Shown: positions 1 through 64,000 of the stretch, one piece after another | Position numbering within the stretch: the first letter of the stretch is position 1 | Layout: every line of letters begins with the position of its first letter | Source: Bacteroidota bacterium | GTDB lineage: Bacteria; Bacteroidota; Bacteroidia; Bacteroidales; JAAUTT01 | Assembly (NCBI GenBank): GCA_030706405.1 | Contig: JAUZOO010000004.1 | Span: forward strand, 1 to 64,000 | DNA length: 64,000 nucleotides | Direction of reading: 5' to 3' | Notes under the pieces: model-generated | Told to the model about the DNA's origin: nothing | The model's database searches: none | What the model saw: the letters and a program-made list of their open reading frames with translations, nothing else | Program-made: the position numbers and the translations under genes

Positions 1-540
1 ATATTATAAGTAAAATGTCAGCCGCAGGGTTTCAATATTTCTTGAATCGATTTCTTCAGTCAGATCTGTACAGAAATATCAGAGTATATATTATTTAAAA
101 TATTTGTTGGGGTTTTGGCGAGTTGAATTTTTTTGAATCGATTTCTTCAAACAGCTCAATATGGAAAGTACAAGTGGATGATATTATAAGTAAAATGTCA
201 GCCGCGGGGTTTCAATATTTCTTGAATCGATTTCTTCAGTCAGATCTGTACAGAAATATTAAGAGTACATATTCTTTAAAGTATTTGTTGGGGGTTGGCG
301 AGTTGAAAATTCCTGAATCGATTTCTTTTCAAACAGCTCAATATGGAAAGTACAAGAGTTTATTATTATAAGCAAAATATCGGCCGTAGGGTTTGAAATT
401 TTCTGAATCGATTTCTTCAGCCAGATTAATACAGAAATATTAAGAGTACATATTCTTTAAAGTATTTGTTAGGGGTTGGGAAGTTGTAAATTCCTGAATT
501 GATTTCTTCAGCCAGATCAATATTGAAACTCAGAATATGT
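1..540. repeat. Higher-order tandem repeat, about 90-bp units in a 180-bp period
   Basis: The core GAATCGATTTCTTC recurs at about 44, 135, 224, 315, 405 and 495 (the last as GAATTGATTTCTTC), so units are about 90 bp. Alternate units are more alike, which gives a 180-bp period: positions 1-180 and 181-360 are nearly identical and 361-540 is a more diverged third copy. The array probably continues left of the window. The small ORF inside it (123-371) merely reflects the repeat and has no recognisable product. Function unknown. Confidence 0.9.
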
Positions 541-734
541 TTTCAGGGAAGAGTTGAGGCTCTATCTGGTGGACATAGACTATTACACCTAAATATATAG
601 CATAGAAACCAACTAAATTTTAGTAAATGCCTTCAAAGTTATTAATATCTTCAAGTCTAAATATTCAAAAGATAGTGTGATATGAAATTAGAAAGGTTAA
701 GTTGTATGCAAATTGTATGTACAGTCATAAAAAA
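541..734. other. Intergenic stretch with no recognised feature
   Basis: This AT-rich sequence lies between the tandem array and the tRNA terminator. I see no ORF, no strong hairpin and no recognisable RNA in it. Confidence 0.6.
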
Positions 735-762
735 AGCACCTATAAATTTCTTTATAAGTGCT
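735..762 (-). terminator. Rho-independent terminator of the tRNA gene
   Basis: An imperfect hairpin (AGCAC, then TATAAA, loop, TTTATA, then GTGCT, with one mismatch) is followed on the minus strand by a run of seven T. It starts 11 bases past the tRNA 3' end and fits intrinsic termination of that transcript. Confidence 0.75.
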
Positions 763-772
763 TTACTTTTTG

Positions 773-846
773 TAGCGCGGCCCAGGATTGAACTGGGGAC
801 CTCATGATTATGAATCATGCGCTCTAACCAGCTGAGCTACCGCGCC
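773..846 (-). tRNA. tRNA with anticodon CAT (tRNA-Met, or Ile2 if C34 is modified)
   Basis: The minus strand folds as a full 74-nt cloverleaf. It has a 7-bp acceptor stem (GGCGCGG with CCGCGCT, first pair G-U), a D arm GCTC/GAGC, an anticodon stem CATGA/TCATG around loop TTCATAA with anticodon CAT, variable loop AGGTC, and T arm CCCAG/CTGGG with loop TTCAATC. The 3' CCA is not encoded. The weak first pair and CAT anticodon leave elongator Met, initiator Met or lysidine-modified Ile open. Elongator Met is my first choice because the arms resemble that class. Confidence 0.93.
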
Positions 847-866
847 GTCCTTAAATTTTGTGGGTG

Positions 867-897
867 CAAATATAGACACTTTATCTTCTTCTGCAAA
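867..897 (-). promoter_or_regulatory. Bacteroidota-type promoter for the tRNA
   Basis: On the minus strand there is a -33 TTTG (894-897) and a -7 TATATTTG (867-874), separated by 19 bases. This matches the Bacteroidota primary sigma consensus TTTG/TAnnTTTG. The predicted start falls about 10-15 nt upstream of the mature tRNA 5' end. Confidence 0.8.
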
Positions 898-1016
898 CAT
901 TATTTTACAAAAAAACATTGAAAATTTTATAAAAAATTATTAATCAAAGCACTGAAGGTTGTAAGAACGTCGATTTTTGTTATATTGCAACTATTCTTAA
1001 TAACGTTTTTCAATAC

Positions 1017-1394
1017 ATGAAAGTAAAATACAGCCTTGAATACCCGATGAACTGTTCGCCGATACTGCTCTTTCCCCGTTTGAGCACTCCCGGAGGCCTT
1101 GCCGAATGGTTTGCCGAAAATGTTAATCTGGAAGGTAAATATTTCGTTTTTTATTGGGACGACACTTCTCAAAAAGCCGAAATCCTTTTTAAACGCGAAA
1201 ACTATTACATCCGGTACCGTTGGGTTGACGACTGCGACGAAAACACATATTTCGAATTCAGAATTGTTACCGATGAGCTAACCGGCGACATTTCCCTTAT
1301 CATTACCGATTTTGCTGAAGAAGACGAAAAGGAAGAAGCTATAGACCTTTGGAATTCGCAAGTGTCGGGGCTAAAACATTGCGTTGGTGTTTAA
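1017..1394 (+). CDS. START-like (AHSA1/SRPBCC-fold) domain protein
   Basis: This 125-residue cytosolic protein resembles the small START-like domain proteins that are common in Bacteroidales. It opens with a beta strand (MKVKYSLEYPMNCSP), followed by the helix segment with GGLAEWFAENV, then alternating strands rich in aromatics (FVFYWDD, YYIRYRWVD) and a C-terminal helix (EEAIDLWNSQVSGL). That is the helix-grip layout of a hydrophobic ligand pocket. No signal peptide or membrane segment is seen. The ligand is unknown. The gene lies just upstream of an LptF/G permease whose promoter overlaps its 3' end. The fold assignment is by recognition of pattern, not by alignment. Confidence 0.8.
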   Translation: MKVKYSLEYPMNCSPILLFPRLSTPGGLAEWFAENVNLEGKYFVFYWDDTSQKAEILFKRENYYIRYRWVDDCDENTYFEFRIVTDELTGDISLIITDFAEEDEKEEAIDLWNSQVSGLKHCVGV

Positions 1395-1410
1395 AATAAT
1401 CTTACCTTTG
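1378..1410 (+). promoter_or_regulatory. Candidate promoter for the LptF/G permease gene
   Basis: A good -7 element TACCTTTG (1403-1410) lies 21 bases after a weak -33 (ATTG, 1378-1381). It sits about 40 nt before the permease start, so the permease and following genes could be transcribed separately from the START-like gene. Confidence 0.5.
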
Positions 1411-1449
1411 CGGTCGTTTCCCGAATAGTATATCTCAAAAATCAAAATT

Positions 1450-2946
1450 GTGAAACGATTACACAAATTCATCATAACCTCATTTCTGGGGCCCTTTTTA
1501 CTCACCTTCTTTATTGTCGTTTTTATACTGTTGATGCAGTTTCTGTGGAAATACATCGAGGATCTTGCCGGCAAGGGGCTTCCTTTAAATGTACTGGCAG
1601 AACTCATGTTTTATGTAGCAGCCAGCCTGTTGCCCATGGCCCTGCCTCTGGCCATCCTGCTAGCGTCGTTAATGACCATGGGGAACCTTGGCGAAAACTA
1701 CGAGCTCACGGCAATGAAGGCCTCAGGTATCTCGCTTCAACGGATTGTTGCGCCGCTCATCATCTTTAATATATTTTTATCGTCGTTCGCTTTTTTATTT
1801 TCAAACTATGCGCTTCCTTACACTAATTTGAAAATGATGTCGTTGCTTTGGGACATAACCAACCAAAAACCGGAATTACAAATAAAAGAAGGTGTTTTTT
1901 ACAATGGCATTACCGGAATTAGCATGCGGGTCGGGAGTAAAGATTACAAGACAAACCTGCTTCACGACATCAAGATATACGACCATACCCAAAACAATGG
2001 CAACACAGCGGTAACTGTAGCCGACTCGGGCCGCATAAAGATTACCACCGACAAAAGATATCTCGTATTAACCCTTTACAACGGGTATAATTACCGCGAA
2101 GCTACCGGGAATAACAACCTGCAAAACAGGCCAGGCACATCAAACCAGCCTTTTCAGCGCGACAAATTCGAAAAACAGGTAGTACATCACAGTCTTTTAG
2201 GATTCGGGCTAAATCGCACCGACGAAAGTCTGTTTAAAGACCATTACCGGATGAAGAGCCTCCGGCAACTAAATCTCGGAAGTGATTCCCTGCAAAAGGA
2301 ACTCAACCAACGGACAAACATACTTTACAATTCGTTAATCACGTCCCAGCTTTTCCGTAGCAAACCTTACAGAGCTGAGGTGCCTCATAAAGCTGACACT
2401 ACAAAAAACGATTCGATAAAGCCTAAATATGTTGCATTTTATACGGCCTATGACAGTTTAAACTTTAACGACCGTGGCACCATTGTATCCCAGGCATTAA
2501 CACAAGCCCGCGACACGAAGGCCTTCATCACGTCGTCATTCACAAATACCGACGACACCGACCGGAAAATACGGAAATACAACATCGAATGGTGGCGTAA
2601 ATTCACATTATCTGCCGCCTGCCTTATTTTCTTTTTTATCGGAGCCCCATTGGGAGCGATTATCCGTAAAGGTGGACTTGGGATGCCGGTAGTAATTTCG
2701 GTACTGTTTTTTGTACTGTATTATATTGTATCCCTTAGTGGTGAGAAATTTGCCCGCGAAGGGGTAATGCCGCCTCATACCGGAATGTGGATTTCGTCGC
2801 TGATTTTATTGCCTATCGGAATTTTGCTTACCCGCAAAGCTACCCGCGACTCTTCGATGTTCAATATCGATACTTATCTGAATTACTTCAAAAAATTAGG
2901 GAATCTTTTTACCTCAAAAAACAAACAAGGGCTACCTAAACTGTAA
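1450..2946 (+). CDS. LptF/LptG family (YjgP/YjgQ) permease
   Basis: This 498-residue inner-membrane protein has the LptF/G architecture. Three N-terminal transmembrane segments (residues about 8-115) include the LTAMKASGIS cytoplasmic loop that contacts the LptB ATPase in this family. A long beta-jellyroll periplasmic domain (about 130-385) follows, then three C-terminal transmembrane helices (about 393-475). Family members extract lipopolysaccharide from the inner membrane and hand it to the periplasmic bridge. Bacteroidota often have LptF/G subunits scattered singly, as here, so whether this is F or G cannot be told. The periplasmic domain is larger than in enterobacterial proteins, which is usual for the phylum. 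The next gene starts 2 bp after the stop, so they are probably cotranscribed. Confidence 0.9.
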   Translation: MKRLHKFIITSFLGPFLLTFFIVVFILLMQFLWKYIEDLAGKGLPLNVLAELMFYVAASLLPMALPLAILLASLMTMGNLGENYELTAMKASGISLQRIVAPLIIFNIFLSSFAFLFSNYALPYTNLKMMSLLWDITNQKPELQIKEGVFYNGITGISMRVGSKDYKTNLLHDIKIYDHTQNNGNTAVTVADSGRIKITTDKRYLVLTLYNGYNYREATGNNNLQNRPGTSNQPFQRDKFEKQVVHHSLLGFGLNRTDESLFKDHYRMKSLRQLNLGSDSLQKELNQRTNILYNSLITSQLFRSKPYRAEVPHKADTTKNDSIKPKYVAFYTAYDSLNFNDRGTIVSQALTQARDTKAFITSSFTNTDDTDRKIRKYNIEWWRKFTLSAACLIFFFIGAPLGAIIRKGGLGMPVVISVLFFVLYYIVSLSGEKFAREGVMPPHTGMWISSLILLPIGILLTRKATRDSSMFNIDTYLNYFKKLGNLFTSKNKQGLPKL

Positions 2947-2948
2947 CA

Positions 2949-4154
2949 ATGAAGATACTCCAGCTTTGCACCAAAGTCCCCTTTCCTCCGAAAGACGGCG
3001 GGGCTGCCGGAGTTTACATATTTTCAAAATCTTTTGCACAGCTCGGCCATTCGGTCAGCATCCTTGCGGTTAACCCTAAAAAACATTTCATTTCACAGGA
3101 AGCACTGGCAAGTCTTCCTCCCAATATCCATGTTTCCGCGGTAAATATAAATACCCGTCCGCAATGGGCTGGCGCACTCAAAAACCTCATTGGCTCCCGG
3201 TTGCCGTACCAGGTTGAACGTTTTATCGACCGGGAATTTACGCGTCAACTTATTGACATTTTAACCAATACCCGGCCAGACGTTATCCAACTGGAAGGAA
3301 CGTACCTTTGCCCGTACCTGCCTGTCATCCGAAAGCATTCCCAGGCTCCGGTTGTTCTTCGCGCCCATAACATTGAATTTACTCTTTGGCAAAACATTGC
3401 CGACAATACAAAAAACCTTCTGAAACATTGGTATTTAAACCTGCAAGCCCAACGATTAAGAGATTATGAGTTAGCTCAATTTTCGTTAGTCGATGGCATT
3501 ACCACGGTAACCGACAACGACCTGTCGACCATCAAAAGACACAAGCCTGGAGTCAGGGCAATTACAATTCCCTTTGGAGTTGAGCCGGGTACAACATCTC
3601 CCACCAATAAAATAAATACTAAAGCCATATTCTTTCTGGGAGCACTCGACTGGATGCCTAATCAGGAAGCCATCGAATGGTTTGTGCACAATGCCTGGCC
3701 ACTTATTCACGCAGAATTGCCGGAACTTAAATTTCATATTGCTGGGAGAAATGCGCCTGAGCGACTATCCGTTTTTCTCCAAAATACCGAGGGCATCGTA
3801 TTTCACGGCGAGGTTCCCGATGCCGGGGCGTTTATAAACCAGTTCGACATCATGGTTTGTCCACTGTTTTCGGGCAGCGGCATCCGGGTGAAGATTATCG
3901 AGGCCATGCAACATGGCAAAGTGGTGATTGCCTCTGCCAAAGCTACAGCAGGCATTCCGGCCGTTAACGGGAAACACCTGCTATTGGCCGAAACGCCCCA
4001 CGCGTTTTCCGAACAAATTGGCCAGCTATTATCCGATCCAGGAAAAGCGCAACAAATATCCATCAATGCTTCAGCGTTAGTCACTGAAAATTTTAATATT
4101 TTAGCCCTCACTTCGAAGCTTATCGAATTTTACAACCAAATTCATAATGACTGA
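2949..4154 (+). CDS. GT4 family glycosyltransferase
   Basis: This 401-residue protein has the GT-B fold of GT4 enzymes. The N-terminal Rossmann half starts MKILQLCTKVPFPPKDGG, with acceptor-site motif LRAHNIEFTLWQ near residue 140. The C-terminal nucleotide-sugar half contains a glycine-rich GSGIRVKIIEAMQHGK segment near residue 315, where the family's EX7E region lies. The product probably moves a sugar from an NDP donor to a lipid or glycan on the cytoplasmic face of the membrane. It follows the LptF/G gene by 2 bp and overlaps the next GT2 gene by 8 bp, so the three likely form one envelope-glycan operon. Donor and acceptor are unknown. Confidence 0.88.
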   Translation: MKILQLCTKVPFPPKDGGAAGVYIFSKSFAQLGHSVSILAVNPKKHFISQEALASLPPNIHVSAVNINTRPQWAGALKNLIGSRLPYQVERFIDREFTRQLIDILTNTRPDVIQLEGTYLCPYLPVIRKHSQAPVVLRAHNIEFTLWQNIADNTKNLLKHWYLNLQAQRLRDYELAQFSLVDGITTVTDNDLSTIKRHKPGVRAITIPFGVEPGTTSPTNKINTKAIFFLGALDWMPNQEAIEWFVHNAWPLIHAELPELKFHIAGRNAPERLSVFLQNTEGIVFHGEVPDAGAFINQFDIMVCPLFSGSGIRVKIIEAMQHGKVVIASAKATAGIPAVNGKHLLLAETPHAFSEQIGQLLSDPGKAQQISINASALVTENFNILALTSKLIEFYNQIHND

Positions 4155-5313
4155 CCTCTTGTTTTTCTGGCTTCCGGCAATCCTTTTACTGCACTCGTAC
4201 ATTGCATTCCCCGCAGTACTGGCTATTCTGGCCCGCAGAAAACGCGACAATACCATCTTTTACAACCAAACCGACGAACTCCCAACGGTATCGGTAGTAA
4301 TTTCGGTTTACAACGAAGAAAAATCCATCGTAAAACGCATCCATAACATTTATGCCTCGTGCTATCCAGTCGAAAAACTTGAAGTATGGGTCGGCTCCGA
4401 CGGCTCCACCGACCGCACTAACCAACTTTTGAAACTGCTGCAAAAAAGATACCCTTCGCTGTTTTGCATTTTCTCCGGGCAACGGCAAGGCAAAAGTCAG
4501 ATGTTAAACCGGCTGGCTGCAAAAACTAAAAACGAGATACTGATATTTTCCGATGCTAAAGTACTTTTCTCCCCACAAGCTATATTTCAGCTCACCAAGC
4601 ACTTCCGCAACGGATCTATCGGAATGGTTGGCGGAAACATTGTGAGCCACGAAACTCGTCAGGACGGAATATCGATACAGGAAAACCGCTTCATGTCACG
4701 CGAAATCAGCATCAAACACAACGAAGGCAAACTTTGGGGAACGGTGATGGGGGCTTACGGGGCATGTTACGCTATCCGTAGAAATCTGTATTCCAACATC
4801 CCTGATGGTTTTTCGGTGGACGACTTTTATGTTACGCTGCGCACCGAAGAGCAGGGGTATAAAGTGATTATGGAGGTTAATGCCCTTTGTTACGAACCGG
4901 TTCCAAACCTCATGAACGAGGAATTTCGCCGGAAAGTGCGCATCTCGGTCGGGAATTTTCAAAACATCGTTGCGTTCAGTCATCTCCTGAAAAAAATAAA
5001 CCCGTTAAGCTTTTGCTTGTTTTCGCATAAACTACTCCGCTGGTCGGGGCCATTTCTACTAATCATTCTATTTATTTACAATCTCTTAATCATATCACAA
5101 ACCCCGTTTTTCACATTCACATTTACATTCCAGGCATTGCTGATGTACATTCCGGCACTCGATTTTTTTCTGCAAAAAATTCGTATTCATATTATACCTT
5201 TGCGCTTCGTTACACATTTTTACTCCATGAACCTGGCATTATTGATTGGGTTTATAAAATATACGAAAGGAATTAAAACAAATGTCTGGGAACCAACCAT
5301 TAGAGAGTATTAA
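4147..5313 (+). CDS. GT2 family membrane glycosyltransferase
   Basis: This 388-residue GT-A enzyme is anchored to the membrane. An N-terminal hydrophobic helix (residues about 3-25) precedes the catalytic domain with [20 protein letters not shown] and the metal-site variant FSDAKV. Near residue 225 comes [10 protein letters not shown] (the ED-type base region), and further on the KVRISVGN segment. Two or three C-terminal hydrophobic helices follow. The layout matches processive or polyprenyl-linked GT2 enzymes of cell-surface glycans. The gene overlaps the GT4 gene upstream (8 bp) and runs 32 bp into ribBA, so the three are translationally linked. Substrates are not predictable. Confidence 0.88.
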
Positions 5314-6538
5314 ACTTAACTCCATTGAAGAAGCCATCGAAGACATCCGCAATGGCAAACTTTTAATTGTAGTGGATGATGAAGACCGTGAAAACGAAGG
5401 CGACTTTATTTGCGCAGCCGAAACCATCACCCCTGAGATTATTAATTTTATGGCCCGCTACGGACGCGGACTAATCTGTGCCCCAATACCCGAGCGTCGT
5501 TGCGAAGAGCTGGACCTTAACTTAATGGTTAGCAACAACACCTCGCTTCACGAAACTCCTTTTACCGTTTCTGTCGATTTAATCGGACACGGTTGTACTA
5601 CCGGTATCTCAGTTGCCGACCGCGCCAAAACCATCAAAGCACTGGTTGACCCCGAAACCAAGCCCGCCGATTTAGGTCGTCCGGGACATATTTTCCCCCT
5701 GAAAGCCCGCGAAAAAGGCGTGCTGCAACGTGCAGGCCATACCGAAGCCGTAACCGACCTTACCCGTATGGCCGGACTTACTCCCGGCGGTGTGTTGGTT
5801 GAGATTATGAACGAAGACGGAACCATGGCCCGCCTGCCTCAGCTGATGGAAATATCCAAAGAATTCGACATCAAAATAATATCCATTGAAGCGCTGATTA
5901 AATACCGCCTCGAACGCGAATCGCTCATCAAACGGGGCGACGAAGTTAAGATGCCTACCAAATATGGCGATTTCAGGGCTATTCCATTCGTTCAGCTTTC
6001 AAATAACAGAGAGCACATTGCTATCTTTAAAGGCGAATGGACTCCCAACGAACCTGTCCTGGTGCGTATGCACTCTTCGTGTATGACCGGCGACATCTTC
6101 GGCTCGTACCGCTGCGACTGCGGGGCTCAGCTCCACCAGGCACTTCGTATGATTGAAAAAGAAGGCAAAGGCGTTGTCGTTTACCTGCAACAGGAAGGCC
6201 GCGGAATAGGCCTTTTCCATAAGATGCAGGCCTATAAACTTCAGGAAGAAGGTCGCGACACCGTGGAAGCCAACGTTGAACTCGGCTTTAAACCCGACGA
6301 ACGCGACTATGGTGTTGGTGCCAGCATTCTCCGCGATCTGGGCATCGGTAAAATGCGCCTGATGACCAACAACCCTGTAAAACGTGCCGCTCTGGAAGGT
6401 TACGGACTGCAAATTGTCGAAAATATCCCGCTTGAAATAGAGCCCAACGAATACAACGAATTTTACCTGATGACCAAAAAAACCAAGATGGGCCACTCGC
6501 TCGAAAAGGTTAAAAAAGCAGGAAAAAACAAAGAGTAA
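5282..6538 (+). CDS. ribBA: Bifunctional 3,4-dihydroxy-2-butanone-4-phosphate synthase / GTP cyclohydrolase II
   Basis: This 418-residue cytosolic enzyme carries out both entry steps of riboflavin synthesis. The N-terminal RibB domain shows the acidic motif [16 protein letters not shown] (residues about 32-47) and [16 protein letters not shown] (about 151-166), and makes 3,4-dihydroxybutanone 4-phosphate from ribulose 5-phosphate. The C-terminal RibA domain shows the zinc cysteines in [18 protein letters not shown], then QQEGRGIG and MTNNPVK, and opens GTP to a pyrimidine. Both active sites look intact and the length is normal. The start used overlaps the GT2 gene by 32 bp. The next downstream methionines would cut into the RibB fold, so it is probably correct. 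Confidence 0.97.
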
Positions 6539-6563
6539 AACAAACTCGTAAAAGCTTAAAGGA

Positions 6564-6699
6564 AGAGGCTGTCTCAAAAGCCAGTTAATGCGGATGGATT
6601 TGTAATCCATCCGAGCGCATAGTTTTGAATATTAAAATTTAGCGCTGAGCGAAATATGTAATTCCGCTCGATTTTATGACTTTTAAGACAACCTCCTCT
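6564..6699. repeat. MITE-like palindromic element
   Basis: The ends form an inverted repeat: AGAGGCTGTCTCAAAAG on the left, and its near complement (minus strand AGAGG, three extra bases, then TTGTCTTAAAAG) on the right at about 6680-6699. Inside are a perfect hairpin (GGATGGATT, loop TGT, AATCCATCC; 6592-6612) and a second near-palindrome (6647-6669). The ends resemble terminal repeats of IS elements I have seen in Bacteroidota. No transposase is encoded, so this is probably a non-autonomous relic. No clear target duplication was found. Confidence 0.6.
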
Positions 6700-6808
6700 C
6701 TTTATAAAAGTCCAAGACTTGTTTGCACTAATAAAAAACAGAGATTTAACTTTTCATCTCACTATTTTCAGGGAGAATTTAATCGGAGTTAATCCCTCGG
6801 AAGAGGCA

Positions 6809-6915
6809 TCGGACGCAGGCCGAGCCACGAAACAATAATTTTGCAACGAAGTGCCGTATAGAGTTCAGCGTCCTTGATTCTTTTGTTACTTTTCTCATTC
6901 AGGGAGAAAAGTAAA
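6809..6915 (+). repeat. Dispersed two-hairpin intergenic element, copy 1
   Basis: A first long-range pairing (CGGACGC at about 6810 with GCGTCC near 6868) is followed by TTGATTCTTTTG and a hairpin TTACTTTTCTC / GAGAAAAGTAA (about 6887-6914). It is closely similar to the inverse of 17040-17141: both share GTATAGAGTTCAGCGTCCTTG in this orientation. It ends 23 bp before fmt. Function unknown. Confidence 0.7.
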
Positions 6916-6938
6916 TAATCCAATAAATTACCTTTAAT

Positions 6939-7907
6939 ATGCCCATAAATCCAACCGATTTTCGCATTATTTTCATGGGAACCCCGGAGTTTGCCGTGGG
7001 ATCGTTAAAAGCACTGCTCGATGCCGGGTTCAACGTTGTAGCCGTAGTTACGGCACCCGACAAACCTGCCGGACGCGGACAAAAACTCCAGGAACCGGAT
7101 GTAAAACGCTTTGCCAAAGATCTCGGAATCCCCATCCTTCAGCCCGAAAAGCTAAAAGACCCTGAATTTATTGAGCAACTGCAGTCATTCAAAGCCGACT
7201 TACAGGTTGTGGTAGCATTCCGTATGCTGCCCGAAATTGTCTGGAGCATGCCCCGCTTGGGCACCATCAACCTGCACGGCTCGTTGCTGCCGCAGTATCG
7301 TGGTGCTGCCCCCATCAACTGGGCCATCATCAACGGCGATAAGATCACCGGCACCACCACATTCTTCATCGAAAAAGAAATTGATACCGGAAAAATCATC
7401 TTTAAAAACGAAGTTGAGATTACCGATACCGACAATGCCGGAACCTTGCACGACAAGCTGATGAATTCCGGAGCTCAACTTCTGGTAAAAACCGTAAAAG
7501 CTATCGAGGCTGGCGAATATCCGCAGGTTGATCAGTCGTTCGAAACTGCTTTACGACCCGCACCTAAAATCTTTAAAGAAACCTGCAAAATAAAGTGGAA
7601 CGACGGTATCGACACGGTTTACAACTTCATCCGCGGGCTAAGCCCCTACCCCGCCGCATGGACAACTTTGGTTAACAAAGAAACCGGCGAATCACTCAAT
7701 GCCAAGATTTTTGCCACCGAAAAGGAATATGTACCCCATTCGTTTGAGCCCGGCACCCTGGTAACAGACGAAAAAAAACACCTGAAAGCCTCGTTGAATG
7801 GAGGTTATCTTCACATTAAAACCATTCAGGTTGAAGGTAAAAAACGCCTCGAAATCGACGAATTTCTAAGAGGCTTCAAAAACATTAACGGATATAAGTT
7901 GGTGTAA
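6939..7907 (+). CDS. fmt: Methionyl-tRNA formyltransferase
   Basis: This 322-residue cytosolic enzyme formylates initiator Met-tRNA from 10-formyl-tetrahydrofolate. The N-terminal formyltransferase domain opens with IIFMGTPEFAVGSL (residues about 9-22). It contains the catalytic region NLHGSLLPQYRGAAP (about 110-124), with the asparagine and histidine of the active site, and later FFIEKEIDTGKII with the catalytic aspartate. The C-terminal OB-like tRNA-binding domain covers roughly residues 205-320. Length is normal. It stands alone, preceded by a two-hairpin repeat element that ends 23 bp before the start and may lie in its leader. Confidence 0.96.
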   Translation: MPINPTDFRIIFMGTPEFAVGSLKALLDAGFNVVAVVTAPDKPAGRGQKLQEPDVKRFAKDLGIPILQPEKLKDPEFIEQLQSFKADLQVVVAFRMLPEIVWSMPRLGTINLHGSLLPQYRGAAPINWAIINGDKITGTTTFFIEKEIDTGKIIFKNEVEITDTDNAGTLHDKLMNSGAQLLVKTVKAIEAGEYPQVDQSFETALRPAPKIFKETCKIKWNDGIDTVYNFIRGLSPYPAAWTTLVNKETGESLNAKIFATEKEYVPHSFEPGTLVTDEKKHLKASLNGGYLHIKTIQVEGKKRLEIDEFLRGFKNINGYKLV

Positions 7908-8000
7908 CGCATCAATTCACATCCGAAATTACAGTCAAAAAATAACGATTTATTCCCAAGTCCCCATCGGGGGACCGAGGGACTTCCTAATCCAGACATC

Positions 8001-8798
8001 ATGAAATCACTCCTTTTCTTTATCGCATTATCGATCTGCATCTTATCAAACGCCCAGACCAAGGACACCATTTTCAACCAAACCGACAAGACCGGGCATA
8101 AACAAGGTTTCTGGAAAGCGCGCTATCCCAACGGCATCATAAAATACACCGCATTCTTTAAAGACGATAAGCCGGTGGGCATGATGAAACGATACTCCGA
8201 AAACGGCAAATTGAAGGCCGATATGCTTTTCGATGCAACAGGTACCAAAGCAAAGGTAAAAATGTACTACTACCAAAACGGAGAACTGGCTGCCTGTGGC
8301 AATTTTATAAACACTCGGAAAGATAGCATCTGGAACTATTATAGCTTTTATTCGAAAAAACTTGCAAAGCAGGAAACCTATACAAACGGAAACCTTAACG
8401 GCATAGCCAAAAGCTATTTCCAGAATGGCAAGATTGCCGAAGAACGGGGATGGAAAAACGGCGTATCCGACGGTATCTGGAAACAATATTTCGAAAACGG
8501 CGTACTAAAAATGTCGTCTGCATTCAGCAATGGCAAACGCACCGGGGCATTCCTGCTCAACTATCCCGACAACAAACCGGAATGGATTGGCGCCTACCTC
8601 AATGACAAGCCTGAAGGCAAATGGAAGCATTTTGACACTTTAGGACAGAACGATACCAACATCGAGTACAAAAATGGCGAAGCACTTAACGCAGCCGAAC
8701 TTGATGCAAAAGAAAAGGAATCCATGGACAAAATAAGCAAGATGCGCGGCCGCATCCCGGAGCCCGACGAAAACTCGATGGTGCCGGGCATGCAATAA
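8001..8798 (+). CDS. Secreted MORN/YwqK-type repeat protein
   Basis: This 265-residue protein has an N-terminal signal peptide (MKSLLFFIALSICILSNAQ, cleavage after about residue 19). The rest consists of repeated units of the MORN/YwqK class, of the form G-x-W-K-x-Y-x-N-G (KQGFWKARYPNGIIKY, VSDGIWKQYFENGVLK, PEGKWKHF). The annotation YwqK family antitoxin is often given to such proteins, but secretion and the absence of a toxin neighbour argue against an antitoxin role here. The C-terminal 40 residues are charged and low complexity. The location is probably periplasmic or outer-membrane associated. Function is unknown. Confidence 0.8.
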   Translation: MKSLLFFIALSICILSNAQTKDTIFNQTDKTGHKQGFWKARYPNGIIKYTAFFKDDKPVGMMKRYSENGKLKADMLFDATGTKAKVKMYYYQNGELAACGNFINTRKDSIWNYYSFYSKKLAKQETYTNGNLNGIAKSYFQNGKIAEERGWKNGVSDGIWKQYFENGVLKMSSAFSNGKRTGAFLLNYPDNKPEWIGAYLNDKPEGKWKHFDTLGQNDTNIEYKNGEALNAAELDAKEKESMDKISKMRGRIPEPDENSMVPGMQ

Positions 8799-8898
8799 AT
8801 CCCAATAACCCAATCCGTTTATTGTTATCTGGATAAACGCATTTAAAATTTCACAATAAAGTCGGGATGAAATATAGGGCCGACCTTGGCTGATGAGC

Positions 8899-9063
8899 CA
8901 AAAAACTACGGATCAAAGGCTGTTAAAAATCGCCTTTGTTTGAGTGGCCGAGGTACGAGGACACGAGTTTAGGGGATTTCAGCCTTTGATCCGTAGTTTT
9001 TTGAGAAGAACAGCCGAAGTCTTGATTTCTTTTTTTCTTTTTCTTGATCAAGAAAAAGAAAAA
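8899..9063 (+). repeat. Dispersed two-hairpin intergenic element, copy 2, with 22-bp inverted repeat
   Basis: The arms AAAACTACGGATCAAAGGCT (in 8900-8922) and its exact complement (in 8980-9002) enclose 57 bp. A spacer with CTTGATTTCTT then leads to a second near-perfect hairpin, TTTCTTTTTCTTGA / TCAAGAAAAAGAAA, about 9034-9061. The ORF that can be read across it is not credible. Confidence 0.8.
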
Positions 9064-9273
9064 TGCGTTTGTGATAAAAAGTCTAAATGCGTTTGCCCTG
9101 TTATTATTGTTATTCGCAAACTTGTATCATTCACTCCGGGAATGTATATTGTAGCGCTTTTCATTGTAACCGGAACTGGTAAACAGAAATCCGACCTAAG
9201 TCGATGATTTAATATTGAAATGTCCTTTTATGACACTCAAATTAAATTTGCTGATAATTAGAAAAGCGAGTTT
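9064..9273. other. Intergenic sequence between two repeat elements
   Basis: The gap between the MORN-type gene and xseA (8799-9397) is about 600 bp and mostly occupied by two repeat elements. The sequence between them shows no ORF with family resemblance and no convincing promoter. Confidence 0.5.
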
Positions 9274-9376
9274 CGAAAATCGGGCATACAATCGTGAAAA
9301 CAATTTCGCTCCGGAGTTCCGTATAGCATCCGATTTTCTTGATTCTTTGTTTCTTTCTCATTAAGGAGAAAGAAAA
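9274..9376 (+). repeat. Dispersed two-hairpin intergenic element, copy 3
   Basis: The first stem pairs GAAAATCGGGCAT (9275-9287) with GCATCCGATTTTC (about 9326-9338). TTGATTCTTTG follows, then the hairpin TTTCTTTCTC / GAGAAAGAAA (about 9350-9375). The element ends 22 bp before the xseA start codon, the same spacing class as copy 1 before fmt. Confidence 0.7.
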
Positions 9377-9397
9377 CTACTAATAGTCTTTTGCATT

Positions 9398-10801
9398 ATG
9401 GACAACAAACCGCAAAGCATATCGCTTTTTGAGCTGAACAACCGCGTAAAGAGCGGCATCCGCGACCTCTTTCCCGATGCCTACTGGATCGTGGGCGAAA
9501 TCAGCGAGATGAACATTAACCAAAGCGGTCACTGTTACCTCGAACTCATCGAAAAAAAACCGGAATCGGAACAGATCATAGCCCGGGCCAAAGGGACCAT
9601 CTGGGCCTTCACCTTCAGGATGCTGCGTCCTTATTTCGAATCCGTTACCGGACAACGTTTTTCGACAGGTTTAAAGGTCATGCTCCAGGTTAACATAGAA
9701 TTTCACGAGCTTTACGGATATAGTCTGAATATCAAAGATATAGAACCAAATTACACCATTGGCGACCTATCGCGCAAGCGGCAGGAAATTATAAAACAGT
9801 TACAGGACGAAGGCGTTTTTCATCTCAACCAGGAACTTGATTTCCCGACAGTTCCACAGCGTATTGCAGTCATCTCGTCCGAAACTGCTGCCGGTTATGG
9901 CGATTTTGTAAACCAGCTTAACAATAACCGTTACGGATATGCTTTCAAAATCAAGCTTTTTCAGGCATACATGCAGGGCGGTGAAGCCGAACAATCCATT
10001 ATTTCTGCACTCGACCGGATCTTTGAAGGCAATGAAATCTTCGATGTGGTGGTTATCATCCGCGGAGGTGGCGCCCAGGCCGATCTGAACTGTTTTAACT
10101 CGTATTGGCTGTGCTACAATATTACCCAGTTTCCAACGCCCATCATCACCGGCATAGGACACGAGCGCGACGAAACCATCGCCGACCTTGTTGCCCACAC
10201 TTCATTAAAGACCCCAACCGCCGTGGCCGAGTACATCATCAATCACACGCTTGAATTCGACACTTACCTCGACGAGCTAAACAGCCGAACCATCACCGTT
10301 GCCACTGAGCAGCTACGCACATGGAAAGATGAAACCAACCGTTATTCACGTTCGGTAACCTCGCTGGTTAAACTAAGAATGAATACCGAACAACAACGGA
10401 TTAATTCCTTCGGCACCTCAAGCCGTCAGGCACTACGCAGGTACCTCCTAAAAAACTCACAACGTCTGGACGCCGTTAGCAACCGGGTAAAGGCAAACCT
10501 CTCCCACTTCTTCAACCACGGAAGGCAAAACCTTGCCCTTACGCAAAAAAATATTACGTTGTTGGTTAAAAGCTCGTTAAAAGATGAACACAAGCGTCTC
10601 GAACGTTTTGAAACCTCCAATCATCTGCTCGACCCGTCGCACATCCTGAAAAGGGGTTACTCGCTAACATTTCGGAACGGAACTTTAATAAAATCGGCAG
10701 CCACCCTCACTCCGGGTGATGTCATCGAAACCAAATGGAACGACGGCTCTGCCACAAGTATTGTCAATCAAACCAACCCCACAAAAGCTTCCAATGACTA
10801 A
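9398..10801 (+). CDS. xseA: Exodeoxyribonuclease VII large subunit
   Basis: This 467-residue catalytic subunit of exonuclease VII degrades single-stranded DNA in both directions. The N-terminal OB fold (residues about 5-110) starts SISLFELNNRVKSGI. The catalytic domain shows RIAVISSETAAGYGDF (about 152-167), then VVIIRGGGAQADLNCFN and TGIGHERDETIADLVAH (about 252-268), all hallmark motifs. A long coiled-coil (about 290-420) and a short C-terminal segment with LKRGYSLTF follow. The small subunit xseB is not adjacent: two unrelated genes intervene before it at 14093. The stop overlaps the next gene's start by 8 bp. Confidence 0.96.
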   Translation: MDNKPQSISLFELNNRVKSGIRDLFPDAYWIVGEISEMNINQSGHCYLELIEKKPESEQIIARAKGTIWAFTFRMLRPYFESVTGQRFSTGLKVMLQVNIEFHELYGYSLNIKDIEPNYTIGDLSRKRQEIIKQLQDEGVFHLNQELDFPTVPQRIAVISSETAAGYGDFVNQLNNNRYGYAFKIKLFQAYMQGGEAEQSIISALDRIFEGNEIFDVVVIIRGGGAQADLNCFNSYWLCYNITQFPTPIITGIGHERDETIADLVAHTSLKTPTAVAEYIINHTLEFDTYLDELNSRTITVATEQLRTWKDETNRYSRSVTSLVKLRMNTEQQRINSFGTSSRQALRRYLLKNSQRLDAVSNRVKANLSHFFNHGRQNLALTQKNITLLVKSSLKDEHKRLERFETSNHLLDPSHILKRGYSLTFRNGTLIKSAATLTPGDVIETKWNDGSATSIVNQTNPTKASND

Positions 10802-13352
10802 AAAGTTTTTTTTAATTAGCCTTTTACTGACCATAATCCGCTTTGGATACAGTGAAGGCCTGTCCCGGCAAACCGATAGCCTGATTCATTGCCTGGAAAA
10901 ATTAAAACCCGAACAAAAACCTGCAATCCTGAACCAGATTGCCCAGAGCTTTCTCCCGGCAAACCCGCAGAAATGCCTCGATTTTGCCGAAAAAGCAGCA
11001 GACCTGTCCAAAAAATCAAAAAACGCTCAACAACTAGCCTTAGCCTGCAAAAATACCGGAGCTGCCTATTACAACCTTTATCAGTTCGACGACGCATTGA
11101 AAGCGTACAATCAATCGATTGAACAATTTAACAAAATAAACAAGCAGCAACAGGTAGCCTCGGTATACATCAACATTGGCCTGGTTTACCGCGAAAAAAA
11201 CAGTTATACCGAAGCCGGACAGTTCTTCATTAAAGCATTTAATATCAGCAAGACCATAAACGACCAGCCGGGACAGGCCAATGCCCTGAACATGGCCGGA
11301 AGCCTTGCGCTCAAACAAAACAAACTCGACGCTGCTCTTAAAAATTACACCGAAGCACTGGCTATCCGCCAAATCCTGAAAAAACCGGCTGACATAGCCT
11401 CTTCGTACAGTAACGTGGCCTTGGTTTATAAAGAACTGAACCAATTCGACAAAGCCCTCGAATTCAACCAGAAAGCCCTAGACTTGCGTACCTGCCTCAA
11501 AATTCCCGGACCTATTGCCAACACACTCAACGACATTGGCAATGTTTACTGGCAAAAACGCGAATGGGACAAGGCGCTCGAACACTATTTCCGGTCTATT
11601 AAAATACGTTACGAAACCGGCGACAAAGCCGAAGTTGCCAACTCGTACCAGAACATCGGGAACCTTTTCGCCCGGATGGGAAACCTCAACAAAGCCCGCG
11701 AGTACTTCCTTCTGGCCTTTAACATTTATACCGAAACCGGCGACATGCGCAAACTTGCCGGAATCCTTACCCTGCTGGGCAATACCGAAAGTTCTTCAAA
11801 AAAATACACCGAAGCGCTGGACTATTACAACAAAGCCCTCGAATTCCGCCGGAAAATCGGGGAGAAAAAAGATATTGCAGCATCGTACAATAACCTCGGA
11901 AATATCTATACCGAGTTAAACCAGACAACTCAGGCGCTGAAATATTTTAACGAAGCGCTGACAATCCGCCAGAAAATTAACGACTTGAGTGGCGAAATTA
12001 CCACCCTTAACGACCTCGGTAACCTGTACGAAAAAAACGGCAACAACGTAAAAGCACAGGCAAGTTTCGAAAGTGCCATGAAACTGGCCCGACAAACCTC
12101 CAACCTGTATTATACAGGTCTTTGTGCCCGCAAATTGGCCGTAGTCATGCTTCGGCAAAGCAACCTGCCTCGTGCCCTCGAATTACTTGACATCGCTCAC
12201 GACGCATCGCAAAAGCTCAACAACGCCGAGTTGCACAAGAACATACACCTGGCACTGTACGATTACTATAACCGCAAAAAAGAATTTGAGAAAGCGCTCG
12301 ACAACTACCTTCAATACAATATTATCGACGACAGTATCCAAACAACCCAAAACAACCTGAAGTTACTGGGTATTCAGCAAAACCTCGAACTGGAAAAGAA
12401 AAGCAACGACCTTAAGCAAATTGAATCCGAAATTAAGCTGCTGCGTCAGGAAAAAACCATGCAGGCCATACTCGTTGGCAAACAACGCTACATGCTTATC
12501 TCACTGGGAATCCTCTGCCTTTTTGCCATCATCATTGCCGGATTAATCTACAACCGTAATCTGGCCCGCAAAAAACACAACCTTGAGCTTCAGCAACAAA
12601 ACGCCATCATCGAAGAAGCCAACACGCGCCTGAAGCAGAGCGAAGCCGAGCTAACCTCTCTCAATGCCACCAAGGACAAGTATTTCAGCATCATTGCCCA
12701 CGACATTCGAAATCCGCTCAGCTCGTTGTTAAACCTCTCGCAAATCATCACCGAAAAATTCGAATCCCTTAACCCATCAGACATTCAAAGTTTCACCCGG
12801 ATGATTCACGACTCTGCATCCAACCTCAACAACCTGCTCGAAAACCTTCTCAACTGGGCCCGCGCCAACACCAACCGGCTTCAATTCTCGCCCCAAACGC
12901 TAAAACTCTATCCGGTAGCCAACAGCATTTGTCTGTTAAACAAACTGACTTCGGCCGGTAAAGACATCAAAATATCCAATGAAGTTTCAACGGAAATAGG
13001 AGTATTTGCCGACCAGCACATGCTCACCCTTGTCCTCAGAAACCTGGTGTCTAATGCCCTGAAATTTACGCCCGAAGGCGGCACCATCACGCTAAGTGCA
13101 AAAGAATACCTGCATACGGTCGAAATATCCGTTACCGATACAGGAGTTGGGATCGCCAGCGAAAACATCGAAAAGCTCTTCCGTCTCGACACACATTTTA
13201 CTACCCGCGGAACAGGCAATGAACAAGGTACCGGTCTCGGCCTGATTCTTGTAAAGGAATTCGTCGAAAAAAACAACGGTAAAATATGGGTAACGAGCGA
13301 ACCAAATAAAGGAAGTACCTTTACCTTTACATTACCAAAACACGAATTTTAA
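10794..13352 (+). CDS. TPR-repeat sensor histidine kinase
   Basis: This 852-residue membrane-bound kinase is counted from the methionine at 10794, which overlaps the end of xseA by 8 bp and gives a clean signal sequence (MTKKFFLISLLLTIIRFG). A longer reading from 10716 would lie inside xseA. The periplasmic part is about a dozen TPR units (residues about 60-510), then a coiled segment, one transmembrane helix (about 565-585) and a second coiled coil. The kinase core has the H box IAHDIRNPL with phospho-acceptor His636, N box NLVSNALKFTPEGG, G1 DTGVGIA and G2 GTGLGL. No receiver domain or response regulator is adjacent, so its partner is elsewhere. This type is common in Bacteroidota. Confidence 0.93.
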   Translation: MTKKFFLISLLLTIIRFGYSEGLSRQTDSLIHCLEKLKPEQKPAILNQIAQSFLPANPQKCLDFAEKAADLSKKSKNAQQLALACKNTGAAYYNLYQFDDALKAYNQSIEQFNKINKQQQVASVYINIGLVYREKNSYTEAGQFFIKAFNISKTINDQPGQANALNMAGSLALKQNKLDAALKNYTEALAIRQILKKPADIASSYSNVALVYKELNQFDKALEFNQKALDLRTCLKIPGPIANTLNDIGNVYWQKREWDKALEHYFRSIKIRYETGDKAEVANSYQNIGNLFARMGNLNKAREYFLLAFNIYTETGDMRKLAGILTLLGNTESSSKKYTEALDYYNKALEFRRKIGEKKDIAASYNNLGNIYTELNQTTQALKYFNEALTIRQKINDLSGEITTLNDLGNLYEKNGNNVKAQASFESAMKLARQTSNLYYTGLCARKLAVVMLRQSNLPRALELLDIAHDASQKLNNAELHKNIHLALYDYYNRKKEFEKALDNYLQYNIIDDSIQTTQNNLKLLGIQQNLELEKKSNDLKQIESEIKLLRQEKTMQAILVGKQRYMLISLGILCLFAIIIAGLIYNRNLARKKHNLELQQQNAIIEEANTRLKQSEAELTSLNATKDKYFSIIAHDIRNPLSSLLNLSQIITEKFESLNPSDIQSFTRMIHDSASNLNNLLENLLNWARANTNRLQFSPQTLKLYPVANSICLLNKLTSAGKDIKISNEVSTEIGVFADQHMLTLVLRNLVSNALKFTPEGGTITLSAKEYLHTVEISVTDTGVGIASENIEKLFRLDTHFTTRGTGNEQGTGLGLILVKEFVEKNNGKIWVTSEPNKGSTFTFTLPKHEF

Positions 13353-13378
13353 ACTAGTTTAACGATTAAATTATGCTC

Positions 13379-13993
13379 ATGAAAAGAACATTCATTAACA
13401 CTGCGATGCTCCTGCTACTGGCAGTATTCACCTTCAACGCGCAGGTTTCGGCACAAACTCCGGCCTGGACCAAAACGAAAGCCACTCAATGGGTTAAAGC
13501 CGGAAAATGGCGTAACGGATTCAAGCTTAAAGTAAGTCCGGGTGCCGATGTTGTCGAGTTTGCAACCCAATACCATAAAAATCAGGCTACCTGGGATAAA
13601 GTTTTTGACTTCCTGAAAACCCACGACCTGCAAACCATTGCCCTGGGCAAATATCCTATCGACGACAATGCATTTGTTAACGTTACCAACAACGTTGACC
13701 GTCCTTTGGAAAACACAACCTGGGAAGCTCACCGCAAATACATCGATCTTCAATACATTGCCCGCGGAAAAGAAAAGATGGGTATGGCCCCGCTGGCCAA
13801 AACAAAAATTGTTAAAGAATATAACGAAACCAAAGACGTATGTGTTCCTGAAGCTACCGAAGCCATCGCTAAATATTATGTAGCAGAGCCCAGCACATTT
13901 CTTCTTTTCTTCCCCAAAGACGCCCATCGCCCCAACATTAAAGTCGACAGCGATACCGTCCGTAAAGTAGTGGTAAAAATTAAAGCACTTTAA
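13379..13993 (+). CDS. Secreted YhcH/YjgK/YiaL-family protein
   Basis: This protein of about 204 residues resembles the YhcH (DUF386, cupin-like) family, whose cytosolic E. coli members act in sialic acid and sugar metabolism. Family features include LENTTWEAHRKYIDLQYI, where a glutamate and histidine of the metal site usually lie, YYVAEPSTFLLFFPKDAHRPN near the C terminus, and the final strand VRKVVVKIK. Unusually it starts with a signal peptide (MKRTFINTAMLLLLAVF, cleavage after VSAQ), so the mature protein is periplasmic or exported. A second ATG two codons upstream (13373) is an alternative start. The gene sits between a sensor kinase and xseB. The substrate is unknown, perhaps a sugar anomer or enol. 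Confidence 0.85.
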   Translation: MKRTFINTAMLLLLAVFTFNAQVSAQTPAWTKTKATQWVKAGKWRNGFKLKVSPGADVVEFATQYHKNQATWDKVFDFLKTHDLQTIALGKYPIDDNAFVNVTNNVDRPLENTTWEAHRKYIDLQYIARGKEKMGMAPLAKTKIVKEYNETKDVCVPEATEAIAKYYVAEPSTFLLFFPKDAHRPNIKVDSDTVRKVVVKIKAL

Positions 13994-14017
13994 TACCTAT
14001 CCCCCTCGTAGAGTAAT

Positions 14018-14038
14018 CCCCTCCTTTGGAAGGAGGGG
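14018..14038. repeat. GC-rich hairpin repeat CCCCTCCTT / AAGGAGGGG
   Basis: A perfect 9-bp stem with a 3-base loop, followed by GCCGGGGGAGG, lies between the YhcH-like gene and xseB. This motif is a familiar intergenic repeat of Bacteroidota genomes. A degenerate relative appears at about 42081. It could attenuate transcription into xseB but has no T run. Confidence 0.7.
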
Positions 14039-14092
14039 CCGGGGGAGGTTTCAATCACACAATCTTTCTATAAAGAAATAAATCAACCAATT

Positions 14093-14293
14093 ATGGCTAA
14101 AAAAGAACAGACTTATAAAGATGCCGTTGCTGAGATTGAAGAAATTCTCGAAAAACTCGAAAACGAAGAACTCGATGTGGACGAACTCGCCATCAAGGTA
14201 AAACGGGTATCGGCCTTACTCCGGTTCTGCAAAGACAAGCTCTCCGGCACCGAAAAAGAAATCCAGAAGATTATTGAAGACATGGATAAATAA
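14093..14293 (+). CDS. xseB: Exodeoxyribonuclease VII small subunit
   Basis: This 66-residue acidic, all-helical protein carries the XseB signature: TYKDAVAEIEEILEKLENEE then LDVDELAIKVKRVSALLRFCKDKLSGTEKEI. It binds the coiled-coil region of XseA to form exonuclease VII in the cytosol. Length is typical. It lies 3.3 kb downstream of xseA, separated by the sensor kinase and the secreted YhcH-like gene, an unusual interruption of a pair that is often adjacent. The GC-rich hairpin upstream may separate it transcriptionally from the YhcH-like gene. Confidence 0.93.
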   Translation: MAKKEQTYKDAVAEIEEILEKLENEELDVDELAIKVKRVSALLRFCKDKLSGTEKEIQKIIEDMDK

Positions 14294-14465
14294 CTGTTAA
14301 ACCGAACGCAAAGCGCAAGCCGCAAAAAATTTAACCATCTTTTCAATCCTGGCATCTTTGCGCCTTCGTATTTAATTAATCTTGGTTTATAAAATCCAAG
14401 CATTAGCCAATTGGGGCAATTCTCTTAATCAAAGGAACCAAAGGCTGAAACCAGCAATACCGATC

Positions 14466-14563
14466 TGACGGGATGCTGTTTGAGTGAAGCCGACGCAGGA
14501 GGCGAAATAAGTTCATCCCGTTAAAGCCTTTTTGGGTTACTTTTTGTGGCTACAAAAAGTAAC
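14466..14563 (+). repeat. Dispersed two-hairpin intergenic element, copy 4
   Basis: Stem one pairs ACGGGATG (14468-14475) with CATCCCGT (14514-14521). A short spacer leads to a perfect hairpin, GTTACTTTTTGT / ACAAAAAGTAAC with loop GGCT-like, at 14536-14563. It lies 20 bp beyond the stop of the convergent MFS gene and could serve that gene as a terminator-like structure. Confidence 0.7.
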
Positions 14564-14583
14564 AAAATGATCATCCCTTCCTT

Positions 14584-15765
14584 TTACTCCAATCGATTCT
14601 TATCATAACTCGCCGCCGAAATCTCCCAGTAATACACTACCGACAGCAGACAAGCCACAGCGCTAAAACCAAAAGCAGCCGAAAGATTCGCCATTGCCGA
14701 AATCTTTCCGGCCAGTAACATTCCGATCCCAACACCCAGGTCAAATGCAGTATAAAACGTAGAATTAGCCGTTCCTCGCTGATAATGTGGCGCCATATTC
14801 ACAAACACGGTCTGAAAAGCTGGAAATGCTATGCCATACCCGGTACCCACCACCAATGCCGACAGATAATACACCACCGGAATCTTCCAGATCGAAAACA
14901 CCGCAAAACCTGCTGCAAGCAATATAATCCCGATCATCGATGCCCGGTTAACCTTGCCACTGTCTATCAGTTTTCCGCTAATCACCCGCGATCCGCCAAT
15001 ACCGACAGCCAGCAACACATAGAACAATCCCGGGTTGGTTGCATGCGTTTCTTTGCCGTACATCGCAGCAAACGACAGCACCATACCGTACGAAATCGTT
15101 ATCATCAGCAGGTTAATGCCAACCGGAATCCCTTTTACCATCAAAAAACGATCGAACGATAGCGGAGCATGGTGCACTTTGGGTCTTGGCCGGTCTTTGA
15201 TAAATGCAGCCAGTATCAACCCTACAGAACCCGAGATAATAGCCGTATAAAAAATCAGGATAAAACTGTAATGCTCAAACAAAAAGATGCCTGCTACCGG
15301 ACCAATTGCCATCGAAATATTAAGCGCCAGTCCGTAAAAACCGATCCCTCGTCCACGTTTCTCCGCAGGCATTACATCGATGGCTAACGTATTACCCGCC
15401 GTGGTAATCACTCCCCAGGTTAGCCCGTGTAAAAATCGCAATATGGCCAGAAACAATATCGATCCTGCTGCCAGGTAACCAAAATAAAAAGCCACAAAAA
15501 ACAAAAACGACAACAGGTAAACCTGCTTACGCGAAAAGCTATCCACAAGATATCCCGAAAATGGACGTATTAACAGGGCTGCAATCACATAACACGAAAC
15601 CACAATCCCGACAAGCGACTTACCCGCATGAAACTGATCTACCAGGTAAAATGGCAAGGTTGGCATCAGCAGGTAAAACGAAAAACCCATCAAAAAATTA
15701 GCCACACAGGCAAACACAAAATCAGAAGACCACAGAACGGCCTTACTCCCTTCAACTCTTTCCAT
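14584..15765 (-). CDS. MFS transporter (drug or metabolite exporter type)
   Basis: This 393-residue inner-membrane protein has 12 predicted transmembrane helices and the length of the MFS core. The loop between helices 2 and 3 carries RPFSGYLVDSFSRKQVY, matching the MFS G-x-x-x-D-x-x-x-R-(K/R) motif A. A segment in helix 4-5 (GNTLAIDVMPAEKRGRGIG) is typical of the YfcJ/arabinose-efflux-like group. It probably exports a small molecule by proton antiport. It is monocistronic and transcribed toward xseB. The substrate cannot be inferred. There is nothing recognisable directly upstream on the minus strand apart from AT-rich sequence. Confidence 0.88.
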   Translation of the reverse strand: MERVEGSKAVLWSSDFVFACVANFLMGFSFYLLMPTLPFYLVDQFHAGKSLVGIVVSCYVIAALLIRPFSGYLVDSFSRKQVYLLSFLFFVAFYFGYLAAGSILFLAILRFLHGLTWGVITTAGNTLAIDVMPAEKRGRGIGFYGLALNISMAIGPVAGIFLFEHYSFILIFYTAIISGSVGLILAAFIKDRPRPKVHHAPLSFDRFLMVKGIPVGINLLMITISYGMVLSFAAMYGKETHATNPGLFYVLLAVGIGGSRVISGKLIDSGKVNRASMIGIILLAAGFAVFSIWKIPVVYYLSALVVGTGYGIAFPAFQTVFVNMAPHYQRGTANSTFYTAFDLGVGIGMLLAGKISAMANLSAAFGFSAVACLLSVVYYWEISAASYDKNRLE

Positions 15766-16085
15766 AAAATCTCAAAACCGCAAAGGTACCAAAAAAGAAG
15801 AAAGGATTCTCCTCATTTCAAGGGGAGACACAAAGGGGTTATTATTAGACATATTCACGAACATTTCAACGGGTAATAACCACTCAACCAATACCAAACA
15901 CCGACCTCCGTTTTAAGGAAACCGTTTTAATTACGCAAACGAATTCTGTGGCTGTATATACCATAGGTTAAGCCCAAAATACCATTGATTACTCATTATC
16001 GTTTCTTTTGGTTCCGTTTTTTGATCAAGCAAGAAAAGAATAAAATCAGATATTTTGATATTCCGTCTTGACACAAAAGAACCAA

Positions 16086-16276
16086 AACTTCTCTCACGAA
16101 CGTAGATGAATATTCATGAACACTGAACACTATACAGTGCTTCGTAGTATCTGTCTTGCGTCGTAGCTCGAACAGCGTCCGGCATTACTGCCCAGATTTA
16201 ACCTTCAACAAAGTAATCACTATTAATAAGTCTTTAAATCTGAACATTAAATAAAAGCGCTGAACAAATGGCGTAC
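16086..16276. repeat. 191-bp direct repeat, copy 1
   Basis: It runs from AACTTCTCTCACGAACGTAG to GAACAAATGGCGTAC and recurs 302 bp further on with about nine-tenths identity by eye, including CTCGAACAGC and AACAAAGTAATCACTATTAA. Confidence 0.85.
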
Positions 16277-16365
16277 AATAGAAGCCCCATGCTATCCTCC
16301 AAAGCAACGTTTAGCGTCATTTGTTCTTGATTTTTTGGTTCTTTTGTATCAAGACAAAAGAACAT
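16257..16365 (+). repeat. 109-bp two-hairpin element, type GAACAAATGGCG, copy 1
   Basis: GAACAAATGGCG pairs with CGTCATTTGTTC across about 40 bp. CTTGATTTTTTGGTTCTTTTG and the complementary CAAAAGAAC then form the second hairpin. The architecture is the same as that of the copies at 6809, 8899, 9274 and 14466. Confidence 0.75.
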
Positions 16366-16387
16366 GTACAGTGTTATTCGTAAAATC

Positions 16388-16578
16388 AACTTCTCTCACG
16401 AACGTAGGTGAATATTCATGAACGTTGAACACTATACGGTGCTTCGAAGCTTATGTCTTGCTTCGTGGCTCGAACAGCCTCCAACGCTACTGCCCAAGTT
16501 TTACCTTCAACAAAGTAATCACTATTAATAAGTCTTTAAATCTGAATATTAAATAAAAGCGCCGAACAAATGGCGTAC
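16388..16578. repeat. 191-bp direct repeat, copy 2
   Basis: This is the second copy of the sequence at 16086-16276 in the same orientation, with scattered substitutions and no visible length change. The pair brackets one 109-bp two-hairpin element. Confidence 0.85.
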
Positions 16579-16701
16579 TAAGATAAATTTAAAACCTTAT
16601 TAAACAACTTGACTACAATTAATTATACCAGTTAAACCAAGATTACAATAAAGGCTAAAAGGTTCGACTGAGGTCCTGCCTAACAAGAAAATAAAATAAG
16701 A

Positions 16702-16810
16702 GCGCTGAACAAATGGCGTACAAGAGAAGCTCCATGCCAGCCTTCTAAGCAACGTTTAGCGTCATTTGTTCTTGATTTTTTGGTTCTTTTGTATCAAGAC
16801 AAAAGAACAT
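16702..16810 (+). repeat. 109-bp two-hairpin element, type GAACAAATGGCG, copy 2
   Basis: Nearly identical to 16257-16365, with most differences in the loop of the first stem (TCCATGCCAGCCTTCT against CCCATGCTATCCTCCA). The stems are conserved. Confidence 0.75.
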
Positions 16811-17039
16811 ATACAGCATTATTAATAAAAATAACCTGACTATAATTTACAGATTCAAAAATCAAATAATACTGAAACCATACGATCCAAGTTTCACAGA
16901 ACCTTAAATGCAATAGGAGCGCCGTACAAATGGCGTACTAAAATAAAGTATCAAGTACTGAGTAAAGAGTACCATGACAAACTTAATGCCTTATAAATAA
17001 TTCAACTGCAATCAATTACATTAGAAAGCCTATTTACCT

Positions 17040-17141
17040 TTTCTTTCTCCTTGAAGAGAAAGAAACAAAGATTCAAGGACGCTGAACTCTATACGGTGCT
17101 TCGTTGCTGGTGTGTTGCTCCGTGGCTCGAACAGCGTCCGG
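17040..17141 (-). repeat. Dispersed two-hairpin element, inverse copy related to 6809-6915
   Basis: Read on the minus strand it gives CGGACGCTG, CGAGCCACG, CAACGAAG, then GTATAGAGTTCAGCGTCCTTG and a TTTCTTTCTC hairpin, in the same order as the element upstream of fmt. Confidence 0.75.
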
Positions 17142-17715
17142 TACCACTACTTAAGTCATAGCCTTGACAATTTTTAACGGTAAAAAGGTTTATGATGAAA
17201 TACAACCGTTCAGTCATACCTCAAATCATTGAATCATTTCAGGCTTTTGGCTTTTGGCTTTTAACTACAACGTCGTATTTACAATCTATTCAAAGTTTCC
17301 TATTCCGGGCTCAGTCACACGCCAACCCTTGAATCCTAAATCTTTGAATCCCTGAATTATATAACCTGTACCCTAAATTCAGGTATTGGACAATCCATCA
17401 CTCTCTATCATTTGACAATTACTTAATTACCTCATCATCAAATTACACATTACACTGTAACTTTTCTACCGGTTTGGCAGTATAACCCGTCAATAGATCC
17501 ACTTACCACACATCGATCATTAGGCTGCTTTTCATACATTGTTTGGTTTAGTGGCTTTAATATGGTTACATTTGTTTCCCAATTCTTATAAAAGACACAT
17601 CAATGGTTAATTCAAATTCCAAACAAATAAACTTCAAAACACACCAACAAGATAAACTCTTCTATTCCGTCGTTTGCCAAAACCTAAACAATCACATTTT
17701 TAAAAAAAGAATTTA

Positions 17716-17723
17716 TAGATTTG
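17716..17723 (+). promoter_or_regulatory. Candidate -7 element of the polysaccharide operon
   Basis: TAGATTTG matches the Bacteroidota TAnnTTTG -7 consensus, 30 nt before the first gene of the locus. No good -33 TTTG lies at the expected distance, so activation by another factor is possible. Confidence 0.45.
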
Positions 17724-17753
17724 CAGACTACAACTTATCAAATTAATAATTGA

Positions 17754-19235
17754 TTGGACAATCTAAAAAAAAGAAGCCTTAATGCCATTATCTGGGATAT
17801 GGCTGGAAAATTTGCAGGACAAGGTATTGGTTTTGTCATTTCAATTATCCTTGCCCGCCTGCTAAGCCCTCAGGATTTTGGCCTTTTGGCTATGGTAAAT
17901 GTTGTAATTGCTTTGGCAACAGTTTTGGTAGATATGGGTTTAGGGTCTGCCCTGATTCAACGACAGGACGTAACCGACGAACATTATGGTTCGGTATTTT
18001 ATTTCAACCTGGCTGTTGGTTCATTTTTGGCCTTAATCCTTTTTGCTACGGCTCCTTTAATTGCATCATTTTACGGCAGAACAGAGATTGTCTCATTGGC
18101 ACGGGTGATGTCCCTTTTGTTTGTCATAAATTCATTTTGCAATGTACAACGCCTTTGGCTTCGTAAACAGTTAAATTACAAAATCCTTACCCAAGCATCG
18201 GTAGTTGGTACAGCTATCGGGGGAATCAGTGGGGTAACTTTGGCCTTTACCGGGTTTGGAGTATGGAGCTTGGTTGCACAGACACTCATCAGTGCAATCT
18301 GTAACAACCTGTATGTTTACTTTCAGACCAAATGGAAACCCAGGCTTATTATGAGCATGAAGGCTCTGAAGGAGCTTTGGCTGTTTGGCTTTAACCTGTT
18401 TCTATCGGCTGTACTTGATAGTATATTTACGCAACTCGACAGTATTATCATAGGCCGAATTTTCAGTGCGCAAACGTTGGGTTACTACTTCCGGTCAAAA
18501 TCGTTAGATGCATTTGTGCGCAACTACACCTCAGGGAGCTTAATGGCCATTCTTTTCCCTGTTCTTAGTACTATACAAAACGAAGAAGAACGCTATAAAG
18601 AGATTATTTATAAATCATTCCACGTACTTAACTTCATTACCTTTTTGTTACTTGGAATATTGTATCTAGGAGCAAAAGACATTATCGTTATGCTGTTTTC
18701 TGACAAATGGCTACCATCGGTAGAATATTTTCAGATCATAGTATTAGCTGGCTTTGTTTACCCTTTCAGCTCGCTATTAGTAAATATCTTATCCTCCAAA
18801 GGCAATTCAAAAGCATTTCTCAAGCTCGAAGTGTACAAAAAAATAGTGCTGGCGATTAACTTTGGCATTGGTTTTCTTTTCGGCATAAAAGGCTTTTTGT
18901 ACGGGATGGTAATTTTTGGCATCATAGCTCTTGTCCTGAATATATTATACGCCGCAAAAGAAATGAAGGTCTCCAACATCTGGTTTTACCAGGTTATCTG
19001 GAAATATCTGCTTATAGGGGCTATATCTACCTCCGGGCTTGCCTTTTGGGGCAATAAGCTTAACATCTTACATATTTTCCATTTTCTATTCATAGTAGGC
19101 ATATACACTGTTTTATATGTAATAATTGCCTATTGGCTAAGGTTGCCGGGAGTACGATTTATAGGAAATGAATTCGTAAAATTGCAAATTGCACAAAAAA
19201 TAAGACAATATACCCACAGCATATGGACAAAATGA
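17754..19235 (+). CDS. Polysaccharide flippase, Wzx/PST family
   Basis: This 493-residue membrane protein of the MATE/MOP superfamily has about 14 helices and opens with SLNAIIWDMAGKFAGQGIGF. The motif LARLLSPQDFGLLAMV near residue 36 is typical of Wzx-type transporters that flip undecaprenol-linked repeat units to the periplasm. The start is the TTG at 17754: an in-frame stop (TGA) immediately precedes it, so no longer reading is possible, and the first ATG would remove part of the first helix. It is the first gene of the surface-polysaccharide operon. The last bases overlap the aminotransferase start by an ATGA junction. Confidence 0.92.
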   Translation: MDNLKKRSLNAIIWDMAGKFAGQGIGFVISIILARLLSPQDFGLLAMVNVVIALATVLVDMGLGSALIQRQDVTDEHYGSVFYFNLAVGSFLALILFATAPLIASFYGRTEIVSLARVMSLLFVINSFCNVQRLWLRKQLNYKILTQASVVGTAIGGISGVTLAFTGFGVWSLVAQTLISAICNNLYVYFQTKWKPRLIMSMKALKELWLFGFNLFLSAVLDSIFTQLDSIIIGRIFSAQTLGYYFRSKSLDAFVRNYTSGSLMAILFPVLSTIQNEEERYKEIIYKSFHVLNFITFLLLGILYLGAKDIIVMLFSDKWLPSVEYFQIIVLAGFVYPFSSLLVNILSSKGNSKAFLKLEVYKKIVLAINFGIGFLFGIKGFLYGMVIFGIIALVLNILYAAKEMKVSNIWFYQVIWKYLLIGAISTSGLAFWGNKLNILHIFHFLFIVGIYTVLYVIIAYWLRLPGVRFIGNEFVKLQIAQKIRQYTHSIWTK

Positions 19236-20332
19236 TTTACGTGACCCAGCCCTCCATGCCCCCGTTGGAGGAATTTGTAGAATACCTCGAAAAAATATGG
19301 GAAAGCAAATACCTTACTAACAACGGGCAATTTCATCAGGAACTTGAAAAAGCATTATGCGAGCATTTAGGAGTCAAGTACATTTCTCTTTTTTCGAATG
19401 GCACGCTGGCTTTAATATCTGCATTACAAACTCTACGTATAACCGGCGAAGTGATCACCACCCCGTTTAGCTTTGTAGCCACAACCCATGCCCTGCATTG
19501 GAATGGTATAAAACCAGTATTTGTTGATATAGAACCCGAAACCTTCAACCTGAATGCCAACAAGATAGAGGCGGCCATTACGCCCAAAACAACGGCTATA
19601 TTACCAGTCCATGTATATGGCAATCCATGCAATGTCGATAAAATACAACAAATTGCCGACACCTACGGATTGAAGGTAATTTACGATGCCTGCCATGCTT
19701 TTGGTGTTAATATAAATGGCAATTCCGTATTGAATTTTGGAGACCTATCGGTATTAAGTTTCCATGCCACCAAGGTTTACAATACCTTTGAAGGGGGAGC
19801 CATTATTTGCCACGATGCAGCTACAAAAAAACGTATTGATTTTTTGAAAAACTTTGGCTTTGCAGACGAACTTACCGTGGTAGCCCCCGGTATTAATGCC
19901 AAAATGAATGAGGTACAGGCAGCCTTTGGCCTTTTACAGTTAAAATATGTAGATGAAGCCATTGCAAAACGTGCTATGGTTGCAAAACGCTACCGCGAAT
20001 CTTTAAAGGGAATACCCGGGATTCATTTTCTCGAAGATATTGAGAACGTTAGTCCCGTGCACTCTTACTTCCCAATATTAATCGCCCCGCAATCATTTGG
20101 TAAAAGCCGGGATGATGTTTATAATTTGTTAAAACAAAATAATATTTATAGCCGCCGTTATTTTTATCCATTAATAAGCCAATTCCCTACTTATAAAGCG
20201 TACGAATCAGCTCAGTCTAGTAATTTACCTATAGCAGAATCAATTGCAAAGCAAGTTCTTTGCCTGCCAATTTACCCGGATTTAGAAATAGAGCAACAAA
20301 ATAGAATAGTTTACCTTATCAAACAACGATAA
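19232..20332 (+). CDS. DegT/DnrJ/EryC1-family sugar aminotransferase (VioA/WecE-like)
   Basis: This is a PLP-dependent aminotransferase of about 366 residues that makes a 4-amino-4,6-dideoxyhexose nucleotide from the 4-keto sugar. The PLP lysine is in SFHATKVYNTFEGGAI (Lys181 from this start), preceded by YDACHAFGV with the cofactor-binding aspartate. The N terminus (VTQPSMPPLEEFVEYLEKIW, then SKYLTNNG) resembles VioA-type enzymes acting on dTDP-4-keto-6-deoxyglucose. The start at 19232 gives an ATGA overlap with the flippase; an ATG three codons earlier (19223) is possible. The product is probably N-acylated by the neighbouring acetyltransferase. The exact sugar isomer is inferred, not visible. 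Confidence 0.9.
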   Translation: MIYVTQPSMPPLEEFVEYLEKIWESKYLTNNGQFHQELEKALCEHLGVKYISLFSNGTLALISALQTLRITGEVITTPFSFVATTHALHWNGIKPVFVDIEPETFNLNANKIEAAITPKTTAILPVHVYGNPCNVDKIQQIADTYGLKVIYDACHAFGVNINGNSVLNFGDLSVLSFHATKVYNTFEGGAIICHDAATKKRIDFLKNFGFADELTVVAPGINAKMNEVQAAFGLLQLKYVDEAIAKRAMVAKRYRESLKGIPGIHFLEDIENVSPVHSYFPILIAPQSFGKSRDDVYNLLKQNNIYSRRYFYPLISQFPTYKAYESAQSSNLPIAESIAKQVLCLPIYPDLEIEQQNRIVYLIKQR

Positions 20333-20333
20333 G

Positions 20334-21023
20334 ATGAAAGTTGGTATAATGCAACCTTATTTATTCCCCTATATTGGATATTTCCAATTAATGAGGGCTG
20401 TTGACACTTTTGTGATTTATGATGATGTTAATTTCATTAAGCAGGGATGGATAAACAGGAATCGTTTATTATTAAATGGAAAAGATTTCATGTTTAATAT
20501 AACCCTCAATGGAGCCAGTTCATTTAAAAAAATTAATGAGATAGGAGTTCAAGGTAATAATCAAAAACTGATTAAAACCATCGAACAAGCCTATTATAAA
20601 GCTCCACACTTTAGAACTGTCTTCCCTATGCTCAACGAAATACTTTTGTATCAGGAATCCAATTTAGCTAAATACCTAACCAATAGTCTCCACGTTATTG
20701 TTAATTATTTAGGTATAGATATTACTATTCTTATTTCATCAGAAATAAAAAAGGATGACAGCTTAAAAGCTGATGATAAGATAATAAATATTTGTCAACA
20801 TTTAACAGCTACAAATTATATCAATGCAATTGGAGGACAAGAACTCTATTCAAAGCAAAAGTTTGCTCAACATGGCTTAGTATTAAACTTTATTAAATCA
20901 AAACCAATCACATATCAACAATTTAAGAATAATTTTATTCCTTGGCTTTCTATTATTGATGTCATGATGTTTAATTCAAAGAACGAAATCTGGAGTTTAA
21001 TAAATAATTATGAATTAGTATGA
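20334..21023 (+). CDS. WbqC family protein
   Basis: This 229-residue cytosolic protein has the WbqC hallmark N terminus MKVGIMQPYLFPYIGYFQLM, followed by DTFVIYDDVNFIKQGWINRN. WbqC-like proteins occur in O-antigen clusters next to amino-sugar genes, and their biochemical role is not settled. Here the gene starts 1 bp after the aminotransferase stop and overlaps the next acetyltransferase by 4 bp. A role in tailoring the amino sugar is the simplest reading, by inference. From this gene on, base composition falls sharply toward AT compared with the housekeeping genes upstream. Confidence 0.9.
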   Translation: MKVGIMQPYLFPYIGYFQLMRAVDTFVIYDDVNFIKQGWINRNRLLLNGKDFMFNITLNGASSFKKINEIGVQGNNQKLIKTIEQAYYKAPHFRTVFPMLNEILLYQESNLAKYLTNSLHVIVNYLGIDITILISSEIKKDDSLKADDKIINICQHLTATNYINAIGGQELYSKQKFAQHGLVLNFIKSKPITYQQFKNNFIPWLSIIDVMMFNSKNEIWSLINNYELV

Positions 21024-21457
21024 TATGTTTTAAGAAGGAAATTTTAAGCCAGATGGTATTGTACGAATTTTTAGAAGCTTGTGATGGAAGTTTCGCTCCT
21101 CCACTTTCTACAAAAGTATGCATTTCTGATTATGCTGACAAACTTAGTGAACTTGCCACTCATTTTACAATTAGCAATAATAAGGAGACAATAGGAATCT
21201 GTTGTTGTTATTGTAATCAACCAGAACAAGAAATTGCATATATAAGTGTAACTTGTATTTTACCTCAGTGGCAGGGCAAAGGTATGGGCAAATTATTAAC
21301 AGAATATGTTGAAAGAGAAGTAAAGAAAATTGGATTTCAAAAAATTAGACTTGAGATACATAAACATAACTACTTATCGTTAAAAATGCATAATGATTTT
21401 GGGTATGTTATTATTAAATCAATTGATAATTCTCATTATTTACAAAAAGATTTATAA
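21020..21457 (+). CDS. GNAT-family N-acetyltransferase
   Basis: This 145-residue protein has the GNAT core. Strands with IGICCCYCNQPEQEIAYISV lead to the acetyl-CoA loop LPQWQGKGMGKLLTEYVE (the R/Q-x-x-G-x-G/A motif A), then KKIGFQKIRLEIHKHN and MHNDFGYVI at the end. It overlaps wbqC by 4 bp and lies two genes after the 4-amino sugar transaminase. A WecD- or VioB-like role, acetylating that sugar's amine, is plausible. There is a local cysteine cluster (CCCYC) of unknown meaning. Substrate not proven. Confidence 0.82.
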   Translation: MICFKKEILSQMVLYEFLEACDGSFAPPLSTKVCISDYADKLSELATHFTISNNKETIGICCCYCNQPEQEIAYISVTCILPQWQGKGMGKLLTEYVEREVKKIGFQKIRLEIHKHNYLSLKMHNDFGYVIIKSIDNSHYLQKDL

Positions 21458-21475
21458 ATCGCATAAAATTACTTG

Positions 21476-21772
21476 ATGAACAATTTTGAAAATACAATCA
21501 CGGTTAGTGTATGTATGATTACGTATAATCACGAACTTTATATTTCACAGGCCATTGAAGGTGTTTTAATGCAAAAAGTAAATTTTAGGTATCAAATTGT
21601 CTTAGGGGAATATTGTTCCACCGATAGAACTCGTGAAATTACACTTGAATATCCCGAAAAATTCACATTAATTTCTCATTGTAAGAGTTCACGAGCCACA
21701 CCATTGATCGAAAGAGATTTACATCAACATAAAATCTACACAGGCATACCTACACAAAAGACAAAAATATGA
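21476..21772 (+). pseudogene. Truncated GT2 glycosyltransferase remnant
   Basis: About 98 residues survive of a GT2 enzyme that normally exceeds 250. The N terminus ITVSVCMITYNHELYISQAI is intact. The nucleotide-binding motif reads GEYCSTDRTRE, where family members carry GEDCSTD-N-T, so the key first aspartate is changed to tyrosine. The reading frame then ends in unrelated sequence. The truncation and the altered residue together make activity very unlikely. A TTG one codon before this ATG is an alternative start. About 85 bp of noncoding sequence separates it from the GT56 gene, consistent with a deletion scar. Confidence 0.8.
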
Positions 21773-21858
21773 AATGTTGATTACAACAAATATTAGTTGA
21801 ATCGTTTATTGCCCATAATAAAATTGTATAGCTCTAATATCTTAAATTAAGATTTAAA

Positions 21859-23013
21859 ATGATATTACATTTAGCAGAAGATGAGAAATTTATCGATGTG
21901 GTAATTAAAGAATTTGAAAATTCTGTTCCTAATGAAAGCATATATTTAATAAACGTGCCAGACCTTAAATACGAACTTAAATATATACATAATATCGATA
22001 TAGTTAAGTGTTTCCCTTATAAATCGGAAGAGTACAAGTATTTTATTAATGATTTAAAGAGTTATGATGCTGTAATTCTTCACAATTTTTATACTAGTTA
22101 TAAATGGCAAATAGTCCTGACTGCTCCATTTGGAGTTAATTTTCATTGGATGTGTTGGGGAGCAGATTTATATTCCTTACCGACTTTATATAATAAATTC
22201 TTATTACCCAAAACCAAAAATACAGTTCAATCATTAAACTCCCCCGCCCCATATTCTATTCGAAAATCCTTAAATAAATTAATAAATCGCATTGCACTAA
22301 AACGTATATCAAGCGTATCTACAGTATTACCATATGAATATGAACTGATTAAGCGTTATATTTCGAATTCAATAAAGTATTACTCTTTCAAATACGGTTA
22401 CATTGAATTACTAACAAAGGGAATTTTAAATTATGATTTTGGGAACGATATCCTTTTAGGCAATTCGGCCTCATTCACAAATAACCATATTGACACATTA
22501 TATTATTTAAAGGAAATAGGAGTGAGACAAAACTTAGTTACCCCTCTTTCTTATGGAAATACTAATTATGCTAAACTGGTTAACAAATTAGGCAATCAAT
22601 TATTTAGCAATCAATTCAAACCTTTAGTTGATTTTCTTCCTTTGGAAAAATACAATGAAATTTTAAAAAGCTGTGGCAATGTGATAATGAATAATTTACG
22701 ACAAGAAGGAATGGGCAATATCATAATTTCACTTTGGGCAGGAAAAAGGGTTTTTCTTAATAAGAATAGTCCTGTGTATTCCTACTTTAAAAACAATTCG
22801 TTGGTCGTATTTAAAATTGAAGAATTAAACCAATTAGAACAGCTACCCAATTTTAAAGAATTAGCAATTGTAAACAGGCCGATTATTGAAAAATTGTATA
22901 GCTACAATACAGTAATAGATGAAGTTAAGAAATTAATTAACGAATTAAAAGGAGTTAAAAATCAAAAGAAACCTTTTTTACATTATTCTAAAAATAGAAA
23001 TGAGCTAAGTTAA
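21859..23013 (+). CDS. GT56-like transferase (WecF family, Fuc4NAc-type)
   Basis: This 384-residue GT-B protein resembles the WecF family (4-acetamido-4,6-dideoxygalactose transferase of enterobacterial common antigen). It starts MILHLAEDEKFIDVVIKEFE as WecF-like proteins do, and has NFHWMCWGADLYSLP near residue 95. The C-terminal half carries GNSASFTNNHIDTLYYL, the Y/F-G-N-T-x-Y-A segment, and MNNLRQEGMGNIIISLWAGK, where the donor site lies. In enterobacteria the donor is dTDP-Fuc4NAc. That fits the 4-amino sugar aminotransferase and acetyltransferase nearby, but the exact sugar is inferred. It is very AT-rich. Confidence 0.85.
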   Translation: MILHLAEDEKFIDVVIKEFENSVPNESIYLINVPDLKYELKYIHNIDIVKCFPYKSEEYKYFINDLKSYDAVILHNFYTSYKWQIVLTAPFGVNFHWMCWGADLYSLPTLYNKFLLPKTKNTVQSLNSPAPYSIRKSLNKLINRIALKRISSVSTVLPYEYELIKRYISNSIKYYSFKYGYIELLTKGILNYDFGNDILLGNSASFTNNHIDTLYYLKEIGVRQNLVTPLSYGNTNYAKLVNKLGNQLFSNQFKPLVDFLPLEKYNEILKSCGNVIMNNLRQEGMGNIIISLWAGKRVFLNKNSPVYSYFKNNSLVVFKIEELNQLEQLPNFKELAIVNRPIIEKLYSYNTVIDEVKKLINELKGVKNQKKPFLHYSKNRNELS

Positions 23014-23079
23014 GGGGACATTTATATATTAGTCAAAAACGCCACCAATGCACTGATAATAAATATTATATAGAAAAAA

Positions 23080-24189
23080 ATGAGTAATATTTTAATAGTT
23101 TCCAATCACTTCTATCCGGAGATTACACCAAGGGCATTTAGAACAACAGAATTAGCTAAGGAGTTTGCGAATCAGGGCCATGATGTAACTGTAATTTTGC
23201 CGTATAAATTAGATTTTGTTGATCCTGCTAAAATTCGCTCTAATTGGAACTTCAAAATTGAGATTTGCAACAAGACAAAATCAATTAAAAATAAGATATT
23301 TAGAAAAATAATCGAAAATAGAGTTACAAATTATTTTTTTCCATTTTCGATATTTGGGTTTATCAATTTTTGCATGATAAAAAAATTAATGAGTACTAAT
23401 GAAAACTTTGATATCCTTTATTCTATTTCCTACCCTTATGGTATCCATCTAAATTGCATTATTGGTGCTATTCTTAATAGTAAACTCAGAAAAGTCCAAA
23501 CAAAATTTGCGGAATTTAGTGATCCAATGTTTAATGGCTACTTTTTTAAAAAAGCCTTTATTATTAACTATCTATTTTATTATTTATTTGCCATATTTTT
23601 TGATTTCTTCGTCACACCTACCAAAAATACATATAACCTATATAAAAATTTCAAAAGAAAAGAAAAAATACTTATCATCCCACAAGGATTTAATTTCGAT
23701 GAAATTATACTTCTTGAATATAAAAAGAACGAAGTCCCAACGTTTGCCTATGCTGGAATATTTTATGAAAAATTAAGGGATCCGGGATATTTCTTAAATT
23801 TTCTTACAACAGTTAAAACGCCATTTAAATTTCATTTATTTATTGACAATAATTATTTCTTTAGAAATATGATCATTCAGTACAATACAAAGATAAAAGG
23901 CGAAATAATAATTCATGATTTTTTAACTCGTATTGAGTTGATCAAGGGATTAAGCCAAATGGACTTCTTAATTAATTTTGACAATGAGAATTCGAAAATG
24001 GTTCCTAGCAAACTTATTGATTATGCACAAACTAAACGTCCAATACTTTCTTTTAACAGCAAAACATTTACCAGAGAAAAATTTATCCGTTTTATGCATG
24101 GCGACTATAACGATGGTTTGAATTTTGACTTAAATGATTATAATATTAAAAATATAGTCAATAACATTATTAGTATAACTAAAAGATGA
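23080..24189 (+). CDS. GT4-like glycosyltransferase
   Basis: This 369-residue GT-B protein opens MSNILIVSNHFYPEITPRAF followed by RTTELAKEFANQGHDVTVI, a typical GT4 N-terminal acceptor domain. The second half is degenerate: FAYAGIFYEKLRDPGYFL marks the inter-domain strand, and MDFLINFDNENSKMVPSKLIDYAQTKRPIL takes the place of the canonical E-x7-E region. Such weak C-terminal motifs are common in Bacteroidota capsule loci. It is strongly AT-rich, suggesting horizontal gain. It overlaps the next GT4 gene by 4 bp. Linkage and donor are unknown. Confidence 0.78.
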   Translation: MSNILIVSNHFYPEITPRAFRTTELAKEFANQGHDVTVILPYKLDFVDPAKIRSNWNFKIEICNKTKSIKNKIFRKIIENRVTNYFFPFSIFGFINFCMIKKLMSTNENFDILYSISYPYGIHLNCIIGAILNSKLRKVQTKFAEFSDPMFNGYFFKKAFIINYLFYYLFAIFFDFFVTPTKNTYNLYKNFKRKEKILIIPQGFNFDEIILLEYKKNEVPTFAYAGIFYEKLRDPGYFLNFLTTVKTPFKFHLFIDNNYFFRNMIIQYNTKIKGEIIIHDFLTRIELIKGLSQMDFLINFDNENSKMVPSKLIDYAQTKRPILSFNSKTFTREKFIRFMHGDYNDGLNFDLNDYNIKNIVNNIISITKR

Positions 24190-25277
24190 AAATCCATTTT
24201 GTTTGCGGCAATATATACCCGCACACCACCGGCGGAATGGAAGTATTTAATTATTACTTCATTAGAGAGCTATCATCTAAACATCAAGTTAGTTATAGTG
24301 CATATAGAGATGCAAAAATTGAAAAAGCAACTTTTTTCCACTTGCACAAGTGGAGGCCTCAGCATCTTTTTTTCCCTTTGCACATATTTATACATTTCTA
24401 CCAATTACCTAAGGATACATTAATCGTTTATAGTTACTCAGAGGCATCTGGTTTAATTTGGTTTTTTAACGCATTCTTTGCCAAGCTATTCAATTTAAAA
24501 TATATTATTATAAACCATTGGGGAGCCACACCAAATTGGAAATTTTCGTTTCCTTTCAGATACTTTTTCAAAAATTCACACAAAAATATAGCAGTTTCAG
24601 AGGATATCAGTAAGAATTACTATTTAAAATATGGAATTAAATTTGAAATAATTCCTCCTCTAATTCCATTTTTCAAAACTAACCAACTTGAAAAAGACAT
24701 TCTATTATCCTACAATTTACCCGAGGATGCATTCGTTCTCTCTTTTATTGGATCGTTGAAACCAATGAAGAACCCTAATATTGTGTTAAAAGCATTTGCA
24801 TTACTAGGCATTGAATATATTAAAACTAACAACCTACACTTAATTTTTGCAGGTGAAGGAGTTCTAAAGAAAGAATTAGAACAATGGTGTTTTGAAAATA
24901 ATTTATCAAACTATATACACTTCTTAGGAATTATTAAAAAAGAAAATATTCCTGAAATACTTAAAATAACTAAAATCTACATTATTTCTTCGGATTACGA
25001 AGGAACATCAGTGTCACTTCTGGAAGCAATGTTCAACAAACTTTCAATAATAGGCTCAGACTCTGTAGGCATTAATAATATGATAGTTCATGGATTCTCG
25101 GGATTACTATATCCGGTTTATGATGATAAAAAATTAGCTGAAAACATACATTTTTTGGTTCCGGACAAAGCCCTTAGAATTAAGCTTGGCGAAAATGCTC
25201 ATGCATTCTATCAGAACAATTACATATACGAGGACTTTATTAAGAAATACGAAAAAATAATCAACTTAGAAGAATAA
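24186..25277 (+). CDS. GT4 family glycosyltransferase
   Basis: This 363-residue GT-B enzyme starts MKIHFVCGNIYPHTTGGMEV. The donor half starts with VLSFIGSLKPMKNPNIVLKA (about residue 180), followed by LIFAGEGVLKKELEQW and the E-x7-E segment SDYEGTSVSLLEAMFNKLS, with the two glutamates that hold the nucleotide sugar. It is a cytosolic peripheral membrane enzyme that adds one sugar of the repeat unit. The start overlaps the preceding gene by 4 bp and the polymerase follows after 1 bp, so this is tight operon packing. The donor is unknown. Confidence 0.88.
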   Translation: MKIHFVCGNIYPHTTGGMEVFNYYFIRELSSKHQVSYSAYRDAKIEKATFFHLHKWRPQHLFFPLHIFIHFYQLPKDTLIVYSYSEASGLIWFFNAFFAKLFNLKYIIINHWGATPNWKFSFPFRYFFKNSHKNIAVSEDISKNYYLKYGIKFEIIPPLIPFFKTNQLEKDILLSYNLPEDAFVLSFIGSLKPMKNPNIVLKAFALLGIEYIKTNNLHLIFAGEGVLKKELEQWCFENNLSNYIHFLGIIKKENIPEILKITKIYIISSDYEGTSVSLLEAMFNKLSIIGSDSVGINNMIVHGFSGLLYPVYDDKKLAENIHFLVPDKALRIKLGENAHAFYQNNYIYEDFIKKYEKIINLEE

Positions 25278-25278
25278 A

Positions 25279-26577
25279 ATGGCTGCTTATATAATAATTA
25301 TATTTGCCCTATTGCTTTTAATATACAACCCATATAAGGCTTGTATACTTTTATATTCATTAGTTATCGCAAATATAAATATTGAAACAGGTATCGATGG
25401 TTTTAATTTCCGATCTCTTTTTACAATTGCTGTCATTATTAGACTTATAGGAATGAGCCTAATTAATAAAGACTTACTACTTCGACTTATCTCAAATAAA
25501 TATATAATCTCAATTTTCCTGATACGTTTTTATTTTTTTTTAACTACCTCTCTAAATGGATTGTATAGTTTTGAGAATTTAAAATGGATATTATTAGATT
25601 ATCTCTTAATATTAATAACTTTCTGTTTATTTGATAAGAACAAGTCCATAAATATAATAATTTCTATACTTATTGCCGGCCTGATTTGTTTTACCGATTT
25701 AGTATATACATATTTATTTTTTGATGGTTTCCCTGTCAGACGCTTAATTTCAGCCGTTTTAGGAGAAAACATTGCTACCAATCATAATTTTTTTGGATAT
25801 ATCTGCGGAGTGTCATTAATTATTGTCTTACAATTTTGGGAATTATTCAGAAAGCAAAAATTTTACTATTACGCATTACTCATATTAGCAATTATATATA
25901 TAACTGGAATAATTATTTCTACGTCCAGAAGTGCATTGTTAGGTATTTTAGTAATATTTGTATTTTTCGTACTTAATTCATCCGCAAATAAAACATTCTT
26001 AAAATCCTTTTTTAAAATCGGCATTTCAATTTTAATTATTTTACCATTTGTTAGCTCAATTTTTATTTCAAGACTTGACGATAATATAATAACAAAATTA
26101 AAAAATCGAATTATAGATGAACCTGTTGCAATGTATGAAAAACATACAGGAGGTAATTACAATGAAGAAGATTTAGACTCTGGGGAATGGCGTAAAGAAA
26201 GCAGCGGCAATGCCATAGAAAATTATGAAAAACTGAACTTAATAGAAAAATTTATAGGAATTGGGAGAGGTGGATACCTAAAAAGGAACTTAGGAGATGG
26301 TTTAAGTACGCATAACGGATATTTACTAATTTTAATGGAATATGGTGCATTAGGATTAATATTTTATGTCACTTTTTTAATTTTTCTAGTAATCTCAGCC
26401 TTTAAGTACCGTTTTTATGCACCTTATTACTTAATATTAGTATATATTCTATTTTATTCTTTACCTCAAAATGAAGAATTAATTGGCACACTTATGACAA
26501 TTATAATTATTTCAAACATATATGTGATTTGTCAATTTAAATCCAAACAACCTAATTATTATATATCAAACACATGA
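25279..26577 (+). CDS. O-antigen polymerase/ligase-like membrane protein (Wzy)
   Basis: This 432-residue protein has about ten transmembrane helices and a large periplasmic loop (residues about 265-345) before the last helices. That is the layout of Wzy polymerases and WaaL ligases. The loop contains GRGGYLKRNLGDGLSTHNGYLLILMEYG, where the S-T-H-N motif is typical of the O-antigen ligase/polymerase family (Wzy_C). As the only such protein in the locus, it most likely polymerises repeat units at the outer face of the inner membrane. Sequence varies greatly in this family, so the polymerase versus ligase choice is inference from context. Confidence 0.85.
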   Translation: MAAYIIIIFALLLLIYNPYKACILLYSLVIANINIETGIDGFNFRSLFTIAVIIRLIGMSLINKDLLLRLISNKYIISIFLIRFYFFLTTSLNGLYSFENLKWILLDYLLILITFCLFDKNKSINIIISILIAGLICFTDLVYTYLFFDGFPVRRLISAVLGENIATNHNFFGYICGVSLIIVLQFWELFRKQKFYYYALLILAIIYITGIIISTSRSALLGILVIFVFFVLNSSANKTFLKSFFKIGISILIILPFVSSIFISRLDDNIITKLKNRIIDEPVAMYEKHTGGNYNEEDLDSGEWRKESSGNAIENYEKLNLIEKFIGIGRGGYLKRNLGDGLSTHNGYLLILMEYGALGLIFYVTFLIFLVISAFKYRFYAPYYLILVYILFYSLPQNEELIGTLMTIIIISNIYVICQFKSKQPNYYISNT

Positions 26578-26665
26578 ATTTATTATTAATTGGAAGAAAT
26601 CTAAAAACAATTAATAAAATCATATAAAACACTTTTCAAGGCTTTTCTATATAAAAATTTAATAT

Positions 26666-27757
26666 ATGAAAATAATTCAAATTATATACTCATTATCGCC
26701 AGGAGGTGCAGAACGATTTGTAGTCGATTTGTCCAACGAATTAAACAAACAGGGACACGATATCTGGCTATATGTATTGCGGGATGACAATTATGACAAT
26801 TATGGATTTTACAAAAATGACATTGATAAAAGGGTGAATTATGTCAATCTAAATTTACCAATAGGCTTGCGTCTTTCCAATATCTTATCATTGTATAAGG
26901 TTATTAAAGAACAAAGACCAGACGTAGTACATTGCCATCTAAACTTAATTAATTACATTTTCCCAATCATATTCTTTTTTCCTAAAATAAAATTTTTTCA
27001 TACCATTCATAACGATGCCGCAAAAGAAGTTTCAAATAAGATAGAGCATTGGCTGCGCCGTCTTTTTTATAGTACTACGAAAGTTAAAGCAATAACTATA
27101 TCATCAGAGACTTCAAAATCATTTAATCTATACTATAAAACTAACAATTTTATTGAAATATATAACGGAATAAAAAAGCCCTCAAAAACTAGTGAGTTTG
27201 ACAATGTAAAAGCATACATTAATAAAATTAGATTAGATTCCAACTTTGTATTTTTACATATTGGTCGTTTTGTGCCACAAAAAAACCAACAATTGCTAAT
27301 TAATGTGTTTAATAGATTACATAAGGAAAGGCAACCTGTACTATTACTCATTATTGGAGCTGGATTTGACTCCCCAGCAGGGATTGAGCTAAAAAACAAT
27401 TCACATGAAAACATTTATTTTTTAGGAGAAAAACATAATGTCGCTGATTACTATTTGAATTCAGATGCATTCTGTTTATCTTCCATACATGAAGGAATGC
27501 CCATTACTTTAATCGAAGCACTAGCATGTGGGTGCATACCAATATGCACTCCTGTTGGCGGTATAATTGACACTATTGAGAATGGAACAACTGGATTCTT
27601 GTCAAAATCAGTTACTGAAGAAGATTATTATGAAGTTATTATTTCGTATTTAAAAAACAATAACAAAGTAAACAGAAAAGACCTAATTGAAATATATTCT
27701 AAAAAATTCAGTATTGAGCTGTGTACTAAAAAACATATTGAATGCTATGAAAAATAG
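26666..27757 (+). CDS. GT4 family glycosyltransferase
   Basis: This 363-residue GT-B enzyme starts MKIIQIIYSLSPGGAERFVV, the glycine-rich loop of GT4 proteins, with DVVHCHLNLINYIFP near residue 90. The donor half starts FVFLHIGRFVPQKNQQLLIN (about 195), then LLIIGAGFD. The E-x7-E segment is CLSSIHEGMPITLIEALACG. It follows the polymerase after an 88-bp gap, the longest in this part of the operon. The start of the acyltransferase lies inside its last codons. The sugar added is unknown. Confidence 0.9.
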   Translation: MKIIQIIYSLSPGGAERFVVDLSNELNKQGHDIWLYVLRDDNYDNYGFYKNDIDKRVNYVNLNLPIGLRLSNILSLYKVIKEQRPDVVHCHLNLINYIFPIIFFFPKIKFFHTIHNDAAKEVSNKIEHWLRRLFYSTTKVKAITISSETSKSFNLYYKTNNFIEIYNGIKKPSKTSEFDNVKAYINKIRLDSNFVFLHIGRFVPQKNQQLLINVFNRLHKERQPVLLLIIGAGFDSPAGIELKNNSHENIYFLGEKHNVADYYLNSDAFCLSSIHEGMPITLIEALACGCIPICTPVGGIIDTIENGTTGFLSKSVTEEDYYEVIISYLKNNNKVNRKDLIEIYSKKFSIELCTKKHIECYEK

Positions 27758-28307
27758 AAATACCTTAATTATTTTATTTAAAAAAATAAGACAACGAATT
27801 AAAGGCGATACCCTATCAGAATTAATTTCAATGGGGCTAAAAGTAGGTCGGAACTTTAATCCACAGAATAATTGTATTATTGATTATTCACATTGTTGGT
27901 TAATTGAAATAGGAGACAATGTGACTCTTGCTCCAAACGTACATATACTCGCCCATGATGCATCGACAAAAATGCACATTGGTTATACAAGAATAGGTAA
28001 AGTTATGATTGGCAACAACGTGTTTATTGGGGCAGGAGCAATAATCTTGCCCAACGTAAATATTGGTGACAATGTAATTATTGGGGATGGATCTGTTGTT
28101 AGCAAAAATATCCCTGAAAATTCCGTTGTAATAGGCAATCCGTGCAAAATAATTGGACGAACGATTGATTTCACAAATAAGCATAAAGAATATATGAAAA
28201 CAAAGCCTTGCTTTGGATTAGAATATACCTTAAGAGGTAAAATAACCTCAAAGATGAAAAATGAAATGAAAACGGAATTAAAAGACAGTTTTGGTTATGT
28301 TATTTGA
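27747..28307 (+). CDS. Hexapeptide-repeat acyltransferase
   Basis: This is an O-acetyltransferase of about 186 residues with a left-handed parallel beta helix. The repeat run IEIGDNVTLAPNVHILAHDAS, then IGNNVFIGAGAIILPNVNIG, then IGDGSVVSKNIPENSVVIGNP is diagnostic of the LbetaH acetyltransferases of colanic-acid and capsule loci. The H-D-A-S segment is where the catalytic histidine is expected. I take the ATG at 27747, which overlaps the GT4 stop by 11 bp. A longer reading from 27687 lies in another gene's coding sequence. It probably decorates the repeat unit with acetyl groups in the cytosol. Confidence 0.9.
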   Translation: MKNRNTLIILFKKIRQRIKGDTLSELISMGLKVGRNFNPQNNCIIDYSHCWLIEIGDNVTLAPNVHILAHDASTKMHIGYTRIGKVMIGNNVFIGAGAIILPNVNIGDNVIIGDGSVVSKNIPENSVVIGNPCKIIGRTIDFTNKHKEYMKTKPCFGLEYTLRGKITSKMKNEMKTELKDSFGYVI

Positions 28308-28398
28308 ATCAATTTTAAAAAATCTATTTAATAACTAATTATAATTTTCTCTCAAAAAATAAAGAAATAATCTATTAAAAGTAATAATTGGGTTAAAG

Positions 28399-29445
28399 AT
28401 GATTAAAAAAAAGCAGCTTAAGAAAGTGCGAATACTACTAATAGGTCCACTACCTGATCCCAAAGGAGGAGTAAGCATTCATATTAAGCGATTGGGAGAA
28501 TTAATTTCGCCTTATTATGAAGTGAATTATGTGGATGAATCATCTGTACGAAAGATTGAATATTTTAATCTTCGAAGCAAAAAATTATTTTCTTATTTAA
28601 AACTTATTTACTGGGCTGACATTGTCCATATCCATAGCGGAATGCTTTTTTTACGAATATTTCACCTCTGCTTATCAAAATTACTTTTCAAAAAAGTAAT
28701 TATTACCATTCATTACACTTTCAAAAATCATAACTTATTTTTGCATAAAGTATATCTTAATTTATGCAATAGGGTTATATTTGTAAATAAGGAAACTGCA
28801 CAATTATTGTCATTATGCACTGCAACTTACATCAAAGAGGCTTTTATTCCTCAAAACATAGCCAACGAGCCAGTATTACCTCAGAATATCCAATGTTGGA
28901 TAAAAGAGAGAAAAGCTCAAGGTTATGCCATAATTGGAGCTAATGCTTGGCGTTTAGACCTATATAATAATACTGACTTATATGGTTTGGATATGTGTAT
29001 TAAGCTAATTAATGAAATTAAAATTCAAGCAGTTAAAAAAGTAGCATTTATATTTACCGTTTCATCGGTTCCTAAAAGTGATACTATTTTCAGGAATTAT
29101 ATAACCCAAATAAAAAAACTGGATCTTGAAAATGATTTTTTACTTACGGAGCAAAATGTGTCGTTTGTGAGGATTATTGAATATAGTGACGTTGTGTTAC
29201 GGCCTACCATAACAGATGGTGATGCTTTAACAATAAGGGAGGCGCTTTATATGGGAGTACCAGTAATTGCCTCTGATATAGTAAACCGCCCTAAACCTAC
29301 TATTCTTTTTAAGTGTCGAAATCAGGAAGATCTATTTGCCAAAGTAAATTCGACACTTGAAAATATAATTGAGGAAACAAGAAAAATAAGATATAATATT
29401 ACAAATGACTATTTGAGTTTTTATAAAAATTTATATAATTTTTGA
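28399..29445 (+). CDS. GT4-like glycosyltransferase
   Basis: This 348-residue GT-B protein starts with ILLIGPLPDPKGGVSIHIKR, a clear GT4 N-terminal loop, with WADIVHIHSGMLFLRIFHL near residue 75. The donor half is less canonical: TEQNVSFVRIIEYSDVVLRP, then TDGDALTIREALYMGVPVIA, where GDALTIREAL replaces the usual EGxxxxxxEA. The glutamate after TIR is retained. A 91-bp gap precedes it. It probably adds a sugar of the repeat unit. AT-rich like its neighbours. Confidence 0.82.
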   Translation: MIKKKQLKKVRILLIGPLPDPKGGVSIHIKRLGELISPYYEVNYVDESSVRKIEYFNLRSKKLFSYLKLIYWADIVHIHSGMLFLRIFHLCLSKLLFKKVIITIHYTFKNHNLFLHKVYLNLCNRVIFVNKETAQLLSLCTATYIKEAFIPQNIANEPVLPQNIQCWIKERKAQGYAIIGANAWRLDLYNNTDLYGLDMCIKLINEIKIQAVKKVAFIFTVSSVPKSDTIFRNYITQIKKLDLENDFLLTEQNVSFVRIIEYSDVVLRPTITDGDALTIREALYMGVPVIASDIVNRPKPTILFKCRNQEDLFAKVNSTLENIIEETRKIRYNITNDYLSFYKNLYNF

Positions 29446-29449
29446 TATT

Positions 29450-30796
29450 TTGAGACAAAACCAAAAAGTATATTTGCTTGCTATGCAAGAATATAACAAC
29501 CAGTTAATATCGCAAAATTTACCTACCACTATTTTTGCATGCATTAAACCAACTGATACCGTATTACTAAAACCTAATTGGGTAAAAGAGGGGCATATTC
29601 ATAAACTTGAGGACTGGGATTATTTAATAACTCATCCGGAAGTAATAACAGCAGTTATAAAAAGAGTTATTGAGAAGCTCGGTTCTGGAGGGAAAATTAT
29701 AATTACTGATGGTCCTCAAACTGATTCGTCATTTAGTAAAATTCTGAAACATTATCCTATAGATTTATGGGAAGCCTTAACAAAAGAAAAGAACATTGAT
29801 TTAGAAATTCTTGATTTACGCGACAATGAATGGATAAATGAAGAAAATGTAATTGTTGAAAGAAAAAATTTAGACGGTGATCCTAAAGGTAAAACAGAAG
29901 TTAACTTATTGGATGATGCAAGTGAGTTTTATTTGCACGAAAAATCGAAAAGAGGCTATTATGGAGCAGATTATAATATAAAAGAAACTAATAAAGCACA
30001 CGATGGCCATAATAACTTATATAGTGTATCACGTACTGTAATTGAGGCGGATGTCTTTATCAATCTACCCAAGCTAAAGACACATAAAAAAGCCGGCATA
30101 ACCTGTTGTCTAAAAAATTTAGTTGGGATAAATACGTATAAAAATTACCTGCCTCATCACTCCGAAGGAGGGCCCAAGCATCGCGGCGATCAGTACTCCT
30201 GCGAGAACAAAAATTCTAAATTTGAAGGCCCCCTTGTTGCTTTTCTCAAACAGCATATTTTAAAAAGACCATTTTTTGCCAGGCTACTTAAGCCCTTTGT
30301 AAAAGTTGGTACCAATGTCTTTGGGAAGACAGACAATACAATTCGTAGTGGCAATTGGTATGGTAATGATACTGTTTGGCGAATGATACTGGATTTAAAC
30401 AAAGTGTTTTTTTATGCTAACCCTGAAGGGTCATTACGCGGAAACAATTGGGTGAATGCAAAAAATTATATTGGCATTGTAGATGCCATAATAGCAGGAG
30501 AAGGGAATGGACCCATGGCTCCTGATCCTGTTAAAATGGGATACATAATATGTGGAACAAACCCAGTAGCAATTGATGCGGTTTGTTGTAAATTAATGGG
30601 ATTTAATTATTTAAAAATTCCTTCTATATGCAAGGCATTTGATATTAAAAAATATCCGATCACTCCATTTTCTATTAATGATATAGATATTGAATTTGAG
30701 AATGAAAAATACAATTATTTCGACATTCCTAAGGAATTAATAAAAACAGTAGAGCCTCATTTTGGGTGGAAAAACCATATAGAATTGGATAAATGA
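29450..30796 (+). CDS. DUF362 domain protein of a polysaccharide-modification module
   Basis: This 448-residue protein has the DUF362 pattern. An N-terminal strand leads to TDTVLLKPNWVKEGH. Next comes the ITDGPQ loop and VFINLPKLKTHKKAGITCCLKNLVG, a hallmark segment with conserved K-x-K-T-H-x-x-x-x-T. Then GIVDAIIAGEGNGPMAPDP and NPVAIDAVCCKLMG follow. No 4Fe-4S ferredoxin tail is present, unlike many family members. The start is TTG at 29450; ATG at 29483 would lose the first conserved strand. It overlaps the adenylate-ligase gene by 4 bp. The reaction is unknown. Its place in this four-gene set suggests a sugar or lipid modification step. Confidence 0.85.
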   Translation: MRQNQKVYLLAMQEYNNQLISQNLPTTIFACIKPTDTVLLKPNWVKEGHIHKLEDWDYLITHPEVITAVIKRVIEKLGSGGKIIITDGPQTDSSFSKILKHYPIDLWEALTKEKNIDLEILDLRDNEWINEENVIVERKNLDGDPKGKTEVNLLDDASEFYLHEKSKRGYYGADYNIKETNKAHDGHNNLYSVSRTVIEADVFINLPKLKTHKKAGITCCLKNLVGINTYKNYLPHHSEGGPKHRGDQYSCENKNSKFEGPLVAFLKQHILKRPFFARLLKPFVKVGTNVFGKTDNTIRSGNWYGNDTVWRMILDLNKVFFYANPEGSLRGNNWVNAKNYIGIVDAIIAGEGNGPMAPDPVKMGYIICGTNPVAIDAVCCKLMGFNYLKIPSICKAFDIKKYPITPFSINDIDIEFENEKYNYFDIPKELIKTVEPHFGWKNHIELDK

Positions 30797-32148
30797 ACAT
30801 CAAAGAGCGTATCTTAAAAGAGATATTCAATAACCCTAACAGGATAAATAGTTTTCTTTTAAAGCTAAATTTATGGCCTGAAAAAGTATATGGTAAAAGA
30901 TATTTAGCAAATAAAAATGGAAAAATCAACTTTAATATAGAAGACCGCTTACTTAAAATAGTAAATACAGCTATAAAGGAAGTTCCCTATTACAAGCAAC
31001 GATATAAAGAGGTAAAGAATTTAAAGGAATTCACTTCAACTATTGGTTTTATCGACAAATCGGTTGTGTCAGAAAATTTTGAATTATTCAAAGCGCAAAG
31101 TATAGACCAAAGTAAATATATCTTTGGCACAACAGGAGGCACCAGTGGTAAACCCTTAAAATTTTTAATACCCAAGAACAGATACGAGATAGAGCTCTCC
31201 ACCATGCATAACATGTGGAATCGCACAGGTTGGCAGTATCACCTTCGGGGAGTATTGCGAAATCACCATATCCCCGAAGGTGATGTATATAAAATAAACC
31301 CAATTACCAAGGAATATATTTTTGATAATTTCAGGTTAAATCCGAAATATGCATTTGAGATCTATCGGATATTAAAACGGCATAATATTCAATTTATACA
31401 TGCCTACCCTTCTGCCGCTTACCAGTTTTGCAAACTATGCAAAGAGCAAAATCTTGATTTGTCATTTATCAATTCATTTTTATGTGGCTCTGAAGGTGTG
31501 TTGGAATTTCAAAGAAAATTAATTTGCAATGAGTTAGGTCTTAAGATATACAGTTGGTACGGACATAGCGAGAAATTAGTATTAGGGGGTTATTGTGAGT
31601 ATAGCAATGATATTCATATTGAACCTTATTATGGCTATTTTGAACTTATTGATGAAAACAACAGCCCAATAACCGAAGTCGGGAAAGTAGGTGAAATAGT
31701 TGGGACTACGCTGTATAATTTCGGCATGCCATTAATACGCTATCGAACAGGCGACTATGCTGAATATGTAGGGAATAAATGTAAATATTGTGGTCGCGAA
31801 ATGACTATTATCAAAAACATAAGAGGCAGGTGGGATAAAAACAGAATATTTAAGAATGATGGTACTTATATTACTACAACAGCGTTAAACCTCCATAGCG
31901 AACTATATGCTTACATTGAAGGATTACAATATATTCAAGATTGCCCAGGTGCATTGACCATACTTTTAATAAAAAGCAACCTCTTCAAGCAAGAGCATGA
32001 AAAATTGTTTGCCGATCATTATAAAAAGTCTTTTGGCAGCGATAATTCTGTAAAAATTGAGTATGTTGACCAATTAATTATGCAGCCGAATGGCAAATTT
32101 GAATTGCTAATTAGTCGATGTCTTAAAGAAAGTGAGAATAAAATATGA
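30793..32148 (+). CDS. PaaK/CapK-like adenylate-forming ligase
   Basis: This 451-residue protein of the ANL superfamily resembles phenylacetate-CoA ligase. The phosphate loop is GTTGGTSGKPLKFL (residues about 111-124). YGHSEKLVLGGYCE is in the position of the A5 Y-x-x-T/S-E motif, LIRYRTGDYAEYVG is the A7-like segment (Y-R-T-G-D), and IIKNIRGRWDKNRIF marks the hinge. CapK-like proteins occur in capsule loci with unclear roles. This one probably activates a carboxylate, perhaps to attach it to the polysaccharide through an amide or ester. It overlaps genes on both sides by 4 bp. A cysteine group (CKYCGRE) could bind metal. Confidence 0.88.
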   Translation: MNIKERILKEIFNNPNRINSFLLKLNLWPEKVYGKRYLANKNGKINFNIEDRLLKIVNTAIKEVPYYKQRYKEVKNLKEFTSTIGFIDKSVVSENFELFKAQSIDQSKYIFGTTGGTSGKPLKFLIPKNRYEIELSTMHNMWNRTGWQYHLRGVLRNHHIPEGDVYKINPITKEYIFDNFRLNPKYAFEIYRILKRHNIQFIHAYPSAAYQFCKLCKEQNLDLSFINSFLCGSEGVLEFQRKLICNELGLKIYSWYGHSEKLVLGGYCEYSNDIHIEPYYGYFELIDENNSPITEVGKVGEIVGTTLYNFGMPLIRYRTGDYAEYVGNKCKYCGREMTIIKNIRGRWDKNRIFKNDGTYITTTALNLHSELYAYIEGLQYIQDCPGALTILLIKSNLFKQEHEKLFADHYKKSFGSDNSVKIEYVDQLIMQPNGKFELLISRCLKESENKI

Positions 32149-34289
32149 AACAACTTATCCAGAATTTTAAAACAGGTGAATTATACGTTGATGAACTGCC
32201 CATACCCTCATTACAAGAAGGTATGGTGTTAGTGCACAATGCGTATTCATTAATAAGTGCAGGCACGGAACGAGGTACGGTAAAAACGGCACAAGCATCA
32301 CTGTTGGGAAAAGCCAAAGCCCGTCCCGACTTAGTCGCTCAGGTATTACAAAACTTAAAGAAAGAGGGTTTAAAAGCAACCCTCGAAAAAGTTAGAACAA
32401 AACTGGATTCTTTAAAGGCCCTAGGGTATAGTACTGCCGGGATCGTTGTTGCATCGGCAGATACAAACGGTTTTTTTAAACCTGGCGACAGGGTCGCTTG
32501 CGGTGGGCAGGATTACGCTTCGCATGCCGAATTCATTTCTGTGCCTCAAAATTTAGTTGTTAAAATTCCGGATAATGTAAATTTTGAAGAAGCTGCCTTT
32601 ACTACGTTAGGAGCTATAGCATTGCAGGGGGTAAGGCAGGCTGAGCCTCGCTTAGGCGAATGCATTTGTGTGATCGGATTAGGTCTTTTAGGTCAAATAA
32701 CATGTCAACTTTTACGCGCCAATGGATGTAAAGTGGTAGGAATAGACGTGTCATCGGCCATGTTAGATCAGGCTCTGCAATCCGGAGCAAATATGGCTAT
32801 GTTACGTAACGATACAAACCTACTGACCGCCTGTGAAAACTACACACAGGGACATGGTTTTGATTCAGTCATTATTACTGCCGGATCTCCTGACAATGAT
32901 CCTGTTGTACTTGCGACTGAGTTGTTACGCAAAAAAGGTCGGTTAGTAGTAGTTGGGGCCGTAAAAATGGACATCCCCCGCGATCCCTATTTTTACAGAA
33001 AAGAATTAGAGTTACGAATATCCTGTTCATATGGACCTGGCCGTTACGATCATAGTTACGAAGATCAAGGGCATGATTACCCGTTTGCCTATGTTCGTTT
33101 TACCGAACAACGCAACATGGAAACGTTTCTTGGGCTTATAGCTTCAGAGGCAATAAATGTAAAGCCATTAATTACCCAGGTTTTTGACATTTCGCAGGCA
33201 ACGGAAGCTTACGATATTATTTTAGGAAAGATTAAAAGCCCACATATAGGCATTTTACTTAAATACGATCAAGATTCTATTCAAGACAAAAATGTAATTG
33301 AAGTAAACCATTCACCTGCAAAGGATATCAATGTCGGGTTTATTGGTGCAGGAAGTTTTGCACAAAGCTATTTGATCCCTCATGTAAAGAAAAACGAAGG
33401 AAGCCTCGATACGGTAGTTACGGCAACGGGTATCAGTTGTAAAAACGTGGCACAGAAATTTGGGTTCAATAAAGCCACAACTGATGCAAAGGAAATATTT
33501 GGCAATACTGTGCTCAATACTATATTTATAGCCACACAGCATAATACCCATGCACAGTATGTTATTGAAGCATTAAAGGCTGGCAAAAATATATTTGTCG
33601 AAAAACCTCTTGCCTTAACTTTTGACGAACTACATAACGTAATAGCAGCCTACGAAGAGGCCAAAAGTCCCCGATTAATGGTCGGTTTTAACCGTCGATT
33701 TGCTCCAGTATCACAAGAAATAAAAAAACACTTTAAAGGCATTGGCGAACCATTAGTTATGAATTTTCGCATCAATGCAGGGTTCTTACCAAAAGAACAC
33801 TGGACTCAAACAGAAGCTGGAGGCGGACGGATCATGGGCGAAGTTTGCCACTTTATTGACCTTATGCAGTTCTTTGTCGAAGCAAAACCTGTTAAGATTT
33901 ATGCTGAATGTATTAATACTACAAATATTCAGATTAAGGCAGAAGATAACCTTTCGGTTATTGTTAAATTTGAAGACGGCTCAGTTGGAAATCTTCTCTA
34001 TCTCGCGAATGGAGACAAGTCAATGCCAAAAGAGTATATTGAAATATTTGGAGGAAAATCAATTGGGGTAATTCAAGACTTTAAATCGGGAAGCATCTAT
34101 AAAAATGGGAAACAAACGAAACTGAGCATGTTTGGCAAAGGACATGCCGAGGAGGTTTCTGCGTTTTTGAACTCAATAAGAAAGGGTTTGCCCTCACCTA
34201 TTAATTTCTTATCATTATGTCACACAACCCTTGTTACCCTTAAAATTGAAGATAGCTTAAAAACAGGATTACCCCAGTTTATAGAATAA
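32145..34289 (+). CDS. Fused zinc-dehydrogenase and Gfo/Idh/MocA oxidoreductase
   Basis: This 714-residue cytosolic fusion has two parts. Residues about 1-375 form a medium-chain dehydrogenase with SAGTERGTVKTAQASLLGKA, GDRVACGGQDYASHAEF and the Rossmann loop VIGLGLLGQITCQLL. Residues about 393-710 form a Gfo/Idh/MocA enzyme with INVGFIGAGSFAQSYLIPH, then GKNIFVEKPLALTFDEL with the catalytic E-K-P. The arrangement matches bi-domain oxidoreductases of Bacteroidota exopolysaccharide loci. Both NAD sites look intact, so it could carry out linked oxidation and reduction on a nucleotide or lipid-linked sugar. It overlaps the ligase gene by 4 bp. The substrate is unknown. Confidence 0.92.
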   Translation: MKQLIQNFKTGELYVDELPIPSLQEGMVLVHNAYSLISAGTERGTVKTAQASLLGKAKARPDLVAQVLQNLKKEGLKATLEKVRTKLDSLKALGYSTAGIVVASADTNGFFKPGDRVACGGQDYASHAEFISVPQNLVVKIPDNVNFEEAAFTTLGAIALQGVRQAEPRLGECICVIGLGLLGQITCQLLRANGCKVVGIDVSSAMLDQALQSGANMAMLRNDTNLLTACENYTQGHGFDSVIITAGSPDNDPVVLATELLRKKGRLVVVGAVKMDIPRDPYFYRKELELRISCSYGPGRYDHSYEDQGHDYPFAYVRFTEQRNMETFLGLIASEAINVKPLITQVFDISQATEAYDIILGKIKSPHIGILLKYDQDSIQDKNVIEVNHSPAKDINVGFIGAGSFAQSYLIPHVKKNEGSLDTVVTATGISCKNVAQKFGFNKATTDAKEIFGNTVLNTIFIATQHNTHAQYVIEALKAGKNIFVEKPLALTFDELHNVIAAYEEAKSPRLMVGFNRRFAPVSQEIKKHFKGIGEPLVMNFRINAGFLPKEHWTQTEAGGGRIMGEVCHFIDLMQFFVEAKPVKIYAECINTTNIQIKAEDNLSVIVKFEDGSVGNLLYLANGDKSMPKEYIEIFGGKSIGVIQDFKSGSIYKNGKQTKLSMFGKGHAEEVSAFLNSIRKGLPSPINFLSLCHTTLVTLKIEDSLKTGLPQFIE

Positions 34290-34299
34290 AAAGCATTAA

Positions 34300-35475
34300 A
34301 TGGACACAATAGAATCCTCATTTTTACGGTTAAAAAAATATTGTGAAGAAGAATGTTTTAGAGGATGGGACCCTTTTGACGGTTTAAACTCCAGGATTTT
34401 CCAAGGCTTGCCTCTTCGCAATTCTCGTTTGGCCCGGTTAGTCTGGATTCAGCTTTTCAAGAAGTCTCCAGTCAATTTCCGAAAGCTGGCTTTAGTACCT
34501 AAAGATTATAACAATAAAGGATTAGGATTATTTTTGCTGGGCTATTGCAATCTTTATAAGATAGAACAAAAGGAGGAATATCTGAATAAAATTAATTTTC
34601 TCGCCCTGAAACTTATTGAAAACAAGAACTCAAAATTTGCGGGCGCCTGTTGGGGTTATAATTTTGACTGGCAGGCTCGGGCATTTTTTCAGCCAAAGAA
34701 TTACCCTACAGTTGTTGCCACTAATTTTATCGCCAATGCTTTATTAAATGCGTATGAAATTACCCAAAACGAGGTTTATAAAACAACGGCATGCAGTGCG
34801 GCCGAATTTGTATATAGCGATTTAAACCGCACTACCGATGATGATGGTGATTTTTGTTTCTCGTATTCCCCATTAGATAATACTCAGATATTCAATGCTT
34901 CATTATTAGGAAGTCAATTGCTTGCACGTGTGTATTCGATGGATAAAAATGAAGTATATAAAGAAGCTGCTTTGAAATCAGTTCGCTATTGTTGTAAACG
35001 CCAACAGGAAAATGGAGCTTGGGCTTATGGCACCTTACCCTTTCACCAATGGATTGATAATTTCCATACAGGCTACAACTTGGTGTGTTTAGCTGATTTT
35101 GCAAATTATACAGACATAGAATCGTTTAATGTTAATATAGAGAAAGGGTTTACCTATTATATTTCTACTTTCTTTACGGACAATGGCGAATCGAAATATT
35201 ATAACAATAAATTATATCCGATAGATATACATGCTCCTGCTCAACTAGTAATTACGTTAAGTAAGTTATCTAAATTTAAAGAAAACCTCAATTTAGTGAG
35301 TAACGTATTAAGCTGGACAGTAAAAAACATGCAGCACTCCGACGGGTATTTTTATTACCAATATAAACCTCGTTACTTATGCAGAATTCCATATATACGT
35401 TGGGCTCAGGCTTGGATGTTTTATGCGCTTTCAGAATATAAAAAACTCAATAAAACTAATAAAAATGGCTTATAA
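34300..35475 (+). CDS. Alpha/alpha-barrel protein of polysaccharide loci
   Basis: This 391-residue protein without signal peptide appears all-helical, built from repeated helix pairs, each with aromatic-rich turns (GWDPFDGLNSRIFQGL, AGACWGYNFDWQARAFF, GAWAYGTLPFHQWIDNFHTG, YYQYKPRYLCRIPYIRWAQA). This is the pattern of (alpha/alpha)6 barrels such as glucuronyl epimerases, lyases and glycoside hydrolases. Database entries sometimes label such proteins as aminolevulinate dehydratase, which the sequence does not support. It follows the bi-domain oxidoreductase by 10 bp and overlaps wecC by 11 bp. It may act as an epimerase or hydrolase on a glycan intermediate. The function is inferred from the fold pattern only. 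Confidence 0.72.
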   Translation: MDTIESSFLRLKKYCEEECFRGWDPFDGLNSRIFQGLPLRNSRLARLVWIQLFKKSPVNFRKLALVPKDYNNKGLGLFLLGYCNLYKIEQKEEYLNKINFLALKLIENKNSKFAGACWGYNFDWQARAFFQPKNYPTVVATNFIANALLNAYEITQNEVYKTTACSAAEFVYSDLNRTTDDDGDFCFSYSPLDNTQIFNASLLGSQLLARVYSMDKNEVYKEAALKSVRYCCKRQQENGAWAYGTLPFHQWIDNFHTGYNLVCLADFANYTDIESFNVNIEKGFTYYISTFFTDNGESKYYNNKLYPIDIHAPAQLVITLSKLSKFKENLNLVSNVLSWTVKNMQHSDGYFYYQYKPRYLCRIPYIRWAQAWMFYALSEYKKLNKTNKNGL

Positions 35476-36673
35476 CCAAATATGTTTCATGGGCCTAGGA
35501 TACATAGGCCTCCCTACAGCCGCAGTTTCAGCAGGAAAAGAACTAAAAGTATTAGGAGTAGATATCAATGCTTCCGTGGTAGAAACAATAAACCAAGGAC
35601 ATATCCATATTATTGAACCGGGGCTTGCGGAACAGGTAAAACACGTGGTAGAAAACGGAAATTTGAGGGCAGCAACAAAGCCGCAGATAAGCGATGTTTA
35701 CCTGATTGTTGTACCTACTCCTTTTAAAGGTAACCACGAACCAGACATTTCGTTTGTAGAAGCAGCAACAAAAGCAGTTATACCGTTATTAAAAAACGGA
35801 GACTTATACATAATTGAATCAACATCTCCGGTAGGTACTACCGAAAAGATGGCCGATCTAATCTTTAGCCAAAGAGCAGAATTAAAAGATAATATCCACA
35901 TCGCTTATTGTCCGGAGCGAGTTTTGCCTGGCAATGTATTGTACGAACTTACCCATAACGACCGCGTAATTGGAGGTATCAATGAGAGCTCAACAGCAAA
36001 GGCAATAGAATTTTACTCAACCTTTGTAGAAGGTAAACTTCATCCCACGAATGCACGTACGGCCGAGATGTGTAAGTTGACAGAAAACTCATCCAGAGAC
36101 GTACAAATAGCTTTTGCTAACGAATTATCCCTGATATGTGATAAAGCAGGAATTAATACCTGGGAACTGATTAATTTGGCCAATAAACATCCCCGTGTAA
36201 ATATTCTTCAGCCTAGTTGCGGAGTGGGAGGACACTGCATTGCCGTAGATCCATACTTTTTGACTTCCGATTTTCCGATGGAATCTCAGCTCATTGGAAA
36301 GGCCCGTGAGATCAACAATTACAAATCATTCTGGTGTGCCGAAAAAATACATAATGCCATGCTTCAGTTTGAACTTAAAAATGGGAACAAACCCAAAGTA
36401 GCCTTAATGGGGCTCGCCTTTAAACCAAATATTGATGATTTGCGGGAAAGCCCGGCAAAATATATCGTCCAAAAAGTAATGCAATCAGAGCAAAACAATA
36501 TAATGGTAGTAGAACCCAATATTGCAGATCATCATATTTTTAAGCTTACTCCATTTGATGAAGCTTATGAGAAGGCCGACATTGTTGCATTCCTCGTTGC
36601 GCACAAGCAATTCAGCACATTAAAAAAATGCGGCAATAAGATTATACTTGATTTTTGTGGTATTCTCAAATAA
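35465..36673 (+). CDS. wecC: UDP-N-acetyl-D-mannosamine dehydrogenase
   Basis: This 402-residue NAD-dependent enzyme oxidises UDP-ManNAc twice to UDP-ManNAcA. It starts with the Rossmann motif ICFMGLGYIGLPTAAV. The central domain contains LTENSSRDVQIAFANELSLI, and the catalytic cysteine is in PSCGVGGHCIAVDPYF (Cys258). The C-terminal domain has KVALMGLAFKPNIDDLRESP. The start at 35465 gives an immediate Rossmann strand; the longer reading from 35423 lies inside the previous gene. No wecB epimerase is seen in this window, so UDP-ManNAc must come from elsewhere. Together with the downstream WecG-type gene it indicates ManNAcA in the repeat unit. Confidence 0.94.
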   Translation: MAYNQICFMGLGYIGLPTAAVSAGKELKVLGVDINASVVETINQGHIHIIEPGLAEQVKHVVENGNLRAATKPQISDVYLIVVPTPFKGNHEPDISFVEAATKAVIPLLKNGDLYIIESTSPVGTTEKMADLIFSQRAELKDNIHIAYCPERVLPGNVLYELTHNDRVIGGINESSTAKAIEFYSTFVEGKLHPTNARTAEMCKLTENSSRDVQIAFANELSLICDKAGINTWELINLANKHPRVNILQPSCGVGGHCIAVDPYFLTSDFPMESQLIGKAREINNYKSFWCAEKIHNAMLQFELKNGNKPKVALMGLAFKPNIDDLRESPAKYIVQKVMQSEQNNIMVVEPNIADHHIFKLTPFDEAYEKADIVAFLVAHKQFSTLKKCGNKIILDFCGILK

Positions 36674-36687
36674 AACAGAACAAAATA

Positions 36688-37464
36688 GTGGCTATTAATA
36701 ATACCGAATCTTCCTTAAAGAAACCTGAAAGGATTAATTTTTTGGGCATACCTGTAGATGTGCTGGGCATGCAGGAGACAATTAAATATATTGATGATTG
36801 CATACTCCTCAGGCATCGTATAAATCATGTCGTAATAAATGCGGGTAAAATTGTCAGCATGCAAACTGATAAACAACTATTTGAAAGTGTTGTTAATTGT
36901 GATTTAATTAATGCCGATGGCCAAAGTATTGTTTGGGCTGCTCGTTTTTTAGGGAAATACCTGCCGGAAAGGGTAGCTGGAGCTGACCTTATGCAACATC
37001 TGATAAAACTGGCGCACGATAAAGGTTACAAATGCTTCTTTTTTGGAGCAAGAGAAGATGTGGTAAAAAAAGTTGTAGACATTTATACAGAGAAGTATAC
37101 CCCCACTGTAATTGCGGGATATCGCAATGGCTATTACACAAAGGAAGAAGAACCCCAAATTGCCCGTCAGATAGCTGAGAGCGGTGCGCAATTATTATTT
37201 GTGGCCATTACCTCGCCTAAAAAAGAAATATTTCTGGATCAGTATAAAGATCAGTTTGAGGATGTATATTTCACCATGGGTGTAGGTGGCACCTTTGATG
37301 TTATTGCAGGAGTAACAAAACGCGCACCTCAATGGATGCAAAAAATTGGAATGGAGTGGTTTTATCGGCTTGTACAGGAACCCCGACGTATGTGGCGCAG
37401 GTACCTTATAGGCAATACCAAATTTATCTGGTATATTTTAAAAGAGAAGATAAACTTCCAATAG
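36688..37464 (+). CDS. wecG: WecG/TagA/CpsF-family glycosyltransferase (ManNAcA-transferase type)
   Basis: This GT26 enzyme of about 258 residues has the family pattern: INFLGIPVDVLGMQETIKYI, HVVINAGKIVSMQTDKQL, then NADGQSIVWAARFLGKYLPE and RVAGADLMQHLIKLA. Later come FVAITSPKKEIFLDQY and MGVGGTFDVIAGVTKRAPQW. WecG adds ManNAcA to undecaprenyl-PP-GlcNAc in enterobacteria, and the wecC partner immediately upstream supports that donor here. I chose GTG at 36688, 14 bp after wecC. A TTG at 36655 overlapping wecC would add 11 residues. The last codons form one arm of a perfect hairpin. It is the last gene of the plus-strand operon. Confidence 0.9.
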   Translation: MAINNTESSLKKPERINFLGIPVDVLGMQETIKYIDDCILLRHRINHVVINAGKIVSMQTDKQLFESVVNCDLINADGQSIVWAARFLGKYLPERVAGADLMQHLIKLAHDKGYKCFFFGAREDVVKKVVDIYTEKYTPTVIAGYRNGYYTKEEEPQIARQIAESGAQLLFVAITSPKKEIFLDQYKDQFEDVYFTMGVGGTFDVIAGVTKRAPQWMQKIGMEWFYRLVQEPRRMWRRYLIGNTKFIWYILKEKINFQ

Positions 37465-37483
37465 TAATTCGTCTATTGGAAGT
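37454..37483 (+). terminator. Hairpin overlapping the wecG stop codon
   Basis: ACTTCCAATAG and CTATTGGAAGT form a perfect 11-bp stem with an 8-base loop. The wecG stop codon lies in the left arm. No T run follows, so this may be a 3'-end stabiliser or a weak terminator closing the polysaccharide operon. Confidence 0.55.
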
Positions 37484-37530
37484 TATCCCGAGCACCCGAA
37501 AAGTGCCGGACAAATGGCGCATAATATGCT

Positions 37531-39601
37531 TCATTTTCTTCCCATTTTATCAAAAGGAAACTTCTCAAAACCTTCGATATACCTTAATATTTTCTTATAA
37601 TCAATTTTGGTAAAATCTTTTTTATCCAGACTTTTAAAACCAGGTAGTTGACTGGTTATCCAGTTGTTTTCGCAAAAAGGAAAACACTCTTTATTTCCTT
37701 CAATAGGTTTATTTACATTATAGAATATATTTTTAGACACTTGATTACGTTTAGGAATTTGTGGCATCTCCTCCCAATAATTAACAATTTCAGGATATCG
37801 TATACTATAAGGGGGCTGATCATATTTTACAGCTTTCAGTTTTCGATCAAACAAATCGTTAGGTTTTAACCTACTGGATTCCCAATTCGCTAAACGGTTA
37901 TCAACATGAATGGCAATATTACAATCAGCAAACAAATTGTTATAAACAGGACAATCCGAGCCTCCTCCTACAAAAACAGCCCACCTCCCAACTTTATAGA
38001 AAGTATTTTCCAACACACTTAAACCGCCCCCCCCCCATCGTCGATATAAACTCCCATAGTTCGGAATTCATTATTGACTTCGTGAAAATAATTAAATCTG
38101 ACAACATTCCCTCTCTCCGATGGATCGTTACCACAATAAATAGCTCCACCATCATCAACTTCAAGCAGCACATGGTATATATCATTGTATTCTATTAAAT
38201 GGTCATTACCTACCAATAGTATAGCCTGCGATGGAGTATTATAAATTTTGCAATGAGAAATGCGATTACCCACGCCGCATATTGACACTGCAGCCCTATA
38301 CGTTTTTTCAATTCGGTTAACATCGTGCATCGTACAGTTTTCTATAAAATTACCGGCTCGTATCAAAGACAATCTATTGCCTCCACCCAGTAATACGCCT
38401 CCGGCTCCCATATTATAAATAGTGCAATTAATTATGCCATTGTTTTTCCCTCCATCATTATCATATTCATTGTTGGTTTTGTTCAGGGGTTGATAATAAA
38501 ATGTTTTCGCAAAGGCGCCAATTTCTTTACCCATACAAACTGCATTAACACCCAAGTTCCGAAATTCACAATTTTCAATACGATTATTGTTTGTATGCTC
38601 CATGTAAACGCCAATACCTCGGGAACATTCAAAAGTTATATTTTGAAATTTCACATTTGAAGCCCCGAGTAATATTACCATGGGTTCAGTAAGCATAGAA
38701 AGTTCAAAGCTCTTAATTGGCAACTGAGGATAAAGGTATAGCACCCCTTTTGAGCGATCAAGATAATATTCCCCGATAGTATCCAATTCTTCCATAATAT
38801 TCTGAGCACACCAATGCTGGAATGGCTTACCAGAAGCAATGCCGAACGATGTTGACTGTGCAAGTATTATCGTTTTGTGAGTAGTATCAATATCTTTTAT
38901 TTTTACATTCTCATAAGTCCACCCGAAATCCAGATATCAGAGGTGTCGCTCCATTTTGGGGGATTGAAACTTTCATAGACAAATTTTCCCAAAGGTTTGT
39001 CCTTTTCTGAAAATGTCGCTCCTTTCTCAAGTACTTTACCCATGGGTACAAACCCAACATTTGGCCAGCGTGCTAACTGAAAAGGGCATTTATTCACAAA
39101 TAACTCCATCCATGAAGGAGAATATGGTATATAATGCCCAATATTGTGTAACTGTCCGTAATCGGTAACACCCAATACATTGAGATTTACCTGAATAATA
39201 TGCTTTCGGGCATCCGGTTTAAACCGATTTAGAATTTGAACATCAGTAACCGGGGTAATATTAGAAAGGGGGATAGAAATACCACCATTTAGGAATACTT
39301 TTTCCTTTTTATACCCAGTATAGACAACAGGATCGGTAACAAACCCGGAATCTTGTGCCGTCAAAACAAAGGTATGATTGATATAATACGTCCCTCCGCG
39401 CAAAAAAACCGTTATAGCCCGTTTATACCCACGTCCATGCCAATCCCGCACTTCATCGCGGGCTCGTTCGAGGGAGGCAAAAGGATATTTAATAGAACCG
39501 TCGTTTTTGTCACTACCATCGGGAGCCACGTAAAAATCAATGGCTTTTGCATAGAATGGAACTAAAAGAAAAAATATGAAGATATAATTTTTTTGATTCA
39601 T
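37531..39601 (-). pseudogene. Secreted right-handed parallel beta-helix protein, frame broken twice
   Basis: Three consecutive reading frames give one protein of about 690 residues. Segment one starts MNQKNYIFIFFLLVPFYAKA (signal peptide) then IDFYVAPDGSDKNDGS and FASLERARDEVR. The frame shifts near 38923, where SDIWISG must continue as WTYENVKIKDID. It shifts again at a run of ten C at 38027-38036 (G10 in the coding strand) after GVYIDD, where the next part continues LSVLENTFYKVG. The middle segment has beta-helix repeats (NVKFQNITFECSRGIGVYME, NRIENCEFRNLG). This is the family of polysaccharide lyases and hydrolases with N-terminal right-handed helices. Two breaks point to a pseudogene or to assembly error. 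Confidence 0.85.
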
Positions 39602-39769
39602 AAAAGACTGCATTGTGGATGACAAAGGTATACACGATGAATCCATTTTATCGTTGCGAAATGAAAAATCACCCTATTTTTTAAACCAATATATTACAAG
39701 ACATTATATAAAAAAAGATTACATATTTATTAAATTTTTATGATTATCGTATAGTTTACCTAAACGAAT

Positions 39770-39777
39770 TATCTTTG
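39770..39777 (+). promoter_or_regulatory. -7 element before the IS relic
   Basis: TATCTTTG matches TAnnTTTG and lies 23 nt before the transposase ATG. Confidence 0.45.
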
Positions 39778-39800
39778 AGCAACCCCAAGTATTAAGGACA

Positions 39801-40620
39801 ATGAATCTATTGAACTTTATAAGTCAATATCCAGATGAAGAAAGCTGTAAGCTAATGCTAAAAGCAATTAGGGATAAACAAGGAGTTGTATGCCGACATT
39901 GCGGGAGCAAGGAGCATTATTGAAAAAAAAAACAAGTGGCAATACGAATGTAAAACTTGTAAAACACGAACAACGCTTCAAAGTGGCACGGTGATACATG
40001 GCTCTCAACTTCCTCTTCGATATTGGTTTATAACAATGCACCTGCTAACCTCCACTAAGAAAAGTTTTTCAGCAAAAGAACTTCAAAGGCAGTTGGGGCA
40101 CAAGCATTATGAAGCCATATGGACAATGCTCCACAAGCTTCGTTTGGCAATGGGCAAAAGAGACGACCAATATGTCCTTTCGGGCCAAATCGAATTAGAT
40201 GAAGGCTTCTTTTCAACAGAAGTTAAACCTGAAGACAAAGATAAACCAACAAAACGCGGACGAGGTAGTCAAAAGAAGTCTAAAGTATTGGTTATGGTTG
40301 AAAGTAAAGATGCTGAAGGAGAAATCACTAAGAAGGGAAAGTCGCGCAAGGCGGGATACTTAAAAATGCAAGTAATCCCAGACCTTAATGCTGAGACTAT
40401 AAATGAGCAAGTAGCTACTTATATTTCAGAGGATGCTAGTTTGATTACGGACGATTCCACGTCCTATGTGGACTTGGAAAACATGGTAGACCAACACCAA
40501 ACCTAGGTAATCCCCAAGGAAAAGATCGGTGTAATTTTACCATGGGTACATTTGGTTATTGGTAATGCCAAAAGGATGCTATTGGATATTCAACTAATTT
40601 CAAATTTTAAATACCCCTAA
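39801..40620 (+). pseudogene. IS1595-family (ISXO2-like) transposase relic
   Basis: The N-terminal part (MNLLNFISQYPDEESCKLML, then the zinc-ribbon half VVCRHCGSKEHY) is stopped at 39919 by TGA, just before a run of ten A. The next frame continues WKKN-KWQYECKTCKTRTTLQSG, which supplies the second zinc CxxC pair and then RYWFITMHLLTSTKKSFSAK and the DDE domain (GQIELDEGFF). An in-frame TAG at 40504 then ends HQT before VIPKEKIGVILPWVH and NAKRMLLDI, and the C terminus is missing. This is a dead element with at least a frameshift, a stop and truncation. I did not find clear terminal inverted repeats. Confidence 0.9.
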
Positions 40621-40654
40621 TCTCTCCTTGAAAATGAGAGGAACCAATATTTCC

Positions 40655-41869
40655 TTATTCCATCAAAAACGCCCTGATTGGTTTGTGAAAAACCCCTTCA
40701 TAGCTATTCCCCTTAAACTCATCTTCGGCGATCACCATTTTTGGAAAATTATCGGATATTTTCAACAAGTTACCAAACTCCCGATTGATGGTATTTTCGC
40801 TATCCAATCGTAAAGCCACCTGTACATAAAGTTTCTCGCCTTCCTTTTCACAAACAAAATCGATTTCTTCAGCCCCCATTGTTCCGACTCTAACCTGGTA
40901 GCCTTTATACAGCAGCTGATTATATACAATATTCTCAAGAATTTTACCCCGGTCTGCAATTTTATAGCCCGATACGATATTACGAATCCCCAAATTTTCA
41001 AAATAATATTTCTCTCCAATAGAGAATACACGCTTTCCCACTAAATCATATCGTTCCACTTTATGAATCAGAAAGGCATTGGAAAGATATTCGATATAGG
41101 CCTGAATTTGATTCACCGAAATTGTCGACCGTTTCGACTTCAGATAATCACTTATGTTTTTAGCTGAAAAGAGACTACCGATATTACCTGAAAGAAATTG
41201 AATCAGCTTTTCCAGAAATGCAGAACTACGTAGGTTATAACGGCTCACTACATCTCGGAACACAATGGTAGAATAGATACTTTTCAGATATTCATTCACC
41301 ACTTCATCCGTAAGGCTAAGATTAATAAGGTAAGGAAGTCCTCCGTAACGGGCGTATAGTTCATAGCTACCCGAATTATCGGTTAAATCATGAAAATAAA
41401 GAAATTCGGGATAAGACAAACTATAAACTTTAAGCTCTACATATCTGCCGCTCAGATAAGTTGCTAATTCGCCGGACAACATTTTAGCATTACTTCCTGT
41501 GATATAAATATCGTTCCGTTCATTAAGCAACAATGATCGCAAAGCTTTTTCAAATTCAGCTATTTCCTGTATTTCGTCAATGAAAATATAATTTATGGTT
41601 TCCGGATTTAGCATAGAAAGCACATAGGAATTCAGCTCGGTAGCCGAAGCCATGAAGTCGAAGTTCATATCTTCACGGTTAATATAAATGATATTAGCCT
41701 CCGGATCTTCCTTTCGAACCAATTCCATTAACTGGAAAAGCAAAAAACTCTTTCCTACACGACGTTGACCCGTTAGCACCTTAATGATGGGTTTACGCAT
41801 AAAGGGTTTAATGCGTTTGACATAACTATCCCTATTTTTTATTTTAGAAGGAAGTTGAATAATACCCAT
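40655..41869 (-). CDS. AAA ATPase with DUF4143 (ExeA/AAA_14 type)
   Basis: This protein of about 404 residues has an N-terminal P-loop (KVLTGQRRVGKSFLLFQL) and Walker B IFIDEIQEIAEFEKALRSLL. Sensor DIYITGSNAKMLSGELATYL and the arginine region SGRYVELKVYSLSYPEFLYF follow. The C-terminal half carries the DUF4143 domain (LENIVYNQLLYKGYQVRVG, then EIDFVCEKEGEKLYVQVA), with the PD-(D/E)xK-like E-I-D-F pattern. Such proteins are abundant and variable in Bacteroidota, with unknown substrates. I start at MGIIQLPSK (41869). An upstream extension of 26 residues is hydrophobic and overlaps an operator-like palindrome, so it is unlikely. Confidence 0.9.
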   Translation of the reverse strand: MGIIQLPSKIKNRDSYVKRIKPFMRKPIIKVLTGQRRVGKSFLLFQLMELVRKEDPEANIIYINREDMNFDFMASATELNSYVLSMLNPETINYIFIDEIQEIAEFEKALRSLLLNERNDIYITGSNAKMLSGELATYLSGRYVELKVYSLSYPEFLYFHDLTDNSGSYELYARYGGLPYLINLSLTDEVVNEYLKSIYSTIVFRDVVSRYNLRSSAFLEKLIQFLSGNIGSLFSAKNISDYLKSKRSTISVNQIQAYIEYLSNAFLIHKVERYDLVGKRVFSIGEKYYFENLGIRNIVSGYKIADRGKILENIVYNQLLYKGYQVRVGTMGAEEIDFVCEKEGEKLYVQVALRLDSENTINREFGNLLKISDNFPKMVIAEDEFKGNSYEGVFHKPIRAFLME

Positions 41870-41871
41870 CG

Positions 41872-41932
41872 TTTTAATTATAATTAAAATATACTGTAAA
41901 TATACATAAGTTTTAATTATACTTAAAACTTT
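41872..41932 (-). promoter_or_regulatory. Paired palindromes and -7 element upstream of the ATPase gene
   Basis: TTTTAATTATAATTAAAA (41872-41889) is a perfect 18-bp palindrome. AAGTTTTAATTATACTTAAAACTT (41909-41932) is a 24-bp imperfect one, with the same core. Between them the minus strand reads TATATTTA, close to the -7 consensus. The arrangement suggests dimer-binding operators flanking the start. Confidence 0.55.
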
Positions 41933-42245
41933 TACATAAAACAGCAAAACAATTAACTACATTAAATAATAAAGAATAGTCTTGAAATTTATTTATTGTA
42001 AAATAAAATGTCTCACAATTAAGTACTGAGTATAAAGTACTAAGGCAATTTTTCATAACCTCATCAAAAACACCAACAACCTCCCCTAACCCCTCCTTGA
42101 AAAGACTGGAAACTAGTGCTCAATCCTTTTGCTTTAAGTAACAAAACAAAAATTATATATACCTTTCATATACCCTTTACATACCTTTTAAATATAGTAT
42201 ATATACCATAATACTATATAGCATATATATTAATTATGAAATAAA
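41933..42245. other. AT-rich intergenic stretch
   Basis: Contains a degenerate copy of the GC hairpin repeat (about 42078-42105) and several short ATACC and TATATA tandem-like units near 42160-42225. No gene is seen. Confidence 0.5.
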
Positions 42246-42277
42246 CTTGTATTTAACCTTAACAATCTATACTTTTG
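42246..42277 (+). promoter_or_regulatory. Bacteroidota-type promoter of the DUF6266-like gene
   Basis: -33 CTTG (42246-42249) and -7 TACTTTTG (42270-42277) with a 20-base spacer, 40 nt before the start codon. Confidence 0.6.
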
Positions 42278-42317
42278 ATACACAATTAACCTAACAAAAT
42301 CCACAAATACCTAAATT

Positions 42318-42950
42318 ATGGCAATAATCCCTCCCTCAAGTCCTCTTTACAAGATGAGAGGCTCCGTAGGAAACATCACGGTTTATGAACGCGATGGTGT
42401 TGTAATCGCCCGGTCGCTCCCCAGCCCCAACAAAAGGCGCAAAGCTTCGCCCTTACAAAAGCTGCACCTCAACTCATTTCAGGCTCAGCATGCGCTGGCA
42501 AAAAGTATAAAACGAATTCTGATTGACCGCGTATGGGCAAAAGAAAAGTTAACCGGAGGCATGACACCATACAGCTATTTCATAAAATGCAACCGGGCAG
42601 CTTTTGGCCGAACCGACCATATTGCTTTTCCTGAGCTGATGGAGATTAGTCACGGGCAGCTATTGCCGGCTCCCGGATTTTCTGCATACCGCGATAGCGA
42701 TATGCTAAATTTCAAATGGGACTCTTCGATGACCGGATGGCTGGCAGCTCCAAGCGACCGTCTTAACATAATGATGCTAATAAACCGCAAAGACCTGTTA
42801 ACCTTAGACATTAGCGCCTGCCGCAGCGATGGAGTGGCTTCAATTTCACTGTCCAACATTCCCGAAACCGCAGAGGGCTTTGTATTCTGGTCATCATCAA
42901 ACGACGAAACTTTTTCGCCTTCAATTTATTGGACATGCAGTCAGGCATAA
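42318..42950 (+). CDS. DUF6266-like protein
   Basis: This 210-residue protein resembles the small DUF6266 family of Bacteroidota. It opens MAIIPPSSPLYKMRGSVGNI with the conserved G-x-V-G-N pattern, then VVIARSLPSPNKRRKASPLQ and a helix LNSFQAQHALAKSIKRILID. The C-terminal half carries strand-rich segments (LNFKWDSSMTGWLAAPSDRL, VASISLSNIPETAEGFVFWS), reminiscent of a beta-sandwich. No signal peptide is visible. The function of the family is unknown. It precedes the WG-repeat gene by 63 bp and has its own promoter, so the two may be cotranscribed. Confidence 0.72.
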   Translation: MAIIPPSSPLYKMRGSVGNITVYERDGVVIARSLPSPNKRRKASPLQKLHLNSFQAQHALAKSIKRILIDRVWAKEKLTGGMTPYSYFIKCNRAAFGRTDHIAFPELMEISHGQLLPAPGFSAYRDSDMLNFKWDSSMTGWLAAPSDRLNIMMLINRKDLLTLDISACRSDGVASISLSNIPETAEGFVFWSSSNDETFSPSIYWTCSQA

Positions 42951-43013
42951 TACCGCATCAAATTCACCTGCAATTATTATTTCATTAACATAAAAACCCA
43001 TTAAACCCAAAAG

Positions 43014-44687
43014 ATGAAAACTAAACTATTCTTTATTCTGCTGACAGTGTTAACTTCCACAATCCTGACGGCACAGAGCTCCAAGAAAAAAAAGGAAAGC
43101 ATCAAAACCGAAGATGCTATTCAAGTTGCAGAGATTTCGATTGCCGATGTTGGGTCTTCTTCCGAAAGTTCATCGGTTTCCCCCAGCTCCTTCGAAGCCC
43201 TTAACAACATCCGCTACAACAATAAATTCGAAGTATATGGTTCAATAAATGACCAATACGATTTCTATTGTGAGAAATATGCTAAAAACAAATACAACAG
43301 TCTGGGTATTGCCGACAAAAGCGGAAATGTAATCTTGCCCCACCTGTTCAGCAAAAGCTATGGCAACTCAAGCAACAGCAACGAAGTGTTACTTTATATG
43401 AACAACAACTACGGTGTATTTGATCTCAACGAACTTCGTTGGAGCATCCTCATGGAATACGATGGGCTAAGCTTTCTGAACAACAATCTTTACAAAGCAA
43501 AGAAAAACGGGAAATGGGGAATAATCGACAACAACAATACCGTTATTGTACCCTTCAACTGGTATCAAATCAGCAATATATCCAACCTCGAGAACTACAT
43601 TATTGTTACAGCCAACACCTATCCCAACAAATTAAAAGGCATCTATAGCCTGATGGAGCGGAAGCTAACCGTTCCCTGCGCATACACTGAGCTTACAAAA
43701 CTTAGCAATCAGGATTACTTTCTGGCAGAGAATGGAACAAAACACAACATTGTCGACATTAGCAACACTCCCCGTTTTAAAAAGTGGTATGACGACATTA
43801 CCGTCCCCTCTAAAGGAAGAAACTACTACATCGTAAAAAACGACAATAAATATGGGGTAATAGACGATAACGAGAAAGAGATCATCCCCATTGAATATCT
43901 GGAATTTGCGCAATATCCTTATTCCGACGGTTCATACCTGGCACGTAACAAAGACGGCAAATACGGATTCGTTTTAATTGATGGCAAGGTAACCCTCCCT
44001 TTTGAATACGACAATCTAATCAAAAACTACAACGACAATATCGTTTCTGTGCAGAACGGCAAATGCGGCCTTATACAGGTAAACTCCGGCATGCCTTATC
44101 AGATCACAACCTGTAACTACGACGATATTAAAGGCGGGAATAAAACATTCATTGTTGAAAAGGATGGCAAATTCGGACTGTTGGACATTTACGGCAAGCA
44201 ACTTACTGAAATTGAATTTCAGTCGCTCGAATCTTTAGACAACAACTCCAACGACGGCAGCATCTTTAAAGCTCAAAAAGATGGTTATTATCAATTGATC
44301 GACAAGCAGGGAAAACCAATAGGCACCGAAAAATTCCAGGACATCTCCATTATTGAAAAGAAAAACATTTCCTATTACTCCGATGTAAAGTTCACCTACA
44401 TGAAAGGTCTGCTCAAAAATGGAAAATACAGTATCATCGACAAAGTTGGAAAAACCATTTCTTCTTCCTTGTTTGACGACATTATCTCTGAAAACGACAA
44501 TAACTTCATCGTCAAATCGAAAGGAAAGTACGGTCTTTACTCCCTTTTAGACCAAAAACTGATTATCGATTACAAATACGACTTAATTATAAAAACGTCA
44601 GATAATTACTGGGGGTTTTACGGCAAAAAAATCGATATTCTGATTGTCAAATCCGGTCAGGTCACCAAAATTAACACAACAAAATAG
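43014..44687 (+). CDS. Secreted WG-repeat protein
   Basis: This 557-residue protein has a signal peptide (MKTKLFFILLTVLTSTILTA, cleavage near residue 20), a low-complexity linker rich in serine and lysine, then about eight WG-type repeats. Each contains an aromatic-glycine pair and a D/N loop (KNGKWGIIDNNNTVIVPFNW, NDNKYGVIDDNEKEIIPIEY, KDGKYGFVLIDGKVTLPFEY, KNGKYSIIDKVGKTISSSLF). WG repeats form beta-propeller-like or solenoid surfaces for binding. It is probably periplasmic or cell-surface. The function is unknown. A strong hairpin ends the gene, so it is the last of its transcript. Confidence 0.9.
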   Translation: MKTKLFFILLTVLTSTILTAQSSKKKKESIKTEDAIQVAEISIADVGSSSESSSVSPSSFEALNNIRYNNKFEVYGSINDQYDFYCEKYAKNKYNSLGIADKSGNVILPHLFSKSYGNSSNSNEVLLYMNNNYGVFDLNELRWSILMEYDGLSFLNNNLYKAKKNGKWGIIDNNNTVIVPFNWYQISNISNLENYIIVTANTYPNKLKGIYSLMERKLTVPCAYTELTKLSNQDYFLAENGTKHNIVDISNTPRFKKWYDDITVPSKGRNYYIVKNDNKYGVIDDNEKEIIPIEYLEFAQYPYSDGSYLARNKDGKYGFVLIDGKVTLPFEYDNLIKNYNDNIVSVQNGKCGLIQVNSGMPYQITTCNYDDIKGGNKTFIVEKDGKFGLLDIYGKQLTEIEFQSLESLDNNSNDGSIFKAQKDGYYQLIDKQGKPIGTEKFQDISIIEKKNISYYSDVKFTYMKGLLKNGKYSIIDKVGKTISSSLFDDIISENDNNFIVKSKGKYGLYSLLDQKLIIDYKYDLIIKTSDNYWGFYGKKIDILIVKSGQVTKINTTK

Positions 44688-44691
44688 AAAA

Positions 44692-44734
44692 GCAAAGGCG
44701 GACTCCCGAGATAATTCGAGGAATCCGCCTTTGC
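44692..44734. terminator. Bidirectional terminator between convergent genes
   Basis: GCAAAGGCGGA and TCCGCCTTTGC form a perfect 11-bp stem around a 21-base loop. It lies between the convergent WG-repeat and LysE genes, with T-rich sequence to the right. Confidence 0.85.
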
Positions 44735-44747
44735 ATTGTTACTCAAA

Positions 44748-45374
44748 CTACTTCAACGTCAACGCAACCTTTATCCCTAAGGCTACCAGCAATCCTCCGA
44801 GGAAACGGTTTATGTATTTCTCAAACCGAAAAAATGCCCGTTGTACTTTTTGTTGCGTAAAAAATATAGAAACTACTGAAAACCAAACTACAGCAGTTGC
44901 CACAATAATAAATGAAATGATCAAAATGACATACAACGGGGTGGTATGACTTATCACAAAGGTAAATAAGCTCAGAAAAAACAAGGTAGCTTTCGGATTT
45001 AGCACATTGGTTAGAAAGCCCATGCGAAATGACTTCATACGGGTAAGATCGACATTGTCCTTTTCTTCGGCAATTTCCAGCGCTGAACCTTTGTCCAACA
45101 TGGAACTTATGCCTATATAAAACAGATACCCAGCGCCCAGGAATTTAATTATCGAAAACACGATGATCGATTTCGAGATGATATAACCGATACCCGCAGC
45201 ACAATACGTCAGGTGGACACATAAGCCAAGCGCAACACCCAATCCGGTAAATATACCCGAACGACGCGAATAACGCAGCGAATTTTTTACGGTCATCACA
45301 AAATCGGGACCCGGACTGACGGCCCCCAGCAGATTAAGCATTGCAACGGTGCCTATAAGCGGAAGGTATTCCAT
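44748..45374 (-). CDS. LysE/RhtB-family amino acid exporter
   Basis: This inner-membrane protein of about 208 residues has six predicted helices and the LysE/RhtB signature. The first helix contains AMLNLLGAVSPGPDFVMTVK with the conserved S-P-G-P. Next come GLGVALGLCVHLTYCAAGIG, IKFLGAGYLFYIGISSM and the loop MGFLTNVLNPKATLFFLSLF with N-P-K-A. Family members export homoserine, threonine or other amino acids. I use the methionine at 45374 (MEYLPLIGTV), which begins right at the first helix. The longer reading from 45416 adds an odd 14-residue head. It is monocistronic. Substrate not predictable. Confidence 0.9.
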   Translation of the reverse strand: MEYLPLIGTVAMLNLLGAVSPGPDFVMTVKNSLRYSRRSGIFTGLGVALGLCVHLTYCAAGIGYIISKSIIVFSIIKFLGAGYLFYIGISSMLDKGSALEIAEEKDNVDLTRMKSFRMGFLTNVLNPKATLFFLSLFTFVISHTTPLYVILIISFIIVATAVVWFSVVSIFFTQQKVQRAFFRFEKYINRFLGGLLVALGIKVALTLK

Positions 45375-45441
45375 GTGTTTGTAATATGGATGAGGTGTCA
45401 AAAATAGATAAACCATTTATAAAAACTCCGTTCCATAAAAC

Positions 45442-45478
45442 AAAAATGATGCTTAGTCCAGCTGAACTAAGCATCATT
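45442..45478 (-). terminator. Strong hairpin upstream of the LysE gene
   Basis: ATGATGCTTAGT and ACTAAGCATCAT form a perfect 12-bp stem with loop CCAGCTGA. On the minus strand a T-rich stretch follows, so it can stop transcription coming from the GH2 gene before LysE. Confidence 0.7.
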
Positions 45479-45499
45479 TCTTATAATCATTATTTTTCG

Positions 45500-45711
45500 T
45501 TACGTTCGGCAAAGCATCCACTTTGTCGGACTATTTAAGCAGGATTTTCAGCCATATACATAAAATAGCAAACGCTATAAAGTATAAGTCCAACGTTGCA
45601 AATACAACGCCCTTGTTTGGTGGAGGCTCTGCCTCCGTCGAATATATTTCTACAGGCTGTGCCTGTAATAATAAATTCGGCTCAGGTAAAACCCAAGCCG
45701 AACTGAGATAT
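45500..45711. other. Intergenic stretch with three consecutive small hairpins
   Basis: Between the LysE start and the GH2 end lie GGAGGC-TCT-GCCTCC (45622-45636), ACAGGC-TGT-GCCTGT (45652-45666) and TTCGGCT...AGCCGAA (45676-45702). The last fits a GH2 terminator on the minus strand. The other two share a G-G-C / G-C-C core. No ORF is credible here. Confidence 0.55.
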
Positions 45712-48504
45712 CTATTCTTTTCCCGAGAAATCGAAATACAAAGTCATTTCCTTGGGCTGGGCTCTCCCATAGTCGTAATACATATTTTTATTGCCCGAAG
45801 GACCTAAATTAACGGGTTTCTGACCTTTGGTTCCAATCGGGGTAATGCCATGCATGAACGAAATATCGCCCGAGGGAAAGGCCGGAGCCACATTAAAAGT
45901 TTCTTTGGGCGATTGTGGAGTAAACAGGCGCATGAAAACATCTTCATTTTCCGTAACCACAACAAAAGGCTGCTCGGTAGTTTCGAGTTTCATCCAGTAC
46001 ATGTTCGAATAATATCCTTTAAATTCGGGATATTCCAATTTCTGCGACTCACCGGTAACAGTATTGTTATACGTCTTGTCCCAAACATTCAAAGTTGTGC
46101 CTTTCATGCGGTTTTTCCAAACACGGTATGGGCCATTACCAAGGTAACGAACACCTTTCACCAGTTTTTCGGGATATGAAAAACTCACGCCTAGGAAGGT
46201 AGAATATTCATCTACAGGACAATATTTTACATCCAGCTTAATCCATCCGGAGGGCATGATAGTCCATTTCACAACCGTGAAACTACTTTTCTTTCCATAG
46301 GTATTTTCGACAACTACATCATTACCTTCGCGATGACAAGCCATCGATTTAAAATCAGTTTCCCCTTCACAGATAACAGGTCCATTATTAAAAGGAATAA
46401 CGCCTTTACCGTTTTCAACACGTATTAACAAACCTGTTTTGCGGCTAAAGGTTACTTTCACGCCATTAGCAGCAACCGTACACGTTGAATCCGCTTCACT
46501 GATATCTATCGGGCCGCCATCGGATACAACCATCCTTTGTGCAATTTGCTGCGGGAGTTTCACCGGGAAGCTCCAGGTATAAATCTCCTGATTATGAGGA
46601 TCGGTAGCCGTAACATAAAGCACATCATAATCTTTCCAATCCGAAGGCAACTGAAGGCTTAACGTTCCGAACTGCCCGGGTTGAATATCGGGCGCTGTTG
46701 CTGTACCTGTTTTTATTGAAGCTGCATCTTTACTGTATGGCCCGGCCATCTTTGCCAGTTTCCACGAGAATGAACATTGGTTAATGTTGGTATAATGATA
46801 GCGATTCTGCAAACGGAACGTTCCGTCGAATGCGGACGTTATTTCGCGGTGTTCAAAATATACCGGCGACCATACTTCTTTGATGGTAAAATAACTTCCT
46901 TCTTTCTCTCGGTGAGGGCCAACGATGCCGTCTGGAGCATACGAACCAAAATTATCGATAAACCCGTTTTTATCGGTACGCACTACACCTTCATCGCAAA
47001 AAACCCAGAGAAAACCTCCGGCCGAAAGCGGTGTACGCCACATCAATTCCCAGAAATCATCGAGCGCTGCACCGGAGCCTCCATCAAAAATACCATGTAA
47101 AAATTCGGTAGGAAACACCACATCATGACCTTGATAATGAAGACCATTTCCATAATTATAATCCTTATAATGATGCGTATCGGCTCCACGAAAAATAGCC
47201 CAGGGATGAATCACCGGACGCTTTTGAATGTCGGCCTTGTCAATGACAGGATCGAGATCGAAGTTAAAACCGCCTTCATTTCCATTATCCCAGATAATGA
47301 TGGAAGGATGATTTTCGTTGAAAGCCACCATCTCGTTAGCCAGCTGGGTTCCGGTTGGTGTATCATATTTGCCGTGCCATCCGGCCAGTTCGTCGAGAAC
47401 AAACAAACCGAGCGAATCGCAAACATCATAAAAATGAGCATCGTGCGGGTAATGCGACATACGCACCGCATTCATATTCATATCCTTCATCAGCTTCACA
47501 TCGGCAATGCTGATATCTTTGTTCGTAGCCCTTCCGGTATTGGGCCAGAAAGCATGATAATTAACGCCTTTAAACTTAATTTTGACGCCATTCACATAAA
47601 TACCGTCGCGTTGGCGAAGCTCCACCGTACGGAAACCAAACCGTTGATTAACGGCATGTACCGCTTTTCCGTTCTGAAGAAGGGTAAAGGTTACTTTGTA
47701 TAAAGTAGGAAATTCAGAAGTCCACAACTTCGGCGATGAAACGGTTGTTTTAAGATGAGCAACCGAATCGCCGTTACTGATTTTTGTTTTAAACGGAGCT
47801 CCAAAAGCTTTACCGTCGAGCGTATAGATTTGTGCGCTTACCTCATCGGCACCGGATAGTTTACTTAAGAAAACGTTTACATTAAAAGAGCCGTCGGCTT
47901 TTGCATCCAGGGCTATACGATTAATGCGTTGCTGTGGAAGCGCTTCGAGATATACCGGACGAAAAATTCCTCCATAAATCCAGAAGTCACCGATACGCTC
48001 GGCGGCATTCACCGATTTATTGGCCGAATGCTTGGCTACGTTAACTTCCAGAAGGTTATTCTGCCCAACCTTTAGCAACGAAGTTACATCGTACTTAAAA
48101 CAATAGTAACCTCCCTGATGTACCGGTCCTGCAGATTTGCCGTTTATTTTCACCTCGGTATCGGTCATCGAACCTTCAAAAACGATATCGATAGTTTTTT
48201 CTGACCAGTTGGACGGAACTTTAAATTTATATTTATAAAATCCGGATTCTTTTCCGCGGACAGTATCCTTTGCCCACCCGTAGTCATACTTTCCAAAACC
48301 TTGCAACTCCCAGTTGGACGGCACCGGAATGGTGGTCCATTTGCCCGAATTTTGGCCGGCCGTACAGAAGAACTGCCAGTTTACTGTGTGGTCGCTTCCT
48401 GTTCCGGAAAGATACAGGTGCTGCGTTTCCTGCCCGTTCATCTGTACAAACAACAGCAATGAGAGGCAAAGCATCACAATTTTAAATGATAGAGACTTTA
48501 GCAT
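45712..48504 (-). CDS. GH2 glycoside hydrolase (beta-galactosidase type), secreted
   Basis: This 930-residue protein has a signal peptide (MLKSLSFKIVMLCLSLLLFV, cleavage near residue 24). GH2 domains run in order: jellyroll sugar-binding (about 50-185), immunoglobulin-like (about 190-290), TIM barrel (about 295-600), then two C-terminal beta domains. In the barrel, IIIWDNGNEGG holds the acid/base Glu410 and VVFPTEFLHGIFDGG holds the nucleophile Glu467. Both are intact. It probably removes a terminal galactose, glucuronate or arabinopyranose-type sugar from pectic side chains in the periplasm. The preference is inferred from the GH28 and PL1 neighbours. It reads in the same direction as GH28, 77 bp downstream of it. 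Confidence 0.93.
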   Translation of the reverse strand: MLKSLSFKIVMLCLSLLLFVQMNGQETQHLYLSGTGSDHTVNWQFFCTAGQNSGKWTTIPVPSNWELQGFGKYDYGWAKDTVRGKESGFYKYKFKVPSNWSEKTIDIVFEGSMTDTEVKINGKSAGPVHQGGYYCFKYDVTSLLKVGQNNLLEVNVAKHSANKSVNAAERIGDFWIYGGIFRPVYLEALPQQRINRIALDAKADGSFNVNVFLSKLSGADEVSAQIYTLDGKAFGAPFKTKISNGDSVAHLKTTVSSPKLWTSEFPTLYKVTFTLLQNGKAVHAVNQRFGFRTVELRQRDGIYVNGVKIKFKGVNYHAFWPNTGRATNKDISIADVKLMKDMNMNAVRMSHYPHDAHFYDVCDSLGLFVLDELAGWHGKYDTPTGTQLANEMVAFNENHPSIIIWDNGNEGGFNFDLDPVIDKADIQKRPVIHPWAIFRGADTHHYKDYNYGNGLHYQGHDVVFPTEFLHGIFDGGSGAALDDFWELMWRTPLSAGGFLWVFCDEGVVRTDKNGFIDNFGSYAPDGIVGPHREKEGSYFTIKEVWSPVYFEHREITSAFDGTFRLQNRYHYTNINQCSFSWKLAKMAGPYSKDAASIKTGTATAPDIQPGQFGTLSLQLPSDWKDYDVLYVTATDPHNQEIYTWSFPVKLPQQIAQRMVVSDGGPIDISEADSTCTVAANGVKVTFSRKTGLLIRVENGKGVIPFNNGPVICEGETDFKSMACHREGNDVVVENTYGKKSSFTVVKWTIMPSGWIKLDVKYCPVDEYSTFLGVSFSYPEKLVKGVRYLGNGPYRVWKNRMKGTTLNVWDKTYNNTVTGESQKLEYPEFKGYYSNMYWMKLETTEQPFVVVTENEDVFMRLFTPQSPKETFNVAPAFPSGDISFMHGITPIGTKGQKPVNLGPSGNKNMYYDYGRAQPKEMTLYFDFSGKE

Positions 48505-48581
48505 AGTTATAGTGATTAATAGTAATTAAAGCTTCATTTCCAGCCCTTCTCTAACTGAAAAGATCGGGATAAAAATGTCGT

Positions 48582-50180
48582 TTATTGTTTTCGAACAGCT
48601 GTAACCGGAGCGCTGGTTGTTTTAACAATTTCGTCCTTAGCCAGACGCAAATTATTGCTCGAAAGAGCGATGTTTTCCGAGGCAGCACCGTCAACTTTAA
48701 GGAATACATCGGTTTTTACCGGCTGATAACAGCCATGAACAAACGCTTCCTTAACATCGCGAAACTCTACCAGCGGAACAGCAAGCTGAGGTGTCAGACT
48801 CTTTAGTCCGTTCACTTCAATCTGCGACGATTTTTCGACTAGTATGGCCCGGCCATCTTCAGCATCAATTTGCAGATTATGAAAAGCGATATTCTCGGAA
48901 TTGCTTACCGTAAATCCGGTTTTGGTTTTAAGCTGAATATCGTTAAATGTAATATCGCGAATAGGCATCTCCTCAATACCAATCAATGAGCCGGCCTGCG
49001 AAGCATTGCCGGTAATTCCGCTAAAGTGCATGTTCCGGAACGTCGGCGTACGCTCGGTAACAGGTTCTGCATCGGCTTTATCATAAAACATATTCAGGGT
49101 GATTGCCTCTAACTTAATATTTTTCATCACCACATTGCTTACGCGAATATCTTCGACCACACCTCCACGTCCACGGGCAGTTTTAATTCGGATACCCCGG
49201 TCGGTTCCGTCAAAAATACAATTGGAGATGACGATCTTCTTAACACCGCCCGACATCTCACTTCCAATCACCACCCCGCCATGACCGGAGAGCATCGTAC
49301 AATTGGTGATGGTATAATTTTCGGCAGGAGCGTTCATCTTACGTCCGGCTTTGTCTTTGCCCGACTTGATGGTGATGCAGTCGTCGCCCACGCTGATGTG
49401 GCAGTTTGAAATATGTACATTGCTGCACGACTCGGGATTAATGCCATCGGTATTGGGCGAATGCGGGTTATTAATGGTAACCTTATCGACTACAACATTA
49501 TCGCAAAACTCAGGGTTCACCGTCCAGAACGGAGAGTTTTGAATGGTAACACCTTCGATACGGACATTTTTACAATACATGGGCTGAATGAACGGAGGCC
49601 GGAGAAATGCACGGGCAATCATGGAAGGCACTTCGGGATCGGCTTGTACCTGGTAATTTAAACTATCCGAAATACGTTGCCATTTGGAACGAAAACCTTT
49701 GGGTTTGGCAGGGAGCGACTCGGCAAAATCCCACCACTTTTTACCCTGACCATCGATGGTCCCGTGACCTGTAATGGAGATATTATCGGCCTTCCAGGCA
49801 TAAAACAACGGATGAAAACTCATCACATCAATACCTTCATAGCGCGATTGCACCATGGGCAAATAATCATCAAAATCATCAGAGAATTTAATCACGGCAC
49901 CAGCATCCAGAAGGATCGAAATATTACTTTTAAGCTCAATGGGACCGGTAAGAAAAGTGCCCGCAGGAAAATAAACGGTACCTCCTCCCCCCTTTACGGC
50001 AGCATCAATGGCTTTTTTAATGGCTTCGGTATTCTTTTGAATACCATCATTCTTTGCACCAAAATCCTTCACATTATAGGCCTGGGCCGAGATACTTGAA
50101 GAAATACCTGTAAATCCAGCCAAAACAAAACACAGGAAAACAATAATTTGTCGGTAAGAAAAAAAACGCTGAGCTATCAT
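48582..50180 (-). CDS. GH28 polygalacturonase-type hydrolase, secreted
   Basis: This 532-residue protein has a signal peptide (residues about 1-32, then QAYNVKDFGAKNDG, the usual start of the mature GH28 enzyme). The right-handed parallel beta helix carries the four diagnostic motifs: SPNTDGINPES (N-T-D), GDDCITIKSG (D-D), SGHGGVVIGSE (G-H-G) and RGIRIKTARG (R-I-K). The three catalytic aspartates are therefore present. It cleaves alpha-1,4 bonds in homogalacturonan or rhamnogalacturonan-derived oligosaccharides, in the periplasm or on the surface. The C-terminal 60 residues carry no catalytic motif. It shares the operon with GH2 and is divergent from lacI, across a control region with LacI-type operators. 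Confidence 0.95.
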   Translation of the reverse strand: MIAQRFFSYRQIIVFLCFVLAGFTGISSSISAQAYNVKDFGAKNDGIQKNTEAIKKAIDAAVKGGGGTVYFPAGTFLTGPIELKSNISILLDAGAVIKFSDDFDDYLPMVQSRYEGIDVMSFHPLFYAWKADNISITGHGTIDGQGKKWWDFAESLPAKPKGFRSKWQRISDSLNYQVQADPEVPSMIARAFLRPPFIQPMYCKNVRIEGVTIQNSPFWTVNPEFCDNVVVDKVTINNPHSPNTDGINPESCSNVHISNCHISVGDDCITIKSGKDKAGRKMNAPAENYTITNCTMLSGHGGVVIGSEMSGGVKKIVISNCIFDGTDRGIRIKTARGRGGVVEDIRVSNVVMKNIKLEAITLNMFYDKADAEPVTERTPTFRNMHFSGITGNASQAGSLIGIEEMPIRDITFNDIQLKTKTGFTVSNSENIAFHNLQIDAEDGRAILVEKSSQIEVNGLKSLTPQLAVPLVEFRDVKEAFVHGCYQPVKTDVFLKVDGAASENIALSSNNLRLAKDEIVKTTSAPVTAVRKQ

Positions 50181-50433
50181 AGCTAATATTAAATTTGTAT
50201 GTAATAGTTTTGCAATTCAAAAAACTAAGAAATCTTGCATAGCAAATTTGGTTCCAAAAAAACTTCTAAAAAAATTAACCCCGGGAATTCACAAAATATT
50301 CACAAAGTCAACCCTGATTACAATCAACATATCCAACGCTTTGCGTTACGTTGCAATAAAATTATTCACAATTTTTTCGGCTGCATTTACCTCCAAAAAA
50401 TATTTTTACATTTTTTTACAATCACATTAAAAA
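50181..50433. other. Left part of the divergent GH28/lacI control region
   Basis: AT-rich with scattered T and A runs. It should contain the GH28 promoter on the minus strand, but I see no clear consensus match. Confidence 0.45.
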
Positions 50434-50441
50434 TATATTTG
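50434..50441 (+). promoter_or_regulatory. -7 element of the lacI gene
   Basis: TATATTTG is a full match to TAnnTTTG. The predicted start, about 50448, lies upstream of the operator cluster at 50477-50503, so a bound regulator would block elongation or clearance. Confidence 0.55.
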
Positions 50442-50476
50442 CAAACCTATTAAGAATAATTTAATATTGCAATAAA

Positions 50477-50503
50477 AACGTTTACATTGTAAATCGTTTA
50501 CAA
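50477..50503. promoter_or_regulatory. LacI-family operator cluster, autoregulatory
   Basis: AACGTTTACA (50477-50486) is directly followed by TTGTAAATCGTTTACAA (50487-50503), a near-palindrome one base longer than the perfect site at 52737. The half site TTGTAAA / TTTACAA is typical of LacI-family sites. It lies 30 bp before the lacI start. Confidence 0.75.
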
Positions 50504-50532
50504 AAAAACGTAACTAATTAATAACCTGACAG

Positions 50533-51552
50533 ATGTCAAGTGAAAACGATTACAAAATGAGCAGTTTAAACGAGGTTGCCAAGAAGGCCGGGGTATCTAT
50601 TGCCACGGTCTCAAGAGTTATCAATAACAGCCCTAAGGTCAACCCCGAAACTCGACTCAAAGTACAGCAGGTTATTAAAGATTTGAAATATCACCCCAAC
50701 CGGGTCGCCAAACGCCTTCGCAACAAAAGTGCATCGGGCAATCTTATTGGCGTATTAATCCCTGATATTCAGAACCCTTTTTACGTTGAAGTTTTGCGTG
50801 GCATTGAAGATGTGGCCTACGAAAACAAGTACGCCCTCATCATGTGTAACTTCTCACAGGACGAAAAAAAGGAACAATTATACCTCGATATTCTTCAATC
50901 CGAATCGGTTGACGGACTGATTGCCGCACCTACCAACGAACACGACCAAAAAGTTACCAACCTGGTAAAAAGCGGCCTGCCCATTGTTTGTGTAGACCGT
51001 GGATTAGCCGACGTAGACGTGGATGTAATACTGGTTGAAAACCAAAACGGAGCCTACTCTGCCGTTGACCACCTGGCCAAAGCAGGTTACAAACGTATCG
51101 CCTACATTTCGGGGCTTCGTCAGCTCCCTTCGAGCCAGGAACGTGAGGCAGGATACTCCAATGCCTTAAAGGCCAACGGAATCCCTATCGACAGAACCCT
51201 CATCAGATACGGTGACTCTCGCCATGAAAGCGGGGTAAAATTATGCGAAGAACTTCTTAACCTCCCATCTCCACCAGACGCCATTTTTGCAGGTAATAAC
51301 CTGATTACACTTGGAGCGTTGGAAACAATCCACAAAAAAGGATTAACCATACCGAGCCAAATCGCCATTATCGGTTTCGACGATATGTACTGGTCCATTT
51401 CACTTAATCCGCCTCTTACCGCTGTAAAACAGCCAGCTTACGAAATTGGCCGCAGAGCAGCAGAACAACTTATTTTACGTATCAACGATCCGGCACGCCC
51501 CACCATGAGCATGGTGATGAAAACCGAATTAGTCGTTCGGAGTTCGTGCTAA
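50533..51552 (+). CDS. LacI-family transcriptional regulator
   Basis: This 339-residue protein has an N-terminal helix-turn-helix and hinge (LNEVAKKAGVSIATVSRVIN, then NPETRLKVQQVIKDLKYHPN, RVAKRLRNK). A periplasmic-binding-protein-like effector domain (about residues 70-335) follows, with IGVLIPDIQNPFYVEVLRGI and PDAIFAGNNLITLGALETIH. It probably represses the adjacent dehydrogenase, aldolase, PdxA, kinase and symporter genes through TTGTAAACGTTTACAA sites, with a sugar acid or its derivative as inducer. The ATG at 50533 precedes MSSLNEVAKK; the internal methionine at 50557 is the other possible start. The inducer is not identifiable. Confidence 0.93.
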   Translation: MSSENDYKMSSLNEVAKKAGVSIATVSRVINNSPKVNPETRLKVQQVIKDLKYHPNRVAKRLRNKSASGNLIGVLIPDIQNPFYVEVLRGIEDVAYENKYALIMCNFSQDEKKEQLYLDILQSESVDGLIAAPTNEHDQKVTNLVKSGLPIVCVDRGLADVDVDVILVENQNGAYSAVDHLAKAGYKRIAYISGLRQLPSSQEREAGYSNALKANGIPIDRTLIRYGDSRHESGVKLCEELLNLPSPPDAIFAGNNLITLGALETIHKKGLTIPSQIAIIGFDDMYWSISLNPPLTAVKQPAYEIGRRAAEQLILRINDPARPTMSMVMKTELVVRSSC

Positions 51553-51590
51553 AAACACAAAGCCTTCTTTTCGATATACGCCTGAAAAAA

Positions 51591-51606
51591 TTGTAAACGT
51601 TTTCAC
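51591..51606 (+). promoter_or_regulatory. LacI-family operator before the alcohol dehydrogenase gene
   Basis: TTGTAAACGTTTTCAC matches the palindrome at 52737 in its left half and most of the right half. It ends 13 bp before the start codon. Confidence 0.75.
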
Positions 51607-51619
51607 ATTAACACCATAT

Positions 51620-52765
51620 ATGAACACAGTAATTATTAATAATCCCAGTCGATTGGTTTTCGGAGCCGGCAGCCTTCAAAAAATGGCCGACGATTACCTT
51701 GCATTGGGGTTAAAACGCCTTTTTGTACTCACCATTCCTTCCATTACCGATCAACTCACTCCCGTTTTTGAACAGTTAAAATCGAACGGAGTTACCATAC
51801 AAATCAACACCAACATCAGCAGAGAGCCTTCTTTTTCCGATTTGGAAACCATCTTAGCCTTTGCCCGCACGTTTAACGCAGACAGCGTGGCCGGAATTGG
51901 CGGAGGAAGTGTTTTGGACGTAGCCAAACTAGTGGCAGCCCAACTACACAACGATCAACCATTACAGTCAATCGTAGGGAACGGATTACTTAAAGGCCGC
52001 AGCACATACCTGGCTTGTCTGCCAACCACTTCCGGAACCGGAAGCGAAGTTTCGCCAAACGCCATTCTGTTAGATGAAACCGATGGTGCTAAAAAAGGAA
52101 TCATCAGCCCGTTTTTGGTTCCCGACGGCGCTTATATTGACCCTGCGCTTACACTCAGGCTTCCTCCATACGTAACCGCATTCACCGGAATTGACGCATT
52201 AACCCATTGTATAGAAGCTTACACTAACAGATTTGCCCACCCGATGGTGGACACTTTTGCACTGGAAGGAATAAAACTAATTGGCCGTAACCTGAAAAAA
52301 GCCGTTGATAACGGACAAGACCTGGAAGCACGCTCAGCCGTAGCCCTGGGCAGCGTTTACGGTGGAATGTGTCTCGGACCGGTAAATACGGCAGCGGTAC
52401 ATGCGTTAGCTTACCCGCTTGGCAGTGAATACAAAATTGCCCACGGTGTTTCCAATGCCCTGCTCCTGCCCTACATCATGGAATTCAATCTTCCGGAAGC
52501 CGAAGCCAAATATGCTGAAATAGCCCGTGCCATGGGAGCCCAAGAAGGTAACACAGACCGCGAAACAGCGCTGAACGGTATTGAACTCGTTCGCAAGCTA
52601 ATTAGCGACTGCGGAATACCAGCCCATCTTTCAGAAATCAATATTCCTTTTGAAGATATTGAAGCCATTGCCCAATCAGCCTTAGGAGTTCAACGCCTTC
52701 TGAAGAACAATATCAGAGAATTTTCTTTGGCTGATATTGTAAACGTTTACAAAATCGCATATTAA
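51620..52765 (+). CDS. Iron-containing alcohol dehydrogenase
   Basis: This 381-residue group III (Fe) dehydrogenase has the cofactor loop VAGIGGGSVLDVAKLVAAQL (about residues 92-111). The metal ligands lie in FTGIDALTHCIEAYTNRFAH, then AVHALAYPLGSEYKIAHGVS with two histidines, plus an upstream aspartate. It reduces an aldehyde with NAD(P)H or runs the reverse. As the first gene after lacI and directly before the aldolase, it most likely reduces the four-carbon aldehyde acid made by aldol cleavage, giving a sugar acid for the kinase. That is inference. Its last codons contain the perfect operator of the next gene. Confidence 0.93.
   Translation: MNTVIINNPSRLVFGAGSLQKMADDYLALGLKRLFVLTIPSITDQLTPVFEQLKSNGVTIQINTNISREPSFSDLETILAFARTFNADSVAGIGGGSVLDVAKLVAAQLHNDQPLQSIVGNGLLKGRSTYLACLPTTSGTGSEVSPNAILLDETDGAKKGIISPFLVPDGAYIDPALTLRLPPYVTAFTGIDALTHCIEAYTNRFAHPMVDTFALEGIKLIGRNLKKAVDNGQDLEARSAVALGSVYGGMCLGPVNTAAVHALAYPLGSEYKIAHGVSNALLLPYIMEFNLPEAEAKYAEIARAMGAQEGNTDRETALNGIELVRKLISDCGIPAHLSEINIPFEDIEAIAQSALGVQRLLKNNIREFSLADIVNVYKIAY
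52737..52752. promoter_or_regulatory. Perfect LacI-family operator inside the dehydrogenase gene
   Basis: TTGTAAACGTTTACAA is an exact 16-bp palindrome. It lies in the last codons of the dehydrogenase gene and ends 20 bp before the aldolase start. It may form an internal promoter-operator or serve as a second looping site. Confidence 0.85.
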
Positions 52766-52771
52766 ACAAAA

Positions 52772-53677
52772 ATGAGCAAAACAGTTAAAAAATATAGCGG
52801 TGTCATCGTTCCGATGATTACTCCCTTTAACCAGGATCTTACCGTTGACCTTAAGGCCAACGAACGGATTCTGGATTCCTTTATAAAAGCCAACGTATTT
52901 CCATTTCTTGCCGGAACCACCGGCGAATCGGTATCCATCTCCGATTCTCAAAAAGCTTTATTAATAAAATCGGCCGTTGACCATGTAAATCACCGCACGC
53001 TGGTTTATGTCGGAATTGCCGGGAATTGCCTGCACGACTCAATCGACAATGCAAAACTGTATGCCGACATGGGCGCCGATGTACTGGTGGCTCATCTTCC
53101 ATTTTATTACCCCATAAACTCCGACCAGATGATTCGTTATTTCGAGCAACTGGCCGAGAATTGTCCCTGCCCGCTCATCCTTTACAATATACCTGTAACC
53201 ACCAAACAATCCATTCCGGTAGATGTTATTGAGAAACTTAGCTACCATCCTAACATTGTTGGTATCAAAGATTCGGAAAGAGGTATTGAACGGCTGGACC
53301 AATCATTAGCATTATGGAAAGACCGTAAAGACTTTGTTCACCTCATGGGCGCAGCAGTACAGTCAGCCTACGCATTGCTCAACGGTTCCGACGGTATAGT
53401 TCCAAGCACCGGAAATATCACCCCAAAACTCTATAACGATCTTTACGAAGCAGCGCTCCGTGGAGACAGCCAAAAGGCTGAAGAACTTCAAGAGTTGACC
53501 AACAAAATATCCGAAGTTTATCAAAAAAACAAAATCCTGAGCCAGTCTATTCCGGCATTAAAGGTCATGATGTCTGTTTACGGCATTTGCGATCCTTACG
53601 TAATGCCGCCAATGTACCGCCTTGGCGATCAGGAAGAAGAACGGATCAAGAAAGAAACGAAACAACTTTTGGGCTAA
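52772..53677 (+). CDS. DapA-family aldolase (dihydrodipicolinate synthase/N-acetylneuraminate lyase type)
   Basis: This 301-residue TIM-barrel enzyme forms a Schiff base with pyruvate or a 2-keto acid through Lys166 in NIVGIKDSERG. Tyr138 in PLILYNIPVTT is the catalytic tyrosine. The G-T-T-G-E motif (FLAGTTGESVSISDSQ) binds the keto-acid carboxylate. Family members cleave sialic acid, 2-keto-3-deoxy sugars and similar compounds. With the PdxA2-like and DUF1537 partners, a substrate giving pyruvate plus a four-carbon aldehyde acid is plausible, for example a 3-deoxy-heptulosaric acid. True DapA activity is less likely given the location. It starts 6 bp after the dehydrogenase stop. Confidence 0.88.
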   Translation: MSKTVKKYSGVIVPMITPFNQDLTVDLKANERILDSFIKANVFPFLAGTTGESVSISDSQKALLIKSAVDHVNHRTLVYVGIAGNCLHDSIDNAKLYADMGADVLVAHLPFYYPINSDQMIRYFEQLAENCPCPLILYNIPVTTKQSIPVDVIEKLSYHPNIVGIKDSERGIERLDQSLALWKDRKDFVHLMGAAVQSAYALLNGSDGIVPSTGNITPKLYNDLYEAALRGDSQKAEELQELTNKISEVYQKNKILSQSIPALKVMMSVYGICDPYVMPPMYRLGDQEEERIKKETKQLLG

Positions 53678-53706
53678 TACCAAAAGCAAACAACACGAAT
53701 AAAAAA

Positions 53707-54744
53707 ATGAGCAACAACACAAAACATATTCCTATCCTTGCCATCACCATGGGTGACCCGGCTGGTATAGGCCCTGAAATTGCCGCTAAAGCTTTTGCCG
53801 AAAGCAGCATTTACAGCACCTGCAAACCTCTGCTTATAGGCCATTCCCAAATCATGGAAAAAGCCATTAAAATTGCGGGTGTTAATCTGAAAATTAACAA
53901 AATAAACAATGTTTCGGAAGCCGTATTTACCCCCGGAACAATCGATATCTATGAAATTGAAGATGTTGATGTACAACAAATTCAATTTGGTCAAGTTTCA
54001 GAAGCTGCCGGCGACCTGGCCTTTAAAGCTGTAAAAACAGCCATCGAACTTGCCTTGCAAAAAAAAGTTGACGGCACGGTTACCGGTCCTATCAACAAGG
54101 AATCCATCAACAAAGCCGGGCATCATTTTTCTGGTCACACTGAGATTTACGCCCATTTTACCAATACCGCCAAGTACGCTATGCTTCTTTGCGACGAAAA
54201 CTTTCGGGTAATTCACGTTACCACCCACGTTTCGTTGCGCAAGGCCTGCGACCTGATTAAAAAAGAACGCGTGCTGGATGTCATCCGCCTGATGAACAAA
54301 GGGCTGAACGACCTTGGCATTGAATCGCCTCGCATCGGCGTTGCCGGCCTTAATCCGCATTCGGGCGACGGCGGACTGTTTGGCGATGAAGAAATTAACG
54401 AGATTGGCCCGGCCATTCAGGAAGCCCAAAAAGAAGGCATCCTCGCCAGTGGACCTGTTCCTCCGGACACCTTGTTCGCCCTTGCCAACGGTGGAAAATT
54501 TGATGGTTGCGTGGCCATGTACCACGACCAGGGGCACATTCCGTTCAAAGTACTGGGTTTCAACTGGGACCAGGAAAAGAAGACGATGAAAAGCGTAAAA
54601 GGGGTAAACATCACCCTTGGACTGCCCATCATCCGCACCTCGGTCGATCACGGTACCGCTTTCGAAATTGCCGGAAAAGGAATTGCCAGTCCGGATGCCT
54701 TATTTCACGCTATTGAATATGCTGTACGACTGTATAGAAAATAG
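53707..54744 (+). CDS. PdxA2-like 4-phospho-sugar-acid dehydrogenase
   Basis: This 345-residue enzyme is related to PdxA (4-hydroxythreonine-4-phosphate dehydrogenase). Motifs: ITMGDPAGIGPEIAAKAF (residues about 14-31), VTGPINKESINKAGHHFSGH with metal histidine, GLNPHSGDGGLFGDEE, AMYHDQGHIPFKVLGF and IRTSVDHGTAFEIAGKG. Relatives called PdxA2 oxidise D-threonate 4-phosphate (or L-threonate and erythronate phosphates), which lose CO2 to give DHAP. The adjacent DUF1537 kinase makes that role far more likely than vitamin B6 synthesis. The start at 53707 follows the aldolase by 29 bp; a longer frame from 53587 overlaps it. Confidence 0.92.
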   Translation: MSNNTKHIPILAITMGDPAGIGPEIAAKAFAESSIYSTCKPLLIGHSQIMEKAIKIAGVNLKINKINNVSEAVFTPGTIDIYEIEDVDVQQIQFGQVSEAAGDLAFKAVKTAIELALQKKVDGTVTGPINKESINKAGHHFSGHTEIYAHFTNTAKYAMLLCDENFRVIHVTTHVSLRKACDLIKKERVLDVIRLMNKGLNDLGIESPRIGVAGLNPHSGDGGLFGDEEINEIGPAIQEAQKEGILASGPVPPDTLFALANGGKFDGCVAMYHDQGHIPFKVLGFNWDQEKKTMKSVKGVNITLGLPIIRTSVDHGTAFEIAGKGIASPDALFHAIEYAVRLYRK

Positions 54745-54784
54745 ACGAATAGCCTTAATTAAGAATTAAAAATTAACAATATAT

Positions 54785-55948
54785 ATGATTGCTGTAATAG
54801 CCGATGATTTCACAGGAGCTGCGGAGATAGGGGGTATCGGGCTACGATATGGGTTGAACGTTGTTATCGAAACTGAAGACATTCAGGGAGAAGATGCCGA
54901 CCTACTTATCATTGCCACCGATACCCGCTCGCTTAGCGCCAAAGAAGCATCGGACCTTATAACCCGAATTACAAAGAAATTAATTAAATTAAACCCACAA
55001 TTCATCTTTAAAAAGGTCGATTCAGTACTAAGAGGTAATATTACTGACGAATTAAATGCCCAAATGAAAGCCATGGACAAAAAGAGGGCGCTAATTGTTG
55101 CTGCTAACCCGATATTTAACCGGGTTATCCGTAACGGGATGTATTATATCGGCGAAACCCCGCTTAATGAAACAGGCTTTTCTACCGATCCGGAATTCCC
55201 CATCAGCTCCTCAAACGTACTGGAAATCATTTCAAACGAAAAAAATGTAAACGTTTTCAGTGCAAAACCAGGAGAAACACTTCCCGAAGAAGGAATCATC
55301 ATTGGCGACGTTACCGGCTTGAAAGACCTTGGCCGCTGGGTTTCGAGCATCGACAACGACACCGTAATTGCAGGCGCTTCCGGCTTTTTCGACGCATTAC
55401 TGTCGCATCAGTTTTCGCTGAACACCAACAACGTAATCCCCATGATTCCGTTTGGCGAAAAAGCGCTTTACGTCTTTGGCAGCACGTTTCCTAAAGAGGC
55501 CGATTTCATTCAACGACTGGAAGATAACGGCTATTATTTTTCCAACATGCCCAAAGAAATCTACTACAACAAAAACTTCGACCCTTGTTATCTCGAATAC
55601 TGGGCAAACGACATTGTTGACGGGATTAAAAAGCATCACAAAGTGGTAGCATCAATCGACTATACGCCGAGCGACGAGCCCGACATCGCCTTTCGCATTA
55701 AAGAAAACATGGGACAACTCATAAAAAAAATAACCGACCGTGTAGCCCTCAACGAATTACTGATTGAAGGAGGCGGAACAACATCGGTAGCACTAAAATA
55801 CTTACATATAAAAAAATTACTCCCGGTACAGGAACTGGAAACAGGAGTTATACGCATGAAAATCGACAACTCCACTGATTTTTGTCTAACCACCAAACCC
55901 GGGAGCTATTTCTGGCCCGAATGTGTATGGTTTCCGGAAGTAGTATAA
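54785..55948 (+). CDS. Four-carbon acid sugar kinase (DUF1537 family)
   Basis: This 387-residue kinase has the DUF1537 N-terminal domain starting MIAVIADDFTGAAEIGGIGL with the D-D-F-T-G motif. IFKKVDSVLRGNITDELNAQ and RALIVAANPIFNRVIRNGMY bind the acid sugar. The C-terminal nucleotide-binding domain includes ELLIEGGGTTSVALKYL and KPGSYFWPECVW. Characterised members phosphorylate D-threonate, L-threonate or D-erythronate at O4, and the product is oxidised by PdxA2. The pairing here gives a route from a four-carbon acid to DHAP. The stereoisomer is not visible from sequence. It lies 40 bp after the pdxA-like gene and 26 bp before the symporter. Confidence 0.92.
   Translation: MIAVIADDFTGAAEIGGIGLRYGLNVVIETEDIQGEDADLLIIATDTRSLSAKEASDLITRITKKLIKLNPQFIFKKVDSVLRGNITDELNAQMKAMDKKRALIVAANPIFNRVIRNGMYYIGETPLNETGFSTDPEFPISSSNVLEIISNEKNVNVFSAKPGETLPEEGIIIGDVTGLKDLGRWVSSIDNDTVIAGASGFFDALLSHQFSLNTNNVIPMIPFGEKALYVFGSTFPKEADFIQRLEDNGYYFSNMPKEIYYNKNFDPCYLEYWANDIVDGIKKHHKVVASIDYTPSDEPDIAFRIKENMGQLIKKITDRVALNELLIEGGGTTSVALKYLHIKKLLPVQELETGVIRMKIDNSTDFCLTTKPGSYFWPECVWFPEVV
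55243..55258 (+). promoter_or_regulatory. Intragenic LacI operator-like site
   Basis: AATGTAAACGTTTTCA inside the kinase gene matches the operator core GTAAACGTTTTC of the site at 51591. It may be chance, or an auxiliary site. Confidence 0.35.
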
Positions 55949-55974
55949 CACTAACAAATAAAAACTATTAATCG

Positions 55975-57609
55975 ATGCAGAGTGCAACATTACACTTACT
56001 AGATTACCTGATTCTCGGACTTTCGCTTATAGTACCAGTTTCCATTGGCTTAAAGTATTCGAAGAAACAAAACAACACCAAAAAATACTTTACAGCGAGC
56101 GGAACAATTCCGGCATGGGCTATTGGCATATCCATCCTGGCCACCCTGATAAGTAGCGTTACTTTTTTGGCTTATCCGGGAGAAGGTTATACCTCCAACT
56201 GGATATTACTGGTACAAGGATTAATGATACCGGTGACGCTGGCTTTCTTCATTGGTTTTGTTGTGCCTTTATACCGAAATGTAATCAAGTTAAGCGCCTA
56301 CGAATATTTTGAAAAACGCTTCGGTTTCGGAGCCCGGCTATACAGTTCACTCGGATTCTTTTTGGCCCATTTTTCAAAAATGAGTACGGTTTTTTACCTG
56401 GTTGCTCTGGCCTTTTCAAAGATGACCGGATTTAACAGTATTGATATGATCTGGATCATCGGATTCATCGTTGTATTTATCACCCTTATCGGTGGTATGG
56501 AGGCGGTCATCTGGATGGATGTTGTACAGGGTTTATTGCTGATTTGCGGAGGCGTTACCGCATTGCTGATGATTTTGTTCACTACACCAGGCGGCATCTC
56601 AGCTATATGGAATGTGGCCCTGGAAAACGGACACGTCGGTTTCGGTCCTTTCGACTTCAGCTTTGTCAAACTCACCTTTTGGGTAATGACCCTCAACGGA
56701 ATCTTTTATGCAATTCAAAAATATGGGACAGACCAAACCATCGTTCAACGTTACCTGACTGCAAAATCAGACAAAGGAGCCATCAAGGCGTCCTTAATAG
56801 GTGTAATGATGAGCGTACCGGTCTGGGCTCTGTTTATGTTTATCGGTACCACACTATATTCCTACTATCATATTCAAAGTGGGATGTTACCCGCAAACAT
56901 TAAAGCCGAGGAAGTTTTTCCATACTTTATCATGACACAGTTGCCGGTCGGTGTAGTCGGGCTGGTCCTTGCAGCATTGCTTGCAGCCGCCATAGCCAGT
57001 CTCAACTCTGACCTTAATTGTCTTTCGGCCATTTTGGTTGGCGATTATTTCATCCGGTTCAAACCGAACAGCACTGAAAAACAACGCATGTTCATGAGCC
57101 GCCTGTTAATTGCCCTGGCAGGGGTAGCATCGATAATAATGGCTATGTATTATGTCTATCATGGAGGCGATGGAATTCTTGGCACCTTATTCATCCTGTA
57201 TTCCATTTTCTCCGGAGGCATTGCAGGTTTATTCCTTTTAGGAATTTTCACATCAAGAGCCAATAAACAAGGGGTTTATGTTGGAATTTTAACCTGCATT
57301 ATTTTTACTGCATACGCGGTGCTGACATCCAGCAAAATAGGCACCGGAGCCGACAAACACCTTATCCTTAATTTAGGCCAATACAATTTCACCCATCATA
57401 AAATGATGATAGGCGTTTACAGCCACGTGATACTCTTTAGTGTAGGTTACGTAGCCAGCCTGTTCTTCAATAACAAGAAAGACATTAGCGACCTTACCTA
57501 CAGAAGCTGGAAGGATAAAAAAAACAGTACTTCCGCTCAGAACTCTTTCAACAGTATCTCGGTTGAAACATCAAGAACCCAATATCAGAATATTGAAACT
57601 ATAAACTAA
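55975..57609 (+). CDS. Sodium:solute symporter (SSS family)
   Basis: This 544-residue inner-membrane transporter has about 14 helices and the SSS signature. After LGLSLIVPVSIGLKYSKKQN comes the core SGTIPAWAIGISILATLISS with VTFLAYPGEGYTSNW. Later are FLAHFSKMSTVFYLVALAFS and AALLAAAIASLNSDLNCLSA, which match helices 6 and 8-9 with the sodium-site serines. A polar C-terminal tail (about 490-544) is cytosolic. Members of this subgroup take up sialic acids, uronates or sugar acids. In this operon the cargo is probably the substrate of the aldolase branch. It is the last gene before SusC, with a 155-bp gap. Confidence 0.9.
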   Translation: MQSATLHLLDYLILGLSLIVPVSIGLKYSKKQNNTKKYFTASGTIPAWAIGISILATLISSVTFLAYPGEGYTSNWILLVQGLMIPVTLAFFIGFVVPLYRNVIKLSAYEYFEKRFGFGARLYSSLGFFLAHFSKMSTVFYLVALAFSKMTGFNSIDMIWIIGFIVVFITLIGGMEAVIWMDVVQGLLLICGGVTALLMILFTTPGGISAIWNVALENGHVGFGPFDFSFVKLTFWVMTLNGIFYAIQKYGTDQTIVQRYLTAKSDKGAIKASLIGVMMSVPVWALFMFIGTTLYSYYHIQSGMLPANIKAEEVFPYFIMTQLPVGVVGLVLAALLAAAIASLNSDLNCLSAILVGDYFIRFKPNSTEKQRMFMSRLLIALAGVASIIMAMYYVYHGGDGILGTLFILYSIFSGGIAGLFLLGIFTSRANKQGVYVGILTCIIFTAYAVLTSSKIGTGADKHLILNLGQYNFTHHKMMIGVYSHVILFSVGYVASLFFNNKKDISDLTYRSWKDKKNSTSAQNSFNSISVETSRTQYQNIETIN

Positions 57610-57764
57610 ACACTATGAAAAAAGCTGGCGAATCTCCTTAATTAAGTATTAACCATTAGATTTTACCAAATGAAGTTTAACTGCTATTACCATTTTTATG
57701 TATTTAACTGATTATGTATCTACTACTCGATCATTGTCATTTAACTAACTTAATCTAAAATTTT

Positions 57765-60700
57765 ATGAACAAACGATTTCTAATCCTATCCATTATCGTT
57801 TTTCTAACCGGACACCTGTTTGCTCAAACAGTGGTGAAAGGTGTGGTAAAAACTGAAACGGGTGACCCTATCCCCGGCGTTACAATTATGATTAAAAGCT
57901 CTAAAACCGGAACAGTTACAGATGTTAATGGGAAATACTCCATAAAGACATCAGAACAAGATGTTTTGGTTTTCTCTGCCATTGGCATGAAAAAACAAGA
58001 AATCCCGGTTGGGAAACAGGCCCAAATTGACGTATCAATGGCAGATGATGCCACTACACTAGACGAAGCTGTGGTTGTAGGTTATGGATCTCAGAAAAGA
58101 GCAAACCTTACCAGTGCAGTTGAAGTAATCTCTCCTAAAGATGTAGCGGACCTCCCCGTGGGTAACTTGGGAGCAGCCCTTCGCGGTACTGTTAACGGTC
58201 TTTCGGTCTCGGGCGGTATGACTCGTCCAGGAACTCCTGCTACATTATCAATTCGTACCCCCTTTTCATTTTCAAAAGATGGAGGATCAACTGCCCCAAT
58301 AGTTGTCATTGACGATGTTGTCCAGATAGACGGATCTTCATCTTCTCAAGCTCCGGACTATTCAAGATTTAACAACCTCGACCCTTCAGAAATTGAAAGC
58401 ATCACTATATTAAAAGACGGTGCAGCTGCAATCTACGGAGCCCGTGCATCGCAGGGTGCCGTCATCGTTACTACCAAAAAAGGTAAAATAGGCCAGGCTC
58501 CTAGAATTTCTTATTCAGGACTCTATGGATGGAACGATGCCACATCTCATCCCCAGACTCTATCTGCATACGAAGAAGGAATTTGGTGGAACGAATTTAA
58601 TGGTCCTTATGGAGCCAACAAATCAGCAAGCACAAAACGCAACTTTTTTCAAGCAGACGAACTCGATTCATTAAAACACATGAATTATGATTGGTTAGGC
58701 CATGCTTGGAAAATAGGAAACACTGCGCGTCACACCATAAGTATTGATGGAGGTTCCGAAAGAGCCACATATTTTGCTTCGGCCACATATTATACCCAAA
58801 ATGCGAATCTAAATACCGGAGATTATAATAAATGGACATTCCGTGCAGGAACGACAGTTAACGTGGCCGCAAACTTAAAAGTTGGCCTTCAACTTTCGGG
58901 CGACAACACATACAAAAAAACTCCATTTAACAAGGTTGGCGGAGAAAACTTAGATAATGACTACGTAATGCTTCTCAAGACGCCGAAATATATACCCTGG
59001 CAACTTGGAGACCAGTTTACTTATCTGATGCTGAACCCTTACACCTATCCTGGTTCAAATGCAAATGATGTGAGTGCATTTAACTATTTCCAAATGCAGA
59101 ATTCAGACAACTACTCTGAGGCTCGTGGTTTATCTTATAATGTCAACATAAATGCCGAATTCAAAGTTCCTTTTGTAAAAGGATTATCTCTCAGAGGCAT
59201 GTTTAACAGAGCATATTCTTTTGCAACAAACAACCAGATAGGTACCCAATATACACTTCTTCGCCCTACAAAACTTGGAGGAACAGGAGAACACCTTTAT
59301 CTTCAACCAGGCCAAGGAGCTACTTATTCTGTGGATGTAAATTCGCGTAATGGCAACCGTATGTTATGGGATAGAAACTATACTATCGCTTACCAAGAAA
59401 ATTTCTTTGTGAATTACGAAAAACAGATCGGAAAACACAACATTACAGCAATGGCCTCCGTTGAACGTAGCGAAAGCGACTACAACTCATTGCGCTTGAT
59501 CGACAATGCTCCGCTTGTCAATAATAACGGACAAACAAATACTGCAACGGGAGGTATCGATATTTCAAATTCTGTAACGGGTAGAACTCAAAGTGGCAAC
59601 TTATCTTATCTCGGTCGTATTACCTATAACTACGCCAATAAGTATAACTTTACCTATCTCATTCGTTCAGATGCCTCCTCAAAATTTGCCCCTTCAAATT
59701 ACTGGGGAACATTCCATTCATTCGGTGCAGCTTGGGTAATCTCCGAAGAAAGTTTCTTCAAAGACAATGTCAAATTTGTTGATTTCTTAAAGCTCAGGGG
59801 AACCTTAGGTCTTACGGGTAAAGATAACACTAAAGCATGGCAATGGAGACAACGTTACACCTACCAGGGCGATAAAGGAGGCATCTTCGGCACATCTACT
59901 TCCACGGCTATTACGCCAGGCTACAAAATGGAAGCCAATCCTACCCCCAACGCAAAATGGGACAACGACACCAAATATGACATTGGTCTTGATGCAACTA
60001 TGTTAGGAGGAAAACTATCGACTACAATAGATTGGTGGAAAGATCACAATTACAATATGCTTCTTGTACGTTCTGCCCAGATTCCTGTGACTATAGGAGG
60101 TTCAAATGCCGACGAAAATTACGGTGGTATTGATGCTTATGGTATAGAACTGTCTATTTCGTGGAAAGATAAAATTACCCATGATTTATCATACAGCATC
60201 AGCCTTCAAACAGGTTGGAAAGATACTAGAGTAAAAAAATGGGATTTACCTTCGATAATCTACCCTTGGACTGACAAGCAAGTTGGCAAATCCGTAGACC
60301 CAGGAAAATGGGGTTATGATTGTTTAGGAATGTTCCATAATCAAACCGAAATTGACAACTATGTTGCCCAATACCTTACCAAAGCTGACGGAACATATGG
60401 CACAATGTTAGGTCTTGCTCCATCAGGTCTTAAGCCAGGCATGCTTTACTACCGGGATGTTCGTGGTGCAATAAATTCAGACGGATCATTTCAGGATGCT
60501 GATAAAACTATAGATTCTAACGACCAAATTAGATTGTCTAAAAAAGCAGACAACCCTTATGGTTTTACCACCAATCTAGGTTTAAATTATAAAGGTATCC
60601 AACTTAACGCCCAGCTTTCTGCTAATTGGGGTGGCTGGTCTGAGCTTGATGGCAGAACACAGGCAACAAATTCTTCAGCATTCTACGGAAACCAAGCCTC

Positions 60701-61043
60701 ATATTGGGCAGACATGTTCGATCCAGACTTGAATCCTAATGGAAAATATCCAAACCAATATCAAATAAGCCAATCGGGCCAGGATGGAGCAGCAGGTCAG
60801 AATGTAATTTCCAATTTCTGGAAAATTTCATCATTCAGAATGCAGATTAACTCAATTACTTTGGCATATTCATTTCCCAAAACGCTCATGTCGAAATTAA
60901 AAATAGAAGGTTTACGGATGAACCTTTCGATGACAAACGTCGCAAGCCTGTATAACCCATACCCTTACCGTGACCCTTTTACTGACATGACCGGATACCC
61001 AACCCTTAGAACAGTATCCCTAGGGGTGAATCTTACATTATAA
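57765..61043 (+). CDS. SusC-like TonB-dependent outer-membrane transporter
   Basis: This 1092-residue protein has a signal peptide (MNKRFLILSIIVFLTGHLFA, cleavage after FAQ), then a carboxypeptidase-like domain (VKGVVKTETGDPIPGVTI, residues about 23-95). The plug domain opens with the TonB-box-like DEAVVVGYGSQKRANLTSAV and contains SIESITILKDGAAAIYGARA-type text (ESITILKDGAA, YGARASQGAVIV). The beta barrel fills the rest. It imports oligosaccharides captured by the SusD partner 20 bp downstream, driven by TonB. Context with GH28, GH2 and PL1 suggests pectic oligosaccharides. The barrel end (SLGVNLTL) is a normal terminal strand. Confidence 0.96.
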   Translation: MNKRFLILSIIVFLTGHLFAQTVVKGVVKTETGDPIPGVTIMIKSSKTGTVTDVNGKYSIKTSEQDVLVFSAIGMKKQEIPVGKQAQIDVSMADDATTLDEAVVVGYGSQKRANLTSAVEVISPKDVADLPVGNLGAALRGTVNGLSVSGGMTRPGTPATLSIRTPFSFSKDGGSTAPIVVIDDVVQIDGSSSSQAPDYSRFNNLDPSEIESITILKDGAAAIYGARASQGAVIVTTKKGKIGQAPRISYSGLYGWNDATSHPQTLSAYEEGIWWNEFNGPYGANKSASTKRNFFQADELDSLKHMNYDWLGHAWKIGNTARHTISIDGGSERATYFASATYYTQNANLNTGDYNKWTFRAGTTVNVAANLKVGLQLSGDNTYKKTPFNKVGGENLDNDYVMLLKTPKYIPWQLGDQFTYLMLNPYTYPGSNANDVSAFNYFQMQNSDNYSEARGLSYNVNINAEFKVPFVKGLSLRGMFNRAYSFATNNQIGTQYTLLRPTKLGGTGEHLYLQPGQGATYSVDVNSRNGNRMLWDRNYTIAYQENFFVNYEKQIGKHNITAMASVERSESDYNSLRLIDNAPLVNNNGQTNTATGGIDISNSVTGRTQSGNLSYLGRITYNYANKYNFTYLIRSDASSKFAPSNYWGTFHSFGAAWVISEESFFKDNVKFVDFLKLRGTLGLTGKDNTKAWQWRQRYTYQGDKGGIFGTSTSTAITPGYKMEANPTPNAKWDNDTKYDIGLDATMLGGKLSTTIDWWKDHNYNMLLVRSAQIPVTIGGSNADENYGGIDAYGIELSISWKDKITHDLSYSISLQTGWKDTRVKKWDLPSIIYPWTDKQVGKSVDPGKWGYDCLGMFHNQTEIDNYVAQYLTKADGTYGTMLGLAPSGLKPGMLYYRDVRGAINSDGSFQDADKTIDSNDQIRLSKKADNPYGFTTNLGLNYKGIQLNAQLSANWGGWSELDGRTQATNSSAFYGNQASYWADMFDPDLNPNGKYPNQYQISQSGQDGAAGQNVISNFWKISSFRMQINSITLAYSFPKTLMSKLKIEGLRMNLSMTNVASLYNPYPYRDPFTDMTGYPTLRTVSLGVNLTL

Positions 61044-61063
61044 TAACTTTAATTATAAAGAAT

Positions 61064-63202
61064 ATGATAAAGAAATATATATACGGAATTATTTCCATAG
61101 CTACAGTTGCAATGGCAGGTTGCAGCGACCAATTTATTCAGGACCAAAAAGACTATGCTGGTTTTACTACTCAGGAGACTTTTAGTACCGAAGCAATGGC
61201 TACCGGCTATGTAGACTATATTTATAACCAAATTGAACCGACAAACAACTCAACTCCTATTCAAACAATGGGAGGAGATGGGGCTAGTTATGGAACTACC
61301 CTTTCCTCAACAACTGATGAATTTGCCGGATCGACGACGTTGAGCAACAACACCACCATCTTAACCAATAAAACGGTTTCGTCCTACTTTGCTTCGGTGC
61401 TGCCTTCTGGTGTTTCAAACAATACATACACCCGTATAAGGCAAATGAACCAATTCCTTGAGAACATCGATGTTTATGGATCCACTACCATTTCAGAGAG
61501 CGTTCGCACCAAGTTAAAAGGTCAGATTCACTTCTGGAGAGCATGGCAATATTTTGATTTGGTCCGTCTCTATGGAGGCGTTCCAATGGTTTTTCATTCA
61601 CAAACATCGTCGTCTACAGACACAACAATTCGCACACCAAGAAGTTCTACAACAGAATGTATCAAACTTATTTGCCAAGATTTAGATACAGCTATCACTC
61701 AACTTCCAGCGTCGATGACAGGTTCTGATTATGGACGTGTAGACAAAGCTGCAGCCGCCGCATTCAAAGCTAGAGTATTAGCGACCATTGCCACCCCGTT
61801 GTTTAATTCTGACTGGAAAAGCACTTCAAGCACTAAGTGGCAAGCTGCTTACGATGCCCACGTAGCCGCAAAGACATATCTTGATGCTGCAGGCAAAGGT
61901 CTTTATGGAGAAAGTGCCCCAGGGGTACGAGCAAAAGCATGGAGCGACATGTTCAAACAATCATTAAATGATCAGTCTAGGAAAATTAATCCCGAAGCCA
62001 TTATTGTATATTTGTATTCCTCATCAGTTTCTTCAGGTTCTTCTACTTACAAAGCTAACGGATGGGAAAAAGCAATTCGCACCTCTAAGCAAGGAGGCAG
62101 TGCATCTATCAAGACCACCACGCAAATGATCGATAAATTTCCGATGGCAGACGGAACCAGGCCTGTAAAGGGAGGGAATTATGACACCCTGAGCTTCTTC
62201 GCAAACCGCGATCCGCGTTTTTATCGCACCTATGCCTTCAACGGCAGCTTCTGGCCTTACAAAGATTCCATAAACAATGCGACAGTTTGGTCGTACTACT
62301 GGCAAAAAAGCGCTACCGATGCAGCTACAACTTACTATGCAGAAGCCAATAGCGCAATGACGGCCGGAGGATCCTTTATCCGGAAGATGTCTCAAGACGC
62401 AAACCTATCATCTGCAAATTACGGATACTCTGCAAGTGATATTATTGAGTTCCGTTATGCAGAATTCTTATTAAACTGGGCAGAGTGCGCAGCAGGTATT
62501 GGCAAATTACAAGAAGCATACGACATTTTGGTTCGAATTCGTAAACGTGCATCTTTTACAGTAGGGGTTAATGGGGTCGATGCGACGTACGGTCTTGGTT
62601 CGGCTATCTTGACGGACAGAAATAAAATGTTCGAAGCTATTCTTTATGAAAGAAGTATCGAACTTGCCTACGAAGGAAAACGTTTCTTTGATCTAAGAAA
62701 TTGGAAATTATTCGGCGATGCCACAGATAACAACGACGTTTGTAACACTCTAGGAATAGCTCCTTTAAACGGAACGAGACGTACAAGCTTTATAATTCAG
62801 GTTGATCCTGCCAAGCCAGCTGTTGCTGCTTTAAGCACAAAAGGTTATGGAACAGCGAACGGTAACTCTGCAGATCCTATATTTAAAGGCAAAAAACGTC
62901 CGGCATTTGACGGAGCCACAATTGATCCAACGGTAGGCCGGGTTGACCCAGATGCAACGGATGCAGTTTGGAATGCCGGCATTACTACGCTAAAAACATT
63001 CTATAGTACTTATTTCAAACGCGTTGTTAAGGATGATGTTGATCCAACTTCTCCAAGATTCATATTCTCATTCAGACCTGAATATTATTTTTTCGGTATA
63101 AACCAAGACGTTCTTCAAGTAAGTACTTATCTGAACAGTCAACAAACCAAAGGTTGGCTAAATGTTTATGGCCAAACTGGTACTTTCGATCCGACTAAGT
63201 AA
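61064..63202 (+). CDS. SusD-like surface glycan-binding lipoprotein
   Basis: This 712-residue lipoprotein has the lipobox at Cys20 (SIATVAMAGCSDQF), typical of surface-exposed SusD. The helical TPR-like scaffold includes VRTKLKGQIHFWRAWQYFDL, VRLYGGVPMVFH and the C-terminal region YAEFLLNWAECAAGIGKLQE, then AILYERSIELAYEGKRFFDL and RNWKLFG, which are hallmarks of RagB/SusD. It caps the SusC barrel and binds the glycan. At over 700 residues it is longer than the usual 500-600, with an extended region after about 560 before the R-P-E-Y-Y-F-F end. It is cotranscribed with susC. Confidence 0.95.
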   Translation: MIKKYIYGIISIATVAMAGCSDQFIQDQKDYAGFTTQETFSTEAMATGYVDYIYNQIEPTNNSTPIQTMGGDGASYGTTLSSTTDEFAGSTTLSNNTTILTNKTVSSYFASVLPSGVSNNTYTRIRQMNQFLENIDVYGSTTISESVRTKLKGQIHFWRAWQYFDLVRLYGGVPMVFHSQTSSSTDTTIRTPRSSTTECIKLICQDLDTAITQLPASMTGSDYGRVDKAAAAAFKARVLATIATPLFNSDWKSTSSTKWQAAYDAHVAAKTYLDAAGKGLYGESAPGVRAKAWSDMFKQSLNDQSRKINPEAIIVYLYSSSVSSGSSTYKANGWEKAIRTSKQGGSASIKTTTQMIDKFPMADGTRPVKGGNYDTLSFFANRDPRFYRTYAFNGSFWPYKDSINNATVWSYYWQKSATDAATTYYAEANSAMTAGGSFIRKMSQDANLSSANYGYSASDIIEFRYAEFLLNWAECAAGIGKLQEAYDILVRIRKRASFTVGVNGVDATYGLGSAILTDRNKMFEAILYERSIELAYEGKRFFDLRNWKLFGDATDNNDVCNTLGIAPLNGTRRTSFIIQVDPAKPAVAALSTKGYGTANGNSADPIFKGKKRPAFDGATIDPTVGRVDPDATDAVWNAGITTLKTFYSTYFKRVVKDDVDPTSPRFIFSFRPEYYFFGINQDVLQVSTYLNSQQTKGWLNVYGQTGTFDPTK

Positions 63203-63275
63203 ACAGGTACTTTTAAAGATCTTCCTTATCTTTTAATAAAATAAAGATAAGATTACTACTAAATTACATTTCCAA

Positions 63276-63304
63276 CCCCGACAGGACAAAACCTCCTGTC
63301 GGGG
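63276..63304 (+). terminator. Hairpin after the SusD gene
   Basis: CCCCGACAGGA and TCCTGTCGGGG form a perfect 11-bp stem with a 7-base loop, 73 bp after the SusD stop. The T run is weak (TATTATAA), but the stem is strong. Confidence 0.75.
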
Positions 63305-63467
63305 TATTATAACAACCGCTTTTCAATACATCGCATTCCGCCTTATCCCCATCGCTCAGACACATCCAAAGCCTTTTTTCAGAAAGGGACTAATTCTTTG
63401 TATATATACTTTATATAATAACACATATCATTTTGTCCAACAAAATATTATTACTAAAAAATATTTT
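63305..63467. other. Intergenic sequence before the PL1 gene
   Basis: No gene is seen between the SusD terminator and the PL1 promoter. The stretch is AT-rich toward its end and holds the likely binding region for regulation of the lyase. Confidence 0.4.
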
Positions 63468-63475
63468 TAAGTTTG
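63468..63475 (+). promoter_or_regulatory. -7 element before the PL1 gene
   Basis: TAAGTTTG matches TAnnTTTG, 70 nt before the ATG. No fitting -33 is visible, so an activator is likely. Confidence 0.45.
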
Positions 63476-63545
63476 GCACCAAAATTGCATATTATACCTC
63501 AGCATATTGTTCACACAAACCATTAATAACAAATTGTACAAAAAA

Positions 63546-64000
63546 ATGAAAAGACGTTTAATTCCATGCTTACTATTTGCATCGGCGTTAGGGCTTAACC
63601 AAACGGCATCTGCACAGTACCCGACGATCCCTGACGATGTAAAAGCAAAAGCTGATTCGCTGATCAAAGCCGCAGAAAGACACTCAGATGAGGCTTGGCA
63701 AAAAGCCCTGCCAATCATCCAAAAAGAAGCTAAACAAGGGAAACCTTATATTCCATGGGCAGCCCGCCCTACTGACCTTCCTCAAGCTCAGATTCCATCT
63801 TTCCCAGGTGCTGAAGGGGGAGGTATGTACACTTTCGGCGGTCGTGGTGGCCGTGTAATTACCGTTACCAGTCTGGCCGATGATGGTCCTGGAACGCTTC
63901 GCGAAGCTTGCGAACAGGGAGGTGCCCGTATCGTTGTTTTTAACGTAGCCGGTATCATCCGCCTAAAAACACCGCTTATTGTACGTGCCCCTTACATCAC
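63546..64000 (+). CDS. Polysaccharide lyase family 1 (pectate lyase), N-terminal part
   Basis: The first 151 codons are present; the gene runs out of the window. A signal peptide (MKRRLIPCLLFASALGLNQT, cleavage after ASAQ) is followed by a short helical stretch (AKADSLIKAAERHSDEAWQK). The PL1 start comes next: IPSFPGAEGGGMYTFGGRGG, VITVTSLADDGPGTLREACE and IVVFNVAGIIRLKTPLIV. This is the first coil region of the right-handed beta helix. It probably cleaves homogalacturonan by beta-elimination, outside the cell or in the periplasm. Catalytic residues lie past the window edge, so activity cannot be judged. It appears to start a new transcript after the SusD terminator. Confidence 0.9.
   Translation, partial: MKRRLIPCLLFASALGLNQTASAQYPTIPDDVKAKADSLIKAAERHSDEAWQKALPIIQKEAKQGKPYIPWAARPTDLPQAQIPSFPGAEGGGMYTFGGRGGRVITVTSLADDGPGTLREACEQGGARIVVFNVAGIIRLKTPLIVRAPYI

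Follow-up and report, generated by a model that had tools for sequence, protein, structure and literature searches.

In vascular plants rhamnogalacturonan-II (RG-II) is a conserved pectin, and enzymes that dismantle it are known. One of its constituents is Dha (3-deoxy-D-lyxo-heptulosaric acid), an uncommon C7 sugar acid of the plant cell wall. According to excerpts of PMC12168206, RG-II is the only site of Dha in plants, and excerpts of PMC6811678 and PMC7761036 assign the Dha-cleaving enzyme to family GH143. How do bacteria use the Dha that is released? In the open-access literature that we searched, we found no account of its fate in bacteria. None of the papers found there for Dha breakdown, for a Kdo aldolase or for D-threonate in connection with pectin described such a pathway in its title or the start of its abstract. 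We asked this question of an operon in a 64,000-nt stretch of Bacteroidota DNA (the window), which a sequence-only reading had interpreted as a route for Dha via D-threonate. That interpretation is supported by GH143 and GH142 genes in the locus, by stereochemistry and by comparative co-occurrence. We put the probability that the cassette is a catabolic route from Dha to pyruvate, DHAP and CO2 via D-threonate at roughly 80%, judging from sequence. What we observed was which genes are present, what they are homologous to, that their catalytic residues are conserved and that they are linked to GH143 and co-occur with it, together with the stereochemical outcome of the proposed cleavage.

The operon had been described as genes for an aldolase, an iron dehydrogenase, a DUF1537 kinase, a PdxA2-like dehydrogenase and an SSS transporter together with a LacI gene. 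All are present with intact frames: lacI and the five cassette genes occupy 50533-57609, all open and all on the + strand in the ORF list with translations. The family calls were upheld by Pfam (PF00465/PF25137, PF00701, PF04166, PF07005 and PF00474 matched). The pectin enzymes said to lie beside the operon are there as well, with GH28 and GH2 genes divergent upstream and SusC/SusD-like and pectate-lyase-like genes downstream. The features are as follows.

45712-48504, - strand, GH2 glycosidase of 930 aa in the divergent arm (nearest curated model exo-beta-1,4-galactosidase BT4156, below cut-off)
48582-50180, - strand, GH28 polygalacturonase-family protein of 532 aa (PF00295, E 3.8e-47)
50473-50486, no strand, palindrome resembling a LacI-type operator, in the gap separating the GH28 gene from the divergent lacI
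50533-51552, + strand, LacI-family regulator of 339 aa (PF00356, PF13377)
51592-51605, no strand, operator-like palindrome with 0 mismatches between lacI and the dehydrogenase gene
51620-52765, + strand, iron-dependent alcohol dehydrogenase family (PF00465 and PF25137)
52772-53677, + strand, DapA-family class I aldolase (PF00701)
53707-54744, + strand, PdxA2-like dehydrogenase (PF04166)
54785-55948, + strand, DUF1537 four-carbon acid kinase (PF07005)
55975-57609, + strand, SSS-family sodium symporter (PF00474)
57765-61043, + strand, SusC-like TonB-dependent outer-membrane transporter (by sequence inspection)
61064-63202, + strand, SusD-like glycan-binding lipoprotein (by sequence inspection)
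63507-64000, + strand, start of a pectate-lyase-like gene (578 aa, continuing beyond the window; PelZ model E 2.9e-40, below cut-off)

The DNA order (Fe-ADH, DapA-family, PdxA-family, DUF1537, SSS) is unlike the reaction order that had been listed, and the gaps between the five genes are 6, 29, 40 and 26 bases, 5' to 3'. In the ORF list the PdxA gene starts at a TTG within the aldolase gene; the ATG at 53707 is the likely start. LacI presumably controls the operon. With up to 2 mismatches allowed, the operator pattern TGTAAACGTTTWCA matched 13 times in the window, both strands counted, where 1.91 matches were expected; there were 3 matches in locus L006 (0.46 expected), 4 in L007 (0.48 expected) and 0 in L011 (0.48 expected). 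The arrangement recurs elsewhere. In L008 a LacI gene 83% identical to that of the window heads the same operon, with a 76% identical SusC-like gene in the equivalent position and a 73% identical SusD-like gene. A gene 57-60% identical to the window GH2 gene adjoins the cassette in three loci (L108, L111, L115), and in L009 and L061 a GH28 homologue is also present after the cassette.

No Dha hydrolase had been seen in the window, and we found none there (families on the operon side; positions 1-44000 by inspection of the ORF list). A search of the flanks for a GH143-type enzyme, which the sequence-only reading had called for, was positive about 8 kb past the right edge. Each half of BT_1020 has a homologue in the same locus as the operon, one GH143 (E 2e-224) and one GH142 (E 4e-225). 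The GH143 homologue matched the N-terminal propeller of BT_1020 (PF24067, E 1e-121), aligned to residues 23-609 of 5mqr and is by analogy a putative Dha hydrolase. Right of the window the locus holds GH140-, GH43-, GH143-, GH142- and GH78-like genes and extends to about C16:109696. It includes an apiosidase-family gene (PF13204, E 5e-114), with an AP_endonuc_2 protein, a GFO/IDH/MocA oxidoreductase and a second SSS transporter near, and at its far end a second, distinct DapA-family gene (C16:107328-108245) followed by an MFS transporter. Two other genomes (G111 and G210) have such a second-type DapA-family gene, together with an SSS transporter, on their GH143 contigs. The host genome has a further DapA-family gene on C12 and a separate PdxA-family gene on C6.

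We infer every substrate, the cofactors and the transport role in the pathway proposed here. If the two hydrolases act as BT_1020 does, GH142 would take off the arabinose cap and GH143 would release Dha outside the cytoplasm. Once imported by the SSS symporter, Dha would be cut between C3 and C4 by the DapA-family aldolase, giving pyruvate and an aldehyde acid of four carbons. Reduction of this acid by the iron dehydrogenase would give D-threonate, the DUF1537 kinase would convert D-threonate to D-threonate 4-phosphate, and the PdxA2-like enzyme would oxidize and decarboxylate the latter to DHAP. The net reaction would be Dha + ATP -> pyruvate + DHAP + CO2, and it would be redox neutral, with the NADH used by the reductase recovered at the PdxA2-like step. 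We re-derived the stereochemistry by Fischer bookkeeping, and the claim that cleavage of D-lyxo Dha and reduction yield D-threonate, on which the known DUF1537/PdxA2 route acts, holds: Dha gives the D-threo acid, and Kdo gives D-arabinose.

The aldolase belongs to the DapA/NAL class I aldolase family (PF00701, E 1.4e-51). Its Schiff-base lysine K166 and catalytic Y138 are found in 85/85 aligned sequences, a count that, like the other residue counts, is slightly inflated because three locus pairs look like duplicates (L112/L044, L116/L059 and L124/L188, apparently each one contig counted twice). Stretches with an in-frame stop were kept in these counts (2/84 for DapA, 2/92 for PdxA), and SSS, with 10/79 such stretches, was left out. 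The position of the DHDPS arginine, which we take to be a substrate-binding residue of DHDPS, is T in 82 of the 85 cassette aldolases, M in 2 and S in 1. We rejected the protein as a true DapA (DHDPS): it scored 167.6 bits with TIGR00674 against a cut-off of 206.15, and the arginine is missing. The predicted model (pLDDT 92.5) has as its nearest folds N-acetylneuraminate lyase and the 2-keto-3-deoxygluconate aldolase YagE, with which it has the fold and the active-site lysine and tyrosine in common. Cassette aldolases differ from these in carrying T143, S168, E169 and usually R170, and identity to the solved structures is 22-28% among the 50 matches listed. The enzyme is our candidate Dha aldolase, with pyruvate and 2,3-dihydroxy-4-oxobutanoate as its predicted products. 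In the iron dehydrogenase, the putative reductase from the four-carbon aldehyde acid to D-threonate, the presumed metal ligands D192, H196, H261 and H275 are invariant in 78/78 aligned sequences.

The kinase matched the SBD_N domain PF07005 (E 1.1e-36; 127.2 bits, cut-off 25), as did 11/11 orthologues. Its match to the NBD_C domain PF17042 was weak (E 4.4e-4; 21.2 bits against a cut-off of 28.3); all 11 orthologues matched that domain at E up to 1 (best 4.5e-11). Foldseek aligned DUF1537 structures along the predicted model (pLDDT 89.4) with TM 0.42-0.77. Of the eight best PDB matches, six have titles naming DUF1537 or its member HI1011; the other two are 3dqq, which matches by sequence too. 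The PdxA-family protein matched PF04166 (E 5.3e-111), and H144, H218 and H273, which we assume to bind metal, occur in 93/93 aligned sequences. Its best solved sequences are 4jqp, 6e85 and 2hi1 (287-300 bits, against up to 187 bits for other PdxA structures), and 6e85 carries the name D-threonate 4-phosphate dehydrogenase. Both proteins fall below the D-threonate equivalog cut-offs: the kinase scored 127.6 bits with the DtnK model NF047819, over its N-terminal part only (cut-off 450), and the PdxA protein 339.4 bits with NF002891 (cut-off 583). The PdxA protein is above the general cut-off for 4-hydroxythreonine-4-phosphate dehydrogenase (TIGR00557, 360.5 bits, cut-off 290.35; 11/11 orthologues matched, best 1.6e-110). 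We therefore infer their substrates, proposing a D-threonate 4-kinase and a decarboxylating D-threonate 4-phosphate dehydrogenase that would form DHAP. An SSS match was present in 73 of the 80 kinase loci (the best 80 of at least 492 relatives), and the symporter may be the inner-membrane Dha transporter.

As a single-protein query against genome contigs, the window kinase alone retrieved 0 relatives; an alignment of 11 kinases retrieved at least 492, the best 80 of which were used as loci. These were found by the kinase alone, and GH143 played no part in finding them. All five genes were present in 53 of the 59 loci of at least 19 kb among these best 80, and GH143 was present in 48/49 of the genomes searched from the same set. 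The background for GH143, weak matches included, was 23/393 genomes in a sample of the host order and 25/395 in a sample of the phylum. We then dropped weak GH143 matches (order: G012, G018, G197, G292; phylum: G510, G526, G606, G687) and weak or distant kinase matches (order: G121, G178, G230, G367; phylum: G456, G472, G574, G595, G644, G694, G740). In the host order all 11 genomes with a strong kinase, spread over 7 family labels, had a strong GH143, a trait of 19/393 genomes (p 1e-16, with related genomes treated as independent). GH88/105 was above cut-off in 64/188 genomes of that order, and a strong kinase occurred there only with GH143; the cassette is linked in the host order to GH143, not to pectin use in general. 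RG-II- or pectin-type genes flanked 48/59 cassette loci and 0/30 control stretches from the same genomes. GH143, GH142 and the cassette are directly adjacent in L009 and L061, and GH143 or GH142 lies within 10 kb of the cassette in only 14/59 long loci.

The association has exceptions in both directions. The cassette kinase was absent from 8/19 strong-GH143 genomes in the order sample and 18/21 in the phylum sample; among the 8, G178 carries a divergent DUF1537 and PdxA pair with no aldolase in the stretch read. No alternative Dha route could be named among 10 proteins beside GH143 in cassette-less genomes (L068, L069, L072, L073), which were an aldo-keto reductase, an amidohydrolase, an MFS transporter, AP_endonuc_2, iron dehydrogenase, esterase-like and housekeeping proteins. 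GH143 was absent from 2/5 strong-kinase genomes of the phylum sample (G466, G568) and from the named genome G820. G568 and G820 are apparently one assembly, both having a 78502-base contig. Around the cassettes of G466 and G568, no RG-II enzyme was found among 10 proteins scanned; those of G466 include a TonB receptor, an FGE-sulfatase/BNR protein, a sulfatase and a GntP permease, and those of G568 radical-SAM, SpoIIE/GAF and two protein-kinase proteins. We lean towards the view that a new, redox-neutral Dha pathway is complete or nearly so in RG-II degraders of Bacteroidota, Planctomycetota, Verrucomicrobiota and KSB1 (phyla as labelled in the sequence records, several being metagenome assemblies), with some GH143-less bacteria perhaps using Dha of green-algal scales instead.

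Co-occurrence with GH143 is by itself compatible with any other RG-II sugar. Kdo is RG-II's other 3-deoxy-ulosonic acid (excerpts of PMC12282258), and the nearest folds of the aldolase model, N-acetylneuraminate lyase and YagE, could suit an aldolase forming pyruvate and D-arabinose from Kdo, the remaining operon serving something else. We consider this very unlikely: a five-carbon aldose is unsuited to a four-carbon acid kinase and PdxA2, and the second DapA-family gene at the far end of the locus, also seen in G111 and G210, is a better Kdo candidate. A cassette for aceric acid or apiose would fit the apiosidase-family gene and its neighbors, and apionate routes also employ a DUF1537-family kinase. 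However, a DapA-type aldolase requires a 2-keto acid, which released aceric acid and apiose are not, and the operon has no dehydratase. A RuBisCO-like decarboxylase, part of one apionate route, was not found among the locus proteins run through Pfam or NCBIfam, and we see very little chance that either sugar is the substrate.

The operon might also serve free D-threonate or a related C4 acid, with the aldolase and dehydrogenase as pectin genes of no relation to it that share the operon (KDG use is one example). DUF1537 and PdxA genes can do without the rest, since L065 and L191 hold the pair with no aldolase in the stretch read, and the DUF1537 kinases include DtnK and DenK (excerpts of PMC10971088). 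This explanation is improbable given that the aldolase and dehydrogenase accompany the pair and transporter in the 53/59 long loci and GH143 is in 48/49 genomes searched. Least probable of all are paralogues from vitamin B6 or lysine biosynthesis (DapA, PdxA and a 4-hydroxythreonine kinase). Phosphorylation of 4-hydroxythreonine is possible for DUF1537 proteins (excerpts of PMC7954711 and PMC10971088), and the cassette PdxA protein scores above the cut-off of the general pdxA model. However, the host has its separate PdxA on C6 and other DapA-family gene on C12, the aldolase is below the dapA cut-off and without the DHDPS arginine, and the gene context is one of RG-II degradation.

If the Dha pathway is correct, a defined Dha aldolase would close a gap in the fate of RG-II-derived Dha, and the cassette aldolase would be a genetic marker for complete RG-II use. 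A known C4-acid module would have been reused, with two enzymes added upstream in the pathway. Run in reverse, from pyruvate and the C4 aldehyde, the aldolase might provide a synthesis of Dha, a compound for which excerpts of PMC12168206 note a lack of standards.

Among known systems, the galactarate/glucarate route has the same logic of aldolase, reductase and kinase, one carbon shorter, with a C3 fragment where the cassette would yield C4. The keto-deoxy aldaric acid aldolase of that route forms pyruvate and tartronate semialdehyde, which is then reduced, and its enzymes belong to families other than those of the cassette. PdxA2 is reportedly the partner of DtnK in D-threonate catabolism (Zhang et al. 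2016). D-Threonate catabolism by DtnK, a DUF1537 protein, is attributed to that study in excerpts of PMC12540250 and PMC10971088. As in that system, the cassette kinase gene is next to one for a PdxA-family dehydrogenase, and DHAP is the proposed end product. The cassette differs in its scores below both equivalog cut-offs, in its SSS transporter and RG-II locus, and in having two further enzymes, an aldolase and an iron dehydrogenase, through which D-threonate would form inside the cell from a C7 acid. Ndeh et al. 2017 are said to have described RG-II degradation by Bacteroides thetaiotaomicron with BT_1020. Excerpts of PMC6811678 and PMC7263609 give BT_1020 as a GH143/GH142 protein of RG-II degradation. 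Five further genomes of the order have GH143 loci (L066, L069, L070, L072, L073) with no cassette gene in the roughly 20 kb read. Like the B. thetaiotaomicron RG-II system, the host locus has apiosidase-family, GH78-type and BT0996-N-terminal-like genes; GH143 and GH142, joined in one protein in BT_1020, are two genes in the host.

The window contains the operon described in the sequence-only reading, and Pfam and NCBIfam agree on the family names of the five cassette genes and of the upstream LacI gene. Adjacent genes from Fe-ADH through SSS are separated by 6 to 40 bases:

50533-51552, plus strand, LacI regulator
51620-52765, plus strand, iron dehydrogenase (Fe-ADH)
52772-53677, plus strand, DapA-family aldolase
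53707-54744, plus strand, PdxA-family (PdxA2-like) dehydrogenase
54785-55948, plus strand, DUF1537 kinase
55975-57609, plus strand, SSS transporter

The host genome (4.93 Mb, 21 contigs) has one match to PF07005, two to the PdxA family (on contig C6 and in the cassette), and three to the DapA family (on contig C12, in the cassette, and at C16:107328 on the contig that begins with the window).

The D-lyxo configuration of Dha is left, left, right. For a cut of Dha between C3 and C4, Fischer bookkeeping places C5 on the left and C6 on the right, above the carboxylate; viewed from the carboxylate, the four-carbon fragment reads left, right, the D-threo series. Thus, reduction of its aldehyde yields D-threonate, and we arrived again at the product proposed earlier. 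Kdo gives D-arabinose by identical bookkeeping. The PdxA2 step of the D-threonate route ends in DHAP, and the kinase and PdxA2-type pair of that known route is also the downstream pair of the cassette. DtnK is named for the route in the accessible part of PMC10971088. The RG-II sugars listed in the accessible parts of two further sources include just two 2-keto-3-deoxy acids, Kdo and Dha (PMC6353982, PMC12282258). A four-carbon acid would be expected from Dha alone among these sugars. We consider catabolism of Dha the best-supported predicted function of the cassette, with a probability of about 0.8. If this is true, the Dha pathway would be new, assembled from known enzyme families.

A search of the flanks for the GH143-type Dha hydrolase that the first reading had not seen was positive about 8 kb past the window, at C16:72086-73987. 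The locus extends past the window to about C16:109696 (position p of stretch L006 is C16:63000+p; L007 and L011 lie further along C16):

L006:9086-10987 (C16:72086-73987), GH143-type protein of 633 aa, BT_1020-like N-terminal beta propeller (Pfam E 1e-121)
L006:10994-12520, next gene, GH142-type protein
near these two genes, DUF6298 protein
near these two genes, apiosidase-family protein (PF13204, E 5e-114)
near these two genes, GH43-like protein
near these two genes, GH78-type rhamnosidase
near these two genes, SASA esterase
near these two genes, protein matching the first quarter only of NF049877, a glucuronidase/arabinofuranosidase model (E 3e-158, under cut-off)
further along, GH141-, GH2- and GH31-type proteins
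further along, rhamnosidase-like protein
L011:4328-5245 (C16:107328-108245), far end of the locus, second DapA-family aldolase
L011:5443-6696 (C16:108443-109696), directly after it, MFS transporter

We take the PF13204 protein to be GH140 and the NF049877-matching protein to be GH137. The 633-aa protein matched residues 23-609 of PDB 5mqr (E 2e-224), and the GH142-type protein residues 616-1102 (E 4e-225). We take the two-module enzyme on which GH143 was founded to be BT_1020 itself, which fits the 5mqr matches of both genes. As far as the accessible text goes, that founding B. thetaiotaomicron enzyme releases Dha from RG-II and has beta-L-arabinofuranosidase activity as well (PMC6811678), and BT_1020 (5mqr) is a GH142 beta-L-arabinofuranosidase (PMC7263609). 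From its gene content, we took the C16 locus around GH143 and GH142 for an RG-II locus. The second DapA-family aldolase matched PDB 4xky, which was deposited as DHDPS from B. thetaiotaomicron, with 432 bits, and on the GH143 contigs of two other genomes (G111 and G210) a gene 66-71% identical to it is followed by an SSS-type gene. With the MFS transporter, it forms a candidate Kdo aldolase module.

The window kinase had matches in 4 of 149 genomes close to the host's, host included. Locus L009 has the order GH143, GH142, LacI, DapA, SSS, Fe-ADH, PdxA, DUF1537, GH28, and locus L061 the order DUF6298, GH143, GH142, DapA, SSS, Fe-ADH, PdxA, DUF1537, GH28, GH140. A profile search of genome contigs with an 11-kinase alignment gave at least 492 relatives; among the loci of the best 80, tblastn with the window proteins found DUF1537 in 80, PdxA in 79, SSS in 73, DapA in 72 and Fe-ADH in 67, some contigs being short. 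Among these best 80, 59 loci span 19 kb or more, and 53 of the 59 have all five genes; in the other six, Fe-ADH was missing from L120 and L184, SSS from L124, L144 and L175, and three genes from L173. Going by record titles, loci with the aldolase include members of Bacteroidota, KSB1 (L144), Verrucomicrobiota (L175, L177) and Planctomycetota (L179, L180, L184). Strains of Mucilaginibacter, Niastella and Flavobacterium are examples of soil or sediment isolates that carry the cassette. The loci named here outside Bacteroidota are from metagenome assemblies, and one of the five genes is absent in each of L144, L175, L179 and L184. Two stretches, L065 (G178:C76) and L191 (G595:C61), carry DUF1537 and PdxA alone, without the aldolase and dehydrogenase, in the part read.

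In a sample of the host's order (n=393), the GH143 propeller PF24067 matched 23 genomes, 19 strongly (E < 1e-80), and the kinase alignment matched 15, 11 strongly (E < 1e-100). All 11 strong-kinase genomes, which bear 7 family labels, had strong GH143 (Fisher p 1e-16, with genomes taken as independent, though related); none of the 393 had a strong kinase without it. Four genomes of the host's genus had neither. As a general pectin-use control, GH88/105 was found in 78 of 188 order genomes, 64 over its cut-off. In the phylum sample (n=395), GH143 matched 25 genomes (21 strongly) and the kinase 12 (5 strongly), and 3 of these 5 had GH143 (p 1.2e-3, again with related genomes taken as independent). 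From the 80 named loci, 50 were picked after GH143 had been seen in some flanks, 36 from records without MAG in the title and 14 from MAGs. Whole-genome searches covered 49 of them, and 48 had GH143. The match was 2e-83 or better in 47 of the 48 and 8.6e-18 in G822; GH143 was absent from the whole-genome search of the Melioribacter assembly G820.

In the flanks, matches to 17 reference families of the C16 locus occurred in 48/59 cassette loci versus 0/30 control stretches. For the 9 of these families that are more RG-II-like, the figures were 29/59 versus 0/30, and for GH143 or GH142 alone 14/59 versus 0/30. The controls were contig starts from this genome set rather than a random draw; 40 were retrieved, of which 10 were too short. 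Against the Dha reading, GH143 lay within 10 kb of the cassette in a minority of loci only. L074 (G000:C17:213175), L067, L071 and L076 carry a further GH143-like subfamily with 39-42% identity to the first, and no other reference gene of the C16 locus was seen in those stretches.

Also against the Dha reading, a strong kinase match was missing from 18 of the 21 strong-GH143 genomes in the phylum sample and from 8 of the 19 in the order sample. Such genomes must therefore process Dha in some other way or leave it unused; no replacement for the cassette was found in the few such loci examined. Conversely, G466 and G568 have cassette genes and no GH143 in the genome (locus L188 is without an SSS match). 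The G466 flank (L187, G466:C2:135000-154900) holds a TonB receptor, an FGE-sulfatase/BNR-repeat protein, a sulfatase and a GntP permease, and Dha is also present in green-algal scales, according to the accessible part of PMC10762512. Given the BNR-repeat protein, the sulfatase and the algal Dha, the G466 cassette may draw on an algal source. The flank of the G568 cassette gave no hint of a Dha source.

We also examined the enzymes that would carry out Dha catabolism. Aldolase residues K166 and Y138 were kept in 85/85 aligned sequences. At the position of the E. coli DapA arginine, which has a known role in DHDPS, 82 of these 85 carry T, 2 carry M and 1 carries S. S-E occupies positions 168-169 in 85/85, and position 170 is R in 74/85. 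E169 and R170 are absent from E. coli DapA, NanA, YagE and the other DapA-family aldolase at the far end of the locus; the last of these has S168 in common with the cassette aldolase. Contact with the second carboxylate of Dha in this region is a guess. The aldolase model (pLDDT 92.5) has N-acetylneuraminate lyase and YagE as its nearest folds. Fe-ADH residues D192, H196, H261 and H275 were kept in 78/78 sequences, and H144, H218 and H273 of the PdxA-family protein in 93/93. The first eight structure matches of the kinase model (pLDDT 89.4) were DUF1537-type (TM 0.42-0.77), and the ninth had E 1e-3 and TM 0.17. Neither the kinase nor the PdxA-family protein reached the D-threonate equivalog cut-offs, and the latter scored 360.5 with the general pdxA model, above its cut-off of 290.35. 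Thus, D-threonate as the substrate does not follow from sequence scores alone.

With at most 2 mismatches allowed and both strands included, the palindrome TGTAAACGTTTWCA had 13 matches in the window versus 1.91 expected, a count equalled in 0 of 100 shuffles. It lies at seven places (41923, 47868, 50473, 50541, 51592, 52738 and 55246); only 50473 and 51592 are intergenic, and the remaining five are within genes. Further along the locus, there are 3 in L006, 4 in L007 and 0 in L011. It is plausible from these sites that LacI controls both arms of the locus.

The ORF list of the window shows three successive ORFs of 247, 258 and 161 aa at 37531-39646 on the minus strand, which could be fragments of a single beta-helix-like gene that has been interrupted. 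In L007:9513-11215 and 13538-14602 (C16:92513-94215 and 96538-97602), the GH31 alpha-xylosidase-like gene is flanked by genes for homocysteine S-methyltransferase-domain and MetH activation-domain proteins, and also by one for a 354-aa protein without a Pfam match. As a guess, the methyltransferase and MetH-domain genes could serve demethylation of O-methylated RG-II sugars.
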